A stretch of DNA of 64,000 nucleotides from Planotetraspora kaengkrachanensis (lineage in GTDB: Bacteria > Actinomycetota > Actinomycetes > Streptosporangiales > Streptosporangiaceae), in NCBI RefSeq assembly GCF_016862895.1, contig NZ_BONV01000003.1, positions 62,001 through 126,000 on the forward strand. The letters run 5' to 3'. The number at the start of each line of letters is the position of its first letter. The first letter of the stretch is position 1. Below are positions 1 to 64,000 of this stretch, piece after piece. The position numbers and the translations under genes were made by a program. A model generated the notes under the pieces. The model was given only the letters and a program-made list of their open reading frames with translations, was not told where the DNA came from and did no database searches.

Positions 1-12
1 CGCCGGGTTCCG

Positions 13-1059
13 TCACCGGCCTGCTTTCCTCCTGATCCTTCTCGTTCGGCTGCCCGTCTCGCCCTTGCCCGTCTTCGTCGGCGGCGCTGGTCGAGCGGGA
101 GCGGACTGAAGTGGTGGGGATTCCAGCCGCGTGTCCTTGTCCGCGCGCCCCCATGGCAGGAGGCCGCCGAGCCGGGCCGTCAGCCTCTCCTTGTAAATGC
201 CGACGACGATCAGCAACAGGGCCAGGATGACGGTCAGCACCCACACCTGTGGTCCTGCTGTCACGACCGCGGCGAGTTGTTGCTGCCGGAACTTGCCGGC
301 CAGGACATCTACTGCCACGCCACCGTCGTCGAGCAGGTCCGGGTCGCCGAGACCTATGACACGTTCCTCCCTCCCCTGCGCGATGGGATGAGCATCGGAC
401 GACGGCGTCGTCGCCGTGACGCCGAAGACCGGATAGCGGAGTGTGAGGGACGAGGCCGGGTCGAGGCCGAGGTTCACCTTGAGGGAGCCCTTGCGGGTCA
501 GCCATTCTCGCTGCTGGTCCGACAACCAGCCGAGGTTCTCCTTCGCCAGGTCGGTCTCGCGGAGATCGAAGTAGCTGTGCGGTTGCACAAGCGGCGCGAA
601 GACGGCGATCCGATGCGTGACCGTGGGCGGCCACAGGCTCGGCAGGGGGATCTCGGCGGTCGTCGTGTGCCGGGTGAACTGCAACTCGACGCTATCGAGC
701 GCGCCCGGATGTACGACCGACCGTTCAAGCTCCCAGTTGCCCTGGCCAAGCGCGGACGTGAGCCGGTCGGCCAGGGTTTCGGCGTGCGATGCGAGCCCGA
801 AGGTGATGCGTTCTGTCCCGCTCCAGCGGACACAGTCAAGTTCGCACGAGAAGACCCCTGAATATCGGGCGTCCAGGGCGATCGCCGGCGACGGCGCGGC
901 GAAATTACCCGGAGGGCCGGAAGCGAACCAGATCGCGGCCGCCACACCCAGTGCGCCGATCACGGGCGCCAAGCGGACTGCCAATCTGCCCCGACCACGC
1001 GACCGCGGTCGCGTTCCTTCGGAGCTTTCGTCCCGCACGCCGGGGTCCCTCTCGTTCAC
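13..1059 (-). CDS. Hypothetical membrane protein with two transmembrane segments
   Basis: A 348-residue protein I do not recognise. A basic, Arg-rich N-terminus is followed by one hydrophobic segment at about residues 30-48. Then comes a roughly 220-residue, presumably extracytoplasmic, soluble region, a second strongly hydrophobic helix at about 270-290 (VLTVILALLLIVVGIY), and a basic Pro/Arg/Lys-rich tail of about 58 residues. Codon bias is strongly GC3 and fits a real gene. Overlapping plus-strand frames are antisense shadows. The stop lies 13 bases from the window edge, so a downstream partner cannot be seen. The topology (two membrane passes with both termini inside) is an inference; no enzymatic motif is visible and I assign no function. 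Confidence 0.7.
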   Translation of the reverse strand: MNERDPGVRDESSEGTRPRSRGRGRLAVRLAPVIGALGVAAAIWFASGPPGNFAAPSPAIALDARYSGVFSCELDCVRWSGTERITFGLASHAETLADRLTSALGQGNWELERSVVHPGALDSVELQFTRHTTTAEIPLPSLWPPTVTHRIAVFAPLVQPHSYFDLRETDLAKENLGWLSDQQREWLTRKGSLKVNLGLDPASSLTLRYPVFGVTATTPSSDAHPIAQGREERVIGLGDPDLLDDGGVAVDVLAGKFRQQQLAAVVTAGPQVWVLTVILALLLIVVGIYKERLTARLGGLLPWGRADKDTRLESPPLQSAPARPAPPTKTGKGETGSRTRRIRRKAGR

Positions 1060-1239
1060 CGTGCGATGGCCCCCGTCCCTTGTCGCTCCCCGGCTTCTGC
1101 GCGCCGCATCTGATCGATCGCCGACTCGTCCGCACGCAACATACGGCCGTGCCCGTCATACGTCGACACCTGACGTGGATCATCGGTGCTCGTGTGCGGC
1201 CTCGGCTCGATCGCCCCGCGCCCTGGCGGCCCTCGGCCA

Positions 1240-3522
1240 TCAGAGGGTCGGATCACCGGCTGCGGGATCCGGAGGCGGTCGACCCGGCTGCTCGTGCCGT
1301 TCCCGCCGTGGCCCAGCCGCCGGATCGGGATTCGACCCGGCGGCTGCCCGTTCGGCGAACGCCGGTTCCCACCAGATGGGGCTGCCCTCCCGATGAGAGA
1401 GGAGATACGCCGAGGTATCGAGGGCGAACTCATCGGTATCACCGGTGATGGCGCCATAGTGGCGGGCCGCCTGGACGTCGGCGATATCCGGCCAGGTCGG
1501 GATATGAGGCGGGAAGGATTCGATGATCGGCGAAGTGTGTGCCGGGTAACGATGCCCGGTCCGGCTGATCCAGATCACCTGACCCGGCTCCGGCTGGACA
1601 ACTCGCCAGCCGTGATCCCTTAGATCGTGATCATGGGAGCAGGCGATCTCGAGGTTGTGCGCGGTGGTGAGCCCGCCGTGGCTGTAAGGATCGACGTGAT
1701 CGAGCTCGGAGTTGCTCGCGGGCGCGCGGCAACCCGGGGCCGTGCACACCCGGTCGCGGATCTGCACCCACCGCCGCAGTCCGGCCGTGGCGAATCGCCG
1801 CCGCGCATCAGCACCGGTGCCCGCGTCGGCGTCTGCATCGGCGTCTGCATCGGCCGGCGCCTCTCCGGTCGGTACGCATGCGGCGTCCACCTGCCGGATG
1901 ACATCGGTGACGACAGATGCCCAGCCTTCGAGCCCAGGCAGGTCGGCCTGCCATTCGCGCAGTTGGGCCAGCGGGATCTGCAGCTCCACGATCCCATTGC
2001 GACTCGACGGGCCGCCCGTGCCACCTGTTTCACCACTCCGACTTGGCGGACGAGGCCAGCCTGCGGGACGACGCCGGGTGATCCCTGCATACAGAAGCCC
2101 TCCGTCGTCGTCGCAAACGGCGAAACGCCATTCCCCGCAGATCTGCCGTTTCACCAAGCGGCGGGCCAGGTGAGCGGGGATCGGTCCCCACCCGGCCAGC
2201 TCACCGGGGAAGTCGTCCAGATGGAAGAGCGTGGAGACCCGCACCCGGATCTCCCCCACCGCGCCGACCCGAGATGGGCCGACCTGAGATCGGCCGACCC
2301 GAGATGGGCCGCTCACGGACGCGCCATCTCGGGACGCGCCATCTCGGGACGCGCTGCTCGCTCCGTCGCAAGGTTCTGGGCCGCTCTCAGCCGCGGGGAT
2401 GAAATCCGATCCCGGCGGCCGCTCCCTACTGCTCCCGGCGCCACGCGGCGGATCACCAGCAGGACCGGACCCTGAACCGCCCCCAGGCCCAGCATCACCC
2501 CCAGGCCAGGCATCACCCCCAGGCCAGGCATCACCCCCAGGCCAGGCATCACCACCGGGACCGGTATCGCCACCGGGACCGGTATCGCCTCCAAGATCGA
2601 AGTCGTCGTCGCCGGAAACATTGAAATCCCGACCGGCATCGGCATCGGCATCGGCGAAGGTCTCACCGGAAAGCTGGTCGTCGTAGTCGTCCTCATCCCC
2701 TTGGGCGGCCTCTTCAGCGGCATGGATGAGTACTGCGATGATCTCGTCGTCGTCCAGGCCGGACAGCTCTCCATCGAGCAGACCGAGGAACACGTCGGCC
2801 CTGATGTGGTCGATCGGGCTGCTCAGCCCCGCCCGCTTGGCCTTCTGTGCGAGCGCGTTGACCCTGCATATCGCCGCAGCGGCCTGATCCACCGGCAACT
2901 GCTGCCCGGTGATGGTCACCGTCCCGTCATCGTGAGGCGTGCCCTCCACCCGTCGCCGCTGTACGGCACGCTCGTACCTGCGTCGCGCCCATTCCGGATC
3001 GGCGGCCAGCAACAAGCGTTTGATCTTGTCTTTCAGCTGGCTGGTCGTCCACCCGCCGGCCTTCGGCAACAGCGCGGCGACCACCGCGTCGGCCACGTGC
3101 TCGGGCGCATCCTCCAGCCAGTCGCAGAAGACCCTGGCCCGCGCCTTGTCGATCCGTCCACACGAAAGCGCGTCACGCACTGGACGAAATCGGGTCGCCA
3201 GAAAATATGAAAACCAATATTCGTATTCCGCCGCACGACGCGTGAGAGTAAGCGCGGCACGCACCTCGTCAGCCGAATACTTATCCGGTTCGGCCATTTT
3301 CTCCATGTCACCCGGCGAGGGCCGATACAGCCCCACCTCGGCCATCACCTCGGCCTTCCGGGCCTGAACGTAGCTCTCCAATCGCGCATACGCCTGCAAC
3401 ACGACCACGGCGTCGTAACCGCTCAAGCGGCCCAGGTCCAGCTCATGCAGCACGGCAGCCGCGTCCGGCCCGGGCGTCGTTTCAGCCAGGCCGGAGGGAA
3501 TCAACTGCCGCTCAACAAACAC
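1240..3522 (-). CDS. DUF222 / HNH endonuclease domain protein (13E12 repeat-like family)
   Basis: A 760-residue protein with the architecture of the actinobacterial DUF222-HNH family, which is often present in many copies per genome. Residues 1-270 form the helical DUF222 region. The C-terminal HNH nuclease lies around residues 590-645: the CTAPGC zinc knuckle, LDHVDPYSHGG with the catalytic His pair, then NLEIACSHDHDLRDHG. Between them is a long acidic, Gly/Pro/Asp/Ser-rich linker built from tandem repeats: hexapeptides GPGGDT, WPGGDA and GPGGDA at about residues 311-347, and DADADA runs. The linker repeats are 18-bp and 6-bp DNA tandems, so length variation between strains is likely. Family members are suspected nucleases or parts of mobile introns; the biological role here is unknown. 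The start is ATG, and no clear operon partner is visible. Confidence 0.88.
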   Translation of the reverse strand: MFVERQLIPSGLAETTPGPDAAAVLHELDLGRLSGYDAVVVLQAYARLESYVQARKAEVMAEVGLYRPSPGDMEKMAEPDKYSADEVRAALTLTRRAAEYEYWFSYFLATRFRPVRDALSCGRIDKARARVFCDWLEDAPEHVADAVVAALLPKAGGWTTSQLKDKIKRLLLAADPEWARRRYERAVQRRRVEGTPHDDGTVTITGQQLPVDQAAAAICRVNALAQKAKRAGLSSPIDHIRADVFLGLLDGELSGLDDDEIIAVLIHAAEEAAQGDEDDYDDQLSGETFADADADAGRDFNVSGDDDFDLGGDTGPGGDTGPGGDAWPGGDAWPGGDAWPGGDAGPGGGSGSGPAGDPPRGAGSSRERPPGSDFIPAAESGPEPCDGASSASRDGASRDGASVSGPSRVGRSQVGPSRVGAVGEIRVRVSTLFHLDDFPGELAGWGPIPAHLARRLVKRQICGEWRFAVCDDDGGLLYAGITRRRPAGWPRPPSRSGETGGTGGPSSRNGIVELQIPLAQLREWQADLPGLEGWASVVTDVIRQVDAACVPTGEAPADADADADADAGTGADARRRFATAGLRRWVQIRDRVCTAPGCRAPASNSELDHVDPYSHGGLTTAHNLEIACSHDHDLRDHGWRVVQPEPGQVIWISRTGHRYPAHTSPIIESFPPHIPTWPDIADVQAARHYGAITGDTDEFALDTSAYLLSHREGSPIWWEPAFAERAAAGSNPDPAAGPRRERHEQPGRPPPDPAAGDPTL
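2480..2590 (-). repeat. 18-bp in-frame tandem repeats inside the DUF222-HNH gene
   Basis: Four near-identical 18-bp units (core ccaggccaggcatcaccc) are followed by two units of the related form caccgggaccggtatcg. On the minus strand they encode repeated (W/G)PGGD(A/T) hexapeptides. The unit length is a multiple of three, so copy-number change would keep the reading frame. Confidence 0.8.
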
Positions 3523-4082
3523 ACCGCGAAATTACCAACCGCCACCGACAAAAAGCCTCGCTCCAGCGGCGCCCATCAAAAGAAATGACCAGCAGAAATA
3601 TCACGGCATATGCCGGAAAATTGGACAGCCTGCGCGCGAGTCGCGCACGCCAATACCCCGCACGCCAATACCCCGCACGCCAATACCCCGTACATCAACA
3701 CCACACAGGCTGAACCCCGGCACGCGCCCGGGGGCCGGAGAGTCGCGAGCCGGGAAGCCGGTGTGCCGGAGAGTCGGTGTGCGGGGGGAGCCGCAGAGCC
3801 GCCGAGCCGGGAAGCGCCGAGTCGGCGTACCGCGGAGCCGGAGAGCCGGTGTGCCGCCGAGCCACCGAGCCAGGCATCCGCGGATGCCGACCGGAGGAAT
3901 CTCACCAAACCCCCAATATCACCCCGTCCTGGAACTCCATTTCGGACGATCTTTGGGGTTGAATCGAAGGCGACAGAGCTGATCGACGACGACGTCCCCC
4001 ACCCCGTCGAGGAGTCACCTATGCCCCCCTGCCGGTGTGACGAACGACGAGCGGCTCGACACGGAACAGGAGCGATGAAGCG
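3523..4082. other. 560-base repeat-rich intergenic region
   Basis: No convincing gene is present. An open frame at 3610-4086 exists, but its product is only translated repeats (HANTP units, then Glu/Pro/Arg/Ser mosaics) with no domain. The stretch holds three exact 15-bp tandem copies at 3646-3690 and a 150-base tract of degenerate gccgagccg-like units at about 3732-3885. The last 200 bases presumably carry the promoter for the sugar isomerase gene. An AGGAG at 4068-4072 is the likely ribosome binding site for the ATG at 4083. Confidence 0.6.
3646..3690. repeat. Three exact 15-bp tandem repeats (cacgccaataccccg)
   Basis: Units at 3646-3660, 3661-3675 and 3676-3690 are identical. A fourth, degenerate unit (tacatcaacaccaca) follows immediately. 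The repeat is not palindromic and has no spacers, so it is a simple tandem repeat rather than a CRISPR. Confidence 0.9.
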
Positions 4083-4826
4083 ATGAGCAGACCACTGGGC
4101 GTCCAGCTCTACACCGTCAGGGAACGGCTCGCGGCCGACCGCGACGGCGTGCTGAGCCGGATCGCGGAGATCGGCTACGACGCGGTCGAACCGTTCGACC
4201 CGACCGAGGACCCGAAGGGCTTCCGGCAGATCACCGACGACCTGGGGCTGGCGGTGCCGTGCACGCACGCCTACGCCCTGCTCTCGCATGAGCCGGCGGC
4301 CGTGCTCGACGCGATCGCCACGATCGGCGCCGACATGGTCGTCATCCCGGGCGGCATCCCGGCCGAGGATTTCACCACCCGGGACGGGCTGGCCCGCACG
4401 GCCGACCTGCTGAGCGGCCTGGCCGAGCACGCGAAGCCGTACGGCATGCGGCTCGGGTACCACAACCACTGGTGGGAGATCGAGCCGCGCGTCGACGGCA
4501 GGCACGCCCTCGAGGTGCTGGCGGAGATGTTGCCTCCGGAGGTCTTCCTGGAGGTCGACACGTACTGGGCCGCGGTGGGCGGCGCCGACGTGCCCGCGCT
4601 GCTCGGCCGTCTCGGCGACCGGGTCGCGGCGTTGCACGTCAAGGATGGTCCCGGGGTCAAGGACGAGCCGCACACGGCCGTGGGCGCGGGGGTGATGCCG
4701 GTGCCCGAGATCCTCGCCGCCCGGCCGGACGCGTGGCGGATCGTCGAGCTCGACAGCTGCGCGACCGACATCGTCGACGCCCTGGCCGCGAGCCGCACCT
4801 ACCTGACCTCGCTGGAGGCGGTGTGA
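4083..4826 (+). CDS. Sugar phosphate isomerase/epimerase (xylose-isomerase-like TIM barrel)
   Basis: A 247-residue protein of the AP endonuclease family 2 / xylose isomerase-like fold, similar in layout to IolE, IolI and hydroxypyruvate isomerases. The N-terminus GVQLYTVRE is the usual first barrel strand. Likely metal ligands are visible as HNHWWE at about 127-132, EVDTYW at about 159, LHVKDG at about 184 and IVELD near 222. Its substrate is probably a sugar, inositol or keto-sugar derivative; the exact one cannot be read from sequence. Its stop overlaps the GTG of the downstream Gfo/Idh/MocA gene by 4 bases, so the two are translationally coupled and probably act on the same substrate. The start is ATG with AGGAG about ten bases upstream. 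Confidence 0.85.
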   Translation: MSRPLGVQLYTVRERLAADRDGVLSRIAEIGYDAVEPFDPTEDPKGFRQITDDLGLAVPCTHAYALLSHEPAAVLDAIATIGADMVVIPGGIPAEDFTTRDGLARTADLLSGLAEHAKPYGMRLGYHNHWWEIEPRVDGRHALEVLAEMLPPEVFLEVDTYWAAVGGADVPALLGRLGDRVAALHVKDGPGVKDEPHTAVGAGVMPVPEILAARPDAWRIVELDSCATDIVDALAASRTYLTSLEAV

Positions 4827-5926
4827 GAAGCGGGCCCGTTGGCGTCGCCGTCGTCGGCGCGGGCGTGATCAGCAGCCACTACCTCCGCCATCTCTCGGAC
4901 TTCCCCGACACTCGTGTGCTGGGCGTCGCCGACCTCGACACCGGCAGGGCTGCCGCGGCGGCCCGCGAGTACGACGTGCCGGTGTCCGGCGACGTGGACA
5001 CCGTGCTCGCGTTCCCCGAGGTGGAGATCGTCGTCAACCTCACCGTCCCCGCCGCCCACGCGTCCGTCGCGATGGCGGCCGTGCGCGCGGGCAAGCACGT
5101 GTACGGCGAGAAGCCGCTGACGCTCGACCTCGCAGAGGGCGAGAAGCTGCTGGCCGAGGCCGACGCCCGGGGGCTGCGGGTCGGCAACGCGCCCGACACC
5201 TTCCTGGGCGCGGGCATCCAGTCGGCCGTCCGGGCGCTGCGCGCCGGTGTCATCGGCACGCCGATCGCCGCCACGACGATGATGCAGAACCTCGGCCCCG
5301 AGTCGTGGCATCCGAGCCCGGAGTTCCTGTACCAGCGCGGCGCGGGTCCGCTGTTCGACATCGGGCCCTATTACCTGACCGCGCTGGTCTCCCTGCTGGG
5401 CCCCGCCTGCCAGGTCGCGGCGACCACCCGGCGTACGGGGACGCATCGGGTGATCGGTTCCGGCCCCAAGGCGGGCACGAGCTTCGAGGTGGAGGTGCCG
5501 ACCCACGTCACCGCACTGATCGACTTCGCCGAGGGTCCCACGGCCTCGTCGACCTTCAGTTTCGACTCGCCGTTGCGCCGGACGATGATCGAGATCACCG
5601 GTACCGAGGGCACTTTGTCGGTTCCCGACCCCAACACCTTCGTGGGCCCGTTGCTCGTCCGCGGCGGCCGCGACGACGAATGGCGTGAGCTGCCGGTCGA
5701 GGGGACCACCGCGGGACGGGGGCTCGGCGTGCTCGACATGGCACGCTCACTCCGTGCGGGGACGCCGCACCGGGCTTCGGGGGCTCTCGCGCTCCACGTC
5801 CTGGAGACGATGACGGCGATCATCGAGTCCGCGGAGCGCGGCGAGTTCCTCCCGGTCCGCGGCGACGTTCCGCCGGTCGACTCGCTGCCCGAGACGTGGG
5901 ATCCGTACGCGCCGACACTCGTCTGA
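4823..5926 (+). CDS. Gfo/Idh/MocA family NAD(P)-dependent oxidoreductase
   Basis: A 367-residue protein starting at the GTG that overlaps the upstream stop (GTGA), which places the glycine-rich dinucleotide motif VAVVGAGVISSHY at residues 8-19 as expected. The Gfo/Idh/MocA signature GEKPL is at about 95-99, within GKHVYGEKPL. The C-terminal half is the alpha/beta domain that binds the sugar or inositol. Enzymes of this family oxidise or epimerise sugars such as myo-inositol and glucose derivatives. Coupling with a TIM-barrel isomerase is the common arrangement for rare-sugar or inositol catabolism. Length is normal for the family. The ROK regulator gene converges with it, 20 bases downstream. 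Confidence 0.9.
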   Translation: MRSGPVGVAVVGAGVISSHYLRHLSDFPDTRVLGVADLDTGRAAAAAREYDVPVSGDVDTVLAFPEVEIVVNLTVPAAHASVAMAAVRAGKHVYGEKPLTLDLAEGEKLLAEADARGLRVGNAPDTFLGAGIQSAVRALRAGVIGTPIAATTMMQNLGPESWHPSPEFLYQRGAGPLFDIGPYYLTALVSLLGPACQVAATTRRTGTHRVIGSGPKAGTSFEVEVPTHVTALIDFAEGPTASSTFSFDSPLRRTMIEITGTEGTLSVPDPNTFVGPLLVRGGRDDEWRELPVEGTTAGRGLGVLDMARSLRAGTPHRASGALALHVLETMTAIIESAERGEFLPVRGDVPPVDSLPETWDPYAPTLV

Positions 5927-5946
5927 TCCGCCGGAACACCGGACGC

Positions 5947-7089
5947 TCAGCTGAGTACGGCGTCCAGGAGCAGGGTGCCGGCGCCGAGCAGCGCGGCGTC
6001 GGGACCCGAGCGGGTCACGGCGATCTCGAGGTCGCGGGTGGCGAGCGGCAGGCACCGCTCGTAAACGGCGGCGCGGATGGCCGAGATGAGCGGCTCCGCC
6101 TTCGACAGGCTGCCCCCGATCACGATCGCGTCGGGGTTGATGAAGTTCACCAGGACGGTGAGCACCTCGCCGATGAGGCGGCCGGCGTTCATCACCAGGG
6201 CGGTCGCCTCCGGTATGCCGTCGTCGACCAGGGCGACGACGTCGGAGGGCCGCTCCACGGCGATCCCCTGCTCGGCGAGGACGCTCATCAGCGCGGCTCC
6301 GCTCGCGTACGCCTCGAGGCAGTCGAGGTGCCCGCATGAGCATGTGACCGACGAGTCGGTCCTGACGCGGACGTGGCTGATGTCGCCGGCCGCGCCGCGT
6401 CCCCGGTGCAGGACCCCGTTGACGATCACGCCGCAGCCGATGCCGCTGCCGGCCTTCAGCACCATGACGGTCTCGCAGCCCGGCCATGCGCGGGCCTCTC
6501 CGACGGCCAGGAGATTGGCGTCGTTCTCGACGAGCACCGGCAGGTCGTAGTGCGCGCCGAGGTGTTCGGCCACGGGGAAGTTGTTCCACCCGGGCATGCG
6601 TGAGGGCGACACGACGCGGCCGCTCGCCGGGTCGACGGGACCGGGGAGTCCGGCGGCGATTCCGCGCAGGGGGACGCCGGCCGGTCCGTGCGCCGCAAGC
6701 AGGGCGTCGAACGAGGCCGCTATCCAGTCAAGCGTCGCCTCGGGTCCCAGGGAGATGTCGCAGGGAAGTTCCTCGACGACGAGCGGAGCGCCGCTGAGGT
6801 CGAGCAGGCCGAGCCGCGCGTGGCGGCCCCCGAGGTCGGCCACCGCGAGCAGGCCGGCGGTGGGACTGACGCGCAGCCGTCTCGGCCGCCGCCCTCCGCG
6901 TGAGCTGGCCGATCCCTCCTCGACGAGGAGGCCGCTCCCGATGAGCTCCTCGACGCGCAGGGAGACGCTCGACGCCGCCAGGCCGGAGAGACGGGCCAAC
7001 TCGGCTCGTGACTCGGCATGACCGCCGGCGATGAGCCGCAGGAGATCGCCTTGCGCACCCCGCACCGGCAACCTCTCTTTGCCTGACAT
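5947..7089 (-). CDS. ROK family transcriptional regulator
   Basis: A 380-residue protein. An N-terminal winged helix-turn-helix (residues 10-60; [17 protein letters not shown] is the recognition region) precedes a sugar-kinase-like ROK domain. The ROK zinc signature [15 protein letters not shown] is present at about 248-262, with [12 protein letters not shown] just before it. Members (NagC, Mlc, XylR) bind sugars or sugar phosphates as effectors and usually repress transport and catabolic genes. The gene is convergent with the isomerase-dehydrogenase pair and divergent from the amino-acid ABC operon, so it could control either or both. It has no Shine-Dalgarno; a TTGCCG-18-TATTCC promoter just ahead of the ATG suggests a nearly leaderless mRNA. 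Confidence 0.92.
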
Positions 7090-7096
7090 GGACAGA

Positions 7097-7126
7097 GGAA
7101 TACCACGGGTTAACTTTGTACGGCAA
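7097..7126 (-). promoter_or_regulatory. Predicted promoter of the ROK regulator gene
   Basis: Read on the minus strand: -35 TTGCCG (7121-7126), an 18-base spacer, then -10 TATTCC (7097-7102). The -10 box ends only seven bases before the ATG at 7089, so the start of transcription would fall close to the start codon. It sits back to back with the promoter of the ABC operon. Confidence 0.4.
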
Positions 7127-7130
7127 CACG

Positions 7131-7160
7131 TTGACCTACGCCGGAATCATCCATTACGGT
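7131..7160 (+). promoter_or_regulatory. Predicted promoter of the amino-acid ABC operon
   Basis: TTGACC at 7131-7136 and TACGGT at 7155-7160 are separated by 18 bases, a good match to the actinobacterial housekeeping pattern (TTGACn / TAnnnT). It lies about 28-34 bases before the ATGs at 7188 and 7194, which argues against the longer open frame starting at 7116. Confidence 0.5.
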
Positions 7161-7193
7161 CCGCTTTATCTTCGATTTCGAAAGAAGATGGCG

Positions 7194-7922
7194 ATGATTC
7201 GAGTTCAAGGGCTCAACAAGTGGTTCGGTGATCACCACGTGTTGCGCGACATCGATCTACACGTGGCCCAGGGTGAGGTCGTCGTGGTGATCGGCCCGTC
7301 GGGGTCCGGCAAGTCCACACTGTGCCGCTGCCTCAACCGGTTGGAGTCGGCCGGTTCGGGCGAGATCCTGATCGACGGCGTGCCCGCCCCCGTGGAAGGC
7401 CGGGAACTTGCCCGGCTCAGGGCCGACGTCGGGATGGTGTTCCAGTCGTTCAACCTGTTCCAGCACAAGACCGTGCTGGACAACATCATGCTCGCGCCCA
7501 TGAAGGTGCGCGGTGTCAGCCGTGCCGAGGCGGAGAAGACCGCCCGGGATCTGCTGGCCCGCGTCGGGATCGCCGAGCAGGCCGGCAAGCTGCCCGCGCA
7601 ACTCTCCGGCGGGCAGCAGCAGCGGGCGGCCATCGCCAGGGCACTCGCCATGAGGCCCAAGGTGATGCTCTTCGACGAGCCGACCTCGGCACTCGACCCC
7701 GAGATGGTCGGCGAGGTGCTCGACGTCATGGTCCAGCTCGCCGCCGACGGCATGACGATGGTCGTCGTCACCCACGAGATGGGCTTCGCCCGCAGAGCCG
7801 CCGACCGGGTCGTCTTCATGGACGACGGCCAGATCGTCGAGACGGCGGAGCCCAACGCGTTCTTCGAATCTCCCACGACGGACCGGGCCAGGAACTTCCT
7901 GGCCAAGGTACTCACTCACTGA
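7194..7922 (+). CDS. Polar amino acid ABC transporter, ATP-binding protein
   Basis: About 242 residues. Walker [10 protein letters not shown] is at about 33-41, with a Q-loop in MVFQSFNLF, signature [15 protein letters not shown] near 136, Walker B VMLFDEP near 156, and the switch His in VVTHEMGFA. It is typical of the GlnQ/HisP family that energises import of polar amino acids. I chose ATG 7194 because GAAAGAAG (7180-7187) is spaced correctly for it; ATG 7188 is possible, while the open frame from 7116 would run through the predicted promoter. It is the first gene of an operon continuing with a lipoprotein, two permeases, an asparaginase and CutC. Confidence 0.93.
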
Positions 7923-7943
7923 TCGCAAAGGATGGTGGGCCCG

Positions 7944-8864
7944 ATGGTGTCCATTAGGCGGGTGGCCGCTGTCGCCGCCGTGTCGATGGTCGGCCTTTCG
8001 GCGGCCTGTTCCGGAACGGATTCGACGAGCTCGGCGGTGCCGGGCCAGCCCAAGGACAACAGCGTCATCGCGCAGGCTCCGGTGGCCGCGGCCGCCGACA
8101 TCCTGCCCGGCTCGACGATGGAGAAGATCAAGCAGCGCGGCGAGCTGATCGTCGGCGGTTCACTCGACGCGCCGCTGCTGTCCCAGCAGAACCCCACGAC
8201 CGGCGAGATCGAGGGCTTCGACGCGGACATGGGCAAGGCCCTGGCCAAGTACATCATCGGCCAGCCCAAGGTGAAGATCGTCAACGCGGCGTCCGAGACC
8301 CGTGAGGCGCTGCTGAGCAACGGCACCGTCGACGTCGTCTTCCAGACGTACACGATCACGCCGGAGCGGGCCGAGCAGGTCGCCTTCGCCGGGCCGTACT
8401 ACTCCTCCGGCCTGACCATCGCGGTGAAGAAGGGCACGACGGGGATCGCCAAGCCCGAGGACCTGAACGGCAAGACCGTCATCGCCGGCGCCAACACCCC
8501 CGCCATCCCGGCCATCAAGCAGCTCGCGCCGCAGGCGACCATCGTGACGTTCGGCAGCGACCCCGAGTGCGTCCAGGCGCTCAAGCAGGACCGCGGCGTC
8601 GCCTACGTCCAGGACGAGACCCTCCTCGTCGCGGACGCGCAGAAGGACCCGTCGATCCAGGTCGTCGGCTCGCCGTTCACGACCGACCCGTACGGCATCG
8701 GCCTGAAGCACGGCGACGACCAGTTCAAGAAATTCGTCAACGACTGGCTCACGAAGATCCAGGGCCAGGGCGTCTGGCAGCAGATCTGGAAGGGCTCCCT
8801 CGGCACGGTCGTGCAGGGTGAGGCCCCGACCCCGCCGCAGATCGGATCGGTTCCGGGTTCCTGA
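7944..8864 (+). CDS. Amino-acid ABC transporter substrate-binding lipoprotein
   Basis: About 306 residues from the chosen ATG (an alternative is 7932). The N-terminus has a short basic region, a hydrophobic stretch and a lipobox-like LSAAC with Cys22, so it is predicted to be exported and lipid-anchored outside the membrane. The mature part matches the SBP family 3 (bacterial extracellular solute-binding) pattern: GELIVGGSLDAPLLS near its start, GFDADMGKALAKY, and a C-terminal GIGLKHGDDQF. The ligand is probably a polar or acidic amino acid; the downstream asparaginase makes asparagine or glutamine plausible, but that is inference. The next permease ATG overlaps its stop by one base. Confidence 0.9.
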   Translation: MVSIRRVAAVAAVSMVGLSAACSGTDSTSSAVPGQPKDNSVIAQAPVAAAADILPGSTMEKIKQRGELIVGGSLDAPLLSQQNPTTGEIEGFDADMGKALAKYIIGQPKVKIVNAASETREALLSNGTVDVVFQTYTITPERAEQVAFAGPYYSSGLTIAVKKGTTGIAKPEDLNGKTVIAGANTPAIPAIKQLAPQATIVTFGSDPECVQALKQDRGVAYVQDETLLVADAQKDPSIQVVGSPFTTDPYGIGLKHGDDQFKKFVNDWLTKIQGQGVWQQIWKGSLGTVVQGEAPTPPQIGSVPGS

Positions 8865-9508
8865 TGTCCGCGTTACTCGATCACCTGCCCGAGTTCTGGC
8901 AGGGGCTGATCGTGACCCTCCAGCTGACCGCGGCGTCGTTCGCCGGCGCCGCGGTCATGGGTCTGGTGATCGCCGCCATGCGGGTCAGCCCGGTCCCCGT
9001 TCTGCGCGGGATCGGGACGGCCTACGTGGAGACCCTGCAGAACCTGCCACTCCTCGTCCTGCTCGTTCTCGCGGTCTTCGGCCTGCCGGAGATCGGCCTG
9101 CAGGCCGGTCTGCAGGTCACGGCCACCGTCGTCATCGCGCTCTATGAGGGCGCCTACATCGCCGAGGCCCTGCGCTCCGGCGTCAACGCGGTCTCCTCTG
9201 GTCAGGGCGAGGCGGCGCGCGCGCTCGGGCTGAACTTCACCCAGTCCCTGCGCCACGTGGTGCTGCCCCAGGCGCTGCGGACGGTCATCCAGCCGATCGG
9301 GAACATCTTCATCGCCCTGACGATGAACACCTCGCTCGCGGCCGCGGTCGGCGTCGTCGAACTGACGGCGGCCGCCAACCGGGTCAATCTGCTGGAGGCA
9401 CAGCCCATTCCGATCTTCGTGGGCGCCGGCGTCGCCTACGCGGTCATCGCGGCCTGCGCCGGCTTCGTGACCGGCCGGCTCGAACGTCGACTGGCGGTGG
9501 TCCGGTGA
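8864..9508 (+). CDS. Amino-acid ABC transporter permease (first of two)
   Basis: A 214-residue HisM/GlnP-type permease with about five hydrophobic helices. The EAA loop is recognisable as GQGEAARALGLNFTQSLRHV. It forms the membrane channel with the second permease encoded immediately downstream and the ATPase upstream. Its ATG overlaps the stop of the binding-protein gene and its own stop overlaps the next GTG by four bases, so the three genes are translationally coupled. Length is normal for the family. Confidence 0.92.
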   Translation: MSALLDHLPEFWQGLIVTLQLTAASFAGAAVMGLVIAAMRVSPVPVLRGIGTAYVETLQNLPLLVLLVLAVFGLPEIGLQAGLQVTATVVIALYEGAYIAEALRSGVNAVSSGQGEAARALGLNFTQSLRHVVLPQALRTVIQPIGNIFIALTMNTSLAAAVGVVELTAAANRVNLLEAQPIPIFVGAGVAYAVIAACAGFVTGRLERRLAVVR

Positions 9509-10314
9509 GCAATGTGCTTTTCGACGAGCCCGGCCCGCGGGCCCGCCGCAGGATCAGGATCGCGACCATCGCGGGAGCGGTCGTCGTGCTCGGCCTGGTG
9601 GCCCTGGCCGTACGGCAGTTCGCCGACAACGGCCAGCTCACGGCCGACCGCTGGCAGCCGTACGCGACCTGGCCGATGTGGCGCTACCTGCTCGGCGGGC
9701 TGTGGTCCACTTTGCTCGCGGCGGTCGTCTCGGCCGCGCTCTCGATGGCGGCGGGCCTGGCGCTCGCGCTCGGGCGGCTGTCGCGGCGGTCGTGGGTCCG
9801 GATGCCGTCCGCCGCCTACGTGGAGACCGTCCGGACGATCCCCGTGCTGGTGCTGGTCTACGTCGTGCTGTTCGCGCTGCCCCGGTACGGCCTGGACCTG
9901 CCGCTGTTCTGGAAACTCGTGGTGCCGCTGACCGTCTCGAACGCCTCGTTGTTCGCGGAGGTCTTCCGGGCGGGAATCCTCTCGATCGAGCGAGGCCAGA
10001 GCGAGGCCGGGCTCGCCGTCGGGCTGACACACGGGCAGACCATGCGCCTGATCGTGCTGCCGCAGGCGGCCAGGCGCGTCCTGCCCTCGATCGTCAGCCA
10101 GTCGGTCGGGCTGCTGAAGGACACCTCGCTCGGCTTCGTCGTCAGCTACGCCGAACTGCTCTACAGCGGCAAGGTGCTGGCGAACTACAACGGCCTGCTC
10201 ATCCAGACCTACATCGTCGTCGCGCTGGTCTACCTGGTGGTCAACGCGTCCCTGTCCAAACTGGCCCGCACTCTCGAGGCGCGCCAGCCGCGAAGGAGGA
10301 CCGCCCGTGTCTGA
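9505..10314 (+). CDS. Amino-acid ABC transporter permease (second of two)
   Basis: A 269-residue permease starting at a GTG that overlaps the upstream stop. It is longer at the N-terminus than its partner, with an extra hydrophobic helix at about 20-37 and a periplasmic-side loop (ADNGQLTADRWQPY), as is common for the second permease of actinobacterial glutamate/glutamine-type systems. The EAA motif appears as GQSEAGLAVGLTHGQTMRLIV. It pairs with the 214-residue permease to make a heterodimeric channel. Its last bases overlap the start of the asparaginase gene, which ties transport to deamidation. Confidence 0.92.
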   Translation: MSNVLFDEPGPRARRRIRIATIAGAVVVLGLVALAVRQFADNGQLTADRWQPYATWPMWRYLLGGLWSTLLAAVVSAALSMAAGLALALGRLSRRSWVRMPSAAYVETVRTIPVLVLVYVVLFALPRYGLDLPLFWKLVVPLTVSNASLFAEVFRAGILSIERGQSEAGLAVGLTHGQTMRLIVLPQAARRVLPSIVSQSVGLLKDTSLGFVVSYAELLYSGKVLANYNGLLIQTYIVVALVYLVVNASLSKLARTLEARQPRRRTARV

Positions 10315-11284
10315 ACTCGTACATGAATCTGAAGTGCATGAATACGTGCCGCTCGCCGAGGTCGTGCGGTCGGGATTCGTGGAGAGCCTGCATTTCGGCA
10401 GCGCCGTCGCGCTCACGCCCGACGGCCGCACCGCCGTCGCGCGCGGCCGGGTGTCCGCGCCTGTGCTGCCCCGCTCGTCGGCCAAGCCGTTCCAGGCGCT
10501 CGCCTGCCTGCGGTCCGGCGCCGACCTGTACGGCCCGCGCCTGGCGATCGCGGCGGGAAGCCACACGGGTGAGGACTCCCACGTTCGGCTGGTCTCCGAG
10601 ATGCTGGCCGAGGCCGGGCTCGGGTTCGACGCCCTGGGCTGCCCCGCCGACTGGCCGGAGGACGAGGCCACCCGCAACGCTCTTGTCCGGGACGGCCTGG
10701 GACGCTCCCGCGAGCGGATGAACTGCTCGGGCAAGCACGCGGCGATGCTCGCCGCGTCGGCGGTGAACGGCTGGGCCGTCGACTCCTATCTCGACGCCGG
10801 TCATCCCGTGCAGCGGCGGGTCCGCGACGTGGTCGAGGAGTTGTCGGGAGAGAAGGCGGCCCACGTGGCCGTCGACGGCTGCGGCGCGCCGCTGTTCGGC
10901 ATCTCGCTCGAGGGGCTGGCGCGAGCCGTACAGGCCCTGGTGCTCGCCGAGCCGGGGACGGCGCCGCGGGCGGTCGCCGACGCGATGCGCGAGCACCCCG
11001 AGTACGTGGGCGGGACCGGTCACGTGAACACCACGCTGATGCAGGCGCTGCCCGGCGCGGTGGCGAAGGGCGGGGCCGAGGGCGTGCTCGTCGTCGCGCT
11101 CGCCTCGGGGCACGCGGCGGCGGTCAAGGTCATCGACGGGAGCCCGCGTGCCACGACCGCGATCGCTCTGGCGACGCTGCGGGCCGCGGGCGGGGACGTC
11201 TCGCCCGCCGCGGAGTTCGCGACTGTTCCGGTGCTGGGCGGGGGATCCCCGGTCGGCGAGATCCACGCTTTGGGGGAATCATGA
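10307..11284 (+). CDS. Asparaginase (asparaginase II / COG4448 family)
   Basis: A 325-residue protein. It has the family landmarks SGFVESLHFGSAV near the start, PRSSAKPFQALA, AAGSHTGED and MNCSGKHAAML. It matches the rhizobial-type asparaginase II group, not the classical AnsB fold. It would hydrolyse L-asparagine to aspartate and ammonia in the cytoplasm. The GTG start lies eight bases inside the end of the upstream permease gene, with the AAGGAGG-like sequence upstream as ribosome binding site. Its place in an amino-acid import operon suggests that the imported substrate, or a derivative, is asparagine; this is inferred from context only. Confidence 0.88.
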   Translation: MSELVHESEVHEYVPLAEVVRSGFVESLHFGSAVALTPDGRTAVARGRVSAPVLPRSSAKPFQALACLRSGADLYGPRLAIAAGSHTGEDSHVRLVSEMLAEAGLGFDALGCPADWPEDEATRNALVRDGLGRSRERMNCSGKHAAMLAASAVNGWAVDSYLDAGHPVQRRVRDVVEELSGEKAAHVAVDGCGAPLFGISLEGLARAVQALVLAEPGTAPRAVADAMREHPEYVGGTGHVNTTLMQALPGAVAKGGAEGVLVVALASGHAAAVKVIDGSPRATTAIALATLRAAGGDVSPAAEFATVPVLGGGSPVGEIHALGES

Positions 11285-12027
11285 GTCTCACGTACGAGAT
11301 CTGCATCGACAGCACGGTGGGCGCGCTGGCGGCCGAGCGTGCCGGTGCGCACCGGGTCGAGTTGTGCTCGGCGCTCTTCGACGGTGGCCTGACCCCGACC
11401 CTCGGAACGGTGGAGGCGACCCTCGCGGCGGTCTCGTCGATCCGGGTCCACGTCATCATCCGGCCGCGGGGCGGCGACTTCGTCTTCGACGAGCATGAGA
11501 TCGCCGCCATGGAGCGCGACGTGGCCACGATCCGGGAGGCCGGAGCGCACGGTGTGGTGATCGGCGCGCTCACCCCGGCCGGCGAGGTGGACACCGACGT
11601 CGCCAAGCGGCTCATCGCGGCGGCGGAGGGGCTCTCCGTCACCTTCCACCGCGCGTTCGACATGGCCGCCGACCCGTTCGCCGCGCTGGAGACGCTGGCG
11701 GAACTGGGCGTCGACCGGGTGCTCACCTCGGGGCAGGACAGTTCGGCGCTCGAGGGCGCGCCGCTGATCGCGTCGCTGGTCGAGCAGGCCGGCGACCGCC
11801 TGATCATCATGCCCGGCGGGGGGATCACGCCCCGCAACGTCGGCCGTGTGGTCGAATCGACCGGGGCCAAGGAGATCCACTTCGCCGCCCTGGTGGACGA
11901 GGAGAGCCCGGCCGTCCACCGCAACCCGCACCCGTTCATGGGCGGGGAGCTTCGCAGGCCCGAGTACGTCCGCCAGGTCACCTCGCCCGCGCTGGTGTCC
12001 CAGGTGATCGCCGCCTCCGCGCGTTAG
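11281..12027 (+). CDS. cutC: CutC family protein
   Basis: A 248-residue TIM-barrel protein. Family landmarks include YEICIDSTVGALAAERAGAHRVELCS at the N-terminus, VIIRPRGGDFVF, TFHRAFDM, VDRVLTSGQ and IMPGGGITPRNV. It was named for copper homeostasis in E. coli, but its biochemical role is unsettled, and conserved acidic and His residues suggest an enzyme. The ATG overlaps the asparaginase stop (ATGA), making it the last gene of the ABC operon; a strong hairpin follows at 12046-12070. A link to amino-sugar or amino-acid catabolism, not copper, seems as likely in this context. That is inference. Confidence 0.9.
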   Translation: MSLTYEICIDSTVGALAAERAGAHRVELCSALFDGGLTPTLGTVEATLAAVSSIRVHVIIRPRGGDFVFDEHEIAAMERDVATIREAGAHGVVIGALTPAGEVDTDVAKRLIAAAEGLSVTFHRAFDMAADPFAALETLAELGVDRVLTSGQDSSALEGAPLIASLVEQAGDRLIIMPGGGITPRNVGRVVESTGAKEIHFAALVDEESPAVHRNPHPFMGGELRRPEYVRQVTSPALVSQVIAASAR

Positions 12028-12045
12028 CCGTCCGACCTTGTGCGT

Positions 12046-12070
12046 GGCCTGGCCGGCTCCCGGCCAGGCC
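12046..12070. terminator. Hairpin after the ABC/asparaginase/cutC operon
   Basis: GGCCTGGCCGG (12046-12056), a three-base loop, then the perfect complement CCGGCCAGGCC (12060-12070). It lies between the cutC stop and the convergent membrane protein gene, so it can serve both directions. No T-run follows, as usual in actinomycetes. A row of 5-bp repeats (acgtc, atgtc, acatc) follows at 12071-12100. Confidence 0.7.
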
Positions 12071-12093
12071 GCGTCACGTCATGTCATGTCACA

Positions 12094-12606
12094 TCACGTC
12101 GTGGGTTCTGCCGCGCCGACGCCGGCCTTGCGATCCGCGCGCCAGGCGAACAGGACGTGGATGAGCCCGCCCGCACCGGGGATCGCGGTCGCCAGGAGCA
12201 CCCCCAGGGCCGCGTATTGGAGGACGCCGGTCGGAGGGTCGTCACCGGGAATCGTGAGGACCGCCGTCACCGCCGTCACCGCCGCGACGCCGAGCAGGGT
12301 GAGGCTGAGAGCCAGGTACTGCCGCAGCGGCCGGGTCCTCCTGAGTTCCCGCAAGAGGGACAGGACGATCGGAGCCGCCAGCATTCGGGAGCCGCTGGTG
12401 ACATACCCGAGGGCGAGGAGCGGGTGGGCGATCATGTAGCCCCCGAACGCCGCGATCCCGGCGTTCCAGACATGCGCGGGCGGGTCGCAGACGTCCTTGA
12501 GCCAGATCCCCCCGCCGAACAGACCGGCAAGGCCGGCGAGCGTGAGGGCGTACCGGCTCCACGGCCGGGGTTCCGACGTCGACTTTCCGATCACGACGCC
12601 AATCAT
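12094..12606 (-). CDS. Hypothetical multi-pass membrane protein
   Basis: A 170-residue protein with four hydrophobic segments at about residues 20-37, 50-70, 100-120 and 130-155. The sequence between the first two (WLKDVCDPPAHVWNAG) is the only distinctive polar part. Base composition and codon use fit the neighbours. I recognise no family. It stands alone on the minus strand, convergent with the cutC operon and divergent from the dihydrofolate-reductase-like gene. The start codon is ATG without a clear ribosome binding site, so the true start could be a little different. Confidence 0.65.
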   Translation of the reverse strand: MIGVVIGKSTSEPRPWSRYALTLAGLAGLFGGGIWLKDVCDPPAHVWNAGIAAFGGYMIAHPLLALGYVTSGSRMLAAPIVLSLLRELRRTRPLRQYLALSLTLLGVAAVTAVTAVLTIPGDDPPTGVLQYAALGVLLATAIPGAGGLIHVLFAWRADRKAGVGAAEPTT

Positions 12607-12779
12607 GGCGGCCGCACGTTCGGCGGCCGTACACCCTGGACGAATCCGGGCTGTCTCCCTGGAGCCTGAGACGTTCTCGTCGAATTGGTCGCGTCCGATG
12701 TCGATCGCGCCGGAGGCCGTTCGTCTAGAGGATGAGAGCCGGCACCGGGCCGGCCGCGGACGGCGGAGGAAGCAGGCGT

Positions 12780-13376
12780 ATGCGGAAGATCGTGGTGATC
12801 GAACACCTGACTCTTGACGGTGTGATGCAGGCGCCGGGCGCGCCGGACGAGGACGTCCGCGGCGGATTCGAGCACGGCGGCTGGGCGCAGCCGGGCAACG
12901 ACGCGGTGATGGGCGGCGAGATGGCGAAGGGGATGGGAGACGCCGATCTCCTGTTCGGCCGGCGGACCTACGAGCGGTTCCATGCCTTCTGGCCCGCTCA
13001 ACCGGAGCCGAACCCCTTCACCGAGGTACTGAACAAGACCCAGAAGTACGTCGCGTCGACGACGCTGACCGAGCCTCTCCCCTGGATCAACTCCACGCTG
13101 CTGGCGGGCGACGCCGTGAAGGCCGTGGCCGAGCTCAAGGCGCAGACCGGCAAGGACCTCGGGATCCTGGGCAGCGGGGAACTCGTCCGGTCACTCATGC
13201 AGGGGGATCTCATCGACGTGTACAAGCTGCTGATCCATCCGTTGGTCCTGGGATCGGGGCGGCGCCTGTTCCCCGACGTCGGCCCGCCGGCCGGACTCCG
13301 GCTCACCGATTCGGTGACGACGACCACCGGCGTGGTGATCGCCACCTACCGACCGGCCGCCCGCGTCGGTGCCTGA
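12780..13376 (+). CDS. Dihydrofolate reductase family protein (RibD C-terminal-like)
   Basis: A 198-residue protein from ATG 12780, chosen because GGAGGA lies at 12764-12769 and because MRKIVVIEHLTLDGVMQ is the usual first strand of this family. LLFGRRTYERF, the NKTQKYVAS segment, LGILGSGELVRSL and the C-terminal LVLGSGRRLFPD are all standard landmarks of the RibD_C/DHFR-like reductase fold that binds NADPH. Such small actinobacterial paralogues are not the essential DHFR and their substrates are unknown. The gene is followed, 41 bases on, by a YCII-type protein; the two are commonly neighbours and may be co-transcribed. Confidence 0.9.
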   Translation: MRKIVVIEHLTLDGVMQAPGAPDEDVRGGFEHGGWAQPGNDAVMGGEMAKGMGDADLLFGRRTYERFHAFWPAQPEPNPFTEVLNKTQKYVASTTLTEPLPWINSTLLAGDAVKAVAELKAQTGKDLGILGSGELVRSLMQGDLIDVYKLLIHPLVLGSGRRLFPDVGPPAGLRLTDSVTTTTGVVIATYRPAARVGA

Positions 13377-13417
13377 CGTCGACGCCCCACTCGTCCGAAC
13401 ATGAAAAGGAGCACCCT

Positions 13418-13768
13418 GTGAAGCAGTACATGCTCAGCGTGATCCAGCCAGACGGGGACCCGCCCCCGCCCGAGATCATGGATCCGATCACCCGGAACCT
13501 CGACGCTCTGAACCAGGAGATGAAGGCCGCCGGCGTATGGGTCTTCGCCAGTCGTCTGCACCCGGCGAGCACGGCGACCGTGCTGCGGGTCAGGGACGGC
13601 GACGTGCTCATGACCGACGGGCCGTACGCCGAGGGCAAGGAACACCTCGGCGGGTTCACGATCATCACCGCGCCCGACCTCGACGCGGCGCTCGTATGGG
13701 GCAGCAAGCTCGCCCAGGCGATCGGCCTGCTCCCGATCGAGGTGCGGCCGTTCGAAGAGGAGGCCTGA
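13418..13768 (+). CDS. YCII-related (DGPF domain) protein
   Basis: A 116-residue protein with a GTG start and AAAGGAG about nine bases before it. The DGPF-domain signature appears as TDGPYAEGKEHLGGF at about 67-81, followed by the usual GSKLAQ and IEVRPF end. The family adopts a ferredoxin-like dimeric alpha/beta barrel; in many actinomycetes such genes sit beside ECF sigma factors or DHFR-like genes, but the function is not settled. No sigma factor is adjacent here: the next gene is a tetR on the other strand. Confidence 0.88.
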   Translation: MKQYMLSVIQPDGDPPPPEIMDPITRNLDALNQEMKAAGVWVFASRLHPASTATVLRVRDGDVLMTDGPYAEGKEHLGGFTIITAPDLDAALVWGSKLAQAIGLLPIEVRPFEEEA

Positions 13769-13800
13769 TGCCTGGAAGCCGGGACCCGCGGAGACGGTGA

Positions 13801-14358
13801 TCAGCCGGTCGGCCGTGCCCCATGGAGGACCAGGGCCACCGCTCTGTCGGTGAAGTCCTGGTCCAGGGGCAGCCGCCGGAAAACGGCCCGCAACCAGACG
13901 GCGCCGGCGAGCAGGTCGACGATCAACATGGGATCGGCCGAGGCGTCGATCTCCCCCCGCTCGCGGGCCCGCTCGAAGATCGGCGCCTCACGGGCGAACC
14001 GGTCGGCGAAGAAGCCCTTCGCCGCCTCGGCCAGGGCGGGGTCGTGTACGGCGGCGCCCAGCGCGGCGACGGCGATGTCCGACGACGGAGAGACCGTGAG
14101 CAGTCGCGCGACCCCCTCGACCAGACCGCGGAGATCCCCGGCGAGGCTGCCGGTGTCCGGCGGGTCGAACTCGAGCGCCTCGGCCCCGACGAGCGCCGCG
14201 CCGAGCAGGGCGGCCTTGGACGGCCACCAGCGGTAGATCGTCGTCTTGTTGACCCCCGACCGCCCGGCCACCCCCTCGATGGTGAGGCCCTCGTACCCCT
14301 TCTCCGCGAGCAACTCGAGCGTCGCGTCCAGGATCTGCCGCTGCTTGCGAGGAGCCAT
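13801..14358 (-). CDS. TetR family transcriptional regulator
   Basis: A 185-residue protein. The N-terminal helix-turn-helix spans about residues 5-50 (LELLAEKGYEGLTIEGVA, then GVNKTTIYRWWPSKAAL), followed by the helical ligand and dimer domain. It is divergently transcribed from an alpha/beta hydrolase gene. The 83-base gap between them contains two copies of the same inverted repeat (GACGCA/TGCGTC type), 34 bases apart, which are strong candidate operators for this regulator. It therefore probably represses both itself and the hydrolase until a small hydrophobic ligand binds. The inducer is unknown. Confidence 0.93.
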   Translation of the reverse strand: MAPRKQRQILDATLELLAEKGYEGLTIEGVAGRSGVNKTTIYRWWPSKAALLGAALVGAEALEFDPPDTGSLAGDLRGLVEGVARLLTVSPSSDIAVAALGAAVHDPALAEAAKGFFADRFAREAPIFERARERGEIDASADPMLIVDLLAGAVWLRAVFRRLPLDQDFTDRAVALVLHGARPTG

Positions 14359-14373
14359 GCCGGAAGTCTAGTG

Positions 14374-14391
14374 CGACGCACCGTTGCGTCG
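14374..14391. promoter_or_regulatory. Candidate TetR operator 1
   Basis: CGACGCA-CCGT-TGCGTCG is a perfect 7-bp inverted repeat with a four-base centre. It lies 16 bases upstream of the tetR ATG and so overlaps its likely promoter. The inner 14 bases, ACGCACCGTTGCGT, recur exactly in operator 2. Confidence 0.7.
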
Positions 14392-14409
14392 TACTCTGAA
14401 GAAAACACC

Positions 14410-14423
14410 ACGCACCGTTGCGT
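14410..14423. promoter_or_regulatory. Candidate TetR operator 2
   Basis: ACGCA-CCGT-TGCGT is an exact repeat of the core of operator 1, centred 34 bases away (about three helical turns). It ends eight bases before the GAGGAGG ribosome binding site of the hydrolase gene, so occupancy would block the hydrolase promoter or leader. Confidence 0.7.
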
Positions 14424-14441
14424 TGCATTCGAGGAGGCGGC

Positions 14442-15218
14442 ATGGCACTGCCGATCGTCTTCATCCACGGGATCCGGGTAAGCGGCACCATGTGGGACCC
14501 GGTCAGGTCGCATCTCACCGGCCCGTCGGCCGCCCCCGACCTGCCCGGGCACGGTTCCCGGCGTGGCATGCCGTATGACATGGACGCCGCGTGCGCGGTG
14601 GTCGCCGAGTGCATCAGGGGACTCGGGGGCCGGGCTCTCGTCGTCGGATTCTCCCTGGGCGGCTACGTCGCAATCGCCACCGCAGCACGTCATCCCGGCC
14701 TCGTCGCCGGCCTGGTGGCGATGGGCTGCACGGCCAGGCCCACGGGGAGACGCGCCACGAACTACCGCCTGGCCGGCCGGCTTGCCGCACGCGCTCCCTC
14801 ACTGGCCGGCCGGCTGAGCGTGTACGGCTTCCGCAGAACGCTTCCCGGACCGACGGCGGAGGCGTTCTCCGCCGGCGGCCTGGCCTGCGAAGTGATCCCG
14901 TCGGTGGTGGAGTCCGTCACCGCCGAGGACCCCGTGGCGTCGCTCGCCGCCTATCCCGGCCGGGTGTGGCTGGTGAACGGCTCCCGCGATCCGTTCCGCG
15001 CCGACGAACTGGAGTTCCTCCGTGCGTGCGCCCACGGCAGTCTCACCTGGTTGCCCGCCCGCAATCACCTGAGCGTGCTCGCCGACCCCGCCGCAATCGC
15101 CGACCTCGTGGAGGGCGCCGCTCGGGCCGCCGCTTCCGTCTCGCCAGTCACATCATTCGCGCAAACTCCATCCGTACATCAAAACGCCGTATTTTTACCC
15201 AAATATGGTCAGAAGTGA
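14442..15218 (+). CDS. Alpha/beta hydrolase
   Basis: A 258-residue protein from ATG 14442, which has GAGGAGG at 14431-14437. The oxyanion-hole motif HGIRVSGTMW is near the N-terminus, the nucleophile elbow GFSLGG places Ser at about 72, the acid is probably Asp in NGSRDPF near 183, and the catalytic His is in NHLSV near 208. It is a small esterase/lipase/lactonase-type enzyme. The last 35 residues are atypical (low-GC, VTSFAQTPSVHQNAVFLPKYGQK) and extend beyond the conserved fold. Divergent orientation with a tetR and twin operators suggests it detoxifies or modifies the TetR ligand. Confidence 0.88.
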   Translation: MALPIVFIHGIRVSGTMWDPVRSHLTGPSAAPDLPGHGSRRGMPYDMDAACAVVAECIRGLGGRALVVGFSLGGYVAIATAARHPGLVAGLVAMGCTARPTGRRATNYRLAGRLAARAPSLAGRLSVYGFRRTLPGPTAEAFSAGGLACEVIPSVVESVTAEDPVASLAAYPGRVWLVNGSRDPFRADELEFLRACAHGSLTWLPARNHLSVLADPAAIADLVEGAARAAASVSPVTSFAQTPSVHQNAVFLPKYGQK

Positions 15219-15245
15219 CGTTAATGTCATGGCAGCCTCAAATGC

Positions 15246-16151
15246 ATGCATACAAGGAAATCAATCCCGGTCGTGTGCATGGCCGTTCTTGGCCTGTTCA
15301 CCGGGTTCTCCGCCCCGGCGCTGGCCGAGTCCGCACAGGCGCCGGCCACGGCCGCACAGATCCGCACGGTCGACGCTCCCCCGGTCTACGGGCGGGCCAC
15401 CTATCTGCTCGACGCCTCCACGGGGGCGGTGCGGCTGAACGACGACGGCGCCCAGCGCATGCCGATCGCCAGCCTCACCAAGGTGATGACGGCCTACGTG
15501 GTCCTCAAGCAGGCCAAGCTGACCGACACCGTCACGATCACCGCCGGCGACGTGCGCTACGCCAACGACAACGGCGGCACGAGCGCCGACCTCGAGCCCG
15601 GCGACCGCGTCCAGATCAAGGACCTGCTCTACGGCCTGCTGCTGCCGTCGGGCGCGGACGCGGCGCACGCGATGGCCCGCACCTACGGCCCCGGCGTCGA
15701 CGGGTTCGTCGGCAAGATGAACGACGCCGCCCGGCAACTCGGGCTGAAGGACACCCACTACGTCAACCCCGACGGACTCCCGATGGAGGGGGGCGACGGC
15801 TACTCCACCGCGCAGGACCAGGCCAAGCTGGCCGCGGCGGCGCTGCGTGACCCGACGTTCGCGAAGGTGACCTCCACCGAGCAGTACAGCATCGGCGCGA
15901 CCGCGGCCCACGGCGCGCACACGTGGAACAACACCAACGAGATGCTCGACCTGCCCGGCGCCCTGGGCGTGAAGACCGGCTTCACCCGGGCCGCGGGCTA
16001 CTGCCTGACGTTCGCGGCGGACCGCCAGGGACACCGGCTGATCGGCGTCATCCTCGGAGAGGACGTCTCGAGCAGGCGCTTCAGCACCGCCGAGTCCCTC
16101 CTGGACTGGGCGGCGGACAATCCCGCCCCCCAGCGCAACCCCGCCGCATAG
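15246..16151 (+). CDS. D-alanyl-D-alanine carboxypeptidase (serine-type, S11 family)
   Basis: A 301-residue secreted penicillin-binding protein. A signal peptide at residues 1-28 ends in APALAES. The three active-site motifs are SLTK (Ser76, Lys79), SGAD at about 135-138 in the SxN position, and KTG at about 242-244. The sequence SGAD in place of SGN is common in actinomycete homologues. The enzyme trims the terminal D-Ala from peptidoglycan stem peptides and would be a beta-lactam target. The segment after KTG is short, and no C-terminal membrane anchor is seen, so it may be released or bound non-covalently to the wall. Confidence 0.92.
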   Translation: MHTRKSIPVVCMAVLGLFTGFSAPALAESAQAPATAAQIRTVDAPPVYGRATYLLDASTGAVRLNDDGAQRMPIASLTKVMTAYVVLKQAKLTDTVTITAGDVRYANDNGGTSADLEPGDRVQIKDLLYGLLLPSGADAAHAMARTYGPGVDGFVGKMNDAARQLGLKDTHYVNPDGLPMEGGDGYSTAQDQAKLAAAALRDPTFAKVTSTEQYSIGATAAHGAHTWNNTNEMLDLPGALGVKTGFTRAAGYCLTFAADRQGHRLIGVILGEDVSSRRFSTAESLLDWAADNPAPQRNPAA

Positions 16152-16248
16152 GGCCGACCGCCGGGTGCCAGACTGGCGAGCCGTCGGGCATGTGCGTCGC
16201 CGTACGCACCTTTGAGATCGGCGCCCGGCGGTCAGCGAGGAGGACGTG

Positions 16249-17640
16249 GTGGAGAAGCCGGACTGGGACGCACCCCTGGCCGAGGCGTACGACAGGGCAC
16301 TGGGCTATCTGACGGCCCTGCCCGACCGGCCGGTGGGCAGCACGGCGACCCGGGCCGATCTGCTGGCCGCGCTCGGCGGGCCGTTGCCCGAGGGGCCGCG
16401 GGACGCCCGCGAAGTGGTCGCGGACCTGGCCGTCGCGGCCGAGCCCGGTCTGGTGAACACGCCGAGCGGCCGCTTCTTCGGGTTCGTCGTCGGAGGCGCG
16501 CACCCCGCGGCGCTGGCCGCAGACTGGCTCGCCGCCACCTGGGACCAGAACGCCTGCCTGGCCGCGCTCTCCCCGGCAGCCTCCGCTGTGGAGGAGGTGG
16601 CCGGGGAGTGGCTGGTGCGGCTGTTCGGGCTTCCCGCCCAGACCTCGGTGGGGTTCGTCACCGGTGGCCAGATGGCCAATTTCACCGCGCTGGCCGCCGC
16701 CAGGCACGAGGTGTTACGACGGGCCGGCTGGGACGTCGAGGCCGACGGGCTGGCCGGGGCGCCCCGCCTGCGAGTGCTCGCGGGCCGGCATCGGCACAGC
16801 ACGATCGACCGCGCCCTGCGCTTCCTCGGGCTGGGCCGCAACGCGATCATCCCGATCGACACGGACGACCAGGGGCGGATGCTCCCCGGCGCGCTCGCAG
16901 AGGCGCTCGCCGGGGGCGACGGCCCGGCGATCGTCTGCGCCCAGGCCGGCGGCGTGAACACGGGCGCGTTCGACCCCTTGGAGGACGTCTGCGCCGTCGC
17001 CCACGAGGCGGGGGCCTGGGTGCACGTCGACGGCGCGTTCGGATTGTGGGCCGCGGTCACACCTCGCCTGCGGCACCTGACGGCGGGTTTCGAGCAGGCG
17101 GACTCGTGGGCCACCGACGCGCACAAGTGGCTCAACGTGCCCTATGACTCCGGGCTGGTCTTCTGCGCCCATCCGGAGGCGCACCGGGCCGCGATGGGCG
17201 TGCGGGCGGGCTATCTCATCCACGGCGCCGACGGGGAACGCGACGCGATCGACTACACGCCCGACTTCTCCCGCCGCGCCCGCGGGTTCGCCGTGTACGC
17301 CGCCCTTCGTTCCCTCGGCCGCGGCGGCGTCGCCGACCTGGTGGAGCGGTGCTGCACGCTGGCCGGCAGGTTCGCCGAGCGACTTGCGGCGCACGACGGC
17401 GTCGAGGTGCTCAACGACGTGTCCCTCAACCAGGTGCTGGTGCGCTTCCTGTCCGCCGACGGCGACCACGACGGCCACACGCGTGCGGTGGTGGAACGCG
17501 TCCAGCGGGACGGAACCTGCTGGATGAGCGGGACGACCTGGGAGGGCCGGGCGGCCATGCGGATATCGGTCTCGAACTGGACGACCGATCAGGACGACGT
17601 GGACCGGTCGGTCGAGGCGATCCTCCGCTGCGCCGGGTGA
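16249..17640 (+). CDS. Pyridoxal-phosphate-dependent decarboxylase (aromatic-L-amino-acid / group II type)
   Basis: About 463 residues. I chose the second of two tandem GTG codons (16246, 16249) from the spacing to GAGGAGG at 16237-16243. The PLP lysine is in DAHKWLN (Lys293). The conserved Asp that contacts the pyridine ring is in VHVDGAFGLW, and FVTGGQMANFTAL is the cofactor-phosphate loop. It groups with group II decarboxylases acting on aromatic amino acids, glutamate or histidine. The substrate cannot be assigned; the protein is shorter at the C-terminus than eukaryotic members. A bidirectional hairpin at 17651-17680 separates it from the convergent M14 peptidase gene. Confidence 0.88.
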   Translation: MEKPDWDAPLAEAYDRALGYLTALPDRPVGSTATRADLLAALGGPLPEGPRDAREVVADLAVAAEPGLVNTPSGRFFGFVVGGAHPAALAADWLAATWDQNACLAALSPAASAVEEVAGEWLVRLFGLPAQTSVGFVTGGQMANFTALAAARHEVLRRAGWDVEADGLAGAPRLRVLAGRHRHSTIDRALRFLGLGRNAIIPIDTDDQGRMLPGALAEALAGGDGPAIVCAQAGGVNTGAFDPLEDVCAVAHEAGAWVHVDGAFGLWAAVTPRLRHLTAGFEQADSWATDAHKWLNVPYDSGLVFCAHPEAHRAAMGVRAGYLIHGADGERDAIDYTPDFSRRARGFAVYAALRSLGRGGVADLVERCCTLAGRFAERLAAHDGVEVLNDVSLNQVLVRFLSADGDHDGHTRAVVERVQRDGTCWMSGTTWEGRAAMRISVSNWTTDQDDVDRSVEAILRCAG

Positions 17641-17650
17641 GCACAGCACG

Positions 17651-17680
17651 ACGGCCGCCGGTCGGAGGACCGGCGGCCGT
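17651..17680. terminator. Bidirectional hairpin between the decarboxylase and M14 genes
   Basis: ACGGCCGCCGGTC (17651-17663), loop GGAG, then the exact complement GACCGGCGGCCGT (17668-17680): a 13-bp perfect stem lying between two convergent stop codons. Confidence 0.8.
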
Positions 17681-17704
17681 GCGGGACATCAGGACGGGGA
17701 GAGG

Positions 17705-20158
17705 TCAGCGGACGTTGCGGACCTTGACCGTCTCCTTGCGGTAGCTGTTGCTGTGTCCGTCCGGCTTGTAGTTGCCCTCGACGTTGCCGGCGATGTCCAC
17801 GGCGAACCAGCGGACCTCGGTGGTCTTGCCGACGGTGATCTGCTGGGCGCCCTCACGCATGCCCGCGGCGGCGAGCCTGGGTGAGTTCAGCGTCGGACGG
17901 CTGCCGTCGAGCGTGTAGTACACGTTCGCGGGTTCGTCCGTCGAGAAGGTGAACGTGGCCGAGGAGTCGGTGCGGCCGGTCACCTCCAGCTTCGACTTCG
18001 GCCGGTCCTTGTCGTCGGAGAAGGCCCGGGCGACCTCGAGGATGGCGATCTGGCCGTTGGCGAACTCCATCGCCTCCTCGTGGCCTTCGGCGAAGTCCGG
18101 CTGGAAGCCCACCGGCTCGAACTGCTTGGTGGTGGCGTTGTAGACGTCCGCGCCCACCTCGAAGTCCCAGCCGATGATGCCGCGGTTGAACCAGTGCTCG
18201 TCGGCGCTGTTGCCCGCCGCCGAGTACAGCACGTCAGGGACGGGACCGGTCTGGCCGGGCCAGATCCCCGTGCCGCGCCACGCCTGCACCGCCGACAGGA
18301 TGTGGGTGGAGGCGTCCCAGAAGTAGTTCTCCGTGCCGAAGTCGACCCGCGGCAGCAGCTCACGGCCGGCCGTCTTGTAGGCGCCCGGAGGCCACATGAA
18401 GTAGCCACCGTAGGAGTGCGTGTTCATCGCGAACTTGATGTTCGGGTACTGGTGGGTCAGCCACACCTCGTTGCTCGACTCCGGCTCCGACAGCTCGGAC
18501 GGACCGGCGAACGTGCCGCTGGTGCAGCTCGACGAGGCGCCGCTGTACCCGTCGAAGAACGAGCCGACGGTGAAGTTGCGGTTGAGGTCGACGCCCCACG
18601 AGTTGCGCGACGCCGGGTCACCGGAGTTGGTGCCCGCGCAGTAGTTGGTCATGTTCTTGCGCTGCATGTTGTAGTCGTAGAAGCTGTACGTCCCGCCGTC
18701 GGGGTTGACCGTCGGCATGATGAAGATGTCGAGGTTGTCGACCAGCTTCCGCGTCGCCGGGTCGCGGTCGTAGTTGCGCAGCAGCCGCTCGGCGGTCTCC
18801 ACACAGGTCAGCGGCGTCACCCATTCACGGGCGTGCTCCTGGCAGTAGAGGAACACTCCGACCTTCGAGCCGTCGCGCTTCTTGCCGATGCGCAACACCT
18901 TCATCTGGAACGGATCCCGCGAGACGCTCGCCGGCGCCTTGAGGTTGTCGGTCAGCTTCGTCGCCGGAGCGGCGGCCACCAGGCCCGCGCCCGCGTTCCC
19001 GCGGTAGGTCGACGCCGTCAGCAGCGCCGCGACGGCCGTGTCGGCGTTGAGCGCGTCCACCACCTGGCGGGCGGTGCTGCTGATCGCGCCGGAGGCGTCG
19101 GTGGCCAGGCTGACCGTGACGTTCTTACCGGCGACCGCGACGGACAGCGGGGCGGAGGCGGCGGCGGGCTGCGTCAGCGTCACGCCGATGTCGTTGCCCC
19201 CCTCGCTTCCGTACGCCTTGGAGGTCACGTAGAAGGTGCTCGCGGCGGCCGTACCGAACTGCGCCTGGGCGGCGCGGCGGTAGCCGTTCGTCTTGTTCGG
19301 CAGGTTGACGATCTCCGAGATCTTCGGGAACTGCCGGGCCAGCGAGCTGATGCGGCCGGTGACCTCCGTCGGGTCCATGTAGTGGTCGACGAAGTCCTCG
19401 ACGTAGTGCCTGCTCGGCGGCTTGCGCTTCTCACCCAGCCACTTCGCCACCGGAACGGTGACCGAACCGCCGCGGCTGCTGGTGATCGTCACCTTGGTGG
19501 GCGCGGCGGTGATCGCCAGGGGCGCGCTGAACCGGTGGTACATGTACTGACCGGCGTCGGTGAAGCGCGACATCGTCGCCGTGCCACCGGAGTCGGGGGC
19601 GGTCTTCGGGCCGCTGTCCCAGGTGGCCGTGAGCACTGTCTCGGCGTCCGTGGCGCTCGACTTGACCTCTACCGAGAGGAAGCGCTGGTCGTCGAGGCTG
19701 GTGAACCATTCGGCGCGTAGCGGGGTGAGCGTGTCGGTCTCGTCGGCGGACGCCTCGGCCGACATGATCGCGGACTTCCGCTCGGCCTGGTTCTGCGCGT
19801 AGTCCGTCTGGTCGGAGATCGCGCCCCGGACGTCGAAGCCCTGGTCGCGGAGGTCCTGGGCCTCCTGCGGGCTGAGCACGGCGTGGACCTCGATGCCGTT
19901 GTCCAGCGGCTTCTTGTATTCGGCGAGGTCGACGCCCATGGAGTTGAGCCGGTCCACCGCGTCCTGGTCGGGGACGACGATGCGCAGCAGCGCCACACCG
20001 TTCTGGTCGGTGCTGGGCAGCCGATCCGGCACGACCTGACCGGCCTGCGGAGAGGGATCGGCGAGAACGGGGTTCGGACTGAGGGTGAGGGTGAGGGCAA
20101 TGGGCAGAGCCAGTACGACCGCTACGCGGCCGACCCTGCCATTGATGGAACGCCCCAT
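17705..20158 (-). CDS. Secreted zinc carboxypeptidase (M14 family) with an inserted domain
   Basis: An 817-residue exported protein from ATG 20158, which has GGAGGA seven bases upstream. A signal peptide covers residues 1-34 (ending PVLADP). After a non-catalytic N-terminal region comes the M14 catalytic domain: the HxxE zinc motif in QEHAREW near 441, Arg/Asn motif VDLNRNF, third zinc His in NTHSYGG, and catalytic Glu in WDFEVGAD. A C-terminal module contains ANVYYTLDGSRPT, a chitobiase-C-like fold. Unusually, about 110 residues (about 303-415) with a secreted-fibre or phage-tail-like composition (VTVSLATDASGAISSTARQV) interrupt the start of the catalytic domain. It likely degrades extracellular peptides. 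Confidence 0.9.
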   Translation of the reverse strand: MGRSINGRVGRVAVVLALPIALTLTLSPNPVLADPSPQAGQVVPDRLPSTDQNGVALLRIVVPDQDAVDRLNSMGVDLAEYKKPLDNGIEVHAVLSPQEAQDLRDQGFDVRGAISDQTDYAQNQAERKSAIMSAEASADETDTLTPLRAEWFTSLDDQRFLSVEVKSSATDAETVLTATWDSGPKTAPDSGGTATMSRFTDAGQYMYHRFSAPLAITAAPTKVTITSSRGGSVTVPVAKWLGEKRKPPSRHYVEDFVDHYMDPTEVTGRISSLARQFPKISEIVNLPNKTNGYRRAAQAQFGTAAASTFYVTSKAYGSEGGNDIGVTLTQPAAASAPLSVAVAGKNVTVSLATDASGAISSTARQVVDALNADTAVAALLTASTYRGNAGAGLVAAAPATKLTDNLKAPASVSRDPFQMKVLRIGKKRDGSKVGVFLYCQEHAREWVTPLTCVETAERLLRNYDRDPATRKLVDNLDIFIMPTVNPDGGTYSFYDYNMQRKNMTNYCAGTNSGDPASRNSWGVDLNRNFTVGSFFDGYSGASSSCTSGTFAGPSELSEPESSNEVWLTHQYPNIKFAMNTHSYGGYFMWPPGAYKTAGRELLPRVDFGTENYFWDASTHILSAVQAWRGTGIWPGQTGPVPDVLYSAAGNSADEHWFNRGIIGWDFEVGADVYNATTKQFEPVGFQPDFAEGHEEAMEFANGQIAILEVARAFSDDKDRPKSKLEVTGRTDSSATFTFSTDEPANVYYTLDGSRPTLNSPRLAAAGMREGAQQITVGKTTEVRWFAVDIAGNVEGNYKPDGHSNSYRKETVKVRNVR

Positions 20159-20391
20159 GACAGATTCCTCCAGTTGGCACACGGTTTCCCGGGGAGGGGG
20201 TTATCCCGGCAGAATGTGCACAATTGTCAAGATCTTCGCTAAGTAAAGAATCATCGTCAAGGGTCCCAATATCCATATTTGGTGCGTCCGGTAATGTAAC
20301 AGAATCTTTATCTGGAACTTATGGACCAAGGTCAAATTTCGCGATATTGGCTTGTTTTTCGGAACATTCGCGACCGTTACGCTCAGCGAGC

Positions 20392-20934
20392 ATGAACACC
20401 GATGACGTGTGGCGCCTCGTCGACGAGGCGCGATCAGAGCTCGACGAGGAGGCGCGCGCAGACGCCGACGCCGTGGCCGCGCGGATGACCGCCCTGCTGT
20501 CCCGGCGGACGCCCGCTGAGATCGTCGCGTTCGCGCAGCCCCTGTGGGACGTGCTCACCGCCTCCTATCGGGCCGACCTGTGGGCGGCGGCATACGTGAT
20601 CAACGGCGGGGCCTCCGACGACGGCTTCGACTACTTCCGCGGCTGGCTCGTCGCCCAGGGCGAGGAGGTGTACGGCCGGGCGGTGGCGGACCCCGACTCC
20701 CTCGCCGGCCTGCCCGCCGTCGAACGCGCGCACGCCCAGGGTGAGGACATCGAGGGCGCCGACGTCCTCAGCGTGGCCTGGAACGCCCACATAGCCGTCA
20801 CCGGTGAGGAGTTGCCCGACGGGGCTTTCACGATCCGCCATCCCCGGCTCGATCCGGACTGGGACTTCGACTTCGACGACAAGGACGAGATGCGACGCCG
20901 TCTCCCCCGTCTCACCGACCTCTTCTACGGGTGA
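20392..20934 (+). CDS. DUF4240 domain-containing protein
   Basis: A 180-residue cytoplasmic protein from ATG 20392. The motif pattern LWAAAYVINGGASDDGFDYFRGWLV and the preceding FAQPLWDVLTAS are typical of DUF4240 proteins, whose function is unknown (some occur near WGR or immunity-type genes). The C-terminus is very acidic (DPDWDFDFDDKDEMRRR). The stop overlaps the GTG of the next gene by four bases, so the two are coupled. The 209-base region upstream is AT-rich for this genome and presumably holds divergent promoters for this gene and the M14 peptidase. Confidence 0.82.
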   Translation: MNTDDVWRLVDEARSELDEEARADADAVAARMTALLSRRTPAEIVAFAQPLWDVLTASYRADLWAAAYVINGGASDDGFDYFRGWLVAQGEEVYGRAVADPDSLAGLPAVERAHAQGEDIEGADVLSVAWNAHIAVTGEELPDGAFTIRHPRLDPDWDFDFDDKDEMRRRLPRLTDLFYG

Positions 20935-21305
20935 CCGGACTCGTGCCGGCCCAAGACGTCCTGACGACGCTCCGCCGGGAGTTCGAGGCGGAAGACGACA
21001 CGTTCCTGCTGAAACTGCGGGGCGCGCACCTGGAATGGGACAGGGACGCCTTCAGCCGGCTGGAACAGGCGATGCGCGCGGCCTGCGAGCTGTACCAGGG
21101 GCGTGACGTAATGGAACGCTGGATCGCCGAGGGGTTCTACGAGGTTTCACACTTCGTAAGAGGCTGGACCTCCCATCCGCATTTTCCCCGGCCCGAACCC
21201 GGCGAGTACTACGACGCGTGCCTGGAACGGCTCGACGACCTCGCCGACTGGTTCTTCCGCGGCGTTCACAACTACATCGAGCCGCACACCTGGTCAGACC
21301 TCTGA
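20931..21305 (+). CDS. Hypothetical protein coupled to the DUF4240 gene
   Basis: A 124-residue protein, rich in aromatic and acidic residues, without signal peptide or membrane segment. The GTG start overlaps the upstream stop (GTGA). Distinctive stretches are GFYEVSHFVRGWTSHPHF and YYDACLERLDDLADWFFRG. The pairing and similar size suggest it functions with the DUF4240 protein, but I know no characterised homologue. Codon use is normal for the region. Confidence 0.75.
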   Translation: MTGLVPAQDVLTTLRREFEAEDDTFLLKLRGAHLEWDRDAFSRLEQAMRAACELYQGRDVMERWIAEGFYEVSHFVRGWTSHPHFPRPEPGEYYDACLERLDDLADWFFRGVHNYIEPHTWSDL

Positions 21306-21322
21306 CGGCCACTGCCGGGACG

Positions 21323-21910
21323 TCAGCCGTCGCATTCCTCAGGGAGATCACGGCGCGGGCCGCAGAGCACGATGTTGAAGGGAATGTGCAACCGGCGCTC
21401 CACTCCGTCGGAGAGATAGGTGACGACGACGCCCCTGCCGAACGCGGACTTCTCCGTTCGGCGCGAAACCTGCACCACGAGCTCCGCGAACTCGACTCTG
21501 GGAGAATCCTCCGGCTGGCACACCTCGGAGACCGAACGGTTCGCGGGGAGGCCGCGTCGCTCCATGCTGACGGGGTCGCCGAGGCCGATGCCATCGCTGT
21601 CGATCGGGCGGTGGAACGGCCGGAAAGTGAAGCCGTCCACATCGAGCCGGCCCAGTGTCTCCCCGAAGCCGACCTGTGTGACGGTGACCGATCCGCCACG
21701 GTCGAGGCAGAGCCCGAGATTGCCGAACAGGTAGGGGTCTCCCAACCGGTTCACCATAATGCCGACGGTGATCTCGCCTGCGTCCTCGGCTCCAGGCGGC
21801 AGGACCAGCGCCGGCCCGAGGCCGTCACCCTTGAGGGCCGGCACACCCGCGAGCAGCGCACACGCGAGAGCCGTACGCACGGCGAGTTTCCTGTGGTCGT
21901 TCAAAGCCAC
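21323..21910 (-). CDS. Hypothetical secreted protein
   Basis: A 195-residue protein with an N-terminal hydrophobic segment (VRTALACALLAGVPAL, residues 10-25) that looks like a signal peptide. The mature part contains a few Cys residues (LCLD, EVCQPED, VLCGPRRD, EECDG) that could form disulfides outside the cell. No recognised domain. It converges with the DUF4240 pair, 17 bases away, and lies alone. The gene is weaker in GC3 than its neighbours, consistent with a recently acquired or fast-evolving gene. Confidence 0.6.
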   Translation of the reverse strand: MALNDHRKLAVRTALACALLAGVPALKGDGLGPALVLPPGAEDAGEITVGIMVNRLGDPYLFGNLGLCLDRGGSVTVTQVGFGETLGRLDVDGFTFRPFHRPIDSDGIGLGDPVSMERRGLPANRSVSEVCQPEDSPRVEFAELVVQVSRRTEKSAFGRGVVVTYLSDGVERRLHIPFNIVLCGPRRDLPEECDG

Positions 21911-22020
21911 CCCGTCTCACGACGCCCCGAATTCAGTGATCACTGAGGCCGCGCTCATCATCGCCGGTCCTGTGACGCGGCGGTATACGGGTTTTCCCGT
22001 CATCTCACCGCCTGGGCATT

Positions 22021-22197
22021 CAGGTGGCGCCGCCGACACGGATCCTCGGCCAGTCGTCCTCGGAGATCACCGGGCCCGCGTTCTCCCCGGACGGCAGGCG
22101 GCTCTACTTCTCCTCCCAGCGCGGCACCTCGGGCCACTCCACCGGCAGCGGCGGCATCACCTACGAGGTGACCGGCCCCTTCCGCACCCAGGCCTGA
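22021..22197 (+). pseudogene. C-terminal remnant of a PhoX/DUF839-type phosphatase gene
   Basis: The frame ending at the TGA of 22195-22197 encodes about 58 residues resembling the C-terminus of DUF839 (PhoX-like) secreted proteins: PPTRILGQSSSEITGPAFSP, DGRRLYFSSQRG and GGITYEVTGPF. Upstream the frame is open only back to a stop at 21973 and carries no start codon, signal or remaining domain, so the rest of the gene has been lost. The family assignment rests on recognition of these short motifs; a search of the fragment would settle it. The rest of 21911-22322 shows nothing else identifiable. Confidence 0.5.
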
Positions 22198-22322
22198 CGA
22201 CGAGCCACCGCGGCCGACCCCCCGGACCCGCCTCTCGAGGTTCTAGGCACCTGAACGGAAGTCCTCCCCTCGGAGGCGGAGGCGGGATGCACCTGGGGCC
22301 GGGCGGGGCGGTCTCCCCGGCG

Positions 22323-23231
22323 TCATGCGTCGAGTGCGGCCAGATCCTCGCGCGTCAGGCGGATCCGCCCGGCGGCCATGTTCTCCTCCAGGTGCTCGAG
22401 GGAGCCGGTGCCGGGGATCGCGAGCATGACCGGTGACCTCGCCAGCAGCCACGCGAGCGCCACCTGCGGCGTCGTGGCCCGGTGGCGGTCCACGACTCCG
22501 GCGAGGCGGGCCGCGTCGATCGGCCGCCACCCGCCGCCGAGCGGGAAGAACGGCACGAAGGCGATGCCGGCCTCCTCACATCGGTCCAGGACCTCGGCGT
22601 CTCCCCGGTCCTGCACGTGGAAGTTGTTCTGCACGGCCGCCACCGGTGCGATCCGCCGGGCCTCGGCCAGTTGGGCGGCGTCGACGTTGCTCACGCCGAG
22701 GTGCCTGATCAGCCCTTCCTCGCGCAGCTCGGCCAGAACCGCGAACCGGTCGGCGATCGACACTCCGCCGGGGGCGGCCATGCCGCCCACGCGCAGGTAG
22801 ACGAGGTCGAGCCGGTCCACGCCCAGGCTGCGCAGGTCCTCCTCCACGAGTCCGCGCAGCTGCGCGGGGCTCGCCTCACTGCTCGGCACCCCGGAGGAGT
22901 CGAGCAGCGGCCCCACCTTCGTCGCGATCACCAGCCCGTCCCCGTACGGCGCGAGCGCCGTCCTGATCAGATCGTTGGCCGCCACGCCACCCCGGCGGTA
23001 GAACCACGCCGTGTCGATGTGGTTCACGCCCAGTTCGACCGCGCGGCGCAGGACCGCGACGCCCGTCTCCGGGTCGCGGGCGGGCCCGGCGAAGGTGCCG
23101 GTCGGCAACCGCATCGCGCCGAATCCGAGCCGGTGAACCGGCAGATCCCCGCCGAGGTGGAACTCCCCCGTGAGCGCGGCGGGGGAAACCGAGGCCGAAT
23201 GTCCGTTATCCGAATGTCCGTTATCCGTCAT
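22323..23231 (-). CDS. Aldo/keto reductase
   Basis: A 302-residue TIM-barrel oxidoreductase from ATG 23231. HRLGFGAMRLP opens the first strand, HIDTAWFY contains the Asp and Tyr of the catalytic tetrad, VIATKVG contains the Lys, and AIPGTGSLEHLEEN near the C-terminus binds NADPH. At the position of the tetrad His the sequence reads VYLRVGG, that is Arg, which occurs in some actinobacterial paralogues. The N-terminus carries a small duplication (NGHSDNGHS, from two copies of tccgttatccgaatg-like DNA). It is divergent from a LuxR-type regulator gene 95 bases away that probably controls it. Confidence 0.9.
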   Translation of the reverse strand: MTDNGHSDNGHSASVSPAALTGEFHLGGDLPVHRLGFGAMRLPTGTFAGPARDPETGVAVLRRAVELGVNHIDTAWFYRRGGVAANDLIRTALAPYGDGLVIATKVGPLLDSSGVPSSEASPAQLRGLVEEDLRSLGVDRLDLVYLRVGGMAAPGGVSIADRFAVLAELREEGLIRHLGVSNVDAAQLAEARRIAPVAAVQNNFHVQDRGDAEVLDRCEEAGIAFVPFFPLGGGWRPIDAARLAGVVDRHRATTPQVALAWLLARSPVMLAIPGTGSLEHLEENMAAGRIRLTREDLAALDA

Positions 23232-23326
23232 GCAGGCAACGTTCCCCCGCCGGTGGGAGGCGGGGCCACCCGATGACAACAAGCTGCCACCTCGGCCGAT
23301 CCGGCCATAGTGGCCATAATGGACGA

Positions 23327-23992
23327 ATGGCTGCCGATGAGGTCATCACCGTACGCGGCGACGCGGAGCTCGTCGCTCGCGCGGGTCACCTGTTCGCCGG
23401 CGTCCGGCACGAGTTCGTCTGCGCGGCCCGCGACCTGAACACGTGGTCGCAACCCGAGGCGCGGCACGCGATCAACGGCCGGCTGCGCGCGGGGGGCACG
23501 GCCGGCGTCACGGTGCGCAAGCTGCTCACCCCGGCCGCACTCGCCGACGAGGTGTCCCGGCGGCACCTGGACCACGTCACGGCCGCGGGCGGCCGGGTGC
23601 GGATCAGCTCGGCGCCCCTTCCCCACGAAACGATCATCATCGACGGGCGGGTGATGATCCTCGCGGGTCCCGACGCTCCCGGCCCGCGCGAGTTCACCGT
23701 CACCACCTCGGCCGCGCTCGTCGGCGGCGTGCACGCGCTCTTCCTCGCCGCGTGGGACAACGCCGCCGACGTGGCCGGCTACCTCTCCGGCGACCGGCCC
23801 CACCTCGACGACGACGAGCGGGCGGTCCTGCGCGCTCTCGGCGCCGGATACACCGACGAGACGGCGGCCCGGCGTCTCGGCCTGTCCGTGCGCACCTACC
23901 GCAGGCGGGTCGCCGAACTCATGGCCGCGCTGGAGGCCGATTCCCGGTTCCAGGCCGGACTGCGCGCGGGCGAACTCGGTCTCACCGGCTAG
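23327..23992 (+). CDS. LuxR-type helix-turn-helix transcriptional regulator
   Basis: A 221-residue protein from ATG 23327. The C-terminal LuxR-like HTH is clear: LRALGAGYTDETAARRLGLS, then VRTYRRRVAELM (about 160-200). The N-terminal part (VRHEFVCAARDLNTW and PHETIIIDGRVMILAGP) resembles the PLD-like/TrmB-type sensing domain found in a group of Streptomyces regulators. No phospho-acceptor domain is present, so it is not a response regulator. It is divergent from the aldo/keto reductase gene and is the likely regulator of it. Its end overlaps the convergent CDP-alcohol phosphatidyltransferase gene by eleven bases. Confidence 0.85.
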   Translation: MAADEVITVRGDAELVARAGHLFAGVRHEFVCAARDLNTWSQPEARHAINGRLRAGGTAGVTVRKLLTPAALADEVSRRHLDHVTAAGGRVRISSAPLPHETIIIDGRVMILAGPDAPGPREFTVTTSAALVGGVHALFLAAWDNAADVAGYLSGDRPHLDDDERAVLRALGAGYTDETAARRLGLSVRTYRRRVAELMAALEADSRFQAGLRAGELGLTG

Positions 23993-24770
23993 CCGTCGAC
24001 GCCGCCTCCGTCCGCGGAGGGCGGTTGCGCCACAGCCAGACGACGTCGCGGCCGAAGGACCACACCAGGGACGCCAGCGCCGCTCCCACCGAGACGACCG
24101 CGACCAAGTACGGCAGAACGTCCGAGGCTGCGACGACGAGCACGATCCCCTGCGTCGCCGCCACGACCTTCCTGGCGAAGCTCGGCGGCAACGTTCCCCG
24201 CAGCCACGGCATCGTCCAGCCGGCCACGACGAAGGCGTACCGCATGGCGCCGATGACCAGGACCCACGCACCCAGGGAGCCCGCGACGTGGACGCTGAGC
24301 ACCAGGATCAGGAAGGCGTCGACCTCCATGTCGAAGCGCGCGCCGAGCTTGGAGACCGTGCCGGTGCGCCTGGCGACCTGGCCGTCGACGGCGTCCAGGA
24401 TCAGGGCCACCGTGGCGAGTGTGACGAGAATCACCAGCGGCAGGCCGCGGGCCGGGTGGCCCGTCATCACCAGGACCGCCACGAGCGCCGTCACACCCCC
24501 GACGAGCAGCGCGCGAGCCAGTGTGACATGATCGGCCGGGCCGAGCGAGCGGGTTCCCGACCGCCGGGCGGCGACGGCGAGGAACGCCCACAGGGCGGCC
24601 ATGTAGACGACGCCGGCCGCCACACTCGCCGTGCTCAGGCCCACCAGGGCGTTCAGCAGACACAACAGGCCCATCTGGACGCCCGCTCCGGCGGCCTGTT
24701 CCCAGTGGATTGAACCCGCGCCGAATTGTGCACGTGTTGTTGGAGTAGTTCGTGCGGACGGTGCCGTCAT
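23982..24770 (-). CDS. CDP-alcohol phosphatidyltransferase family protein
   Basis: A 262-residue integral membrane enzyme with six or seven hydrophobic segments. The family signature D-x2-D-G-x2-A-R-x8-G-x3-D-x3-D is complete (DAVDGQVARR at about 123, then GARFDMEVD). Such enzymes transfer a phospho-alcohol head group from a CDP-linked donor to an acceptor alcohol, as in phosphatidylinositol or phosphatidylglycerol phosphate synthesis. The acceptor cannot be deduced. It is divergent, by 65 bases, from the MDR-PTPS-glycosyltransferase-methyltransferase-flippase operon, and I think it belongs to the same pathway, perhaps making the lipid-linked end product. That is inference from position. Confidence 0.88.
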   Translation of the reverse strand: MTAPSARTTPTTRAQFGAGSIHWEQAAGAGVQMGLLCLLNALVGLSTASVAAGVVYMAALWAFLAVAARRSGTRSLGPADHVTLARALLVGGVTALVAVLVMTGHPARGLPLVILVTLATVALILDAVDGQVARRTGTVSKLGARFDMEVDAFLILVLSVHVAGSLGAWVLVIGAMRYAFVVAGWTMPWLRGTLPPSFARKVVAATQGIVLVVAASDVLPYLVAVVSVGAALASLVWSFGRDVVWLWRNRPPRTEAASTASR

Positions 24771-24835
24771 TCGGAACCCCTGTACTCATACGTACCCATA
24801 TGCACCATCTATCCACCCAGTCGAGGAGACGCTCG

Positions 24836-25822
24836 GTGATACGTACGGCACGTGCCTTCTGGTTCACGTCTCCCGGGGAGGGCGAGATCAGACCGGTCGC
24901 CCTGCCGGAGCCCGGCCCAGGCGAGGTGCAGGTCCGTGCGCTGTGCTCGGGGGTGAGCCGCGGCACCGAGACCCTGGTCCTGCGGGGCGGCGTACCCGAG
25001 AACCAGTACGACGTGATGCGTGCCCCGTTCCAGGAGGGCGACTTCCCCTGGCCGGTCAAGTACGGATACCTCAACGTCGGGATCGTGGAACACGGGCCGC
25101 CGGACCTGCTCGGCCGCGCCGTCTTCTGCCTCTATCCCCACCAGACCCGCTACGTGGTCCCGGCCGCCGCGGTCGTCCCCGTGCCTGACGGCGTGCCCCC
25201 GGAGCGTGCCGTGCTCGCCGGGACCGTCGAGACCGCGGTGAACGCCCTGTGGGACGCCGCCCCGCTGGTCGGCGACCGGATCGCCGTCGTCGGGGCCGGG
25301 ATGGTCGGCTGCGCCGTGGCGGGGGTGCTCGCCGGCTTCCCCGGCGTCAGGGTGCAGCTGGTCGACGTGAACCCCGCGCGGGCCGGCGTCGCGGCGGCGC
25401 TCGGCGTGGGCTTCGCGTCACCCGGCGAGGCCGAGGACGGATGCGACCTCGTGATCCACGCCAGCGCCACCGAGGCGGGGCTGGCGCGCTCTCTGGAGTT
25501 GCTCGCGCCCGAGGGAACGGTCATCGAGCTCAGCTGGTACGGCGACCGGAGGGTCAGCCTGCCCCTGGGCGAGGCCTTCCACTCACGCCGGCTGACCGTA
25601 CGCGGCAGCCAGGTGGGCATGGTGTCCCCGGCACGGCGTTCGCGCCGGAGCTTCACCGACCGGCTTTCGCTCGCGCTGACGCTGCTCTCCGACCCCGTGT
25701 TCGACGCGCTGATCACCGGCGAGAGCGGGTTCGAGGACCTGCCCCGGGTGATGGCCCGGCTCGCCGGCGACGATCCCTCCGCCCTGTGTCACCGAATCGT
25801 CTACGACCCCGTCCAGTACTGA
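24836..25822 (+). CDS. MDR-family dehydrogenase without zinc ligands
   Basis: A 328-residue protein from GTG 24836, with GAGGAGA six bases upstream. It has the medium-chain dehydrogenase/reductase layout: a GroES-like N-terminal domain and a Rossmann motif VVGAGMVGCAVAG at about 155-170. The usual zinc-site GHE sequence is replaced by KYGYLNVGIVEHG and the four-Cys structural zinc lobe is absent, so it is unlikely to be a classical zinc alcohol dehydrogenase. It resembles BchC/threonine-dehydrogenase-like members. It is the first gene of a five-gene operon; the PTPS-like gene starts 13 bases after its stop. It would oxidise an alcohol intermediate of that pathway. Confidence 0.85.
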   Translation: MIRTARAFWFTSPGEGEIRPVALPEPGPGEVQVRALCSGVSRGTETLVLRGGVPENQYDVMRAPFQEGDFPWPVKYGYLNVGIVEHGPPDLLGRAVFCLYPHQTRYVVPAAAVVPVPDGVPPERAVLAGTVETAVNALWDAAPLVGDRIAVVGAGMVGCAVAGVLAGFPGVRVQLVDVNPARAGVAAALGVGFASPGEAEDGCDLVIHASATEAGLARSLELLAPEGTVIELSWYGDRRVSLPLGEAFHSRRLTVRGSQVGMVSPARRSRRSFTDRLSLALTLLSDPVFDALITGESGFEDLPRVMARLAGDDPSALCHRIVYDPVQY

Positions 25823-25834
25823 AAGGCTCCACCC

Positions 25835-26233
25835 TTGTTCAGCATCACCGTTCGCGACCACGTCATGATCGCCCACAGTTTCCGCGGCGAGGTCTTCGGC
25901 CCCGCGCAGCGCCTGCACGGGGCGACGTTCGTGGTGGACGCGACGTTCCGCCGCGCGGAGCTCGACGACGACAACATCGTCGTCGACATAGGGCTGGCCA
26001 CGCAGGAGCTCGGCGGGGTGCTCGCCGAGCTCAACTACCGCAACCTCGACGACGAACCCGCCTTCGCCGGCGTCAACACCTCGACCGAGTACCTGGCCAA
26101 GGTCATCGCCGACCGCCTCGCCGACCGCGTCCACGCGGGCGCGCTCGGCGAGGGGGCCCGCGGGCTCGCCGGGATCACGGTCGCCCTCCACGAGTCGCAC
26201 GTCGCGTGGGCGAGTTACGAGCGCACACTTTGA
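25835..26233 (+). CDS. 6-pyruvoyl-tetrahydropterin synthase / QueD-like protein with altered active site
   Basis: A 132-residue protein, TTG start, GAAAGG at 25821-25826. It has the length and pattern of the 6-pyruvoyl/6-carboxy-tetrahydropterin synthase fold: AHSF at residues 11-14, [10 protein letters not shown], then [20 protein letters not shown] and [10 protein letters not shown]. Compared with QueD, the zinc triad is reduced: the HGH motif reads HGA. The catalytic Cys position before it is Ala (PAQRLHG), and the His of the usual LDH motif is Tyr (LNY). A conserved Glu near the C-terminus is kept. It may catalyse a different reaction or bind a pterin or purine. It is the second gene of the operon; the next gene overlaps its stop. 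Confidence 0.82.
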
Positions 26234-27318
26234 GCACGGCCGGCGTCTTCGCCGTCCTGCCCGGTGACGTCGACGACGAGGCGGCGCCGAGCGGCGGCAA
26301 CGTCTACGACCGCCGCGTGTGCCGGGAACTGGCGGCGGCCGGCCTGCCGGTCCACGAGATCGCCGTGCGGGGCGCCTGGCCGCGCCCGGACGCCGACGCC
26401 CGGGCCGCGCTCGCCCGATCACTCGCCGAGGTGCCCTCCGACGCGGTCGTCCTCCTCGACGGGCTCGTCGCGTGCGGGGTGCCCGACGTCGTCGTGCCGC
26501 AGGCCGGGCGACTGCGCCTGGCGGTCCTGGTCCACCTGCCCCTGGGCGACGAGATCGGGCCGGAGCCCGGCGCGGCGGCCGACCTGGACGCGCGCGAGCG
26601 GGCGACCCTCCAGGCCGCCGGAGCCGTGGTGGCGACCAGCCCATGGACGGCGAAGCGGCTGGCCGGCCACCACGGGCTGGCGGAGGATCGGATCCATGTG
26701 GTCTCACCCGGCGCCGACCGCGCCCCGGCGGCGTCCGGCACCGACGGCGCCTCCCGGCTGCTGTGCGTCGGCTCGGTGACCCCGACCAAGGGCCATGACC
26801 TGCTCGTGGAGGCCCTCGCGGCCGTCCGGGAACCGTCCTGGCACTGCGAGATCGTCGGGCCGCTGAGCCGGGATCCCGCGCACGCGGAGCGGCTGCGGCG
26901 GACGGTCGGGCGGCTCGGGCTCGGCGACCGGGTGCGACTGGCCGGCCCCCTCACGGCGGAGCGGCTGGCCGAGCAGTACGCCCGCGCCGACCTGGTCGTG
27001 CTTCCCTCCCGCTCCGAGACGTACGGCATGGTCGTGACCGAGGCGCTCGCGCGCGGGATTCCGGTGCTGGCCACGGCCGTGGGCGGCGTCCCGGAGACTC
27101 TCGGGCAGGCTTCCGATGGCGGCGTGCCGGGAATCCTTGTATCTCCGGAGGACCCCGCGGCCATCTCGGCGGGGCTTCGCCGCTGGTTCGGCGATCCCGG
27201 CCTGCGACGCCGGCTCCGGCTCTCGGCACTCGACCGCCGTGACCGGCTGGCACCGTGGCAGGAGACGGCAAGGGGCTTGGCCGCAGTGCTGGAACGACTA
27301 CGAGGAGTGACGCGATGA
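26230..27318 (+). CDS. Glycosyltransferase, GT4 family
   Basis: A 362-residue protein from the TTG that overlaps the PTPS-like stop (TTGA). A GT-B fold is indicated by the N-terminal [13 protein letters not shown] pattern and the C-terminal nucleotide-sugar domain: [16 protein letters not shown], then the E-x7-E motif in [18 protein letters not shown] and GGVPETL. It probably uses a UDP-, GDP- or similar sugar donor in the cytoplasm with retention of configuration. Its stop overlaps the methyltransferase ATG by four bases. In this operon it would attach a sugar to the product of the dehydrogenase/PTPS-like steps or to a lipid. Confidence 0.9.
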
Positions 27319-28175
27319 GCACGCCGCCGACCGGCGACGAACCGGTCCGAGTCACCCCGGGCTGGCTGGCCCTGCGCGAGGGCGCGGACGCGGCCGCCAG
27401 GGCGCCGGAGCTGCTCGATCCGCTGCGGGCCTACCTGGCGCAGACCGCACCGGAGCGGCTGGTCATCCAGGACCTCGGCTGCGGCACGGGTTCGCAGGCC
27501 CGGTGGCTCGCCGGGCGGCTGCGCGGGCCGCAACACTGGATCCTCCGTGACCGCGACCCCGATCTGCTCGTCCACGCCGGCGAAAGCCTGCCCGGCTCGG
27601 CCTCCGACGGGGGCCCGGTGACGGCCGAGACGCGCCAGGGCGACCTCACCGACCTCCGCGCGGCGGATTTCAGCGGTACGTCGCTGGTGACCGCTTCCGC
27701 GCTGCTCGACCTGCTCACCTTCGACGAGGTCGACGATCTCGCCGCGGCCTGCGTCGAGGCGGGATGCCCGGCCCTGCTCACCCTGTCCGTCGCGGGCCGG
27801 GCCGACCTGACCCCCGCGGAACCGCTCGACGCCGAGATGACGGGGGCCTTCAACGCGCACCAGCGGCGCACGACGGGCGGCCGCCGCCTGCTCGGTCCCG
27901 ACGCTCCCGCCGCCGCCACCAAGGCCTTCGAACATCGGGGCGCGGTGGTGCGCAGCAGTCCCAGTCCCTGGCGCCTCGGCGCGGACTCCGCCGCGCTGAC
28001 GGAGGAGTGGCTGCGCGGCTGGGTGGCCGCCGCCTGCGAGCAGCGGCCAGATCTCACCGCCGAGGCGGACTCCTACCTGCGGCGACGGATCCGGGCCTGC
28101 GAGGCGGGCGAACTGGAGGTCGTCCTGCACCACACCGACCTGCTCGTGCTCCCCCCGCGGAAGGCCGCCGCGTGA
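27315..28175 (+). CDS. SAM-dependent methyltransferase
   Basis: A 286-residue class I methyltransferase. Motif I is clear (VIQDLGCGTGSQARW, about 49-63), followed by the acidic second strand (ILRDRDPDLL) and the motif III-like ALLDLLTFDEV. The last third contains RRLLGPDAPAAAT and a long helical region that may bind the acceptor. The ATG overlaps the glycosyltransferase stop and the stop overlaps the next GTG, so the order glycosyl transfer, methyl transfer, membrane step is translationally coupled. The acceptor atom is not predictable. Confidence 0.87.
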   Translation: MSTPPTGDEPVRVTPGWLALREGADAAARAPELLDPLRAYLAQTAPERLVIQDLGCGTGSQARWLAGRLRGPQHWILRDRDPDLLVHAGESLPGSASDGGPVTAETRQGDLTDLRAADFSGTSLVTASALLDLLTFDEVDDLAAACVEAGCPALLTLSVAGRADLTPAEPLDAEMTGAFNAHQRRTTGGRRLLGPDAPAAATKAFEHRGAVVRSSPSPWRLGADSAALTEEWLRGWVAAACEQRPDLTAEADSYLRRRIRACEAGELEVVLHHTDLLVLPPRKAAA

Positions 28176-29158
28176 CGGCGATGCGCAGGCTCTGGCCCTG
28201 GCTGCGGACGCTCATCGGAGCGGGCATCCTGGGGGTCCTCGTGTGGCGGGTCGGCACGGGCGCCTTCGTGGACGGGTTCCGCGTGATCGACGGCTGGTCG
28301 GCGGTCGCGGCCCTCGTGATCGGCCTGGCGACCACCGTGGTCAGCGCCTGGCGCTGGTGCCTCGTGGCCCGCCGCCTCGACCTGCGGCTGTCGCTGCCGA
28401 CGGCCGTCGCGGACTGCTACCGCGCGCTGTTCCTCAACGTGCTGCTGCCCGCGGGGGTGCTGGGGGACGTCCACCGGGCGGTCAGCCACGGCCGGAAGTC
28501 CGGGAACGTCGGGCGGGGTGTCCGCGCGGTCGTGCTCGAACGCCTCGCCGGTCAGACGGTGCTCATCGTCGTCGGGGTGACGGTGCTCCTGACGCAGCCC
28601 ACGCTGATCACGGCCGTGGTCGACGGCCTCGCGCCGGGCCGCGCGCCGGCGGCCGCGGCGCTGGTCCTGTCGGCCGTCCTGCTCGTGATCGGCGGGTGGG
28701 CGCTCGCCCGGCGCGGCGGGGCGTGGCACCGCGCCCTTGCGGCGGCGTGGGCGGAGGGCCGCACCGCCCTGCTCGCCCGCGACGTCTGGCCGCGGGTGGC
28801 GCTGCTGTCCGCCGGGGCGGTCGCCGGGCACCTCCTCCTCTTCGTCGTCGCCGCCCGCGCCGCGGGATCACACGCGACGCTCCTGCAGTTGCTGCCGCCG
28901 CTGGTCCTGACGCTCCTCGCGATGGGCCTCCCCGTGAACATCGGGGGGTGGGGCCCGAGGGAGGCCGTCTCCACTCTGGCGTTCGGCGTCGCGGGACTGG
29001 GCGCCGCCCAGGGGCTCACCGCGGCGGTGGTGTACGGCGTGCTGACGTTCGTCTCGACCCTTCCCGGCGCCGTGGTGCTGTTCCTGCGCCGCGGCGGCCG
29101 GGCCCGCGGCCCCGGCGAGTCGTGGCCGGGCGGCACGGTCCGCCCCGCCGTACGGTGA
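28172..29158 (+). CDS. Lysylphosphatidylglycerol synthase transmembrane domain (flippase-like) protein
   Basis: A 328-residue integral membrane protein of the LPG_synthase_TM (UPF0104/AglD-like) family, with about eight hydrophobic helices and the conserved VVLERLAGQ segment after the second pair and GWGPREAVS near the last helices. It lacks the soluble lysyl-transferase domain of MprF. Such domains flip lipids or bind lipid-linked sugars. GTG start overlaps the methyltransferase stop. As the last gene of the operon it suggests that the pathway ends at the membrane, with export or translocation of a glycolipid-like product. Confidence 0.87.
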   Translation: MTAMRRLWPWLRTLIGAGILGVLVWRVGTGAFVDGFRVIDGWSAVAALVIGLATTVVSAWRWCLVARRLDLRLSLPTAVADCYRALFLNVLLPAGVLGDVHRAVSHGRKSGNVGRGVRAVVLERLAGQTVLIVVGVTVLLTQPTLITAVVDGLAPGRAPAAAALVLSAVLLVIGGWALARRGGAWHRALAAAWAEGRTALLARDVWPRVALLSAGAVAGHLLLFVVAARAAGSHATLLQLLPPLVLTLLAMGLPVNIGGWGPREAVSTLAFGVAGLGAAQGLTAAVVYGVLTFVSTLPGAVVLFLRRGGRARGPGESWPGGTVRPAVR

Positions 29159-29210
29159 ACGCGCGGCGGGCCCTTCATCGGCTCCCGTTCGCCGCTCTCA
29201 GGGGGACCGA

Positions 29211-30698
29211 TCAGCGGGCGATCGGGGTCGGCGGCGGGCCGCACCACTGCGCCAGAGCCCCGCGGATCCGGTCGGCGGACGACTCCGAGCCTGCGGCGGC
29301 CGCCCAGGCGACGTAGCCGTCCGGCCGGACGAGCACGAGCGTGCGGGCGGCGTCATTCGCCGTGACGACCCGCACACGGCCCTCCCACCCTGCCGCCGCC
29401 TGCGCGGGGACCCGAGAGCCTGGAGGCACGACCAGCAGCCAGCACCTGCAGCGCAACGCCTGGTAGACGCTCTTCGGGCCGGGACCGGCCAGCGGGAGGT
29501 CCGGCGCGCGCCGGCCCACGAGCGGGTGGGCGCCGGCGGCGGCCGGGTAGGTGAGGCCGATCCCCGAGATGGTCTCCGCCATGCGGAGGGCGACGTGCGG
29601 GTCGCGCATCGCCGTCCGCAGAAGCACCCGCCAGGCCGCGCGCAGCGTCCGGGGCCTGGCCATGGCGCTGCGCAGGAGCCTGCCGCTGATGCGCAGGGAG
29701 ATGTCGCCCGCGTGGTGCCGCTCGCTGCCGTAGGTGTCGAGCAACCATGCCGGCGCTCCGTCCCTGATCACGGCGGCGAGCTTCCAGCCGAGATTGGCCG
29801 CGTCCTGCAGGCCCGTGTTCATCCCGAGGCCGCCCGCCGGGGAGTGCACGTGCGCGGCGTCGCCGGCGAGGAAGACCCGCCCCACGCGATAGGCGGGCAC
29901 CTGCCGCTCGTCACAGCTGAACCGCGATATCCAGCGGGGATCGTGCATGCCGAAGTCGGTGCCGAGCACGCGCCGGGTGATCTCCCGGATCTCGCCGAGC
30001 TCGATCGGGGCGGCGTCCGGGCGCCGCCGGCGCCTGCTCCACACGATCACGCGGTACCAGCCGTCGCCGAAGGGCAGCACGAAGGCGAACCCGTCCTTGC
30101 GCGCGTCCGCCGTCAGCACGTTCGGCGGCGGATCGGCCATCCGCACGTCGCAGAGCAGGAGCGAGCGCGCCACGGACATGCCGGGGAAGGGCAGGCCGAG
30201 CGAGTGCCGCACCGCGCTCCGCGCGCCGTCGGCGCCCACCACGTAGTGCGCCCGCCACGTGCAGTCCCGGCCGTCGTGGGTGCGCACGTCGAGATCCACT
30301 CCGTCGGCGTCCTGGCGGAGCCCGGTCACCTCCGCGCCCGGCACGAACTCGACGCCCATCTTCCTGGCCCGCTCCGTGAGCAGCCGCTCGGTCGTGAACT
30401 GCGGCATGGCCAGCAGGTACGGAAAGCGGGTGGCCAGGCGGGACAGGTCCAGCACCCCGCTCCCGAACACTCGCAGCGCGTCGACGGGAAGGCCGACCGC
30501 CACGAAGTCGTCCGCGAGGTCGCGCGCGTCCAGTTGCTCGAGGGTCCGCGCGTGGACGCCGGCGGCCCGGCTGAGGTTCGACTCGCCGTGGCGGCGTTCG
30601 AGGACGAGGCAGGACAGACCGGCGGCCGCGAGGTCACCCGCGACGAGCAGCCCCGTCGGACCGGCCCCCACGACCACCACGTCCGTCACGGCATCCAT
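29211..30698 (-). CDS. FAD-dependent aromatic hydroxylase/monooxygenase
   Basis: A 495-residue flavoprotein of the PHBH/RdmE/MhpA class. The dinucleotide motif VVVGAGPTGLLVAGDL is at 8-23, the DG motif VVGADGARSAVR at about 155, and the GD motif RVFLAGDAAHVHSPAGG at about 280-296. The C-terminal thioredoxin-like domain (QALRCRCWLLVVPPG onward) is present and complete. It would use NAD(P)H and oxygen to hydroxylate an aromatic or polyketide substrate. It stands alone, convergent with the flippase-like operon; the glycosyltransferase gene follows on the same strand but 84 bases downstream, so the two are separated or weakly linked. Confidence 0.9.
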   Translation of the reverse strand: MDAVTDVVVVGAGPTGLLVAGDLAAAGLSCLVLERRHGESNLSRAAGVHARTLEQLDARDLADDFVAVGLPVDALRVFGSGVLDLSRLATRFPYLLAMPQFTTERLLTERARKMGVEFVPGAEVTGLRQDADGVDLDVRTHDGRDCTWRAHYVVGADGARSAVRHSLGLPFPGMSVARSLLLCDVRMADPPPNVLTADARKDGFAFVLPFGDGWYRVIVWSRRRRRPDAAPIELGEIREITRRVLGTDFGMHDPRWISRFSCDERQVPAYRVGRVFLAGDAAHVHSPAGGLGMNTGLQDAANLGWKLAAVIRDGAPAWLLDTYGSERHHAGDISLRISGRLLRSAMARPRTLRAAWRVLLRTAMRDPHVALRMAETISGIGLTYPAAAGAHPLVGRRAPDLPLAGPGPKSVYQALRCRCWLLVVPPGSRVPAQAAAGWEGRVRVVTANDAARTLVLVRPDGYVAWAAAAGSESSADRIRGALAQWCGPPPTPIAR

Positions 30699-30781
30699 GG
30701 CGTCCCTTTCCCGTGGATCTCGCTGAGAGACCCACTACCGGGGGACGAAATACCCTAAACCAGACAAATGACACTTTCCAT

Positions 30782-31930
30782 TTAGCGCGTGGCGGCGAGG
30801 TCGGCGAACATGCGCTCCCACATCGGCATGACCTTCTGCGGCGAGTACTCCAGGGCCGTCGCTGCGGCCGCGGAGCCCATCCGGACCCGCAGATCCCGGT
30901 CGGCGATGAGCCGGTTCATCCCGGCGGCCAGGGCGTCGACGTCCCTGGCCGGGACGAGCAGGCCGTCGTGATCATGCGTGAGCACGTCGCCGGGGCCGGT
31001 CGGGCAGTCGAAGGCGACGATCGGCAGCGCGTGGGCCATCGACTCGATCATCACCATCGGCAGCCCCTCGAACCGGGAGCTGAGCACGTAGATCGAGGCC
31101 TTGGCCAGCTCCTGGTCGAGCCGGTCGCTGCGGCCCATGAGCGTGACGCTGTCGGCCAGCCCGTGCTCGGCGATCAGCTTGGCGAGGCCGTCCTTCTTCG
31201 GGCCGGTGCCGAAGATGCGCAGGCTCCACGCCGGATTGCGGGCCGCGACCTGCTTGAACGCCGGGATGAGCAGGTCGAAGCCCTTCTGCGCGACGAGCCT
31301 GCCCGCGGCGACCACGATCGGGTTCTCCTGCCGGGTGGGCGCTCGGCCGACGGTGGCGACGGCGTTCGGCACCCACTCGACGCGGGCGCCGGGCAGCAGT
31401 TCGCGGTAGTCCTCGCGATCGCTGGCCGTCAGCGTGACGACGGCGTCGAGCCGGCCGTAGTAGCGGGCGATGTCGCTGCGCACGGTCTCCGGATAGGTGC
31501 CCAGGTTCATGTGCTCCTGGGCGACGCGGACGACGCTCTCGGGGGTGCGGCGGGCCGAGATGAGGTTCAGCGCCGGCCGGGTGGTCACCAGGATCCCGTC
31601 CTTCAGCGACGAGACGTAGTCGATGACCGCCCGTTCCACGCGCTCGGTGAACCAGTCGGCCTTGAACTCCCCGACGGGAACGATCCTGCCGCGCATCATG
31701 CGCCAGGCACGGCGCCCCACCGAGTCGGTCCGCACCCCGCCCCTCTGGTCGGCCAGCGCGGTGACGCGGACACGGGAATCGATCTCGAACTGCGGCTCGT
31801 CGCGCCGCCGGACCGTGCTGATCACCTCGACGTCGTGACCGGCGGCCGCCATGGCGCCGGCCTGGTTGAGGACAGTGCGTATGGTGCCCCCCATGCCGTA
31901 GGCGTGGAGGAGCATGTAACGGATCTTCAT
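30782..31930 (-). CDS. Glycosyltransferase, GT4 family
   Basis: A 382-residue protein from ATG 31930 (GTG 31933 precedes it in frame). The N-terminal HAYGMGGTIRTVLNQAGA is the acceptor-side motif of GT4 enzymes; the donor domain has VVAAGRLVAQKGFDLL, and the E-x7-E is in SRFEGLPMVMIESMAHALP. The enzyme probably adds a hexose to a cell-surface or secondary-metabolite acceptor. It is 16 bases downstream of the sulfotransferase gene on the same strand, so the two are likely one transcription unit that builds a sulfated glycan or glycolipid. Confidence 0.9.
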   Translation of the reverse strand: MKIRYMLLHAYGMGGTIRTVLNQAGAMAAAGHDVEVISTVRRRDEPQFEIDSRVRVTALADQRGGVRTDSVGRRAWRMMRGRIVPVGEFKADWFTERVERAVIDYVSSLKDGILVTTRPALNLISARRTPESVVRVAQEHMNLGTYPETVRSDIARYYGRLDAVVTLTASDREDYRELLPGARVEWVPNAVATVGRAPTRQENPIVVAAGRLVAQKGFDLLIPAFKQVAARNPAWSLRIFGTGPKKDGLAKLIAEHGLADSVTLMGRSDRLDQELAKASIYVLSSRFEGLPMVMIESMAHALPIVAFDCPTGPGDVLTHDHDGLLVPARDVDALAAGMNRLIADRDLRVRMGSAAAATALEYSPQKVMPMWERMFADLAATR

Positions 31931-31949
31931 CACACCGTCCCGGGAAGGC

Positions 31950-32825
31950 TCATGTCCGCTCCGCCGTACGGGGGAGGTAGTCCCAGCTCACGCTCATCGG
32001 CCGCAACGATTCCGGAATCTCGTCCTCGGAGGGGAGATCACGGCCCGGCTGCACGGTGCCGCTGCTGATCTTGTCCTTCCAGTCGCCGAGTCCCTTTTCC
32101 TTGACGGACAGCTCGCCGTAGGTGAGCATGCCGTCCTCCCACGGGATATCGAGGAATTCGCAGATCCGGCGCGTCTCCTTCTCCGGTTCCACGGTCAGGT
32201 CCTCGTATCTCACGACCAGGCCGGGAAGCGCCTTCCGAGCCCGCTCGACCGCCTTCATGTAGCGCAGGGCGTCAAGCGCGGCCTCCTCGGGGGTGCGCTT
32301 GGCCGGGTCGGCCTCATGCCACGAGGTCGCGATGGACGCCGGATGACGCAGGAGGAAGATGAACCGCGCGTCGGGCCAGCAGGCCTTGATCCGCTTGTAG
32401 GCGAAGGCGTTGGCCGGAGTCTTGTCCACCATGAACCGCTTGCCGCTCTTGACCAGTTCCCGGTGCAGCACCCGGTCCCAGAGCAGATGTTCCAGGTCGG
32501 CCCTGTTGTGGCCGAGCGCGCTCATCGCCGACTCGGCCAGCGGCGTCCCGTAGTTCACGAAGAGCCGCCGCACGTGGAGCTCATGGGGAGCGTGCAACAT
32601 CGAGTGGGCGTTCAGCATCGCCCTCAACAGGGTGGAACCCGAGCGAACCGGCGAGAGGATGAAGATCGGCGCGGTCAGAAGCCGATCGACCTGAGGATCC
32701 TCCGGCGGCCGTACCAGGTCGTCCGGCGCGGCCTCAGCCGTGGTGGACCCCGTTTTTCCTACTCGATTTAGCTGGAATCCCGCGTACTTAATGAAGGCGT
32801 TATTGACCTTCCGCTGCCAGGTCAT
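31950..32825 (-). CDS. Sulfotransferase family protein
   Basis: A 291-residue PAPS-dependent sulfotransferase. The 5'-phosphosulfate loop is in FILSPVRSGSTLLRAML (about 55-71) and the 3'-phosphate motif is RFIFLLRHPASIATSW. The likely catalytic base follows in the loop. It resembles the bacterial carbohydrate/glycolipid sulfotransferases, such as Stf0-like enzymes. The N-terminal 40 codons are AT-richer than the rest, and the upstream 230 bases are also AT-rich, which fits either a strong promoter or acquired DNA. Paired with a glycosyltransferase downstream, it suggests sulfation of a surface glycan. Confidence 0.9.
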   Translation of the reverse strand: MTWQRKVNNAFIKYAGFQLNRVGKTGSTTAEAAPDDLVRPPEDPQVDRLLTAPIFILSPVRSGSTLLRAMLNAHSMLHAPHELHVRRLFVNYGTPLAESAMSALGHNRADLEHLLWDRVLHRELVKSGKRFMVDKTPANAFAYKRIKACWPDARFIFLLRHPASIATSWHEADPAKRTPEEAALDALRYMKAVERARKALPGLVVRYEDLTVEPEKETRRICEFLDIPWEDGMLTYGELSVKEKGLGDWKDKISSGTVQPGRDLPSEDEIPESLRPMSVSWDYLPRTAERT

Positions 32826-33018
32826 AGCGGGAAAGACTACTCGATTTTTCTAATAATTCACTGAGCGTTCCTTGTGAATATCCACATATACGCCCGCTTA
32901 ACTTCCGCTAAACCTACCTTTTATACATTGAATACCTGACGGACCGGCTCCGGTCATGTCCGGAGACCTCCGGAGGGGGACTCGGAGGGGGACGCGGAGG
33001 GGACGCGGCGGGGGACAC

Positions 33019-33051
33019 CGAACCCGGCGGGCGGATCGCCCGCCGGGTTCG
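33019..33051 (-). terminator. Terminator hairpin of the FdhF/YdeP gene
   Basis: A 15-bp perfect stem, CGAACCCGGCGGGCG (33019-33033) and CGCCCGCCGGGTTCG (33037-33051), loop GAT, starting six bases after the oxidoreductase stop. Upstream of the hairpin (32950-33010) lie several ggaggggac-like direct repeats. Confidence 0.8.
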
Positions 33052-33056
33052 GCCGG

Positions 33057-35351
33057 TCAGCCGGTCGCCGCGGCGTGCCGCTCGAGCCGTACGACGACGC
33101 TCTTGGAGGTGGGGGTGTTCGAGGTGTCCGCGGTCGAGTCGAGCGGCACGAGCACGTTGGTCTCGGGGAAGTAGGCCGCGCAGCACCCGCGCGCGGTGGA
33201 GTAGGCGATCACGCGGAACGCCTCCGCCGTCCGCTCCCCGTCGGGCCACTCGCTGACCAGGTCGACGAGCTCGCCGTCCGCGATGCCGCGTTCGGCCAGG
33301 TCGTCGGGATTGACGAACACGACCCGGCGGCCGTTGTGCACGCCGCGGTAGCGGTCGCCCATGCCGTAGATCGTGGTGTTGTACTGGTCGTGGCTGCGCA
33401 CCGTCTGGAGCAGGAGGCGTCCCGGGGCGAGTCGCAGGACCTCGAGGTCGTTGGCGGTGAAGTTGGCCCTGCCCGTGTCGGTCGGGAAGCGGCGCTCGTC
33501 ACGGGGGGCGTTGGGCAGGGCGAAGCCCCCGGGCCTGCGCACCCTGGCGTTGAAGTCCTCGAATCCCGGCACCACACGCTCGATGCGGTCGCGGACGGCG
33601 TCGTGGTCGGCCTCGAACCGCTCCCAGGGGATGCCGGACGGGCCGTCCTGCTCGAAGAGCCTCATGGCCAGCCGGCTGACGATGGCCACCTCGGAGAGCA
33701 GGTCCGGCGAGGCGGGAGCCAGCCGTCCCCGTGAGGCGTGCACCATGCCCATAGAGTCCTCGACCGTCACGAAGCGGTCGCCGTCCCTCTCCGTACGGCC
33801 CAGCGTGGGGAGGATGAGCGCCTCCTCCCCGCACACGGCGTGCGACCGGTTCAGCTTGGTCGACACCTGGACGGTGAGCCTGGCCCGGCGCATGGCCGCC
33901 TCGGTCACCGCCGTGTCCGGCGTCGCGGAGACGAAGTTGCCGCCCATCGCGACGAAGACCTTCGCGTGCCCGTCGCGCAGCGCCCTGATCGACTCCACCG
34001 CGTCGGCCCCGTGCCGGCGGGGCGGCTCGAAGCCGAACTCGTCACGCAGCGCGTCGAGGAACGCCGCCGACGGCTTCTCGTAGATGCCCATCGTCCGGTC
34101 GCCCTGGACGTTGGAGTGCCCGCGCACCGGGCAGACGCCGGCTCCCGGGCGTCCCACGTTGCCGCGCAGCAGCAGGAAGTTGACGACCTCCCGGATGGTG
34201 GCGACGGAGTTCTTGTGCTGGGTCAGGCCCATGGCCCAGCACACGATCACCGACTTCGCCCCGAGGACGTCCTGGACCGTCTCCTCGACGGCCGCCCGGG
34301 GCAGGCCCGTCGCCTCCTCCACGTCCGCCCATTCGAGCTCGCGGACGTTCTTCTCGAAGTCGTGGAACCCGTGCGTGTGGGTCTCGACGAACTCGTGGTC
34401 GATCACCGACCCCGGGTTCGCGTCCTCGGCCTCGAGCATCAGCTTGGACAGGGCCTGGAACAGCGCCATGTCTCCGTTGAGCCGGATCTGCAGGAACCGG
34501 TCGGCCAGCTTCGTGCCGCGCCCGGCGACCCCGCTCGCCTTCTGGGGGTTCTTGAACCGCAACAGGCCGGCCTCGGGCAGCGGATTGACCGCGACGATGC
34601 GGGCGCCGTTCCGCTTGGCCTTCTCCAGCGCCGACAACATGCGCGGGTGGTTGGTGCCGGGGTTCTGCCCGACCACGAAGACGAGGTCGGCCTTGTGGAG
34701 GTCGTCCAGCGAGACGGTCCCCTTGCCGATGCCCAGTGTCTGGGTGAGCGCCGAGCCGCTGGACTCGTGGCACATGTTGGAGCAGTCCGGCAGGTTGTTG
34801 GTGCCGAAACGACGGACCAGCAACTGGTAGAGGAACGCGGCCTCGTTCGACGTGCGCCCGGAGGTGTAGAAGAGCGCCTCGTCCGGCGACTCGAGCGCCC
34901 TGAGCTCCCTGGCGATGATCGAGAACGCCTCGTCCCAGGCCACCGGCTCGTAGTGGTCGGACCCTGCGGGCTTGTACATGGGCTCGGTGAGCCTGCCCTG
35001 CTGACCCAGCCAGTAGTCGCTGCGCCCGGCCAGCTCCGACACGGTGTGCTCGGCGAAGAATTCGCCGGTCACCCGGCGGAGGGTCGCCTCCTCCGCGACC
35101 GCCTTGGCGCCGTTCTCGCAGAACTCCGCGGGGCTGCGGTGGTCGCCTTCCGGCCAGGCGCAACCGGGGCAGTCGAAGCCCTGCTTCTGGTTCACGCGCA
35201 CCAGGGTCAGCAGTGAGCGCCTGACGCCCATCTGGGAGTAGGACATCGCCAGCGAATGAGCCACCGCGGGAACTCCCGCGGCCCATTCCTTCGGTGGTCC
35301 AACCTGCAGACGCTCATCCCCGGCGTCACGCCTGGGAGCTTTTTTTGCCAC
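33057..35351 (-). CDS. FdhF/YdeP family molybdopterin oxidoreductase
   Basis: A 764-residue protein of the formate-dehydrogenase-alpha-like group. The N-terminal Cys pair is in FDCPGCAWPEGD with a third Cys in EFCENGAKA, not the full four-Cys iron-sulfur motif of respiratory formate dehydrogenases. The probable Mo ligand Cys is in NMCHESSGSA. VRGHSNVQGDRTMG, FVAMGGNFVSATPD and RTVRSHDQYNTTIYGM (bis-MGD contacts) are typical of YdeP/FdhF proteins. It is likely cytoplasmic, since no Tat signal is seen. It is divergent from an OFA-family transporter, which suggests formate or oxalate metabolism. YdeP relatives in enteric bacteria are linked with acid resistance. Confidence 0.92.
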   Translation of the reverse strand: MAKKAPRRDAGDERLQVGPPKEWAAGVPAVAHSLAMSYSQMGVRRSLLTLVRVNQKQGFDCPGCAWPEGDHRSPAEFCENGAKAVAEEATLRRVTGEFFAEHTVSELAGRSDYWLGQQGRLTEPMYKPAGSDHYEPVAWDEAFSIIARELRALESPDEALFYTSGRTSNEAAFLYQLLVRRFGTNNLPDCSNMCHESSGSALTQTLGIGKGTVSLDDLHKADLVFVVGQNPGTNHPRMLSALEKAKRNGARIVAVNPLPEAGLLRFKNPQKASGVAGRGTKLADRFLQIRLNGDMALFQALSKLMLEAEDANPGSVIDHEFVETHTHGFHDFEKNVRELEWADVEEATGLPRAAVEETVQDVLGAKSVIVCWAMGLTQHKNSVATIREVVNFLLLRGNVGRPGAGVCPVRGHSNVQGDRTMGIYEKPSAAFLDALRDEFGFEPPRRHGADAVESIRALRDGHAKVFVAMGGNFVSATPDTAVTEAAMRRARLTVQVSTKLNRSHAVCGEEALILPTLGRTERDGDRFVTVEDSMGMVHASRGRLAPASPDLLSEVAIVSRLAMRLFEQDGPSGIPWERFEADHDAVRDRIERVVPGFEDFNARVRRPGGFALPNAPRDERRFPTDTGRANFTANDLEVLRLAPGRLLLQTVRSHDQYNTTIYGMGDRYRGVHNGRRVVFVNPDDLAERGIADGELVDLVSEWPDGERTAEAFRVIAYSTARGCCAAYFPETNVLVPLDSTADTSNTPTSKSVVVRLERHAAATG

Positions 35352-35544
35352 CCGATACCCTCACTTTCGGCCACCTGCCGTGTCCAAAATACGCCGTCTT
35401 GACATGCGGGTGTGGACGAGGGTCATGGGAAGCGGGGCGGGGCCGGCCGAGGGGCCCGGTTGTGAACCACCCACAAAGCAGGCGGGTTTGACTTTGCATT
35501 GTTAGCGTAGACAAGAACATTCGACTGAGACATACTGCCTGTTC

Positions 35545-36957
35545 ATGCCCGATGATGGCCAAAAGCTGATATCTCCCACTTCAGGTGGGTTTCTCAGTCG
35601 CTCACGAACGATCGCACCGCCCACGTGGAGCCGGTGGCTCGTCCCCCCCGCCGCCCTTTCCGTGCACCTGTCCATCGGTCAGGCCTATTCGTGGAGCGTC
35701 TTCAAGCCGCCCCTCGAGAAGGCGCTCGACCTGTCAGGCACGCAGAGCGCGCTGCCCTTCCAGCTCGGCATCGTCATGCTCGGCCTGTCCGCCGCCTTCG
35801 GCGGGCCGCTGGTCGAGCGCAACGGCCCCCGTTGGGCGATGTTCGTCTCGATGGTCTGTTTCGCGTCCGGCTTCCTGATCTCCGCGCTCGGCGTGGCGAC
35901 GAGCCAGTACTGGCTCGTCGTCCTCGGGTACGGCTTCGTGGGCGGGATCGGCCTCGGCATCGGCTACATCTCACCGGTGTCCACGCTGATGAAGTGGTTC
36001 CCCGACCGGCCGGGAATGGCCACGGGCATCGCCATCATGGGCTTCGGCGGAGGCGCGCTCATCGCCTCGCCGTGGTCGACGCAGATGCTCGGCTCCTTCG
36101 GCGCCACCACGGGTGGGATCGCCGGAGCCTTCCTCGTGCACGGCCTGGTCTACGCGGTTTTCATGACCCTCGGCGTCCTCCTGGTGCGGGTCCCGGCCGA
36201 CGGCTGGCTGCCCAAGGGCTTCGACCCGGCGAAGTCCGCCGCGAAGGCACTGGTCACCACCGCGAACGTCTCGGCGCGCAACGCGATCCGCACGCCGCAG
36301 TTCTGGTTCCTGTGGGTCGTCCTGTGCTTCAACGTGACCGCGGGCATCGGCATCCTGGAGAAGGCCGCACCGATGATCCAGGACTTCTTCGCCCACACGG
36401 CCACGCCCATCTCCGTGAGCGCCGCCGCGGGCTTCGTCGCGCTCCTCTCGCTCGCCAACATGACCGGCAGAATCGTGTGGTCCTCGACCTCGGACCTCAT
36501 CGGCCGCAAGAACATGTACCGCGTCTACCTCGGCGTGGGCGCCGTGCTGTACCTGGTCATCTCACTGTGGGGCGACTCGCACACCGTCGTGTTCATCCTG
36601 TGCGCGCTCGGCATCCTGTCGTTCTACGGAGGCGGCTTCGCCACGGTGCCCGCGTACCTCAAGGACCTGTTCGGCACCTTCCAGGTCGGCGCCATCCACG
36701 GCCGCCTGCTGACCGCCTGGTCGGTCGCCGGCGTCCTCGGCCCGCTGATCGTCAACGCCATCGCCGACTCCCAGGAGGCGGCCGGCAAGACGGGGCCCGA
36801 TCTCTACACGACGTCGCTGTACATCATGATCGGCCTGCTGGTGGTCGGCTTCCTGTCCAACGAGCTGATCCGTCCCGTGAAGGACAAGTACCACGAGCCG
36901 CAACTCGCGACGGTCGGCGGACCGGAAGCGATGGCCACCCCGCAGGGAGGTTCATGA
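35545..36957 (+). CDS. OFA family MFS transporter (oxalate/formate antiporter-like)
   Basis: A 470-residue major-facilitator protein with twelve hydrophobic helices. Near the start is PPAALSVHLSIGQAYSWSVF, typical of OxlT-like carriers, and the second half has SFYGGGFATVPAYLKDLFGT, also characteristic. OFA members exchange oxalate and formate or import monocarboxylates. The ATG has no ribosome binding site; TAGACA-17-CATACT (35508-35536) would start transcription within a few bases of it, so a leaderless mRNA is plausible. It is divergent from an FdhF/YdeP-type oxidoreductase, and a 43-residue partner gene overlaps its stop. Confidence 0.92.
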   Translation: MPDDGQKLISPTSGGFLSRSRTIAPPTWSRWLVPPAALSVHLSIGQAYSWSVFKPPLEKALDLSGTQSALPFQLGIVMLGLSAAFGGPLVERNGPRWAMFVSMVCFASGFLISALGVATSQYWLVVLGYGFVGGIGLGIGYISPVSTLMKWFPDRPGMATGIAIMGFGGGALIASPWSTQMLGSFGATTGGIAGAFLVHGLVYAVFMTLGVLLVRVPADGWLPKGFDPAKSAAKALVTTANVSARNAIRTPQFWFLWVVLCFNVTAGIGILEKAAPMIQDFFAHTATPISVSAAAGFVALLSLANMTGRIVWSSTSDLIGRKNMYRVYLGVGAVLYLVISLWGDSHTVVFILCALGILSFYGGGFATVPAYLKDLFGTFQVGAIHGRLLTAWSVAGVLGPLIVNAIADSQEAAGKTGPDLYTTSLYIMIGLLVVGFLSNELIRPVKDKYHEPQLATVGGPEAMATPQGGS

Positions 36958-37085
36958 TGACCGAGCAGACCGAGACGCGCTCGCACACCCCGTTGATGAT
37001 CTTGGCCTGGCTGTGGGTGGGCCTGCCGTTCGCCTACGGCGTCTACGAGCTGCTGCTCAAGCTCAGCCAGCTCTTCTCCGGTTGA
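36954..37085 (+). CDS. MFS transporter small subunit (43 residues)
   Basis: A short gene starting at the ATG that overlaps the transporter stop (ATGA), with GGGAGG just upstream. Its 43 residues contain one transmembrane helix (LMILAWLWVGLPFAYGVYEL, about 15-34) and polar ends. Small single-helix proteins in this position beside OFA-family carriers are a recognised co-occurring family; the presumed role is to assist or regulate the carrier. The tight overlap and GC3 usage support that it is translated. Confidence 0.8.
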   Translation: MMTEQTETRSHTPLMILAWLWVGLPFAYGVYELLLKLSQLFSG

Positions 37086-37091
37086 TCCCGA

Positions 37092-37112
37092 CGGCGGGCG
37101 CAACGCCCGCCG
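37092..37112 (+). terminator. Hairpin directly after the transporter small-subunit gene
   Basis: CGGCGGGCG-CAA-CGCCCGCCG, a 9-bp perfect stem seven bases after the stop. It precedes a longer hairpin at 37139-37185; together they probably end the transporter transcript. Confidence 0.55.
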
Positions 37113-37138
37113 TTCCGGGTACGAACACGGCAAACGCC

Positions 37139-37185
37139 CCTTCGCCGGGGGCCGGCCCTCCTGGTGGGCCGGTCCCCGGCGAAGG
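37139..37185 (+). terminator. Strong terminator hairpin upstream of the SDR gene
   Basis: A 20-bp stem with one G-T pair, CCTTCGCCGGGGGCCGGCCC against its complement at 37166-37185, seven-base loop, followed by CCTTTT. It has the best-formed T-run in the window. Confidence 0.8.
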
Positions 37186-37218
37186 CCTTTTACGGCCATA
37201 TGCGGAAGGAGGCACGCG

Positions 37219-37956
37219 ATGACCGGAACGGACCTCGCGGGCCGCGTGGCCCTGCTCACCGGGGCCTCCGGCGGCATCGGCGGCGCGCTCGGCCGGCGTC
37301 TGATCTCCGCCGGTGTGCGGACGGCCTTCGCCTACGGCACCCGCGCACACGAGGCCGGGCTCCTCGTGGCCGAAGCCCGAGCGGCCGGGCTGGACGCGGT
37401 CGCCCTCTCCGGTGATCTCGCCGACCCCGAGGTGCCCGCGCGCCTGGTCGCCGAGACCGTCGACGCCCTCGGCCCCGTCGACCTGCTGATCCCCAACGCG
37501 GGCCACGCCGTACGGCAGGCGTACACGGACGTCGACCTGGAGACCTGGGAACGCACCGTCGCCGTCAACCTGCGCGCGCCGTTCATGCTCGCCCAGCAGG
37601 TGATGCCCGCGATGGTGGAGCGGGGGTTCGGCCGGGTCCTGTTCGTCTCGTCGATCGCCGCCTTCACCGGCGGCGTCGTCGGCCCGCACTACGCCGCCTC
37701 CAAGGCCGGTCTGCACGGGGCGCTCCATTACCTCGCCGCCAGCGTGGCGGGCCACGGCGTGACGGTGAACGCGATCGCCCCCGCGCTGATCGAGGACACG
37801 GCGATGATGCCGACCACGGGCCAGAGCCCCGGCGCGATCCCCGTCGGCCGGTTCGGCCGGCCCGAGGAGGTCGCCGACCTCGCCATGGCCATGCTGCGCA
37901 ACGGATACCTCACCAATCAGGTCGTGAGCCTGGACGGCGGCATGCACCCGCGTTGA
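37219..37956 (+). CDS. SDR family oxidoreductase (FabG-like)
   Basis: A 245-residue short-chain dehydrogenase. The cofactor motif TGASGGIGG is at 14-22, NAG at about 94-96 (IPNAGHAV), catalytic Ser in FVSSIAAFTGG, and YAASK with Tyr158 and Lys162. The C-terminus ends in the usual QVVSLDGGMHPR. It is close to 3-oxoacyl-ACP reductase-type enzymes; the substrate is unknown. The start ATG has GGAAGGAGG ten bases upstream. It is a single gene, isolated by terminator hairpins on its 5' side. Confidence 0.92.
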   Translation: MTGTDLAGRVALLTGASGGIGGALGRRLISAGVRTAFAYGTRAHEAGLLVAEARAAGLDAVALSGDLADPEVPARLVAETVDALGPVDLLIPNAGHAVRQAYTDVDLETWERTVAVNLRAPFMLAQQVMPAMVERGFGRVLFVSSIAAFTGGVVGPHYAASKAGLHGALHYLAASVAGHGVTVNAIAPALIEDTAMMPTTGQSPGAIPVGRFGRPEEVADLAMAMLRNGYLTNQVVSLDGGMHPR

Positions 37957-38044
37957 CGGCCGGCGATCGGGGCGGGGCTCCACGCCGGTAAGCACCTCGT
38001 AAGGATTGCGATCCCTTCGGTGGGCGGGCGGGACGTACTGTTTG

Positions 38045-38091
38045 GTGGCGCTCGGACGCCACTGGTTGTTCGGTGGCGCGGGACGCCACCG
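38045..38091. repeat. Twin related hairpins upstream of a small membrane protein gene
   Basis: Two successive inverted repeats with the same arms: GTGGCG/CGCCAC at 38045-38062, and CGGTGGCG/CGCCACCG at 38071-38091 (8-bp stem, five-base loop). They could be operator sites, a leader structure or part of a terminator for the SDR gene. They end 25 bases before the ATG at 38117. Confidence 0.6.
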
Positions 38092-38116
38092 GCGGAGCGC
38101 AGATCGGAGCGGGAAC

Positions 38117-38314
38117 ATGTGGGTTCGCGGTGTCGTCGGGGTGCTCTTCATCCTCATCGGAGGCGTCTGGATCGCCCAGGGCACGGGCGCGCTCGGCGGT
38201 TCCATGATGTCCGGCCACGGCCAGTACGCCGTGCTGGGCGCGATCGTGGCGCTGATCGGGCTGGCCATGCTGTGGTGGGCGTGGCGGATCCGGGGCCGCC
38301 GCGGCGACGGCTGA
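38117..38314 (+). CDS. Small membrane protein, 65 residues
   Basis: A 65-residue protein from ATG 38117 (GGGA-type ribosome binding site just before it). Two hydrophobic segments (VRGVVGVLFILIGGVWIAQG and YAVLGAIVALIGLAMLWWAW) flank a short GSMMSGHGQ loop, with a basic C-terminal tail. This compact two-helix layout is common in actinomycetes as an unnamed family. It is followed 42 bases later by the phosphatase/GNAT fusion gene and could be expressed with it. Confidence 0.7.
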   Translation: MWVRGVVGVLFILIGGVWIAQGTGALGGSMMSGHGQYAVLGAIVALIGLAMLWWAWRIRGRRGDG

Positions 38315-38356
38315 TCCGCCTCGCCCCTCCGGCGCGGACTCGGATAGGTTGCGGCC

Positions 38357-39424
38357 GTGGCAGTGACGATCGTGTACGAAACGCACTCGATCACGACCGA
38401 CAACGAGGCCGGGATCGCGACCGGGTGGCTGCCCGGCGAGTTGTCGGCGCGCGGCCGGGCGCTCGCCGCCGAACTCGGCGCCCGCCGTCGTGACGACGGG
38501 ATCGCCGCGGTGTTCACCTCAGACCTGCGCCGCGCCGTGCAGACCGCGGAGATCGCCTTCGCCGGCTCCGGGATCCCCGTCTTCCAGGACGTACGGCTCC
38601 GCGAGTGCGACTACGGAGACCTCAACGGCGCACCCGTGGAGCGGCTCGCGGCGGAGCGGTCCCTGCACATCGAGATCCCCTGGCCGGGCGGGCAGAGTTA
38701 CCGCCAGGTCGTCGGCCTGACCCGCGACCTCCTCAGGGACCTCGTCGCCGCGTGGGACGGCGCCCGGGTCCTGGTGATCGCGCACTCGGCCAACCGATGG
38801 GCGCTGGACCTGCTGATCGGCGGGGTGGCGCTGGGCGAGTCCATGGCCGTGCCGTTCGACTGGCAGGCGGGCTGGGAGTACGTCGTGTCGGCGGCCGACG
38901 TCCGCCGCGCGGAGGGCCGGATCACGACGAGCAGACTCGAACTGTCGCCGCTCACCGCCGGGGACGCCGACGAGATGGCCGGGGTGCTCGCCGATCCGGC
39001 GTTGTACGCCTTCATCGGCGGCCGGCCGCCGAGCCTGGACGCGCTGCGCGCCCGCTACGCCCGGCTCGCCGCCGGCCACTCCCCCACCGGCGACCAGGAG
39101 TGGCTGAACTGGATCGTCCGCGACGGCGGCGGGCACGCCGTCGGCACCGTCCAGGCCACCGCCGTGGACGGCGGGCGGCGGGCCGAGATCGCCTGGGTGA
39201 TCGGTGCGCCGTGGCAGGGCCGCGGCTACGCGTCGGAGGCCGCCGAGGCGCTCGTCGGATGGCTCGGCGCCCGTGGCGTCCGCCGTGTCGAGGCACACGT
39301 GCATCCTGATCATCATGCGTCGATCGCGGTGGCGGTCAGGGCCGGTCTGCGACCGACCGGCCGGTTCGACGACGGAGAACGTCTGTACGTCCGCGAGAAC
39401 GGGGCTGAATCTCATGTCATCTGA
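38357..39424 (+). CDS. Histidine phosphatase-like / GNAT acetyltransferase fusion protein
   Basis: A 355-residue two-domain protein, GTG start. Residues 1-190 follow the histidine phosphatase fold: IVYETHSITTDNEAG in place of the LVRHG motif, SDLRRAVQTAEI, RLRECDYGDLNG and VLVIAHSANRWALD with the second catalytic His near 143. The first catalytic His is kept (His10) but the neighbouring Arg of RHG is Thr and the Gly is Ser. Residues 193-350 are a GNAT domain (RLELSPLTAGDADEM at the start, WVIGAPWQGRGYASEA as the acetyl-CoA loop, AIAVAVRAGLRPTG at the end). Its last bases overlap the next SDR gene. Function unknown. Confidence 0.87.
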   Translation: MAVTIVYETHSITTDNEAGIATGWLPGELSARGRALAAELGARRRDDGIAAVFTSDLRRAVQTAEIAFAGSGIPVFQDVRLRECDYGDLNGAPVERLAAERSLHIEIPWPGGQSYRQVVGLTRDLLRDLVAAWDGARVLVIAHSANRWALDLLIGGVALGESMAVPFDWQAGWEYVVSAADVRRAEGRITTSRLELSPLTAGDADEMAGVLADPALYAFIGGRPPSLDALRARYARLAAGHSPTGDQEWLNWIVRDGGGHAVGTVQATAVDGGRRAEIAWVIGAPWQGRGYASEAAEALVGWLGARGVRRVEAHVHPDHHASIAVAVRAGLRPTGRFDDGERLYVRENGAESHVI

Positions 39425-40271
39425 ACGGCGATCGGTCATGGTCACCGGCGCCTCGACCGGCATCGGCCGCGCCTGCGTCGCCCACCTGGTGCGCGCCGGC
39501 TTCCACGTCTGGGCGGCGGTGCGCAGGACCGAGGACGAGGAGTCACTGCTTCGCGAGCACCCGGACAGGGTGAGCGTGGTGCGGATGGACCTCACCGACG
39601 AGGCGTCCGTACGGGCGGTGGGCGAGGTCGTCCGCGCGGCCGGGCCGCTGCACGGTCTGGTGAACAACGCGGGCGTGGCGCTGGCCGGGCCGCTGGAGCA
39701 TCTGCCGATCGAGGTGTTCCGGCGGCAGATCGAGATCAACCTGACGGGTCAGCTGATCGTCACGCAGTCCGTGCTGCCCGCGCTCCGGCAGGAGGCCGAA
39801 GCCGGCGGTACTCCGCGCATCGTGATGGTGGGATCGATCGCGGGCAGGATCGCGGGCCCGATGCTCGGGCCGTACCACGCGGCGAAGTTCGGACTCGCCG
39901 GGCTCAGCGACAGTCTTCGCGCGGAACTGGCCCCGTTCGGCATCGGCGTGATCCTGGTCGAACCCGGCGTCATCGCCACGCCGATCTGGGAGAGGGGGAC
40001 TGCCGCGGCCGATGACCTGCTGGAACAACTGCCGGCGGCGGCCGACCGGTACGCCGGCCAGATCAGCCGGGTGCGGGCGAGCGCCGCCAGGAACGCGGAG
40101 ACCGGCATCCCCGCGGACCGCGCGGCCGAGGTGATCGTCGACTCGCTGACCTCCGCCAGGCCGCGGCCGCGGCGGCTCGTGGGCCGGGATGCCAAGGTGG
40201 CCGCCGTCCTCGCCCGTTTCCTCCCCTACACGCTGCTCTACCGTGTGACGGCGGCGAGGAGAGCCGGCTGA
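39414..40271 (+). CDS. SDR family oxidoreductase
   Basis: A 285-residue short-chain dehydrogenase from ATG 39414, which overlaps the end of the phosphatase/GNAT gene by eleven bases. Cofactor motif TGASTGIGRAC at 11-21, NNAGVA, catalytic Ser in MVGSIAGRIAGP, and YHAAK with Tyr at about 154. The long C-terminal region (ADRAAEVIVDSLTSARPRPR and PYTLLYRVTAA) resembles retinol-dehydrogenase/17-beta-HSD-like SDRs that act on lipophilic alcohols and may touch the membrane. Convergent with an XRE regulator gene. Confidence 0.9.
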   Translation: MSSERRSVMVTGASTGIGRACVAHLVRAGFHVWAAVRRTEDEESLLREHPDRVSVVRMDLTDEASVRAVGEVVRAAGPLHGLVNNAGVALAGPLEHLPIEVFRRQIEINLTGQLIVTQSVLPALRQEAEAGGTPRIVMVGSIAGRIAGPMLGPYHAAKFGLAGLSDSLRAELAPFGIGVILVEPGVIATPIWERGTAAADDLLEQLPAAADRYAGQISRVRASAARNAETGIPADRAAEVIVDSLTSARPRPRRLVGRDAKVAAVLARFLPYTLLYRVTAARRAG

Positions 40272-40283
40272 CGGCCACGCGGG

Positions 40284-41231
40284 TCATCGGGGCCGGACGC
40301 GGTGCCTCAGCTTCGCCGCCGCCTCCTCGATGTCGGTGGGGCCGGGATGGCCGGGATCGGGATCCTCGTCGTGCTCCGGGCGTCCGGACGGCCGCGCGCC
40401 GCCGCGGCTCCGCTTCCGCATGCGGTCGGAGAGCGCGATCAGCGCGGCCTCGGACGGGCTGCCGGGCTCGGCCTGGAAGACGATCAGCTTCTGCCCCGGC
40501 GAGCCGTCGACGGTGAGGACCTCCATCGTCGTGATCACGTCCCCGATGTCGTCACGATGGAACCGGACGGGGGCGCGCGTCCTGCCCCGCACCTCGTGCA
40601 GGGCCCACATCCGGCGGAAGTCCTCGCTTTCCGACAGCTCGTCCAGAAGTTCGAGCATGTCGGGATCGTCGGTGTCGAGGCCGGCCATGGCGCGCAGGTG
40701 AGCCACCTTGGAACTGGTGTCCATCTCCCAGTCGAGGTAGAAGCCGCGGGCCACGGGGTTGAGCAGAGCCAGCCGGAGCAGGTTGTCGCTGTGCTCGAGA
40801 CCTTCGTAGAGGCCCTCGGCCACAAGGTTTCTGACCAGCACGTCCAGCCGGCTGTTCACCACGTAGGCGGGCACGTGGTCCCAGCCGTCGATCAGCCGGA
40901 CCAGGCTCGGCTCGACCCGGTCGGCCGGCCCCGCGGCCGTACGCCGGTGCGGCCGTGCCCGCGCGAGCTCGTGCAGATGTTCTGTCGCCTCCTGGTCGAG
41001 CTGGAGTACGCGGGCGATGGCCTCGATGACCTGCGGAGAGGGACGGCGCTCCCGTCCCTGCTCGAGGCGGCTGTAGTAGTCGATGCTGATGCCCGCGAGC
41101 ATGGCCACTTCCTCCCGGCGCAGCCCAGGGGTCCTACGGCGGGGCCCGACCCCTGCCAGTCCCACCTGTTCGGCGGTCGTGGCCTGGCGCCGTGCGCGCA
41201 GGAACTCGCCAAGAGGGCTCGCGCCTTCCAT
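40284..41231 (-). CDS. XRE family regulator with MmyB-like ligand-binding domain
   Basis: A 315-residue protein from ATG 41231 (a GTG at 41237 is also possible). The helix-turn-helix at about 30-75 reads RREEVAMLAGISIDYYSRLEQGRE; the C-terminal MmyB domain (NSRLDVLVRNLVAEGLYEG, NLLRLALLNP, FYLDWEMDTSSKVAHLRA and VRFHRDDIGDV) is complete and is thought to bind fatty-acid-like ligands. These regulators normally sit next to an SDR or similar gene; here the SDR at 39414 converges with it. It is divergent from the AfsR-like gene, with a GGTGGG/CCCACC inverted repeat in the shared region at 41268-41285. Confidence 0.9.
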   Translation of the reverse strand: MEGASPLGEFLRARRQATTAEQVGLAGVGPRRRTPGLRREEVAMLAGISIDYYSRLEQGRERRPSPQVIEAIARVLQLDQEATEHLHELARARPHRRTAAGPADRVEPSLVRLIDGWDHVPAYVVNSRLDVLVRNLVAEGLYEGLEHSDNLLRLALLNPVARGFYLDWEMDTSSKVAHLRAMAGLDTDDPDMLELLDELSESEDFRRMWALHEVRGRTRAPVRFHRDDIGDVITTMEVLTVDGSPGQKLIVFQAEPGSPSEAALIALSDRMRKRSRGGARPSGRPEHDEDPDPGHPGPTDIEEAAAKLRHRVRPR

Positions 41232-41442
41232 CCTCACAGGCTAAGCGGGGGTCTCGACCGCAAAGGTGGTGGGATCGCACCCACCCTGTCCGCGGCCGCG
41301 GCGGCGCCCCGTCCGGACCGGGCCGGCGGATGTCCGGGATCGCCTATGCCCACGGGATCATCCGGGCTATTCTCGCCGAATCCGTCCACCATGGAACGGA
41401 TCACACCGGTTCTGTAGGACGCCGTCGTTCGGGGAAGCACCG

Positions 41443-44394
41443 ATGAGGTTCCGAGTACTTGGCGATGTGACACTGATCATCGACGGGGGTCCGGCTCATC
41501 TGTCATCCCGGAGACAGGAGCAGTTGCTCGCGCTGCTCGTCTGCGCCCAGGGCCGGGTGGTCTCAGCCGAGACCCTGATCGACGCGATGTGGGGCGAGCG
41601 GCTCGGAGTGCGCGGCGGCAAGAACCTCCAGGTGCTGGTCCACCGTCTGCGGAAGAACCTCGACGACCCGGGACGGATCCGGCACGACCGTTCCGGTTAC
41701 GCCCTGGCCGCCGGACCCGAGGAGGTGGACGCGTGGCAGTTCGCCGATCTCGCCGAGCGGGCCAGGACCGCGCTGGAGTCCGCGGATCTGGAGACGGCGG
41801 CGGCGCTCCAGCGTGAGGCACTCGCGTTGTGGCATGGCCGGCCCTTCGCCGGCCTGGACGACGTGGCCGTCCTCGCCGAGGCAGCGGAACGGCTCGAGCA
41901 GGAGCGCAAACGGGTGCTGGCCGAGCGCATCGACGCGGACCTGGCCCTCGGCGGGCACGCTGAGATCATCCCCGAGCTGATCTCCCTGGTGGCGGCGGAT
42001 CCGCTGGCGGAGTCGATGGGCGCGCGACTGATGCTGGCCCTGCACCGGGCGGGACGCCGTACCGAGGCCCTGGACGCCTACCGGCGCATCCGCGCCGCCC
42101 TGGCTGAGGAACTGGGGCTGGAACCGGGGCCGCAACTACGCTCGCTGGAACAGGCCGTCCTGCGCGGGGACCCCCACGCCAGTCTGGATTCGACGGCCCG
42201 TGGCAGACCGGCGGAGGACAGGCAACCGGCCGCCCCGCCTGAACCGCCCTGCATGCTCCCGCCGCGGGTGGGCGACCTCACCGGCCGCGACGGCGAGATC
42301 GGCGGGATCGTCGAAGTGCTGCGCGGCAGACCTCCGGGAACCCCGGCGATCTGCGCCGTGTCCGGCATGCCCGGCGTGGGCAAGACGGCGCTGGCCGTAC
42401 AGGTGGGGCACGACGTGCGCGACGGCTTCCCCGACGGGCAGCTCTACGTGAACCTCCGCGGCGCGGGACCCGAGCCGGTCGGCCCGTCGCAGGCGCTCGG
42501 CCGGTTCCTGCGTGCGCTGGGGACGCCGGGCACCGCGATCCCCGACGGCCTCGACGAGCGCGCCGAGGCGTTCCGCGCCCGCCTGTCCGGCCGGCGCGTC
42601 CTGGTGCTGCTGGACGACGCGGCCGACGAGGCCCAGGTCGAACCGCTGCTTCCCCCGGGAGACGGCTGCGCGGTGCTGATCACGAGTCGCGCCGCGCTCA
42701 CCGCGCTGCCCGGCGCCCGCCGCCTCGTCCTCCAGGTCCTCGGTCCGTCCGCCTCCGTCGAACTGCTGGACGCGATCACCGGCCGGGCCGAGCTGACCAC
42801 GGACGCCGCGACCGCCGCGCGGCTGGCCGAGCTGTGCGGGTGGCTGCCCCTCGCCCTCAGGATCGCCGGTGCGCGCCTGGCCGCGCGGCCCCACTGGACC
42901 GTCGACCGGCTCATCTCCCGGCTCGAGGCCGAGCGCGACCGGCTCGACGAGCTCACGCACGGAACGCTGTCCGTCCGGGCCAGCCTCGCCCTCGGTTACT
43001 CCGGGCTCGCCGAGCGCAGCCAGGTCCTCTTCCGCCGGCTGGGCCTCCTGGAGATCCCCGACTTCGCCGGATGGGTCGCGGCGGCGCTTCTCGACGACGA
43101 GCCCCGGGACGCCGAGGAGGTGCTCGAGGGCCTGGTGGAGGCGCGGCTCGCCGAATACGCGGGCATGGACGACCTCGGGGAGCCCCGCTACCGGATCCAT
43201 GACCTCGTCCGGCTGCACGCCAGGGAGCGCGGCGAGGCCGACGAACCGCCCGGCGCGACCGCGGCGGCCCTGGCCCGGCTCACCGGGGCGTACCTCCACC
43301 TCGCCGAGCGGGCGCACCGGCGCCAGTACGGCGGCGACTACACGGTGCTCCACGGGGCCGCCCCACGGTGGGACTGCGGCGAGCCGACCGCCATCAGGCT
43401 CCTCGCGGATCCGGGAGGCTGGCTGCGCAGCGAACGGCTCGGCCTGGTCGCGGCCGTCGAACAGGCGGCCAGGCTCGGCCTGAGCGAGACCTGCTGGGAC
43501 CTGGCGATGACCACGATCACGCTGTTCGAGGCGCAGGGCCTGTTCGACGACTGGCGGCACACCTCGCAGGTCGCCCTCGACACGGCGCGCCGGGCCGGCG
43601 ACGCCCGCGGTGAGGCCGCGATGCGCTACTCGCTCGGGACGCTCGAGCTGTTCCGGCAGCACTACACCGCCGCGCGCCCGCACCTCGACGCCGCCCTCAC
43701 GCTCTTCGAAGCCGTCAACGACCATCATGGGCAGGCCCTGACCCTGCGCAACGCCGCCCTGATCGAGCGGGTCGAGGGACGGTCGGGAACGGCCCTGCGG
43801 GGCTACCGTCACGCGCTCCGGATGCTCCGCGAGACCGGCGACCGGCATGCCGAGGCCCACGTGCTGGGGGGCATCGCCCAGATCCACATCGAGGGGGACC
43901 GTCCCGATGCCGCGGCCCGCCTGCTGGAGACGGCCCTGGCGGTCTACCGCGACCTCGGCAACACGCGGGGCGGGGCGCAGATCCTCAACCGCCTGGGCGC
44001 GCTTCACCTCAGCCAGGGCGCGGCCGGCAAGGCGGAGGACGCCTTCCGGCAGGTTCTGGCCGCCTCCCAGGCCGTCGGGGACCTGATCGGCGAGACGTAC
44101 GGCCTGCTGGGAATCGGCGAGGCTCTTCTCCTGGTGCGCGACCTCGACGGTGCGGCCGAACGCCTGGAGCACGCCCTCGCCACGGCGACCGAATTGGGCG
44201 AGCCGTTCCTCACGGCCCGCGCCCACCTGGCCGGCGGCCGCCTCGCCGCCGCGCGAGGAGACCCCGATCTCGCCGGAACGCTTCTGGACACGGCCGCGGT
44301 GGCTTTCGCCGAGATCGGCCTGCCCGTCTGGCACGAACGCGCACGAGCGGAACTGCGCGCCGTCGAGGAGGCCAGGCCGTTCCTGCCGTCCTGA
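41443..44394 (+). CDS. AfsR/SARP-type regulator with BTAD, NB-ARC and TPR domains
   Basis: A 983-residue protein from ATG 41443, with GGGGAAG five bases before. Domains in order: OmpR-like winged helix (1-90, MRFRVLGDVTLI and LIDAMWGERLG), bacterial transcriptional activation domain (about 95-240; EELGLEPGPQLRSLEQAVLRG marks its end), an NB-ARC ATPase with Walker A SGMPGVGKTALA at about 307 and Walker B VLVLLDDA, and TPR repeats to the C-terminus. This is the AfsR architecture known to activate secondary-metabolite or differentiation genes. No biosynthetic cluster adjoins it. A 51-residue secreted peptide gene converges with it, 22 bases beyond its stop. Confidence 0.93.
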   Translation: MRFRVLGDVTLIIDGGPAHLSSRRQEQLLALLVCAQGRVVSAETLIDAMWGERLGVRGGKNLQVLVHRLRKNLDDPGRIRHDRSGYALAAGPEEVDAWQFADLAERARTALESADLETAAALQREALALWHGRPFAGLDDVAVLAEAAERLEQERKRVLAERIDADLALGGHAEIIPELISLVAADPLAESMGARLMLALHRAGRRTEALDAYRRIRAALAEELGLEPGPQLRSLEQAVLRGDPHASLDSTARGRPAEDRQPAAPPEPPCMLPPRVGDLTGRDGEIGGIVEVLRGRPPGTPAICAVSGMPGVGKTALAVQVGHDVRDGFPDGQLYVNLRGAGPEPVGPSQALGRFLRALGTPGTAIPDGLDERAEAFRARLSGRRVLVLLDDAADEAQVEPLLPPGDGCAVLITSRAALTALPGARRLVLQVLGPSASVELLDAITGRAELTTDAATAARLAELCGWLPLALRIAGARLAARPHWTVDRLISRLEAERDRLDELTHGTLSVRASLALGYSGLAERSQVLFRRLGLLEIPDFAGWVAAALLDDEPRDAEEVLEGLVEARLAEYAGMDDLGEPRYRIHDLVRLHARERGEADEPPGATAAALARLTGAYLHLAERAHRRQYGGDYTVLHGAAPRWDCGEPTAIRLLADPGGWLRSERLGLVAAVEQAARLGLSETCWDLAMTTITLFEAQGLFDDWRHTSQVALDTARRAGDARGEAAMRYSLGTLELFRQHYTAARPHLDAALTLFEAVNDHHGQALTLRNAALIERVEGRSGTALRGYRHALRMLRETGDRHAEAHVLGGIAQIHIEGDRPDAAARLLETALAVYRDLGNTRGGAQILNRLGALHLSQGAAGKAEDAFRQVLAASQAVGDLIGETYGLLGIGEALLLVRDLDGAAERLEHALATATELGEPFLTARAHLAGGRLAAARGDPDLAGTLLDTAAVAFAEIGLPVWHERARAELRAVEEARPFLPS

Positions 44395-44416
44395 CCCGGT
44401 CACCGAACGCTCAGCA

Positions 44417-44572
44417 TCACTGGCCGTTGGCGGGACCGGGATCCATCCAGGTGCTGTCGCAGGTGAGACCCTTTTCGCCGCACGGTGAGACCGCCGCGGC
44501 GGGCGACGCGCTCGCTCCGAGGATCGCCGCAACGACGAGCGCGAGGAGCGCCGCCGCCGTCTTCTTCTTCAT
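44417..44572 (-). CDS. Small secreted peptide, 51 residues
   Basis: A short gene: ATG 44572 has GGAGAGG about ten bases upstream. The product begins MKKKTAAALLALVVAAILG, a typical Sec signal, probably cleaved after SPAAA, leaving roughly 23 residues (VSPCGEKGLTCDSTWMDPGPANGQ, split by two Cys that could pair). It has no relatives I recognise. It is convergent with the AfsR-like gene. Such short secreted two-Cys peptides may be structural, signalling or simply orphan; the clean signal peptide and ribosome binding site make translation likely. Confidence 0.65.
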   Translation of the reverse strand: MKKKTAAALLALVVAAILGASASPAAAVSPCGEKGLTCDSTWMDPGPANGQ

Positions 44573-44847
44573 CGGTGTCCTCTCCCAGGGTCCTCGAGCA
44601 CGTCGTCGACCGCTCTCCCGCCGGCGCCGCCACCGCCGGGAGAGCGGTCGATCACCAGAGCCCCCGTATCCGGTGACGTCCAGCGCGGCGCCGGCCAGGG
44701 GCCCCCGTGGTCCCATCTGACGGACGTCGTGCTGGTCGGGGCAAAGGTATCCGCCGCCGGTTTCACGAGGGTTTCATCCCGGCCGTCGCCCGGTATCAGG
44801 GGCGAAGCGTGGTTGACCTCTCGCCGCGGCGTCGGCATGGTGGGCTG

Positions 44848-45795
44848 GTGACCAGCGATGAGGTGCGGGACGGTGTGTCGCTCACGAATCTCGACCAGCC
44901 GCTGTTCGACGGGGCGGGTGCGAGCAAGCGCGATCTGGTGGACTACCTGGACGCCGTGAGCGATCGTGCGGTGGCAGCCCTGCGCGGCCGGCCGCTGTCG
45001 GTGATGCGGGTGCGTGCGGGCCAGGACCCGTTCATGCAGAAGAACGTCCCGAAGTACGCTCCGTCGTTCGTGCGGACGGTCTCGGTGTGGGCCGAGACCT
45101 CCAAGCGTGAGGTGTCCTACGCCCTCTGCGACGACCGCCCCACCCTGTTGTGGTTCGCCAACCAGCGGGCCGTCGAATACCACCCGGCGCTGATGCGCGC
45201 CGACGAACCGGGCCGGCAGACCCACCTCGTGCTCGACCTCGACCCACCGGAAGGCGACTCCTTCGGCATGGCCGTACGGGCCGCCCACCTGGTGCGGCAG
45301 GCCCTGTCGGACGCCGGGCTGGCGGGCGCGGTCAAGACGAGCGGCGCCAAGGGCGTGCACGTCTTCGTCCCGCTCGCAGCGGCGGACGTGTGGGACGTGG
45401 CCGCGGCGACCCGCGCGGTCGCCGCGCGCGCGGAACGCCTCGACCCCGCCCTGGCGACGACGGCGTTCATCCGGGAGGACCGGGGAGGCAGGGTGTTCCT
45501 CGACTCCACCCGCGCGGGCGGGGCCACGGTGGTGGCGGCCTACAGCCCGCGCGTACGGCCGGGCGTGCCGGTGTCGTTCCCCGTCGCCTGGAAGGACCTG
45601 GACGACGTCTCCCCGTCCGACTTCACCGTGCACACCGCGGCGGCGATCCTCGGCGGGCGGGACCCGTGGACGGAGCTCATGCCCGAGCCGCAGGAGTTGC
45701 CGGCCGACCTGGTGGAGGAGGGCCACACGATCCCGGTGGCCCGCGTCCAGGCCATGCACGAAGGCAAACGCCGCGCCCGCGCCCGCCGCAGCTGA
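44848..45795 (+). CDS. LigD-type DNA polymerase domain protein (stand-alone)
   Basis: A 315-residue protein; GTG 44848 is chosen because it places the conserved start VSLTNLDQPLF near the N-terminus (upstream GTGs are possible). It corresponds to the archaeo-eukaryotic primase/polymerase domain of LigD: the catalytic Asp pair is in VLDLDPPEGDSF, the Lys/His motif in KTSGAKGVHVF, and the third Asp in RVFLDSTRAG. In NHEJ these enzymes fill in breaks with ribonucleotides. The ligase and phosphoesterase domains are absent and no Ku gene is nearby, so it is likely an auxiliary polymerase of the PolDom type. The stop is convergent with the next minus-strand gene. Confidence 0.9.
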   Translation: MTSDEVRDGVSLTNLDQPLFDGAGASKRDLVDYLDAVSDRAVAALRGRPLSVMRVRAGQDPFMQKNVPKYAPSFVRTVSVWAETSKREVSYALCDDRPTLLWFANQRAVEYHPALMRADEPGRQTHLVLDLDPPEGDSFGMAVRAAHLVRQALSDAGLAGAVKTSGAKGVHVFVPLAAADVWDVAAATRAVAARAERLDPALATTAFIREDRGGRVFLDSTRAGGATVVAAYSPRVRPGVPVSFPVAWKDLDDVSPSDFTVHTAAAILGGRDPWTELMPEPQELPADLVEEGHTIPVARVQAMHEGKRRARARRS

Positions 45796-45820
45796 GGCCG
45801 CGCACGCAGCCCGCATCGTC

Positions 45821-46210
45821 CTATTCTTCAGCATTCACCAAAGCAGGCCCTGGAGGCCCCACCTCGATCACCACAGAAGCGACAGGAGTGAAGAGATCTG
45901 GCGAAGCAACGCATACACACGACCAGCACCCATTGGAGAATGAGAAGATCACGATCTCCAGAAGGCTGCTGCGCGCGATTGCTTCGTTGAACCGATCCAG
46001 GTCAACCGCTCGTAATCCTGCTTCCCTCACGCTCTCCGCTCGGGCTACATAAACTCCCTCGATCTCGGATTTCATCAGCGGAACCGCACGGTTGGCATAA
46101 CCCGTCACATCATCCAGAATCTCCAGGCCAAGTCGGGCGGATGCCCATCTCTCGCCGGCAAGCCCGGACAGGACGCTCCGAGCAGCGTGCTCGTCTATTT
46201 GAACCGACAT
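45821..46210 (-). CDS. Hypothetical protein with atypical base composition
   Basis: A 129-residue protein, soluble and helical in character (EHAARSVLSGLAGERWASAR, EIEGVYVARAESVREAG), with a Cys-containing hydrophobic stretch near the C-terminus (EIVIFSFSNGCWSCVCVAS). GC3 is visibly lower than for neighbouring genes, which suggests recent transfer. The start ATG has GAAGGATGG upstream. I recognise no family. It could have been acquired together with its low-GC flank at 46210-46320. Confidence 0.55.
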   Translation of the reverse strand: MSVQIDEHAARSVLSGLAGERWASARLGLEILDDVTGYANRAVPLMKSEIEGVYVARAESVREAGLRAVDLDRFNEAIARSSLLEIVIFSFSNGCWSCVCVASPDLFTPVASVVIEVGPPGPALVNAEE

Positions 46211-46323
46211 CGTTCGCCATCCTTCTTACGCACCAGCGCCATCACCGTAGACGGAATACGGTGGCCCACTCGCGATCAGTGCCGTCTAGTGCAAACGAGT
46301 GCATAGCCGTTACAGTGCACTCC

Positions 46324-47493
46324 ATGTCGACGCGACCGAGTCTTCTGCTCCCCGGCGTTGGTACGCCGCCGCCCGACTTCACCGACGCGGAGATGGCCCG
46401 GAGGCGGGCCGCCGTGGACGAGCTCGCGGCACGGCACGAGCTCGACGCGGTCATCGCCTACGGGGCGAACAAGTTCGGCAACGCGGTGCCCTGGCTGACC
46501 GGATGGCCGGTGACGCGGGAGGCGGTGGCCGTGCTCCGTCCGGGCGCCCCGCCGGCGCTCCTGGTGAGCTTCCCCAACCATGTGCCGAACGCGCGGCGCC
46601 TGGCGAAGGGCTGCGAGGTCGCCGCGATCGTCGAGCGGACGCCGGACGCGGTGCTGACGACGCTGGGCGCGGTCCGGCGGGTCGGCACGATCGGCCCGGT
46701 GCCGGTGAGCCTGCGGGCCGCCCTCGACGGCGCGGCCGCCGTGGTGGAGCTCGACGGCGAGTACGGCAGGCTCCGCGCGCGCAAGAGCGACGAGGAACTG
46801 GCCTGGCTGCGGCACGCCGCGGCGCTCACCGACCAGTCGGCCGCCTCGCTGGTGTCGGCGGCGGTGCCGGGCGCGACCGAGCTGGACCTCGTGGCGGCGG
46901 TCGAGTCGGCCTACGCGTCGGCGGGTGGCGCGAACCACATCCACTACGTCGCCGCGACGTCGATGGAGGCGCCGGACCGGTGCGCACCCGGTCAGTGGCC
47001 GACCTCCCGTCGGCTGGAGTCGGGCTCGGTCGTGGTCTTCGAGCTGAGCACGACGTGGGGCCCCGACTATCCCGGCCAGCTGCTGCGGACCGTCACCGTC
47101 GACACGGAACCGACGCCTCTGTATCGCGAGCTGCACGACGTCGCCGACGCGGCGCTCGCGGCCATGTCCGCACTGCTCTGCCCCGGCGCCCTGCCGGTCG
47201 ACCTCCGGGCGGCGGCGGACCTGGTGCTCGACGCGGGCTTCACCACGGTCGACGACCTCGTGCACGGGCTCGGCGGCGGCTACCTGCCCCCGGTGCTCAG
47301 CCATCGGTCCGAACCGTCCGGCCGGGACCTGCTCCCGCTGGAGGAGGGGATGACGGTGGTCGTGCAGCCGAACGTCTGCACCCCCGACCTGAGCGCCGGA
47401 GTGCAGACGGGCGAGATGTTCGAGATCACGGCCGACGGGGCGCGGTCACTGCACCACTTCCCCACCGGCCTGATCCGCGCCGACGCCTTCTGA
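46324..47493 (+). CDS. M24 (pita-bread) family protein, Xaa-Pro peptidase/creatinase-like, metal ligands lost
   Basis: A 389-residue protein from ATG 46324. The N-terminal creatinase domain (ARHELDAVIAYGANKFGNAV, VLRPGAPPALLVSF) and the C-terminal pita-bread domain (RLRARKSDEELAWLRHAA, SVVVFELSTTWGPDYPGQLL, DDLVHGLGGGY, LPLEEGMTVVVQPNV) are in the usual order. However, the five metal ligands of M24 aminopeptidases are not kept: the first Asp is Glu, the second Asp is Gln, the ligand Glu in the EPG position is Gln, and the last Glu lies in QTGEMFE shifted by one. The His survives. It is either a metal-free creatinase-like hydrolase or a pseudoenzyme. Confidence 0.82.
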   Translation: MSTRPSLLLPGVGTPPPDFTDAEMARRRAAVDELAARHELDAVIAYGANKFGNAVPWLTGWPVTREAVAVLRPGAPPALLVSFPNHVPNARRLAKGCEVAAIVERTPDAVLTTLGAVRRVGTIGPVPVSLRAALDGAAAVVELDGEYGRLRARKSDEELAWLRHAAALTDQSAASLVSAAVPGATELDLVAAVESAYASAGGANHIHYVAATSMEAPDRCAPGQWPTSRRLESGSVVVFELSTTWGPDYPGQLLRTVTVDTEPTPLYRELHDVADAALAAMSALLCPGALPVDLRAAADLVLDAGFTTVDDLVHGLGGGYLPPVLSHRSEPSGRDLLPLEEGMTVVVQPNVCTPDLSAGVQTGEMFEITADGARSLHHFPTGLIRADAF

Positions 47494-47567
47494 TCGCCCT
47501 GCTCACCGCTTCAGGGGCTTCGCGGGAACCTCGGGCGAATTCCTCCATTCGCGGGCAACATGGCTTC

Positions 47568-47837
47568 ATGTGGCCATTCATCGATGACGACGCCGGCTAT
47601 CTGGAGTGGCTGGCAGCGCATCCCGAGCAGTTCGTCGTCAACACTGCGCGTAAACCTCACCCGAATTACCTGATCCTGCATCGGGCCACATGCACGTTCA
47701 TCACCGGCAGCCCGACCAGGGGGACTCGCTGGACCGGGGAGTACGTCAAGTACTGCGGCGGCCTCAGCGAATTGCAGTCCTGGGCGCTGACCGAAGTCGG
47801 TGGCAATCTCCAGCCCTGCGGACACTGCCTGCACTGA
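47568..47837 (+). CDS. Small Cys-containing conserved hypothetical protein
   Basis: An 89-residue soluble protein from ATG 47568. Four Cys occur as ATCTF, KYCGG and CGHC near the C-terminus, with several His, so a zinc site is possible. The aromatic start MWPFIDDDAGYLEWLAAHPEQF and the NYLILHR segment are distinctive. I do not recognise a family with known function. It follows the M24 gene by 74 bases and converges with the MmcQ/YjbR gene. Confidence 0.6.
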   Translation: MWPFIDDDAGYLEWLAAHPEQFVVNTARKPHPNYLILHRATCTFITGSPTRGTRWTGEYVKYCGGLSELQSWALTEVGGNLQPCGHCLH

Positions 47838-47866
47838 CCGCTCGGCGCTTCCGCGCGCGTCTCAGA

Positions 47867-48259
47867 TCAGCGGGAGGCGTCGAGGTAGGCGGCGGCGAGG
47901 CGCTTGGGCGCACGGTCCAGCCAGGAGTCGACGATGAGCTCCCGCAGTTCGGGGACGGCGATGCGGTCCAGCCGGATGAGGACCGCGGCGTACCCGTTGA
48001 AGTGCGGCGTGGTGAAACAGACGTCTCCATCCTCTGCGACCAGCGCCTCCTTGACGCCGAGGTCGGGGACGCGTACGGCCAGGATGGGCCCGTCGGGGGC
48101 GGCGTCACCGAGCGCCTCGAAGTCCGCGCGCCGCAGCGGCCTCTCCCAGGCGAACAGCTTGTCCTTGACCCGCCACTGCTGCGCGCCCTCCCCGGACGTC
48201 CGCTCGGACGTCTCGGGCAGGTCCAGTGCGATCCGGCGTACGTCGTCCCATGTCGCCAT
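47867..48259 (-). CDS. MmcQ/YjbR family DNA-binding protein
   Basis: A 130-residue protein from ATG 48259. MATWDDVRRIALDLPETSER and the middle LFAWERPLRRAD are the usual beginnings of the MmcQ/YjbR (double-wing DNA-binding) fold; PHFNGYAAVLIRLDRIA and the C-terminal LIVDSWLDRAPKRLA complete it. Members are small cytoplasmic proteins of uncertain role, often encoded alone. It converges with the small Cys protein gene and is divergent from the phosphatase gene, with about 160 bases between. Confidence 0.9.
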   Translation of the reverse strand: MATWDDVRRIALDLPETSERTSGEGAQQWRVKDKLFAWERPLRRADFEALGDAAPDGPILAVRVPDLGVKEALVAEDGDVCFTTPHFNGYAAVLIRLDRIAVPELRELIVDSWLDRAPKRLAAAYLDASR

Positions 48260-48352
48260 TCCCACACCCTAAACAGCGCGACCCGGGCACGCACGGTTTC
48301 CCCGGCGGGCGCGCGCCAGAGGCCGAAGATCGCCTTTTACGTGACGGTTGGA

Positions 48353-48374
48353 GTTAACCGCGGAGTCATGCCGC
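48353..48374 (+). promoter_or_regulatory. Candidate PHO box upstream of the phoD gene
   Basis: Two adjacent 11-base units, GTTAACCGCGG and AGTCATGCCGC, resemble degenerate PhoP-binding repeats of actinomycetes (about G-T/G-T-C-A-C-C pattern). A TACGGT -10-like box follows at 48385-48390. The match is imperfect, so this is a candidate only; a phosphate-starvation phosphatase downstream makes it plausible. Confidence 0.3.
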
Positions 48375-48423
48375 GCGGTCAGGCTACGGTGGTCCCCCTC
48401 CCGGATCGCCCCTAGGAGCACTC

Positions 48424-50106
48424 GTGCCGCACCTCGATCGACGATCCTTCCTTGTCACCGGTCTGGCCGCGGGAGCGGTCACCGCCCTGCCCGCCGTTCC
48501 CGCCTTCGCCGCACCCGACCCGGCCGCGGAGACCGCGAAGAGCCTGGCCTCCAGGGGCCTGGTCACCGACCCGTTCACCCTCGGCGTCGCCTCGGGCGAC
48601 CCCGACCACTCCGGCTTCGTCATCTGGACGCGCCTGGCCCAGAACCCCCTCGCCGAGGACGGCATGGGCGGCATGCCGCTGCGCACGTTCCCGGTCCTGT
48701 GGCAGGTCTACTCCGACGAGCGATGCCGCCGCCTGGTGCGCGCCGGCATCGCGGAGGCCACGCCCCAGTGGGGCCACAGCATCCATGTGGAGGTGAACGG
48801 CCTGTCTCCCGACCGGGACTACTGGTACCGCTTCCGCACCGGCCCCTACGTGTCCCCCATCGGCCGTTCCAGGACCGCTCCGCATCCGTCGTCCTTCGGC
48901 GGGGCCCTCACCATGGCGTTCGTCTCGTGCGCCCAGTACGAGCACGGGTACTTCACGTCGTACGGGCGGCTGGCCGAGGACAACCCCGACCTGGTCCTGC
49001 ACCTCGGGGACTACCAGTACGAGTACACCAGGAACACCTACACCATCCCCGGCGGCAACGTCCGCGACCACGAGGGCCCCGAGACCGAGACACTCGCCGG
49101 TTACCGGCAGCGGCACGCGCAGTACAAGGCCGACCCGGACCTGCAGAACGCCCACGCCGCCGCGCCGTGGCTCGTGGTCTGGGACGACCACGAGCTCGAC
49201 AACAACTGGGCCGACGAGATCCCCGAGAACCCCGCGATCCCGCAGCCGAACTTCCTGGCCCGTCGCGAGGCCGCGTTCCGCGCCTACTACGAGAACATGC
49301 CGCTGCGCCGCGCCTCCATTCCGCACGGCATCGACATGCAGCTCTACCGGCGGATCCGCTGGGGGCGCCTGGCCACCTTCCACATGCTCGACACCCGCCA
49401 GTTCCGCGACGACCAGGGGTGTGGCGACGGGTACGACGACTGCCCCGAGGCCGTCGACCCGGCGCGCTCCATCACCGGCGCCGAGCAGGAGGCGTGGCTG
49501 CTGGACGGCTTCCGCAGGTCCGAGGCCCGGTGGGACGTCATCGGCCAGCAGGTCTTCTTCGCCCAGCGCGACAACAACGCCGGTCCGGCCAAGGTGACCA
49601 GCCAGGACGCCTGGGACGGGTACGTCGCGTCGCGTCAGCGCATCACCCAGGGATGGGTGGACGCCGAGGTGCGCAACGCCGTCGTGCTCACCGGCGACGT
49701 GCACGCCCACTGGGCCAGCGACCTCAAGCTCGACTACGACGACCCGACGGGCCCGTCGGTGGGTTCCGAGCTGGTCACCACCTCGATCAGCACCGGTGGC
49801 GACGGGGCGGACTCCGACCCGGCCGCCCATCCCTTCCTGGCGATCAACCCGCACCTGAAGTTCTACAACAACCAGCGCGGATACGTCCTGACGACGATCG
49901 ATCGGGACGCCATGACCGCCGACTTCAAGGTCGTGCCGTACGTGCAGACCCCCGGCGCCCAGGCGTACGTCAGGGCCACGTACGTCGTGGAGGACCGGGT
50001 GCCGGGCGTCCAGCAGACCTATCTGCGCCCGCTCGACCCCGCCCTGTGGGCCTCGGCCGAGATCTCCGCCGACCTGACGACGCGGCTGGAGACCGAGCGC
50101 CCCTGA
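48424..50106 (+). CDS. phoD: PhoD-type alkaline phosphatase (Tat-exported)
   Basis: A 560-residue phosphatase starting at a GTG. A twin-arginine signal DRRSFLVTGLAAGAVTAL at residues 5-22 is followed by AFAAP, the likely cleavage site. The PhoD N-terminal and metal-binding domains show GVASGDPDHSGFVIWTRL, VSCAQYEHGYF, LHLGDYQYEY, VVWDDHELDNNW and LTGDVHAHWAS, so iron and calcium ligands are complete. Folding with metals before export agrees with the Tat signal. It acts outside the cell on phosphomono- or diesters. Phosphate-limited control is likely (see the candidate PHO box). It converges with the sigma/anti-sigma pair. Confidence 0.93.
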   Translation: MPHLDRRSFLVTGLAAGAVTALPAVPAFAAPDPAAETAKSLASRGLVTDPFTLGVASGDPDHSGFVIWTRLAQNPLAEDGMGGMPLRTFPVLWQVYSDERCRRLVRAGIAEATPQWGHSIHVEVNGLSPDRDYWYRFRTGPYVSPIGRSRTAPHPSSFGGALTMAFVSCAQYEHGYFTSYGRLAEDNPDLVLHLGDYQYEYTRNTYTIPGGNVRDHEGPETETLAGYRQRHAQYKADPDLQNAHAAAPWLVVWDDHELDNNWADEIPENPAIPQPNFLARREAAFRAYYENMPLRRASIPHGIDMQLYRRIRWGRLATFHMLDTRQFRDDQGCGDGYDDCPEAVDPARSITGAEQEAWLLDGFRRSEARWDVIGQQVFFAQRDNNAGPAKVTSQDAWDGYVASRQRITQGWVDAEVRNAVVLTGDVHAHWASDLKLDYDDPTGPSVGSELVTTSISTGGDGADSDPAAHPFLAINPHLKFYNNQRGYVLTTIDRDAMTADFKVVPYVQTPGAQAYVRATYVVEDRVPGVQQTYLRPLDPALWASAEISADLTTRLETERP

Positions 50107-50133
50107 CGCGCGGATGACCCACTGTCGACAGGC

Positions 50134-50373
50134 CTACCTGGCCGACCAGTCGCGGAACGCCTCGAGCAGGTTTTCCCGCGACCGGTCGGTCAGGTTGCGG
50201 GCGGGCAGCCGCCCGACCTCGGCGACGGTGACGCGGATCTGCCGGAGATAGACGTCGCAGCCGCCGCACACGCCGATGTGGCCGGTGAAACGCCGTCGGG
50301 TCCCGGCGTCGAGTTCCTCGTCGAGATAGGCGGTGACCAGGTCCACGAACTCCTCGCAGTTCATCGTGGTCAT
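50134..50373 (-). CDS. Zinc anti-sigma factor (zf-HC2 type)
   Basis: A 79-residue protein with the HxxxCxxC zinc motif (His32, Cys36, Cys39, within GHIGVCGGC). It lacks a transmembrane helix, so it is a soluble, RsrA-like anti-sigma that may respond to thiol oxidation or zinc. The ATG overlaps the sigma factor stop (ATGA), meaning the two are co-translated. The sigma/anti-sigma pair is divergent from the ergothioneine genes, and a link between oxidative stress control and ergothioneine is a reasonable but untested idea. Confidence 0.85.
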   Translation of the reverse strand: MTTMNCEEFVDLVTAYLDEELDAGTRRRFTGHIGVCGGCDVYLRQIRVTVAEVGRLPARNLTDRSRENLLEAFRDWSAR

Positions 50374-51065
50374 CGCGTCGGCTCCTTGCCGGACTGGGCC
50401 GTCAGGTAACGGTCCAGCGTGCCGCGCAGCGACGCCCTGGCACGGTGCAGCAGCACCCGCTGGTTCGCCGCGGTGATCTCAAGGATCGCGCAGACCTCGT
50501 CGCTGCTGTACCCCTGCATGTCACGCAGTGTTATCACGACCCGCTGCCGGGCGGGCAGCGAACCGAGCGCACGCTCGATGTGCTGGTGGACCTCGAGGGC
50601 GAGAATCTCACCCTCGGGGGACGGCCACGCGACCGGGGTCTGCGGCAGCGCGACGGAATCGTCGGCGCCGCGCGAACCCCCGAGGGGACCGCCGGGATCG
50701 ACGGCGGGATCGAAGTCCTCCTTGGCCGTGGCGAGGCTGGTCATGGGCACCGTGCGGGCGTCGTTGACGCCCCGGGTCTTGGCCCTGTTGATCACGATGC
50801 GGTACACCCAGGTGCGCAGGGCGGAGCGGGCCTCGAACTTGTCGATGCCGCGCAACACCCCCACCCACGCGTCCTGGACGACGTCCTCCGCGGCGTACTC
50901 GTCCGCGACGTACGCCCGGGCGACCTGCAACATCCCCGGTGACCACGCCGTGAGCAACGCGGCGAACATGTCCTCGTCGCCGCAGCGCAGGGCCTCCACG
51001 ACGACGTCGTCTGCCGGAAGGACGGGGCCAGGTGACTGCGAGTCGGCCTCGGGCATGCTCCGCAC
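50370..51065 (-). CDS. RNA polymerase sigma factor, ECF-type (sigma-70 family)
   Basis: A 231-residue protein from GTG 51065, chosen because AGGAGGGG stands eight bases upstream (ATG 51056 and an upstream ATG at 51086 are possible). Region 2 is at about 40-105 (AEDVVQDAWVGVLRGIDKFE, RTWVYRIVINRAKT); a linker rich in Gly/Pro/Asp follows; region 4 is at about 160-215 (LPARQRVVITLRDMQGYSSDEV, ILEITAANQRVLLHRAR). Its partner anti-sigma overlaps its stop. It is divergent from egtA, with 142 bases between. The autoregulated promoter is probably in this space; I could not recognise a clear ECF -35/-10 pair. Confidence 0.9.
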   Translation of the reverse strand: MRSMPEADSQSPGPVLPADDVVVEALRCGDEDMFAALLTAWSPGMLQVARAYVADEYAAEDVVQDAWVGVLRGIDKFEARSALRTWVYRIVINRAKTRGVNDARTVPMTSLATAKEDFDPAVDPGGPLGGSRGADDSVALPQTPVAWPSPEGEILALEVHQHIERALGSLPARQRVVITLRDMQGYSSDEVCAILEITAANQRVLLHRARASLRGTLDRYLTAQSGKEPTR

Positions 51066-51207
51066 TCTAATCGCCCCTCCTGACATTCCGACCGGCCGCG
51101 AATCCTCCCGTCCGATCTAAGGAGTCGTTTCCGAACAACCGATATCCGATGGTGAAACAGTCGGCGATGTCCGTAACGCTTGACCGTCCTCCCGAGACCA
51201 AGGGTGC

Positions 51208-52491
51208 ATGCATCGGGGATCAGGGGACGAGGCGCCGCCCTACGCGGCGAGTTGGAGCGCCGACGACGCCATCGAATACATCGCGACGACCTGCCTGACG
51301 CCGGGCGTGCCGGGAACGGTCGGGGTCGAGCTGGAGTGGTTCGTCCACGACGCGCGTGATCCGTACGCGCGGGTGGATCCGGCCCGTGTCACGGCAGCGC
51401 TGCCCGCCGAGGGCGAACTGGCGGGCGCCCTGTCGCGCGAGCCCGGCGGCCAGGTGGAGCTCAGCTCCGCCCCCGCGCCCTCTCTCCGCGGGGCCGTCGC
51501 CACCGCCGCGGCCGACATGGCGGGCCTGCGCGCCCGCCTGGGCGCCGCCGGTCTGCGCCTGTCCGGAGGCGGCGCCGATCCGTACCGCCCGCCGGTGCGG
51601 GTGCGGGACGCCCCCCGTTACGTCGCGATGGAGAGCTACTTCGACCGCGCGGGCCCGCACGGCAGGACCATGATGTGCGGAACGGCGTCCGTCCAGGTGT
51701 GCCTCGACGCGGGGCTGCCGGGAGCCGGGCCCGCGGGGATGGCACGGCGGTGGCGGCTGGCGCACGCCATCGGGCCGGTTCTGGTCGGGGCCTTCGCCAG
51801 TTCACCGTGTCACGCGGGCCGGCCGACCGGATGGAAGTCGACGCGGCAGGCCGTGTGGGCGCGGCTCGACCCGCGCAGGACGTCGCCCCCCGCCGGCTCC
51901 GACCCGGCCGAGGCGTGGGCGCGATACGCGCTGGACGCGCCCGTGATGTGCGTCCGCGGACCGGCCCCGTGGCAGGTGCCCCTCGGCCTCACCCTGCGCG
52001 ACTGGCTGGCGGGCGCGGGGCCCCGCCCGGTCACCCGCGAGGACGTCGACTATCACCTCACCACCCTGTTCCCGCCGGTGCGGCCGCACGGCTGGCTCGA
52101 ACTGCGGATGGTCGACGCACAGCACGGCGACGACGGCTGGCTCGTCCCCCTCGCCGTGGCCACCGCGCTCGTCGAGGATCCCGCGGCCGCCGACCTGGCC
52201 CTGGCCGCGACGGAGTGCTGGGACCCCTTCGAACCCGGTCCCTGGCGGCGCGCGGCCGCGCTGGGGCTGTCCGATCCCACGATCGCCGCGGCCGCGGCGA
52301 CCTGTTTCGCGGCGGCGCTGGACGCGCTGGACCGGATGAACGCCCCCGCCGCCGTCCGCACGGCTGTCGAGCGCTTCACCGACGCCTACGTCAGCCGGGG
52401 CAGATGCCCTGCCGACGACCCCGAACGCCTTTCTCACCACACCCCCCGCTCCGAGATCCGCGAACCGATCCGAACGGAGGCCGGGACATGA
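51208..52491 (+). CDS. egtA: EgtA: glutamate-cysteine ligase for ergothioneine biosynthesis
   Basis: A 427-residue protein of the EgtA group of GCS2-like ligases. VGVELEWFVHD near residue 38 and GGQVELSSAP near 85 are the ATP/glutamate site motifs. MMCGTASVQVCLDAG, GWKSTRQAVWARLDP and LTTLFPPVRPHGWLELRMVD are also conserved. It makes gamma-glutamylcysteine, the sulfur donor for EgtB. The start is ATG at 51208. It is the first gene of the operon: the egtB ATG overlaps its stop. A few bases ahead lie tandem TTGACC and AT-rich stretches that may form the promoter. Confidence 0.93.
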   Translation: MHRGSGDEAPPYAASWSADDAIEYIATTCLTPGVPGTVGVELEWFVHDARDPYARVDPARVTAALPAEGELAGALSREPGGQVELSSAPAPSLRGAVATAAADMAGLRARLGAAGLRLSGGGADPYRPPVRVRDAPRYVAMESYFDRAGPHGRTMMCGTASVQVCLDAGLPGAGPAGMARRWRLAHAIGPVLVGAFASSPCHAGRPTGWKSTRQAVWARLDPRRTSPPAGSDPAEAWARYALDAPVMCVRGPAPWQVPLGLTLRDWLAGAGPRPVTREDVDYHLTTLFPPVRPHGWLELRMVDAQHGDDGWLVPLAVATALVEDPAAADLALAATECWDPFEPGPWRRAAALGLSDPTIAAAAATCFAAALDALDRMNAPAAVRTAVERFTDAYVSRGRCPADDPERLSHHTPRSEIREPIRTEAGT

Positions 52492-53798
52492 CCGGCGAAG
52501 ACATCCGCAGCCGCACCTACGACCTGCTCACCGCCGCCCGCGAGCGCAGCCTCGCACTCACCGACTGCGTCGGCGACGACGACCTGACCAAGCAGCACTC
52601 GCGGCTGATGTCCCCCCTCGTGTGGGACCTCGCGCACGTGGGCAGCCAGGAGGAGCTGTGGCTGCTGCGCGCCGTGGGCGGCCAGGAGCCCATGCGCCCC
52701 GAGATCGACTCGCTCTATGACGCGTTCGAGCACCCTCGGGCCGAGCGTCCGCGCCTTCCCCTGCTCTCACCCGGGGAGTCGCGCCGGTACATCGCGACCG
52801 TCCGGGAGCGGGTGACCGACCTGCTCGAACGCTCCCCGGTCGAGGGGAACCCGCTGGTCGAGCACGGCTTCGCGTTCGGGATGATCGCCCAGCACGAGCA
52901 GCAGCACGACGAGACCATGCTGGCCACCCACCAGTTGCGCGAGGGCACGCCGGTGTTGTCGGCCCCGCCGCCCGCGGCGAGTTCGGGACGGTGGCCGAAG
53001 GAGGTGCTCGTCCCCGCCGGTCCGTTCACCATGGGCACCTCGACGGAGCCCTGGGCCCTCGACAACGAACGGCCCGCGCACCAGGTGCACGTGCCCGCTT
53101 ACTGGATCGACACCGTGCCCGTCGGCAACGCCGACTACCTGGCGTTCATGGAGGCGGGCGGATACGAACGGCGGGAGCTCTGGTCGGCGGCGGGCTGGGC
53201 GCACAGGCAGGACGCCGGGCTGACCGGGCCCAGGTTCTGGTGGCGTGAGGGCGGCACGTGGCTGCGGCGGCGGTTCGGGCACGTCGAGCCGGTTCCGCCG
53301 CACGAGCCGGTCGTGCACGTCTGCTGGTACGAGGCCGAGGCGTACGCCTCCTGGGCCGGCAGGCGGCTGCCCACCGAGGCCGAGTGGGAGAAGGCGGCCA
53401 GGCACGACCCGGCGGCCGGCCGCTCCCGCCGCTACCCGTGGGGGGACGAGGAGCCCGGCGCCGAGCACGCCAACCTCGGCCAGCGCCACCTGCAGGCCGC
53501 CCCCCTCGGCGCCTACCCCGCCGGGGCCTCCGCGTACGGCGTCCGCCAGCTGATCGGGGACGTCTGGGAGTGGACCTCCAGCGACTTCCGCGGGTACCCG
53601 GGATTCGCCGCGTTCCCCTACCGGGAGTACTCCGAGGTGTTCTTCGGCGAGGAGTACAAGGTGTTGCGCGGCGGCTCGTTCGCCACCGACCCGGTCGCCT
53701 GCCGGGGCACGTTCCGCAACTGGGACTACCCGATCAGGCGGCAGATCTTCTCGGGATTCCGCACGGCACGCGACGCGGCTCCCGGCGAGGGCGTCTGA
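52488..53798 (+). CDS. egtB: EgtB: hercynine oxygenase (sulfoxide synthase)
   Basis: A 436-residue protein from the ATG overlapping the egtA stop. The N-terminal DinB-like domain carries the iron ligands: His in WDLAHVG near 51 and the pair in QHEQQHDETM near 135 and 139. The C-terminal FGE-sulfatase (formylglycine-generating-like) domain shows VPAGPFTMGTS, NERPAHQVHVPAYWID, RLPTEAEWEKAARHD, GDVWEWTSSDF and LRGGSFAT. With oxygen and iron it joins hercynine and gamma-glutamylcysteine to the sulfoxide. Length and motif order match the family. The egtC ATG follows by a one-base overlap (TGATG). Confidence 0.95.
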   Translation: MTGEDIRSRTYDLLTAARERSLALTDCVGDDDLTKQHSRLMSPLVWDLAHVGSQEELWLLRAVGGQEPMRPEIDSLYDAFEHPRAERPRLPLLSPGESRRYIATVRERVTDLLERSPVEGNPLVEHGFAFGMIAQHEQQHDETMLATHQLREGTPVLSAPPPAASSGRWPKEVLVPAGPFTMGTSTEPWALDNERPAHQVHVPAYWIDTVPVGNADYLAFMEAGGYERRELWSAAGWAHRQDAGLTGPRFWWREGGTWLRRRFGHVEPVPPHEPVVHVCWYEAEAYASWAGRRLPTEAEWEKAARHDPAAGRSRRYPWGDEEPGAEHANLGQRHLQAAPLGAYPAGASAYGVRQLIGDVWEWTSSDFRGYPGFAAFPYREYSEVFFGEEYKVLRGGSFATDPVACRGTFRNWDYPIRRQIFSGFRTARDAAPGEGV

Positions 53799-54556
53799 TG
53801 TGCCGTCACCTGGCTTACCTGGGCGAACCCGTCACCCTGCGCGAGGTGCTCATCGACCCGCCGTTCGGCCTGCACCGGCAGGCCTGGGCACCGCGGCGGC
53901 AGCGGTACGGCACGGTCAACGCCGACGGGTTCGGCGCGGGCTGGTACGCCGACGGAGACCCGGTGCCCGCCCGGTACCGTCATGCGGGTCCGATGTGGGC
54001 GGACGACTCCTTCGCCGACGTGGCGCGGGTCACCCGCACGCGGGCGCTGCTCGCCGCGGTCCGCTCGGCGACCGAGGGGACCGCCCCGGACGTCTCCGCC
54101 GCCTGCCCCTTCCGGGACGGCCGCCACCTGTTCAGCCACAACGGCGTCGTGGCCGGCTGGCCGGGCTCGGCCGCCGGGCTGGCCGGGCTGCTGCCCGCCG
54201 CGCTGCTCCTCGACCTGCCGGCCCGCTCGGACTCCGCGCTCGTGTGGGCGCTGGTCAGACATCGGCTGGCCGGAGGGTCGACCATGGCCGGCGCGCTCGC
54301 CCGCACGGTCCGTGACGTGGCGGCGCACGCGGACGGCCGGCTGAACCTGCTGATCACCGATGGCGAGGCGATCGCCGCGACGGCCTACGGCGACACCCTC
54401 GCGTACCGGGTGGGCGAGCGCGGGGTCGTGGTGGCCTCGGAGCCGTCCGACGACGACCCGGGATGGGTCGACGTCCCCGATGCGAGCCTGCTCGTCGCCC
54501 GCGGCGGCGAGGTGTCGGTCTCCCCAATCGAAGCCGCGGACACGGAGGAAGCATGA
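53798..54556 (+). CDS. egtC: EgtC: gamma-glutamyl hercynylcysteine sulfoxide hydrolase
   Basis: A 252-residue class II glutamine amidotransferase-like protein. Cys2 (MCRHLAYLG) is the N-terminal nucleophile after Met removal. NADGFGAGWY and LFSHNGVVAGW are the amide-binding loops, and DSALVWALVRHRL and RLNLLITDG follow. It removes glutamate from the EgtB product, leaving hercynylcysteine sulfoxide. The ATG starts within the egtB stop codon and its own stop overlaps egtD (ATGA). Confidence 0.94.
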   Translation: MCRHLAYLGEPVTLREVLIDPPFGLHRQAWAPRRQRYGTVNADGFGAGWYADGDPVPARYRHAGPMWADDSFADVARVTRTRALLAAVRSATEGTAPDVSAACPFRDGRHLFSHNGVVAGWPGSAAGLAGLLPAALLLDLPARSDSALVWALVRHRLAGGSTMAGALARTVRDVAAHADGRLNLLITDGEAIAATAYGDTLAYRVGERGVVVASEPSDDDPGWVDVPDASLLVARGGEVSVSPIEAADTEEA

Positions 54557-55524
54557 CCACGCTGACCATCGACAACCACCTGTCCGCCGGCTACCTCGAC
54601 GCGGCGCTGCGCGCGGACGCGGTCGACGGCCTGACCTCCGTGCCCAAGCGGCTGCGGCCCGCGTGGTTCTACGACGCCCGCGGCAGCGAGTTGTTCGAGG
54701 AGATCACCCGGTTGCCCGAGTACTACCCGACGCGCGCGGAACGGGAGATCCTCGTGGCCCACGCGGGCGACATCGCCGCGTTCGCGGGCGCGCAGACGCT
54801 CGTCGAGCTCGGCTCGGGCTCGTCGGAGAAGACCCGGCTGCTGCTCGGGGCGATGCGGTCCGCGGGCACGCTGAGCAGGTACGTGCCGGTGGACGTGAGC
54901 GAGAGCGCGCTGATGGGCGCCGCGCACGCGCTGCGGGCCGACTACCCCGAGCTCGCCGTGCACGCCGTCATCGCCGATTTCGGCGAGCACCTCAGCGAGC
55001 TTCCCCGCGGGGGCCGCCGGATGGTGGCCTTCCTCGGCAGCACGATCGGCAATCTCGTGCCCGACGAGCGTGCGGCGTTCCTGCTCGACCTGTACGGCAC
55101 GCTGTCGCCGGGCGACTCGCTCCTGCTCGGCACCGACCTGGTCAAGGATCCGGCCGTCCTCGTGGCGGCGTACGACGACGCGGCAGGCGTTACGGCGGAG
55201 TTCAACGCCAACGTCCTGCGGGTGCTCAACCGGGAACTGGGGGCCGACTTCGACCCGTCGGCCTTCGCCCACCGCGCGGTGTGGGACTCCGGCAACGAGT
55301 GGATGGAGATGCGGCTGCGCTCGCTGCGGCCCCAGTCGGTACGGCTTCCCGCCGTGGACCTGGTCGCCGAGTTCGCCGAGGGCGAGGAGATCCGTACCGA
55401 GATCTCCGCGAAGTTCCGTCCCGAGGGGGTCCGAGCCGAACTGGCCGCGAGCGGGTTCGACCTGCGCCACTGGTGGACGGACCGGGCGGGCAGGTTCGGG
55501 CTCTCGCTGTCGTTCAGGCGCTGA
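54553..55524 (+). CDS. egtD: EgtD: L-histidine N-alpha-methyltransferase
   Basis: A 323-residue protein. PAWFYDARGSELFEEITRLP and EYYPTRAEREIL near the start, VELGSGSSEKTRLLL at about 83-97 (SAM motif I), VAFLGSTIGNLVPDERAAFL, and FAHRAVWDSGNEWMEM are diagnostic. It trimethylates histidine to hercynine, the first committed step of ergothioneine synthesis. Last gene of the egt operon; the next gene starts 305 bases downstream. The egtE (C-S lyase) step has no gene in the cluster. Confidence 0.95.
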   Translation: MTTLTIDNHLSAGYLDAALRADAVDGLTSVPKRLRPAWFYDARGSELFEEITRLPEYYPTRAEREILVAHAGDIAAFAGAQTLVELGSGSSEKTRLLLGAMRSAGTLSRYVPVDVSESALMGAAHALRADYPELAVHAVIADFGEHLSELPRGGRRMVAFLGSTIGNLVPDERAAFLLDLYGTLSPGDSLLLGTDLVKDPAVLVAAYDDAAGVTAEFNANVLRVLNRELGADFDPSAFAHRAVWDSGNEWMEMRLRSLRPQSVRLPAVDLVAEFAEGEEIRTEISAKFRPEGVRAELAASGFDLRHWWTDRAGRFGLSLSFRR

Positions 55525-55555
55525 TCGGGGCGCCGAGGTCGGCTGTGGGGGGCGA

Positions 55556-55571
55556 TGTGGGCTATGTCACA
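55556..55571. promoter_or_regulatory. CRP-like site, near consensus
   Basis: TGTGG-GCTATG-TCACA: four of five positions of the left arm and all of the right arm match the cAMP-receptor-protein consensus TGTGA-N6-TCACA. It begins 32 bases after the egtD stop and 258 before the amidase start, sharing the 12-mer TGTCACACAGGG with the perfect site near 61721. Confidence 0.45.
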
Positions 55572-55574
55572 CAG

Positions 55575-55594
55575 GGAACATTCTGAATTGTTCC
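55575..55594. promoter_or_regulatory. Near-perfect palindrome GGAAC-ATTCTGAAT-TGTTCC
   Basis: Arms GGAACA/TGTTCC and inner ATTC/GAAT match as one palindrome apart from a one-base insertion. Spacing differs from the LexA pattern GAAC-N4-GTTC, so I leave the binding protein open. Confidence 0.5.
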
Positions 55595-55829
55595 GAATTC
55601 GCCCCTCACCAGCCCGGGCGTGCGACCCCGACCCGTCCGACGCGCTCCGGGCGCGTCACCTCCCCCTGCGAGCGGCGAGTCGCGGTGTCGCGTTCCGACC
55701 GAAGGATCGGTCTATTTGTGATAAACCAGGCGCGGTACTGCCTGGCTCCCAGCCGCAGACTCCCCCGGCCCCTCCCGGCGACGGCATGGCGCGGTGAACG
55801 GGATCGATCCACCGAATGATCGGAGATTC

Positions 55830-58145
55830 ATGAAGAGGCGCATGATCGTCGCGCTGAGCACGGTCGTACCCGTGGCGGCCGCGGCCGTGGCCTTCGTGGT
55901 GGTCGGCGGGCCGTCGTCGAGCGCGTCGCCGGCGGCCCAGCCCCCCACTCCGGGGCAGGTGAACACGCTCGTGCTGCGCGACGTGCCCTCCGGCCAGTCG
56001 GGCGGATCCGGCAAGCAGGCGGTTCAGGGCCTGCCGGCCGCGACCACCAAGCCGTTCAGCCTGCTGGGCGTGAGCTGGGACAACGCTCGCGAGGCCATCG
56101 ACGGCGCGGTGGAGGTGCGCACGCGCGCCACCGCCTCCGGCACCTGGTCGTCGTGGCGTCCGGTCGAGGCCGAGAGCGACGATCTGCCCGACGCGGGCAG
56201 CAAGACCGATCGTCAGACCCGCGGCGCCACCGCGCCCCTGTGGGTGGGGCCCTCCAACGGTGTGGAGGTCCGCGTGACGGGCAAGGGCGCCACCCTGCCC
56301 CGCGGACTCCGCGTCGAACTCGTCGACCCGGGCAACGGCACGCGGAAGACCGGGGTCCGGGCCGCGGGCGGGCAGTTGGGCGATGTGACCCTCGCGGGAG
56401 CCGTCAGCACCACGGAACCCGACGCGCCGTCCGAGCCGGCATCCGAGCCGAGCCCCTCGGCCGGGGACGTCGCGCCCGTCGAGCCGGCCACGACGCCGGT
56501 CGCGACCCCGACGCCCACGCCCCCCGCTTCGCCGTCGCCGAGCGCCACCCCGAAGACGACTCCGAGCGCCACCCCGAAGGCGACCCCGACGCCGACTCCG
56601 ACGGCGAAGGCGCTCGCGGCCACCTCGGCGAGCACCGCGCCCAGCCCGACCATCAAGACCCGCGCGTCGTGGGGCGCCGACGAGAAACTGGTCACGGATC
56701 CGCCCGAGTACGCGCCCACGGTCAAGGCGGTCTTCGTCCACCACACCGACGGCGTCAACACCTACAGCTGCGCCGACTCCCCCTCGATCATCCGGGGGAT
56801 CATGCTGTACCACGTCAGGACGAACGGGTGGAACGACATCGGCTACAACTTCCTGGTCGACAAGTGCGGCACGATCTTCGAGGGTCGCGCGGGCGGAATC
56901 GACAAGCCCGTGATCGGCGCGCACACGCTGGGCTTCAACACCTCCAGCACCGGAATCGCCCTGCTCGGCAGCTTCAACGAGACGAGCGACCCCGCCCCGA
57001 CGAAGGCCGCCCTCGACTCGATCGCCAAGCTCGCCGCGTGGAAGCTCGGCCTGGCCGGCGGTAACCCGACCGGTAAGACCCCCATGACGATCACCGCCGA
57101 CAACGGGAAGTTCAAGCCGGGTACGTACAGCTTCAACACGATCTCCGGTCACCGGGACGGCTACGCCACGGCGTGCCCCGGCACGAAGCTCTACGCGGCG
57201 CTCCCCGGTATCAGGACGGCGGCCAAGGCCTGGACGACCCCGGTCACGTCGCTCAGCCTCACCGGGATCACGGGCGCCACGAAGGTGGGGTCGACCTACT
57301 ACACCAAGGGAGCGGTCTCGCTCGGCTGGGCCGCCAGGAACGCCGCGTTCTGGAAGTACGAGGTCGTGGTCGACGGAAAGGTCGTCGCCTCGCCTTACCC
57401 CTGGGCGACCTCGGCGAGCGTGACCCTCGCGACCGGCTCCCACAAGGTGCAGTTGCGCGCCGTCAACATCAACGGGACGACGGCGACGTCGCCGACCTAC
57501 ACGGTGGTGATGGACAAGACGGCCCCCGTCTTCAGCACCGCGGCCTACCTCAACATCAGGCCGGGCACGGTCAGCACGACGAACGTGGTCCCGGTCGGCC
57601 TGCACTGGAAGGCCACGGACAACGCGCTGCTGCGGACCATGAAGATCGCCTCGCCGTCCAAGGTCACGCTGGCGACGACCGCGACGTCATGGGCGTCCTC
57701 GGTGAAGACGCAGGCCTCCACGGTGTGGTCGGTGACCGCGGGCGACGCGGTGGGCTACACGAAGACGTCGTCGGTGACCCGGACCGCCGCCGTGGCGTAC
57801 GAGTCCTACTCCAGTCGCACAGGAACGTGGACCAAGTCGAACTCCACCTCCTACCTCGGCGGCAGCATCCTTTCCAGCACCGCGAAGAACGCGACCGCCA
57901 GCTACACCTTCACCGGCCGGTCGGTCGGCCTGATCGTCAGGCGGGCCTCGAACACCGGAGTCTTCTACGTCTACGTGGACGGCGTGAAGACGTCCACGGT
58001 CGACAGCAAGGGCGGGACGAGCTACCGCAACATCATCTGGACGAAGAGCTGGACCACGAGCGCCAAGCACACCATCAAGATCGTGGTGGCGGGCACCGCT
58101 GGTCGGGCCACCGTCGCCACGGACGGCATCGCCTACATCAAGTAG
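55830..58145 (+). CDS. Secreted N-acetylmuramoyl-L-alanine amidase (PGRP/amidase_2 type)
   Basis: A 771-residue exported protein from ATG 55830 (CGGAG upstream). A signal anchor MKRRMIVALSTVVPVAAAAV starts it. Residues 30-200 are an Ig-like accessory region; then comes a Pro/Thr/Ser-rich linker of ATPTPTP-type repeats (about 225-265). The PGRP/amidase domain has zinc His residues in VFVHHTDG, GAHTLGFN and SGHRDGYATACPG (about 310-455). The C-terminal half has three Ig/FN3-like modules, the last rich in Ser/Thr, probably for wall attachment or carbohydrate binding. It cleaves the MurNAc-L-Ala bond of peptidoglycan. The two upstream dyads at 55556-55594 could control it. Confidence 0.9.
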   Translation: MKRRMIVALSTVVPVAAAAVAFVVVGGPSSSASPAAQPPTPGQVNTLVLRDVPSGQSGGSGKQAVQGLPAATTKPFSLLGVSWDNAREAIDGAVEVRTRATASGTWSSWRPVEAESDDLPDAGSKTDRQTRGATAPLWVGPSNGVEVRVTGKGATLPRGLRVELVDPGNGTRKTGVRAAGGQLGDVTLAGAVSTTEPDAPSEPASEPSPSAGDVAPVEPATTPVATPTPTPPASPSPSATPKTTPSATPKATPTPTPTAKALAATSASTAPSPTIKTRASWGADEKLVTDPPEYAPTVKAVFVHHTDGVNTYSCADSPSIIRGIMLYHVRTNGWNDIGYNFLVDKCGTIFEGRAGGIDKPVIGAHTLGFNTSSTGIALLGSFNETSDPAPTKAALDSIAKLAAWKLGLAGGNPTGKTPMTITADNGKFKPGTYSFNTISGHRDGYATACPGTKLYAALPGIRTAAKAWTTPVTSLSLTGITGATKVGSTYYTKGAVSLGWAARNAAFWKYEVVVDGKVVASPYPWATSASVTLATGSHKVQLRAVNINGTTATSPTYTVVMDKTAPVFSTAAYLNIRPGTVSTTNVVPVGLHWKATDNALLRTMKIASPSKVTLATTATSWASSVKTQASTVWSVTAGDAVGYTKTSSVTRTAAVAYESYSSRTGTWTKSNSTSYLGGSILSSTAKNATASYTFTGRSVGLIVRRASNTGVFYVYVDGVKTSTVDSKGGTSYRNIIWTKSWTTSAKHTIKIVVAGTAGRATVATDGIAYIK

Positions 58146-58149
58146 GCCT

Positions 58150-58178
58150 GCCGGGCAGGGCGGACCACCCTGCCCGGC
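58150..58178 (+). terminator. Terminator hairpin of the amidase gene
   Basis: GCCGGGCAGGG (58150-58160), seven-base loop, CCCTGCCCGGC (58168-58178): an 11-bp perfect stem five bases after the stop. Confidence 0.75.
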
Positions 58179-58199
58179 CCATGGCGTAGATCATGCGTA

Positions 58200-58227
58200 G
58201 GCCCCGTACGGATGTCCGTACGGGGCC
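58200..58227. terminator. Second hairpin after the amidase gene
   Basis: GGCCCCGTACGGA-TG-TCCGTACGGGGCC is a 28-base, 13-bp perfect inverted repeat followed by TGCTGCTTTCC. It may act as a terminator together with the preceding hairpin. Confidence 0.7.
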
Positions 58228-58335
58228 TGCTGCTTTCCGGCGGCCGGGGCCTCACCTCCGCGTGATCATGCAGAGGCGGTGGGGCGGGACGTTTCTCAGG
58301 AGACACAAGAGTCACAGATCAGGAAATTTGTAGCT

Positions 58336-58354
58336 TTGGCCAAGGTTGGGCCAA
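58336..58354. promoter_or_regulatory. Adjacent TTGGCCAA and TTGGGCCAA dyads upstream of the serine hydrolase gene
   Basis: A perfect 8-base palindrome TTGGCCAA (58336-58343), two bases, then TTGGGCCAA (58346-58354). They are 25 bases upstream of ATG 58379 and sit in an AT-rich stretch that likely contains the promoter. A regulator cannot be named. Confidence 0.4.
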
Positions 58355-58378
58355 TATGCGTGCATAAACCTGTCTGGC

Positions 58379-59407
58379 ATGACGTTCAGGCGGCCCCGTG
58401 ACGCCCCCGGAGCCGCGCTGCGGCCTGCGCCCCGGCACCGGGCGATCCTGCGCAGCGCGGTGGCGCTCGTGACGGTCACGGCACTCATCGGAGGCGGCTC
58501 GCAGTTCACCGCCTCGCGTTCCGGAGCGGTGCACGCGGCCTCCCCCTCCGCGACGATTCAGGCCGTCGTCCCCGCGACGACGCCGACGCCGAGCCCGACT
58601 CCCACACCGAGCCCGGCGCCGACCCCCGCTCCCAAGCCGGTCTTCTCGAAGTCGGCACGCAAGGACCTCACCCGTCGCGTCGGGTCGTACCTGAAAGGCC
58701 GGTCCGGCCAGGTCTCGGTGCAGATCCAGGACCTGACCACAGGGCTGTCGTACGGCTACAACGCCGACATGCGGCACGCCACCGCGAGCATCGTCAAGGT
58801 CGACATCCTGGTGACGCTCCTCCTGCGCGCCCAGCGGGAGAAGCGGGGCCTCAGCCGCGACGAGCGCGCCCTGGCCACCCGCATGATCACTCAGAGCGAC
58901 AACAACGCCGCCGACGCGTTGTGGTACAAGGTCGGCGGCTCATACGGCGTCGCGGCCGCCAACAAGAAGCTCAAGTTGCGCCACACGTCGGTTGGCCCGG
59001 CGGGCTACTGGGGCGCCACCCTGACCGACGTGGCCGACCAGATCCGCCTGCTGAAGTCCCTGACGTCCAAGAAGAGTCCGCTCACCGCCAAGAACCGTGC
59101 GTACGCCCTGGGCCTGATGGGCGACGTCGTCTCGTCCCAGGACTGGGGGGTCAGCGCCGCCGCGGGCCGGAAGGACACGACGGCGCTCAAGAACGGCTGG
59201 CTGCCCCGCAAGATCGACGGGGACCTGTGGACCATCAACAGCATCGGCCGGGTCCAAGGCGACGACCATGATTACCTGATCGCCGTGCTGTCGAGCCGCA
59301 CCCGCTCGATGGGAGACGGCATCGCCACCGTCGAGCACGTCGCCGAGATGGTCGGCAAGGCGCTCACCAAGGCGATCTCCGCCTCCTCCGCGCCGAAGGA
59401 CGCGTGA
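58379..59407 (+). CDS. Secreted serine hydrolase of the beta-lactamase class A fold
   Basis: A 342-residue exported protein from ATG 58379. An N-terminal transmembrane/signal segment (AILRSAVALVTVTALIGGG, about 25-43) is followed by a Thr/Pro/Ser-rich linker (TPTPSPTPTPSPAP). The fold shows SIVK with Ser137 and Lys140, the SDN motif at about 172-174 (QSDNNAAD) and KNG at about 271-273 in place of KTG. The omega-loop Glu of true class A beta-lactamases is not obvious, so it may be a D,D-peptidase-like or esterase enzyme. Its role is probably peptidoglycan or antibiotic-related; clear assignment is not possible. Confidence 0.85.
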   Translation: MTFRRPRDAPGAALRPAPRHRAILRSAVALVTVTALIGGGSQFTASRSGAVHAASPSATIQAVVPATTPTPSPTPTPSPAPTPAPKPVFSKSARKDLTRRVGSYLKGRSGQVSVQIQDLTTGLSYGYNADMRHATASIVKVDILVTLLLRAQREKRGLSRDERALATRMITQSDNNAADALWYKVGGSYGVAAANKKLKLRHTSVGPAGYWGATLTDVADQIRLLKSLTSKKSPLTAKNRAYALGLMGDVVSSQDWGVSAAAGRKDTTALKNGWLPRKIDGDLWTINSIGRVQGDDHDYLIAVLSSRTRSMGDGIATVEHVAEMVGKALTKAISASSAPKDA

Positions 59408-59408
59408 C

Positions 59409-59439
59409 CGGCGCGGCGCACACCTGTGCCGCCGCGCCG
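59409..59439. terminator. Bidirectional hairpin between the serine hydrolase and LamG genes
   Basis: A stem of ten perfect pairs (CGGCGCGGCG at 59409-59418 with its complement at 59430-59439), then a bulge and three more pairs (CAC/GTG). It starts at the third base after the serine hydrolase stop and lies 14 bases before the convergent LamG gene's stop. Confidence 0.65.
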
Positions 59440-59452
59440 ATCTCACGGCCTT

Positions 59453-61480
59453 CTACTCAGACCCCTGCTCGGGGGTGCAGGTGGGCTCCCCGGAGTCATC
59501 GAACGGCGGGAACACCGGCAGGTCACGCCTCACCGCATCGTCCGGGATGTCCACATGGATGCTGCCCGACGACAGGGGGCAGGCGCCGCCCTTGCTCGCC
59601 GACAACGTATAGGAACCGGCGGGGAAGCCGTCGAATCTGTACATGCCGTCAGGACCGGTGACCATGGACAGGCCGCCCGGCTCCATCGTCACCGTGGCGC
59701 CTTCCACGGGCATGAACGTGTCGAGGTCCAGCACCGTGCCGGACACGCTCGCCACGCCCACCACCGTGAACGAGGCCAGGACCTCCAGGGACCGATGGCC
59801 CGCTGCGTCCACGGCGACGGCGGAGACCACACTCGTGCCCGTCGAGCGGGCGTCGATCGTGACTGTGGCGGAGCCGCCGATCGCCTCGACACTCTGGTTC
59901 GAGCCGCCGCCGCTGTAATCGAACCTGACCACGTTCTCGTCGCCGCGCGCGTCGAACCGGACAGTCAGTTTCCCGCCCTTCGACACCGTGTCACCGTCGG
60001 GAAACGAGATGACCGGCTGGAGAGGCACGGCGAAGGCGGCCAGGTGGGGGTCGGACTCGGCGTAGTCGTACACGCGGACGTCGTCAACGGCCCCGCCGAG
60101 GAAACCGGTCGCGACTCCGGCGGCCTTGGCGCGCCCGATGGCCGTCGGGCCGGTGGCGCGGAAACCGCCCTCGAGGGTGGCGGTGGTCGACTGCCTGACG
60201 CCGTTCACGTAGAGCCGCAGCTCATGGGTGAACGAGTCGTAGACGCCCGCGAGGTGCGTCCACTTCCCCGCCGTCGCGGCGGCGTCGGAGGACACGACGG
60301 CCGAGACGGGGGCGTCCGTGTCGGAGCCCGCCATCCGGAAGGTCCATCGGTCGCCGGACTGGCCCAGCACGTACGCGGAGGTGACGGCGCCGTCCACGGA
60401 CACCGCGGCCACTTCGCCGCCCCCGATCGCGGACGGCTTCACGCGCGCGGTGACCGTGAAGGTGTGGTCGGTGCGCACCTTGGTCATCGTGCCGGTGTCC
60501 GGGTTCGGAGCGCGCACCGGGCCGTTCGTGGCGGCGAAGGCGGAGACGCCGTCCAGTGAGAGGGCGGCGCCCACGCCGCCCCTTCCGTCGGTGTGGGTGG
60601 CGCCGCCGGAGAGGACGACCGTGTTGCCGTGCCCGGTGCGGTCGCCGGCGTCGCCGGCCTCGTCGAACGTCCACTCGGCCGCGGGGCCCGCCGGCGCCCG
60701 CACGCTGAAGGAGTAGGTGAACGGCGAGGAGAACCGGCCGGCCCGGTCCTTGGACCACACGGTCAGCCTGTTGGAACCGTCGTGCGGCGGGGCGACCGTG
60801 ATCGTGGCGCCGTGGTCGTGCGCGCGAGCGGCGACGAATGTGCCACCGAGGGTTCCGGAGTCGAAGCTGTATTCGTAACCCGCGATGTCGCCGCCGCCCT
60901 CGGCCGGCGCGGTGACCTCGAAGACGCCGGGAACGCCCGCTCCGCCGTGCGGCCCGCCGGTCGGGTAGTCGCTCGAGGTGACGCCGGCCGGCGCAGGCGG
61001 CGGTGTGAGGTCGACCGTGAACTGGCACTTGACCGACCACGGCCCGAAGGCGGTGCCGTCGAAGGTCCGCGCCTGCCACACGTACGACGAGCCGTCGGTG
61101 AGCCTGCCCGCGGGGATGGCCTGCGAGACGTTCGACGGGTTGCCGGACGCCTGGGACAACACGTCGGTCTCGTTGCGGGTTCCGCCGAGGGGCCACCAGT
61201 AGAAGAACGTGGTCAGCGACTGCTTGCCGGGGGTCGGGTGCTGCTGCCTCGCCGCGAGAACCGGCGTGGCCGTCAGCACGGACGGTCGCGAGTCCCCGGT
61301 GACGCACGGCTTGCCGTGCGACATCAGGTTGGTCGGCGCCAGGGGCACGTCCGCGGCGGCCGCGGGGAGCGGAATCGCCAGCAACGACGCCGCCAGGGCG
61401 AACGCGGCGGATGCGCTCCACAGTCGAGAGCGCTCACGCCCGCTGTTTCTGCCGGTGGTCCCCGGCCGGAGGATTCTCAT
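59453..61480 (-). CDS. Secreted LamG / CarboxypepD-regulatory-like domain protein
   Basis: A 675-residue exported protein. Signal peptide at 1-43 (FALAASLLAIPLPAAAADVP). An FN3-like segment (about 45-165), then a second Ig-like stretch, then a LamG/concanavalin-like fold (AAEWTFDEAGDAGDR, GKWTHLAGVYDSFTHELRLY, GGAVDDVRVYDYAE; about 265-475), and a carboxypeptidase-regulatory-like or prealbumin fold at the C-terminus (VSGTVLDLDTFMPVEGATVT, DGMYRFDGFPAGSYTLSAS). No catalytic domain is seen, so it is a binding or structural secreted protein. Convergent with the serine hydrolase gene. Confidence 0.87.
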   Translation of the reverse strand: MRILRPGTTGRNSGRERSRLWSASAAFALAASLLAIPLPAAAADVPLAPTNLMSHGKPCVTGDSRPSVLTATPVLAARQQHPTPGKQSLTTFFYWWPLGGTRNETDVLSQASGNPSNVSQAIPAGRLTDGSSYVWQARTFDGTAFGPWSVKCQFTVDLTPPPAPAGVTSSDYPTGGPHGGAGVPGVFEVTAPAEGGGDIAGYEYSFDSGTLGGTFVAARAHDHGATITVAPPHDGSNRLTVWSKDRAGRFSSPFTYSFSVRAPAGPAAEWTFDEAGDAGDRTGHGNTVVLSGGATHTDGRGGVGAALSLDGVSAFAATNGPVRAPNPDTGTMTKVRTDHTFTVTARVKPSAIGGGEVAAVSVDGAVTSAYVLGQSGDRWTFRMAGSDTDAPVSAVVSSDAAATAGKWTHLAGVYDSFTHELRLYVNGVRQSTTATLEGGFRATGPTAIGRAKAAGVATGFLGGAVDDVRVYDYAESDPHLAAFAVPLQPVISFPDGDTVSKGGKLTVRFDARGDENVVRFDYSGGGSNQSVEAIGGSATVTIDARSTGTSVVSAVAVDAAGHRSLEVLASFTVVGVASVSGTVLDLDTFMPVEGATVTMEPGGLSMVTGPDGMYRFDGFPAGSYTLSASKGGACPLSSGSIHVDIPDDAVRRDLPVFPPFDDSGEPTCTPEQGSE

Positions 61481-61822
61481 GTCACCTCACGAGAAGATCG
61501 GTCCAAAGCGCTCTGATCGTAAGAAGATGACCGAAACCGCGAAAGCTGACAGTCGGTAAACCATCCGACACTCCGTAACGCCCCGGTCGCGAGATCCGAT
61601 AGGGATGGCCGAAATCCGGGATAACCGCTGAACCACCTGCGTGGACGCATGACTGTTCTCACGGCTTGAGACGCACACGTGGACATGTCGGGCGAGAGCG
61701 CCGAGGGTGATTGTGATGCTTGTCACACAGGGTTCGACACCGGGGCTCTCCGGGCCTGTTCCGGCGGGAGACTTCATGTCGGCGAGCCGTACCGGGCGGT
61801 CTTCGGCGGAAGAGGGCTGACG
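61481..61822. other. Intergenic region with CRP-like site
   Basis: 342 bases without a gene. It contains the divergent promoters for the LamG gene and the PNPOx-like gene and a perfect CRP-type dyad at 61712-61727. GAAGAGGG at 61809-61816 is the ribosome binding site for ATG 61823. Confidence 0.55.
61712..61727. promoter_or_regulatory. CRP-like site TGTGA-N6-TCACA
   Basis: TGTGATGCTTGTCACA is a perfect match to the cAMP receptor protein consensus. It lies 95 bases upstream of the PNPOx-like gene start and about 230 upstream of the LamG gene's start. Confidence 0.6.
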
Positions 61823-62251
61823 ATGTCGAGAGCGATGAGCGGCCGGGAGCGCGAGGCGTTCCTCGCGGAGGTGCGGGTCTCGGTGGTGAGCGTCGTGGAC
61901 GGGGACGCGCGTGGCCCCCTGACGGTGCCGATCTGGTACGGCTACGCGCCCGGGGGCGACATCGTCCTGATCACTGCGCGCGACAGCCGCAAGGCACGCC
62001 TGATCAGGCAGGCGGGACGGTTCAGCCTCTGCGTCCAGTCCACCGAGCTCCCCTACCGGTACGTGTCGGTGGAGGGCCCGGTGACCGGGATCGACGAGTC
62101 GGTCACCCGGGACGAGCGGCGCGACTTCGCCCGGCGCTATCTCGGCGATGAGGGCGCCGACCGGTACGTCGCCTCCACCGAGGAGGCGACGTACCGGATG
62201 ATCAGAATTCGCATGCGCCCGGAGATCTGGCTGTCGGAGGACCAGGGCTAG
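61823..62251 (+). CDS. Pyridoxamine 5'-phosphate oxidase-like (flavin-binding split barrel) protein
   Basis: A 142-residue protein from ATG 61823, preceded by GAAGAGGG. The split-barrel pattern is clear: REAFLAEVRVSVVSVVD, PLTVPIWYGYAPGGDIVLIT, KARLIRQAGRFSLCVQ and YVSVEGPVTGIDES. It probably binds FMN or F420. Many actinobacterial members are F420-dependent, and the enzyme may reduce small molecules. Placed in an intergenic region with a CRP-like site. Three 13-base copies of gaccaggGctagc overlap its stop codon. Confidence 0.87.
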   Translation: MSRAMSGREREAFLAEVRVSVVSVVDGDARGPLTVPIWYGYAPGGDIVLITARDSRKARLIRQAGRFSLCVQSTELPYRYVSVEGPVTGIDESVTRDERRDFARRYLGDEGADRYVASTEEATYRMIRIRMRPEIWLSEDQG

Positions 62252-62277
62252 CGACCAGGCCTAGCGACCAGGGCTAG
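62240..62277. repeat. Three 13-base direct repeats spanning two stop codons
   Basis: gaccaggGctagc (62240-62252), gaccaggCctagc (62253-62265), gaccaggGctag (62266-62277). The first TAG is the stop of the PNPOx-like gene, and the last copy contains the stop of the convergent S41 gene. Confidence 0.85.
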
Positions 62278-64000
62278 AGGCCGATCCGTTCGCGCACGAA
62301 GGACGTCTTGCCGCCCTCGTCCGCTCCGTCCGCCGCGCTGAAGAGGAGGTTCCTCGCCGCGGACAGCGCGGTCCCGTCGAAGCCGAGCAACCGGACGGTC
62401 ACCCGCTCCGCCTCCGGCGCGGTGAAGGAGATGGTGTTCGTCCCGTCCGCGACGGCGACGACCGCGACCGGGCGGTCGTTGGCGTAGGCGTCGACGCCGG
62501 TGAGCGCGCGGGTGGTCAGCGTGAGTGTGATCTGGGCGCCGTCGACGGCGACGTCGTCGACCTCCAGAGTCCGCGGCCTGCCCCCGCGCAGCAGCGCGAC
62601 GGCCCCCTCCATCAGATCGAGGTTGCCTTCGAGCACGTCCCGCCTGGTCAGGCGGTACAGGTGGTCGGGCACGACGCCGAAGTCCTCGATGATCTGGCCC
62701 TCATGGGTGCCCACCCGAAGCGTACGCCGGATGGACAGACGGAAGTCGGCGCCACCGGGAAGCGGCCGGAGCGGGCCTTCCGGCCAGTCCCGCAGGATGG
62801 CCGAGTGGGTGCGGACCTCCGCGCCGCCGGCGCCCGTCGCCTCGTCCACCCCGAGCACCGGGCCGACCCGGTTGTCCTGGAAACCGGCCGCGAACGTGTC
62901 GGTGGCGCTGTAGCAGAGCGCGTCGGTGACGAGCACGACCGGCCCGTGGTAGAGCTGCCCCGCGGTGTTGATGAAGTCGGCGTCGTCCAGCGGCACACCG
63001 CTGGAGTACTGCGCGCCCGTCTGCACGGAGTCGGCGATCGACGCCCGCCAGGCGGCCATCTCGTCGAGCGCCTGAGTGAAGGCGGCGGTCGTCGGAGTGC
63101 AGACGAACTGGGCCGGTCCGGGGGCGATCCGGTTGGGCGTGAGCATCTGCAGCAGGTATTCGGCCGCGACGACGAACCCGCCGCCGTTGTCGCGCACGTC
63201 GACGATGAGCCCGTTCTCCGGCATGAGGGACAGGACCCGCGCCACCTCGTTGAGGAAGCCGATGATGTCGTCGACGAAGTCGCCGTCGGCGTTCAGGTCC
63301 TCGAGGTGGAAGGAGAAGATCCTCAGATGGCCGTACTCACGGCCGTCCCCTGCTCGGATGATCCTCGCCTTCAGCTCGGGCCGGGTGGTGGCGATCTCCC
63401 GGCCGGTCGCCGCGGCGCCGGAGCCCGGCGTCTCGCCCGACGCGCTGAACAATCGCTTACGCAGCCGCTGCGCGAGGCTCGTGCGCAGGTCGTAGCCCAC
63501 CGCCGTCGGCACCGCCCCCGCCGCGGTCGGGCGGAGACCGAGGAACTCGCGGAGGTCCTGGATCGAATCGAAGACCCGCCACGGGATGCGGACGTCACGC
63601 GTCACGCCTGCCTGCGTCCGGTACCTGATGTCCGCCCAGTCCTCTTCGAGCAGCGCCGCGGTGACGAACGGGCGGATCGCCATGGCCTGCAGGCCGCGGG
63701 CGAGCCGGGCGGCGGCGTTGCCCCCGAACTCGCGCTCGGCGTTCCTGGCCACGGCCAGTTCGACGGGCATGCCGTTCCAGTGGGTGACCTCCACTCCCGG
63801 AACGAGCTGCGGGTCGCCGGTCAGCTTCTCGTACCGGCTCGTGACGAGGTACCGGGGCGTGTCGCCGTCCCAGCAACGTTCGACCCTGATCCCGAGGAAG
63901 GCGACCGGGCCCTGGTACGCCTCCGGAAGGACGTACTCGGTGTGCCCGTCGCGGAGCTGGTTGAAGATCTTGACGAGCTCCACGTGGAAGTCGGCGTCCG
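62274..64000 (-). CDS. S41 family peptidase (C-terminal processing protease-like), partial at the window edge
   Basis: At least 575 residues; the reading frame continues past 64000 and the start is not seen. Conserved parts: KIFNQLRDGHTEYVLPE at the start, ENGLIVDVRDNGGGFVVAAE (the sequence before the catalytic core), and VLVTDALCYSATDTFAAGFQ with the probable nucleophile Ser. C-terminal modules (about residues 480-569) look like a beta-rich domain. A PDZ segment is not obvious. It would degrade or process secreted proteins, or be a serine protease of unknown role. Confidence 0.88.
   Translation of the reverse strand, partial: DADFHVELVKIFNQLRDGHTEYVLPEAYQGPVAFLGIRVERCWDGDTPRYLVTSRYEKLTGDPQLVPGVEVTHWNGMPVELAVARNAEREFGGNAAARLARGLQAMAIRPFVTAALLEEDWADIRYRTQAGVTRDVRIPWRVFDSIQDLREFLGLRPTAAGAVPTAVGYDLRTSLAQRLRKRLFSASGETPGSGAAATGREIATTRPELKARIIRAGDGREYGHLRIFSFHLEDLNADGDFVDDIIGFLNEVARVLSLMPENGLIVDVRDNGGGFVVAAEYLLQMLTPNRIAPGPAQFVCTPTTAAFTQALDEMAAWRASIADSVQTGAQYSSGVPLDDADFINTAGQLYHGPVVLVTDALCYSATDTFAAGFQDNRVGPVLGVDEATGAGGAEVRTHSAILRDWPEGPLRPLPGGADFRLSIRRTLRVGTHEGQIIEDFGVVPDHLYRLTRRDVLEGNLDLMEGAVALLRGGRPRTLEVDDVAVDGAQITLTLTTRALTGVDAYANDRPVAVVAVADGTNTISFTAPEAERVTVRLLGFDGTALSAARNLLFSAADGADEGGKTSFVRERIGL

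Follow-up and report, generated by a model that had tools for sequence, protein, structure and literature searches.

The six-gene operon described here, which many actinomycetes share, probably makes from GTP a compound that carries a sugar, is attached to a membrane lipid and is brought to the cell surface; in the species compared, the operon co-occurs with a gene encoded elsewhere in the genome. In the model that we propose, a GTP-derived core is glycosylated, methylated, made into a phospholipid head group, flipped across the membrane and used outside; as a whole, we give this model a probability of about 0.5. The supply of GTP is well supported, we regard an origin of the product from GTP as highly probable, and the lipid steps are those that we infer. 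A sequence-only reading of the window, i.e. the whole 64-kb stretch of DNA that was analysed, had proposed one pathway to a small molecule or lipid-linked glycoconjugate. A GTP-derived, possibly lipid-linked glycoconjugate is still the best reading of the genes, but the earlier reading was incomplete without creatininase, RibD_C and LtaP-like transferase partners, which shape our model and lie outside the window.

The genes for the MDR dehydrogenase, the PTPS-like protein, the GT4 glycosyltransferase, the methyltransferase and the flippase-like protein form one operon, with the CDP-alcohol phosphatidyltransferase (CDP-OH PT) gene divergent from it; their places, strands and order were confirmed (Table 1). 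Their close joining held for three junctions with 4-base overlaps (TTGA, ATGA and GTGA) and for the 65-base divergent gap, whereas the MDR and PTPS genes are separated by 12 bases (25823-25834) and not by 13.

Table 1 Features of the operon and its divergent gene in the window
Feature	Position	Strand	Properties
CDP-alcohol phosphatidyltransferase (CDP-OH PT)	23982..24770	-	262 aa, ~7 hydrophobic segments; PF01066 43.4 bits, cut-off 22
Divergent intergenic region	24771..24835	.	65 bases; presumably both promoters
MDR-type dehydrogenase	24836..25822	+	328 aa, GTG start; PF00107 26.5 bits, cut-off 31.8
PTPS-IV T-fold protein	25835..26233	+	132 aa, TTG start; FGPAQ = residues 21-25; PF01242 80.6 bits
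GT4 glycosyltransferase	26230..27318	+	362 aa, TTG start; PF00534 113.2 bits
SAM-dependent methyltransferase	27315..28175	+	286 aa; PF13649 26.7 bits, cut-off 27
Flippase-like LPG_synthase_TM membrane protein (LPG_TM)	28172..29158	+	328 aa, ~7 hydrophobic segments (hydropathy); PF03706 109.3 bits

The Pfam matches of CDP-OH PT, PTPS, GT4 and LPG_TM lie above the cut-offs, those of the MDR protein and the methyltransferase just below. In CDP-OH PT, the residues of the motif DxxDGxxAR(x8)GxxxDxxxD are the same in all 15 sequences that were aligned, and its profile matches choline/ethanolamine and serine phosphotransferases, which is not decisive. A profile of the MDR protein matched MDR dehydrogenases of the PDB, mainly over the nucleotide-binding part, and the nearest solved relatives of the GT4 protein are 3c4q/3c48. 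The AlphaFold model of the methyltransferase (pLDDT 92.6) matched class I methyltransferases in Foldseek; both this search and a PDB sequence search returned generic methyltransferases with no substrate indicated. The putative flippase role of the LPG_TM protein is a family match, with TIGR00374 below its cut-off.

Conservation of the block was followed in 121 loci, consisting of the best 80 of at least 592 confirmed matches (mostly Streptomyces), 40 stretches hand-picked for spread from two overlapping genome samples, and the window. Gene presence was scored by tblastn (E up to 1e-8, match anywhere in the locus stretch), and loci truncated by a contig end stayed in the set and counted as lacking the genes. 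All six genes were found in 106 of the 121 loci. PTPS was called in 120 loci; in 119 of them the MDR gene lies directly upstream, and the last one, L096, starts at PTPS. The grouping of the six genes is therefore not due to chance. That these genes belong together was claimed before, and they are not scattered in other genomes. By tblastn, CDP-OH PT was present in 116 loci, GT4 in all 121 (weakly, at 35-38% identity, in L154, L155, L156 and L169), the methyltransferase in 112 and LPG_TM in 113. L154, L155 and L169 keep MDR-PTPS and the weak GT4; a tblastn match to CDP-OH PT, methyltransferase or LPG_TM was not found in them.

Judged by its sequence, the PTPS homologue is a member of the PTPS-IV subfamily. 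The window protein carries FGPAQ, the PTPS-IV signature according to the available part of PMC5445326; among 18 homologues FGPA is invariant and Q25 is conserved in at least 90%. It matches the SCO6650 structure (PDB 3d7j) over its full length (E 1.8e-73). Aligned with human PTPS, it shows GPAQ for GKCN, HGAT for HGHN and LNYRNLD for LDHKNLD. The compared positions we take to be the catalytic Cys, the three zinc His and the Asp-His pair of PTPS; in the window protein the Cys, one His and the Asp-His pair are replaced, and the replacements A30 and Y68 are invariant in the 18 homologues. By this alignment, the residues needed for the PTPS reaction are gone from the window protein. It is therefore neither an ordinary QueD nor a BH4 enzyme, and an assay of PTPS activity on dihydroneopterin triphosphate, which had been suggested, is unlikely to be informative. 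SCO6650 is said to lack zinc, triad and PTPS activity, and we know of no established function of PTPS-IV in bacteria. PF01242 occurs once in the window's genome, and the QueD model matches the protein weakly (34.1 bits, cut-off 89.25). The only QueC match in this genome is partial and borderline (22.2 bits, cut-off 22), covers 56 of 210 positions, lies within an 832-aa frame and was not counted as QueC. The earlier view that the homologue is no ordinary QueD is supported; it was incomplete in that the protein belongs to a subfamily already named, with a solved relative. As far as the accessible text of PMC5445326 goes, PTPS-IV corresponds to COG0720 cluster 62, and a neighbourhood with PF00925 and PF01872 is reported. 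Both the subfamily and its association with GCHII and RibD_C have hence been published before, and our protein resembles PTPS-IV and SCO6650 in signature and full-length match. The six-gene operon, the creatininase and the LtaP-like partner are absent from the description in that text, which gives no function. For the gene combination as a whole, a search of the open-licence literature returned papers on PTPS subfamilies and none on the system.

GTP cyclohydrolase II (GCHII), previously suggested as an extra partner, accompanies the operon in 103 of the 121 loci, and a creatininase-family gene is found in 93 (both by tblastn). The switch residue is Tyr in 11 of these GCHIIs and another residue in 92, which form one group. 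A GCHII without Tyr at this position is presumably of the formylpyrimidine-forming (FAPy) kind, the product thus being a prediction. The creatininase gene stands with 91 of the 92 non-Tyr and with none of the 11 Tyr GCHIIs, counted over loci irrespective of ancestry. RibD_C accompanies all 11 Tyr GCHIIs, two of them as fusions, and gives six weak matches (33-36% identity) among the 92 non-Tyr loci. The published PF00925/PF01872 neighbourhood thus recurs as GCHII in most loci and as RibD_C mainly in Tyr-type loci; it is absent at the window locus, where the pairs are unlinked. SCO6655 reportedly makes FAPy and has Met as its switch residue, and GCHII in our set has the same residue at this position. 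In S. meliloti, an enzyme of the creatininase family removes the formyl group from this formylpyrimidine (PMC9478397), and the creatininase partner of the non-Tyr GCHIIs resembles the ArfB/BrbF pair of that source. Unlike this riboflavin-type set, the genes are here linked to MDR, PTPS-IV, GT4 and membrane genes. With the cluster creatininase, the MftE and creatininase models score above ArfB, all of them below cut-off.

A transferase with five transmembrane segments that resembles LtaP/LtaS is fused to or near CDP-OH PT in 19 loci (9 separate, 10 fused). By sequence and fold its best matches are LtaP/LtaS, followed by EptC, MCR-1 and GacH. It shares with the LtaS/LtaP and EptC/MCR-type head-group transferases the five segments, also seen as hydrophobic segments in the copy of the window's genome, and an alkaline-phosphatase-superfamily domain with metal-ligand positions (E231, H392, D468 and H469 in 14 of 14 sequences, T274 in 13 of 14). 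The likeness to LtaP is remote, with TM-scores of 0.34/0.44 for a middling model (pLDDT 73.2), and unlike LtaS/LtaP the domain is fused to CDP-OH PT in 10 loci; head-group transfer is predicted. Within the order, 19 of 150 genomes have the gene, all among the 62 with PTPS-IV; it was not found in the other 43 of these 62, where, as throughout this search, at most nine first-look candidates were scored, only part of them in many genomes, and a copy may have been missed. Because of these 43 genomes and the lack of CDP-OH PT, methyltransferase and LPG_TM in L154, L155 and L169, the lipid part is not universal.

PTPS gave 42 matches among 101 Streptomyces genomes. The LtaP-like gene occurs in 40 of the 41 clearly PTPS-IV-positive and in 0 of the 60 other genomes, ancestry ignored; G495 (E 7e-4, 32% over 75 residues) was treated as not PTPS-IV and would change these counts to 40/42 and 0/59. 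In G499, with a PTPS-IV of 69%, the GCHII, creatininase and LtaP-like partners were all not found. Among the matches listed, cluster-type GCHII and creatininase are present in the same 40 genomes as PTPS-IV and the LtaP-like gene, the equality of the four sets and the linkage counts having been read by eye. Cluster type was defined for GCHII by identity alone (at least 70%, next 62%) and for the creatininase by at least 69% identity (next full-length match 61%), both thresholds being set after the matches had been seen; seven PTPS-negative genomes have a creatininase at 56-61%, and some matches to short fragments reach 64%. At most 14 first-look candidates for the LtaP-like gene and 27 for the creatininase were scored, in many genomes only part of them, and copies of either may have been missed. 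GCHII lies on the PTPS contig within ~6 kb in 35 of the 40 genomes and on a different contig in the other five. The LtaP-like gene is usually unlinked and near PTPS in 3 of 40.

GCHII, creatininase, RibD_C and LtaP-like transferase genes were not found at the window locus, and supply in trans is therefore assumed. The window's genome has unlinked GCHII-RibD_C pairs, a creatininase and an LtaP-like gene; its three GCHIIs all carry Tyr at the switch position. In the 18.5-kb regions around these unlinked genes, none of the six families of the operon was matched.

We propose that GCHII, whose link to the operon is observed, would open GTP to the formylated FAPy, which the creatininase-family enzyme would deformylate. 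Alternatively, GCHII might yield the diaminopyrimidine APy directly and be accompanied by a RibD_C reductase; for the organism of the window, the unlinked Tyr-type GCHII-RibD_C pairs may be the supply. The MDR and PTPS-IV proteins, jointly or in succession, could build the core, a modified pyrimidine or a pterin, from this 2-amino-4-oxopyrimidine by a reaction other than that of PTPS. Judged by family, glycosylation would be due to GT4 and methylation to the methyltransferase. CDP-OH PT would then turn the product into a phospholipid head group, and the LPG_TM protein may carry the lipid across the membrane. Outside, the LtaP/LtaS-like transferase, whose co-occurrence is observed, might take that lipid as donor. 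Tentatively, and with the odds against it, we suggest that in many actinomycetes this dedicated enzyme passes the phospho-head group, a glycosylated and methylated GTP-derived pyrimidine or pterin, to a cell-envelope polymer. We know of no counterpart to a nucleotide-derived surface decoration of this kind.

The product could instead be a pyrimidine or pterin glycoside that is soluble and exported and forms no phospholipid head group, the membrane proteins serving export or another lipid. A small glycoside would agree with the presence of GCHII, GT4 and methyltransferase, and L154, L155 and L169 are without CDP-OH PT and LPG_TM. Pterin glycosides are known from cyanobacteria and likewise have a GTP-derived ring with a sugar (compared by description); to our knowledge, they do not occur as lipid head groups. 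We nevertheless consider a soluble glycoside unlikely, as CDP-OH PT with its invariant motif is present in 116 of 121 loci and fused to the LtaP-like domain in 10. Quite improbable, in our view, is that the operon on the one hand and the GTP-opening and LtaP-like genes on the other contribute to separate products and co-occur only through common lineages: in Streptomyces, the LtaP-like gene is close to PTPS in just 3 of 40 genomes, the window locus is without all extra genes and the co-occurrence counts ignore ancestry, but the 10 fusions and the common occurrence of operon, GCHII, creatininase and LtaP-like gene in the same 40 of 101 genomes speak against it. F420 is widespread in actinomycetes. 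PMC5041015 mentions a connection between PTPS-IV and the F420 of archaea from unpublished work, and GCHII, deformylase and RibD_C together are similar to the way in which archaea enter the riboflavin and F420 pathways (background in part from PMC9478397). PTPS-IV and its partners might accordingly serve the synthesis or modification of F420 or of a cofactor akin to it, a deazaflavin or pterin, with the sugar and membrane genes as tailoring; this is very unlikely, because PTPS-IV, unlike F420, is unevenly distributed (62 of the 150 genomes in the order; 42 matches among 101 genomes from Streptomyces), and CDP-OH PT and the LtaP-like partner do not fit. We reject an ordinary QueD or BH4 enzyme in an incidental neighbourhood as having a negligible chance, since despite the matches to PF01242 and, weakly, to the QueD model the catalytic residues are replaced invariantly, no credible QueC was found in the window's genome and the neighbourhood is stable and different.

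Under the model of a GTP-derived lipid head group, PTPS-IV, a subfamily with a solved structure, can be assigned specific partners and a role that is open to experiment. Creatininase-family genes beside non-Tyr GCHIIs are predicted to encode formylpyrimidine deformylases. If the model is true, the core would be made by a catalytically re-purposed T-fold protein with a constant MDR partner, and Streptomyces and other actinomycetes may possess envelope lipids of a new class; the lead to these is an unlinked gene distributed like the operon.

The six genes that the sequence-only reading had joined into one operon lie in the window where it placed them and with the spacing it gave, except that the gap between the MDR dehydrogenase and the PTPS homologue is 12 bases rather than 13. 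Four of the six pass the Pfam cut-offs; the MDR dehydrogenase and the methyltransferase fall just below, and the latter is modelled with confidence as a class I SAM enzyme (pLDDT 92.6). PTPS relatives occur in 62 of 150 Streptosporangiales and 44 of 296 Actinomycetes genomes, two samples that overlap. The 121 loci compared comprise the best 80 of at least 592 matches (genera include Streptomyces, Amycolatopsis, Pseudonocardia, Kutzneria, Phytohabitans and Actinomadura), 40 stretches picked for spread and the window. By tblastn, PTPS was found in 121, MDR in 120, the glycosyltransferase GT4 in 121, the methyltransferase in 112, the flippase-like LPG_TM in 113 and the CDP-alcohol phosphatidyltransferase (CDP-OH PT), whose motif is invariant, in 116; all six occur in 106, which bears out the claim that they belong together. 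PTPS was called in 120 loci, and in 119 of these MDR is its immediate upstream neighbour. Among the 98 loci with the CDP-OH PT family called, 85 have this gene divergent and 13 have it co-directional. The six genes are a stable block. A second methyltransferase family lies near the operon in eight loci (L148, L149, L152, L170–L174); three of them, L148, L152 and L174, gave no match to the usual methyltransferase.

The only PF01242 protein of the genome is the PTPS homologue, and a credible QueC, one of the genes said not to accompany it, was not found there. The only clear solved relative of the homologue is SCO6650 from S. coelicolor (3d7j, E 1.8e-73), which reportedly has neither zinc nor PTPS activity. 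Alignment with human PTPS shows that the window's homologue has other residues in place of the catalytic Cys, one His and the Asp-His pair; the substitutions A30 and Y68 do not vary among 18 homologues, which suggests new chemistry rather than decay. Its FGPAQ motif is the signature of the PTPS-IV subfamily, and PF00925 and PF01872 belong to that subfamily's neighbourhood network (PMC5445326).

By tblastn, 103 of the 121 loci have GTP cyclohydrolase II (GCHII), anticipated as an extra partner, and 93 have a creatininase-family gene. The loci were sorted by the GCHII residue that we take to be the switch between formylated and deformylated pyrimidine. This residue is not Tyr in 92 loci (Met 71, His 18, Gln 2, Leu 1), of which 91 have creatininase and six RibD_C, all six at only 33–36% identity; the 11 Tyr loci have creatininase in none and RibD_C in all, two as one-frame GCHII-RibD_C fusions. 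Fisher values, which ignore ancestry, are 6e-14 for creatininase and 6e-11 for RibD_C, and in a tree of 22 rows the non-Tyr GCHIIs form one group (95/81). A creatininase-family enzyme of S. meliloti is described as deformylating the formylpyrimidine (PMC9478397). Read most simply, this means that deformylated pyrimidine is what the pathway requires, with a deformylase recruited wherever GCHII stops early. An inositol-monophosphatase-family gene, present in 12 of 121 loci, adjoins or lies near the cluster GCHII in L104, L126, L133, L140, L145, L146, L160 and L162–L164; its product might remove the ribosyl phosphate.

An alkaline-phosphatase-superfamily membrane protein is a separate gene in nine loci and shares a frame with CDP-OH PT in ten. 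Its sole PDB profile match is the lipoteichoic acid primase LtaP (E 0.001); Foldseek with a model of intermediate confidence (pLDDT 73.2) ranked LtaP and LtaS first, followed by MCR-1 and EptC, with GacH lower. All 14 sequences compared keep the metal-ligand positions, and 13 of them also have the putative nucleophile Thr. All 19 of the 150 Streptosporangiales genomes with this transferase are among the 62 with PTPS-IV (p 8e-9). In Streptomyces (n = 101) it occurs in 40 of 41 clear PTPS-IV-positive genomes and in 0 of 60 others (p 2e-27), near PTPS in only three, and the same 40 hold cluster-type GCHII (≥70% identity) and creatininase (≥69%); none of these three partners was found in G499, a Streptomyces genome with a 69% PTPS-IV. 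Hitchhiking is a poor explanation for this match, given the patchy occurrence of the operon in Streptomyces and a transferase that is mostly unlinked. The lipid part is not universal, since the transferase was not found in 43 of the 62 genomes, nor, by tblastn, CDP-OH PT, methyltransferase and LPG_TM in loci L154, L155 and L169.

In the window's genome all three GCHIIs have Tyr at the switch position. Two adjoin RibD_C genes (contigs 37 and 40); in the tree these two share a group (100/99) with nine of the 11 cluster sequences of Tyr type, and the genome's own RibBA falls outside it. Contig 12 carries a creatininase with 62% identity to cluster members, and contig 31 the transferase (67%), with five hydrophobic segments. 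With unlinked GCHII-RibD_C pairs and creatininase present, supply of the operon in trans is possible. At the site downstream of the operon, L137 (same genus) has three genes in the same order: one of similar size, a GT4 match and one further gene.

Other genes of the window and GCHII fusions of two compared loci
Feature	Coordinates	Strand	Remarks
FAD monooxygenase (Rng_hyd_C type), GT4, sulfotransferase	29211-32825	minus	downstream of operon
FdhF/YdeP-family oxidoreductase	33057-35351		above NCBIfam cut-off
EgtA-EgtB-EgtC-EgtD (ergothioneine), four genes	51208-55524		each above NCBIfam cut-off; joined by short overlaps
GCHII-RibD_C fusion	L155:10814-12172		near divergent PTPS-IV locus
GCHII-RibD_C fusion	L156:12496-13803		near divergent PTPS-IV locus

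Published work already covers the PTPS-IV name, a single structure and the neighbourhood with GCHII and RibD_C; a description of the whole gene set was not found in the open-licence papers searched. Less probably, PTPS-IV could be tied to F420; PMC5041015 mentions an unpublished link to archaeal F420. We put the probability that the product is GTP-derived at about 0.85. GTP would be converted to a pyrimidine, which MDR and PTPS-IV would reshape and GT4 and the methyltransferase decorate; CDP-OH PT would make the product a phospholipid head group, LPG_TM would flip the resulting lipid and the LtaP-like enzyme would use it outside. The steps beyond GTP supply are drawn from family and linkage, and for the whole model the odds are about even. 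Such a system would begin with a riboflavin-like step and work similarly to lipoteichoic-acid or EptA-type head-group donor systems, a likeness that does not by itself establish membership in either.
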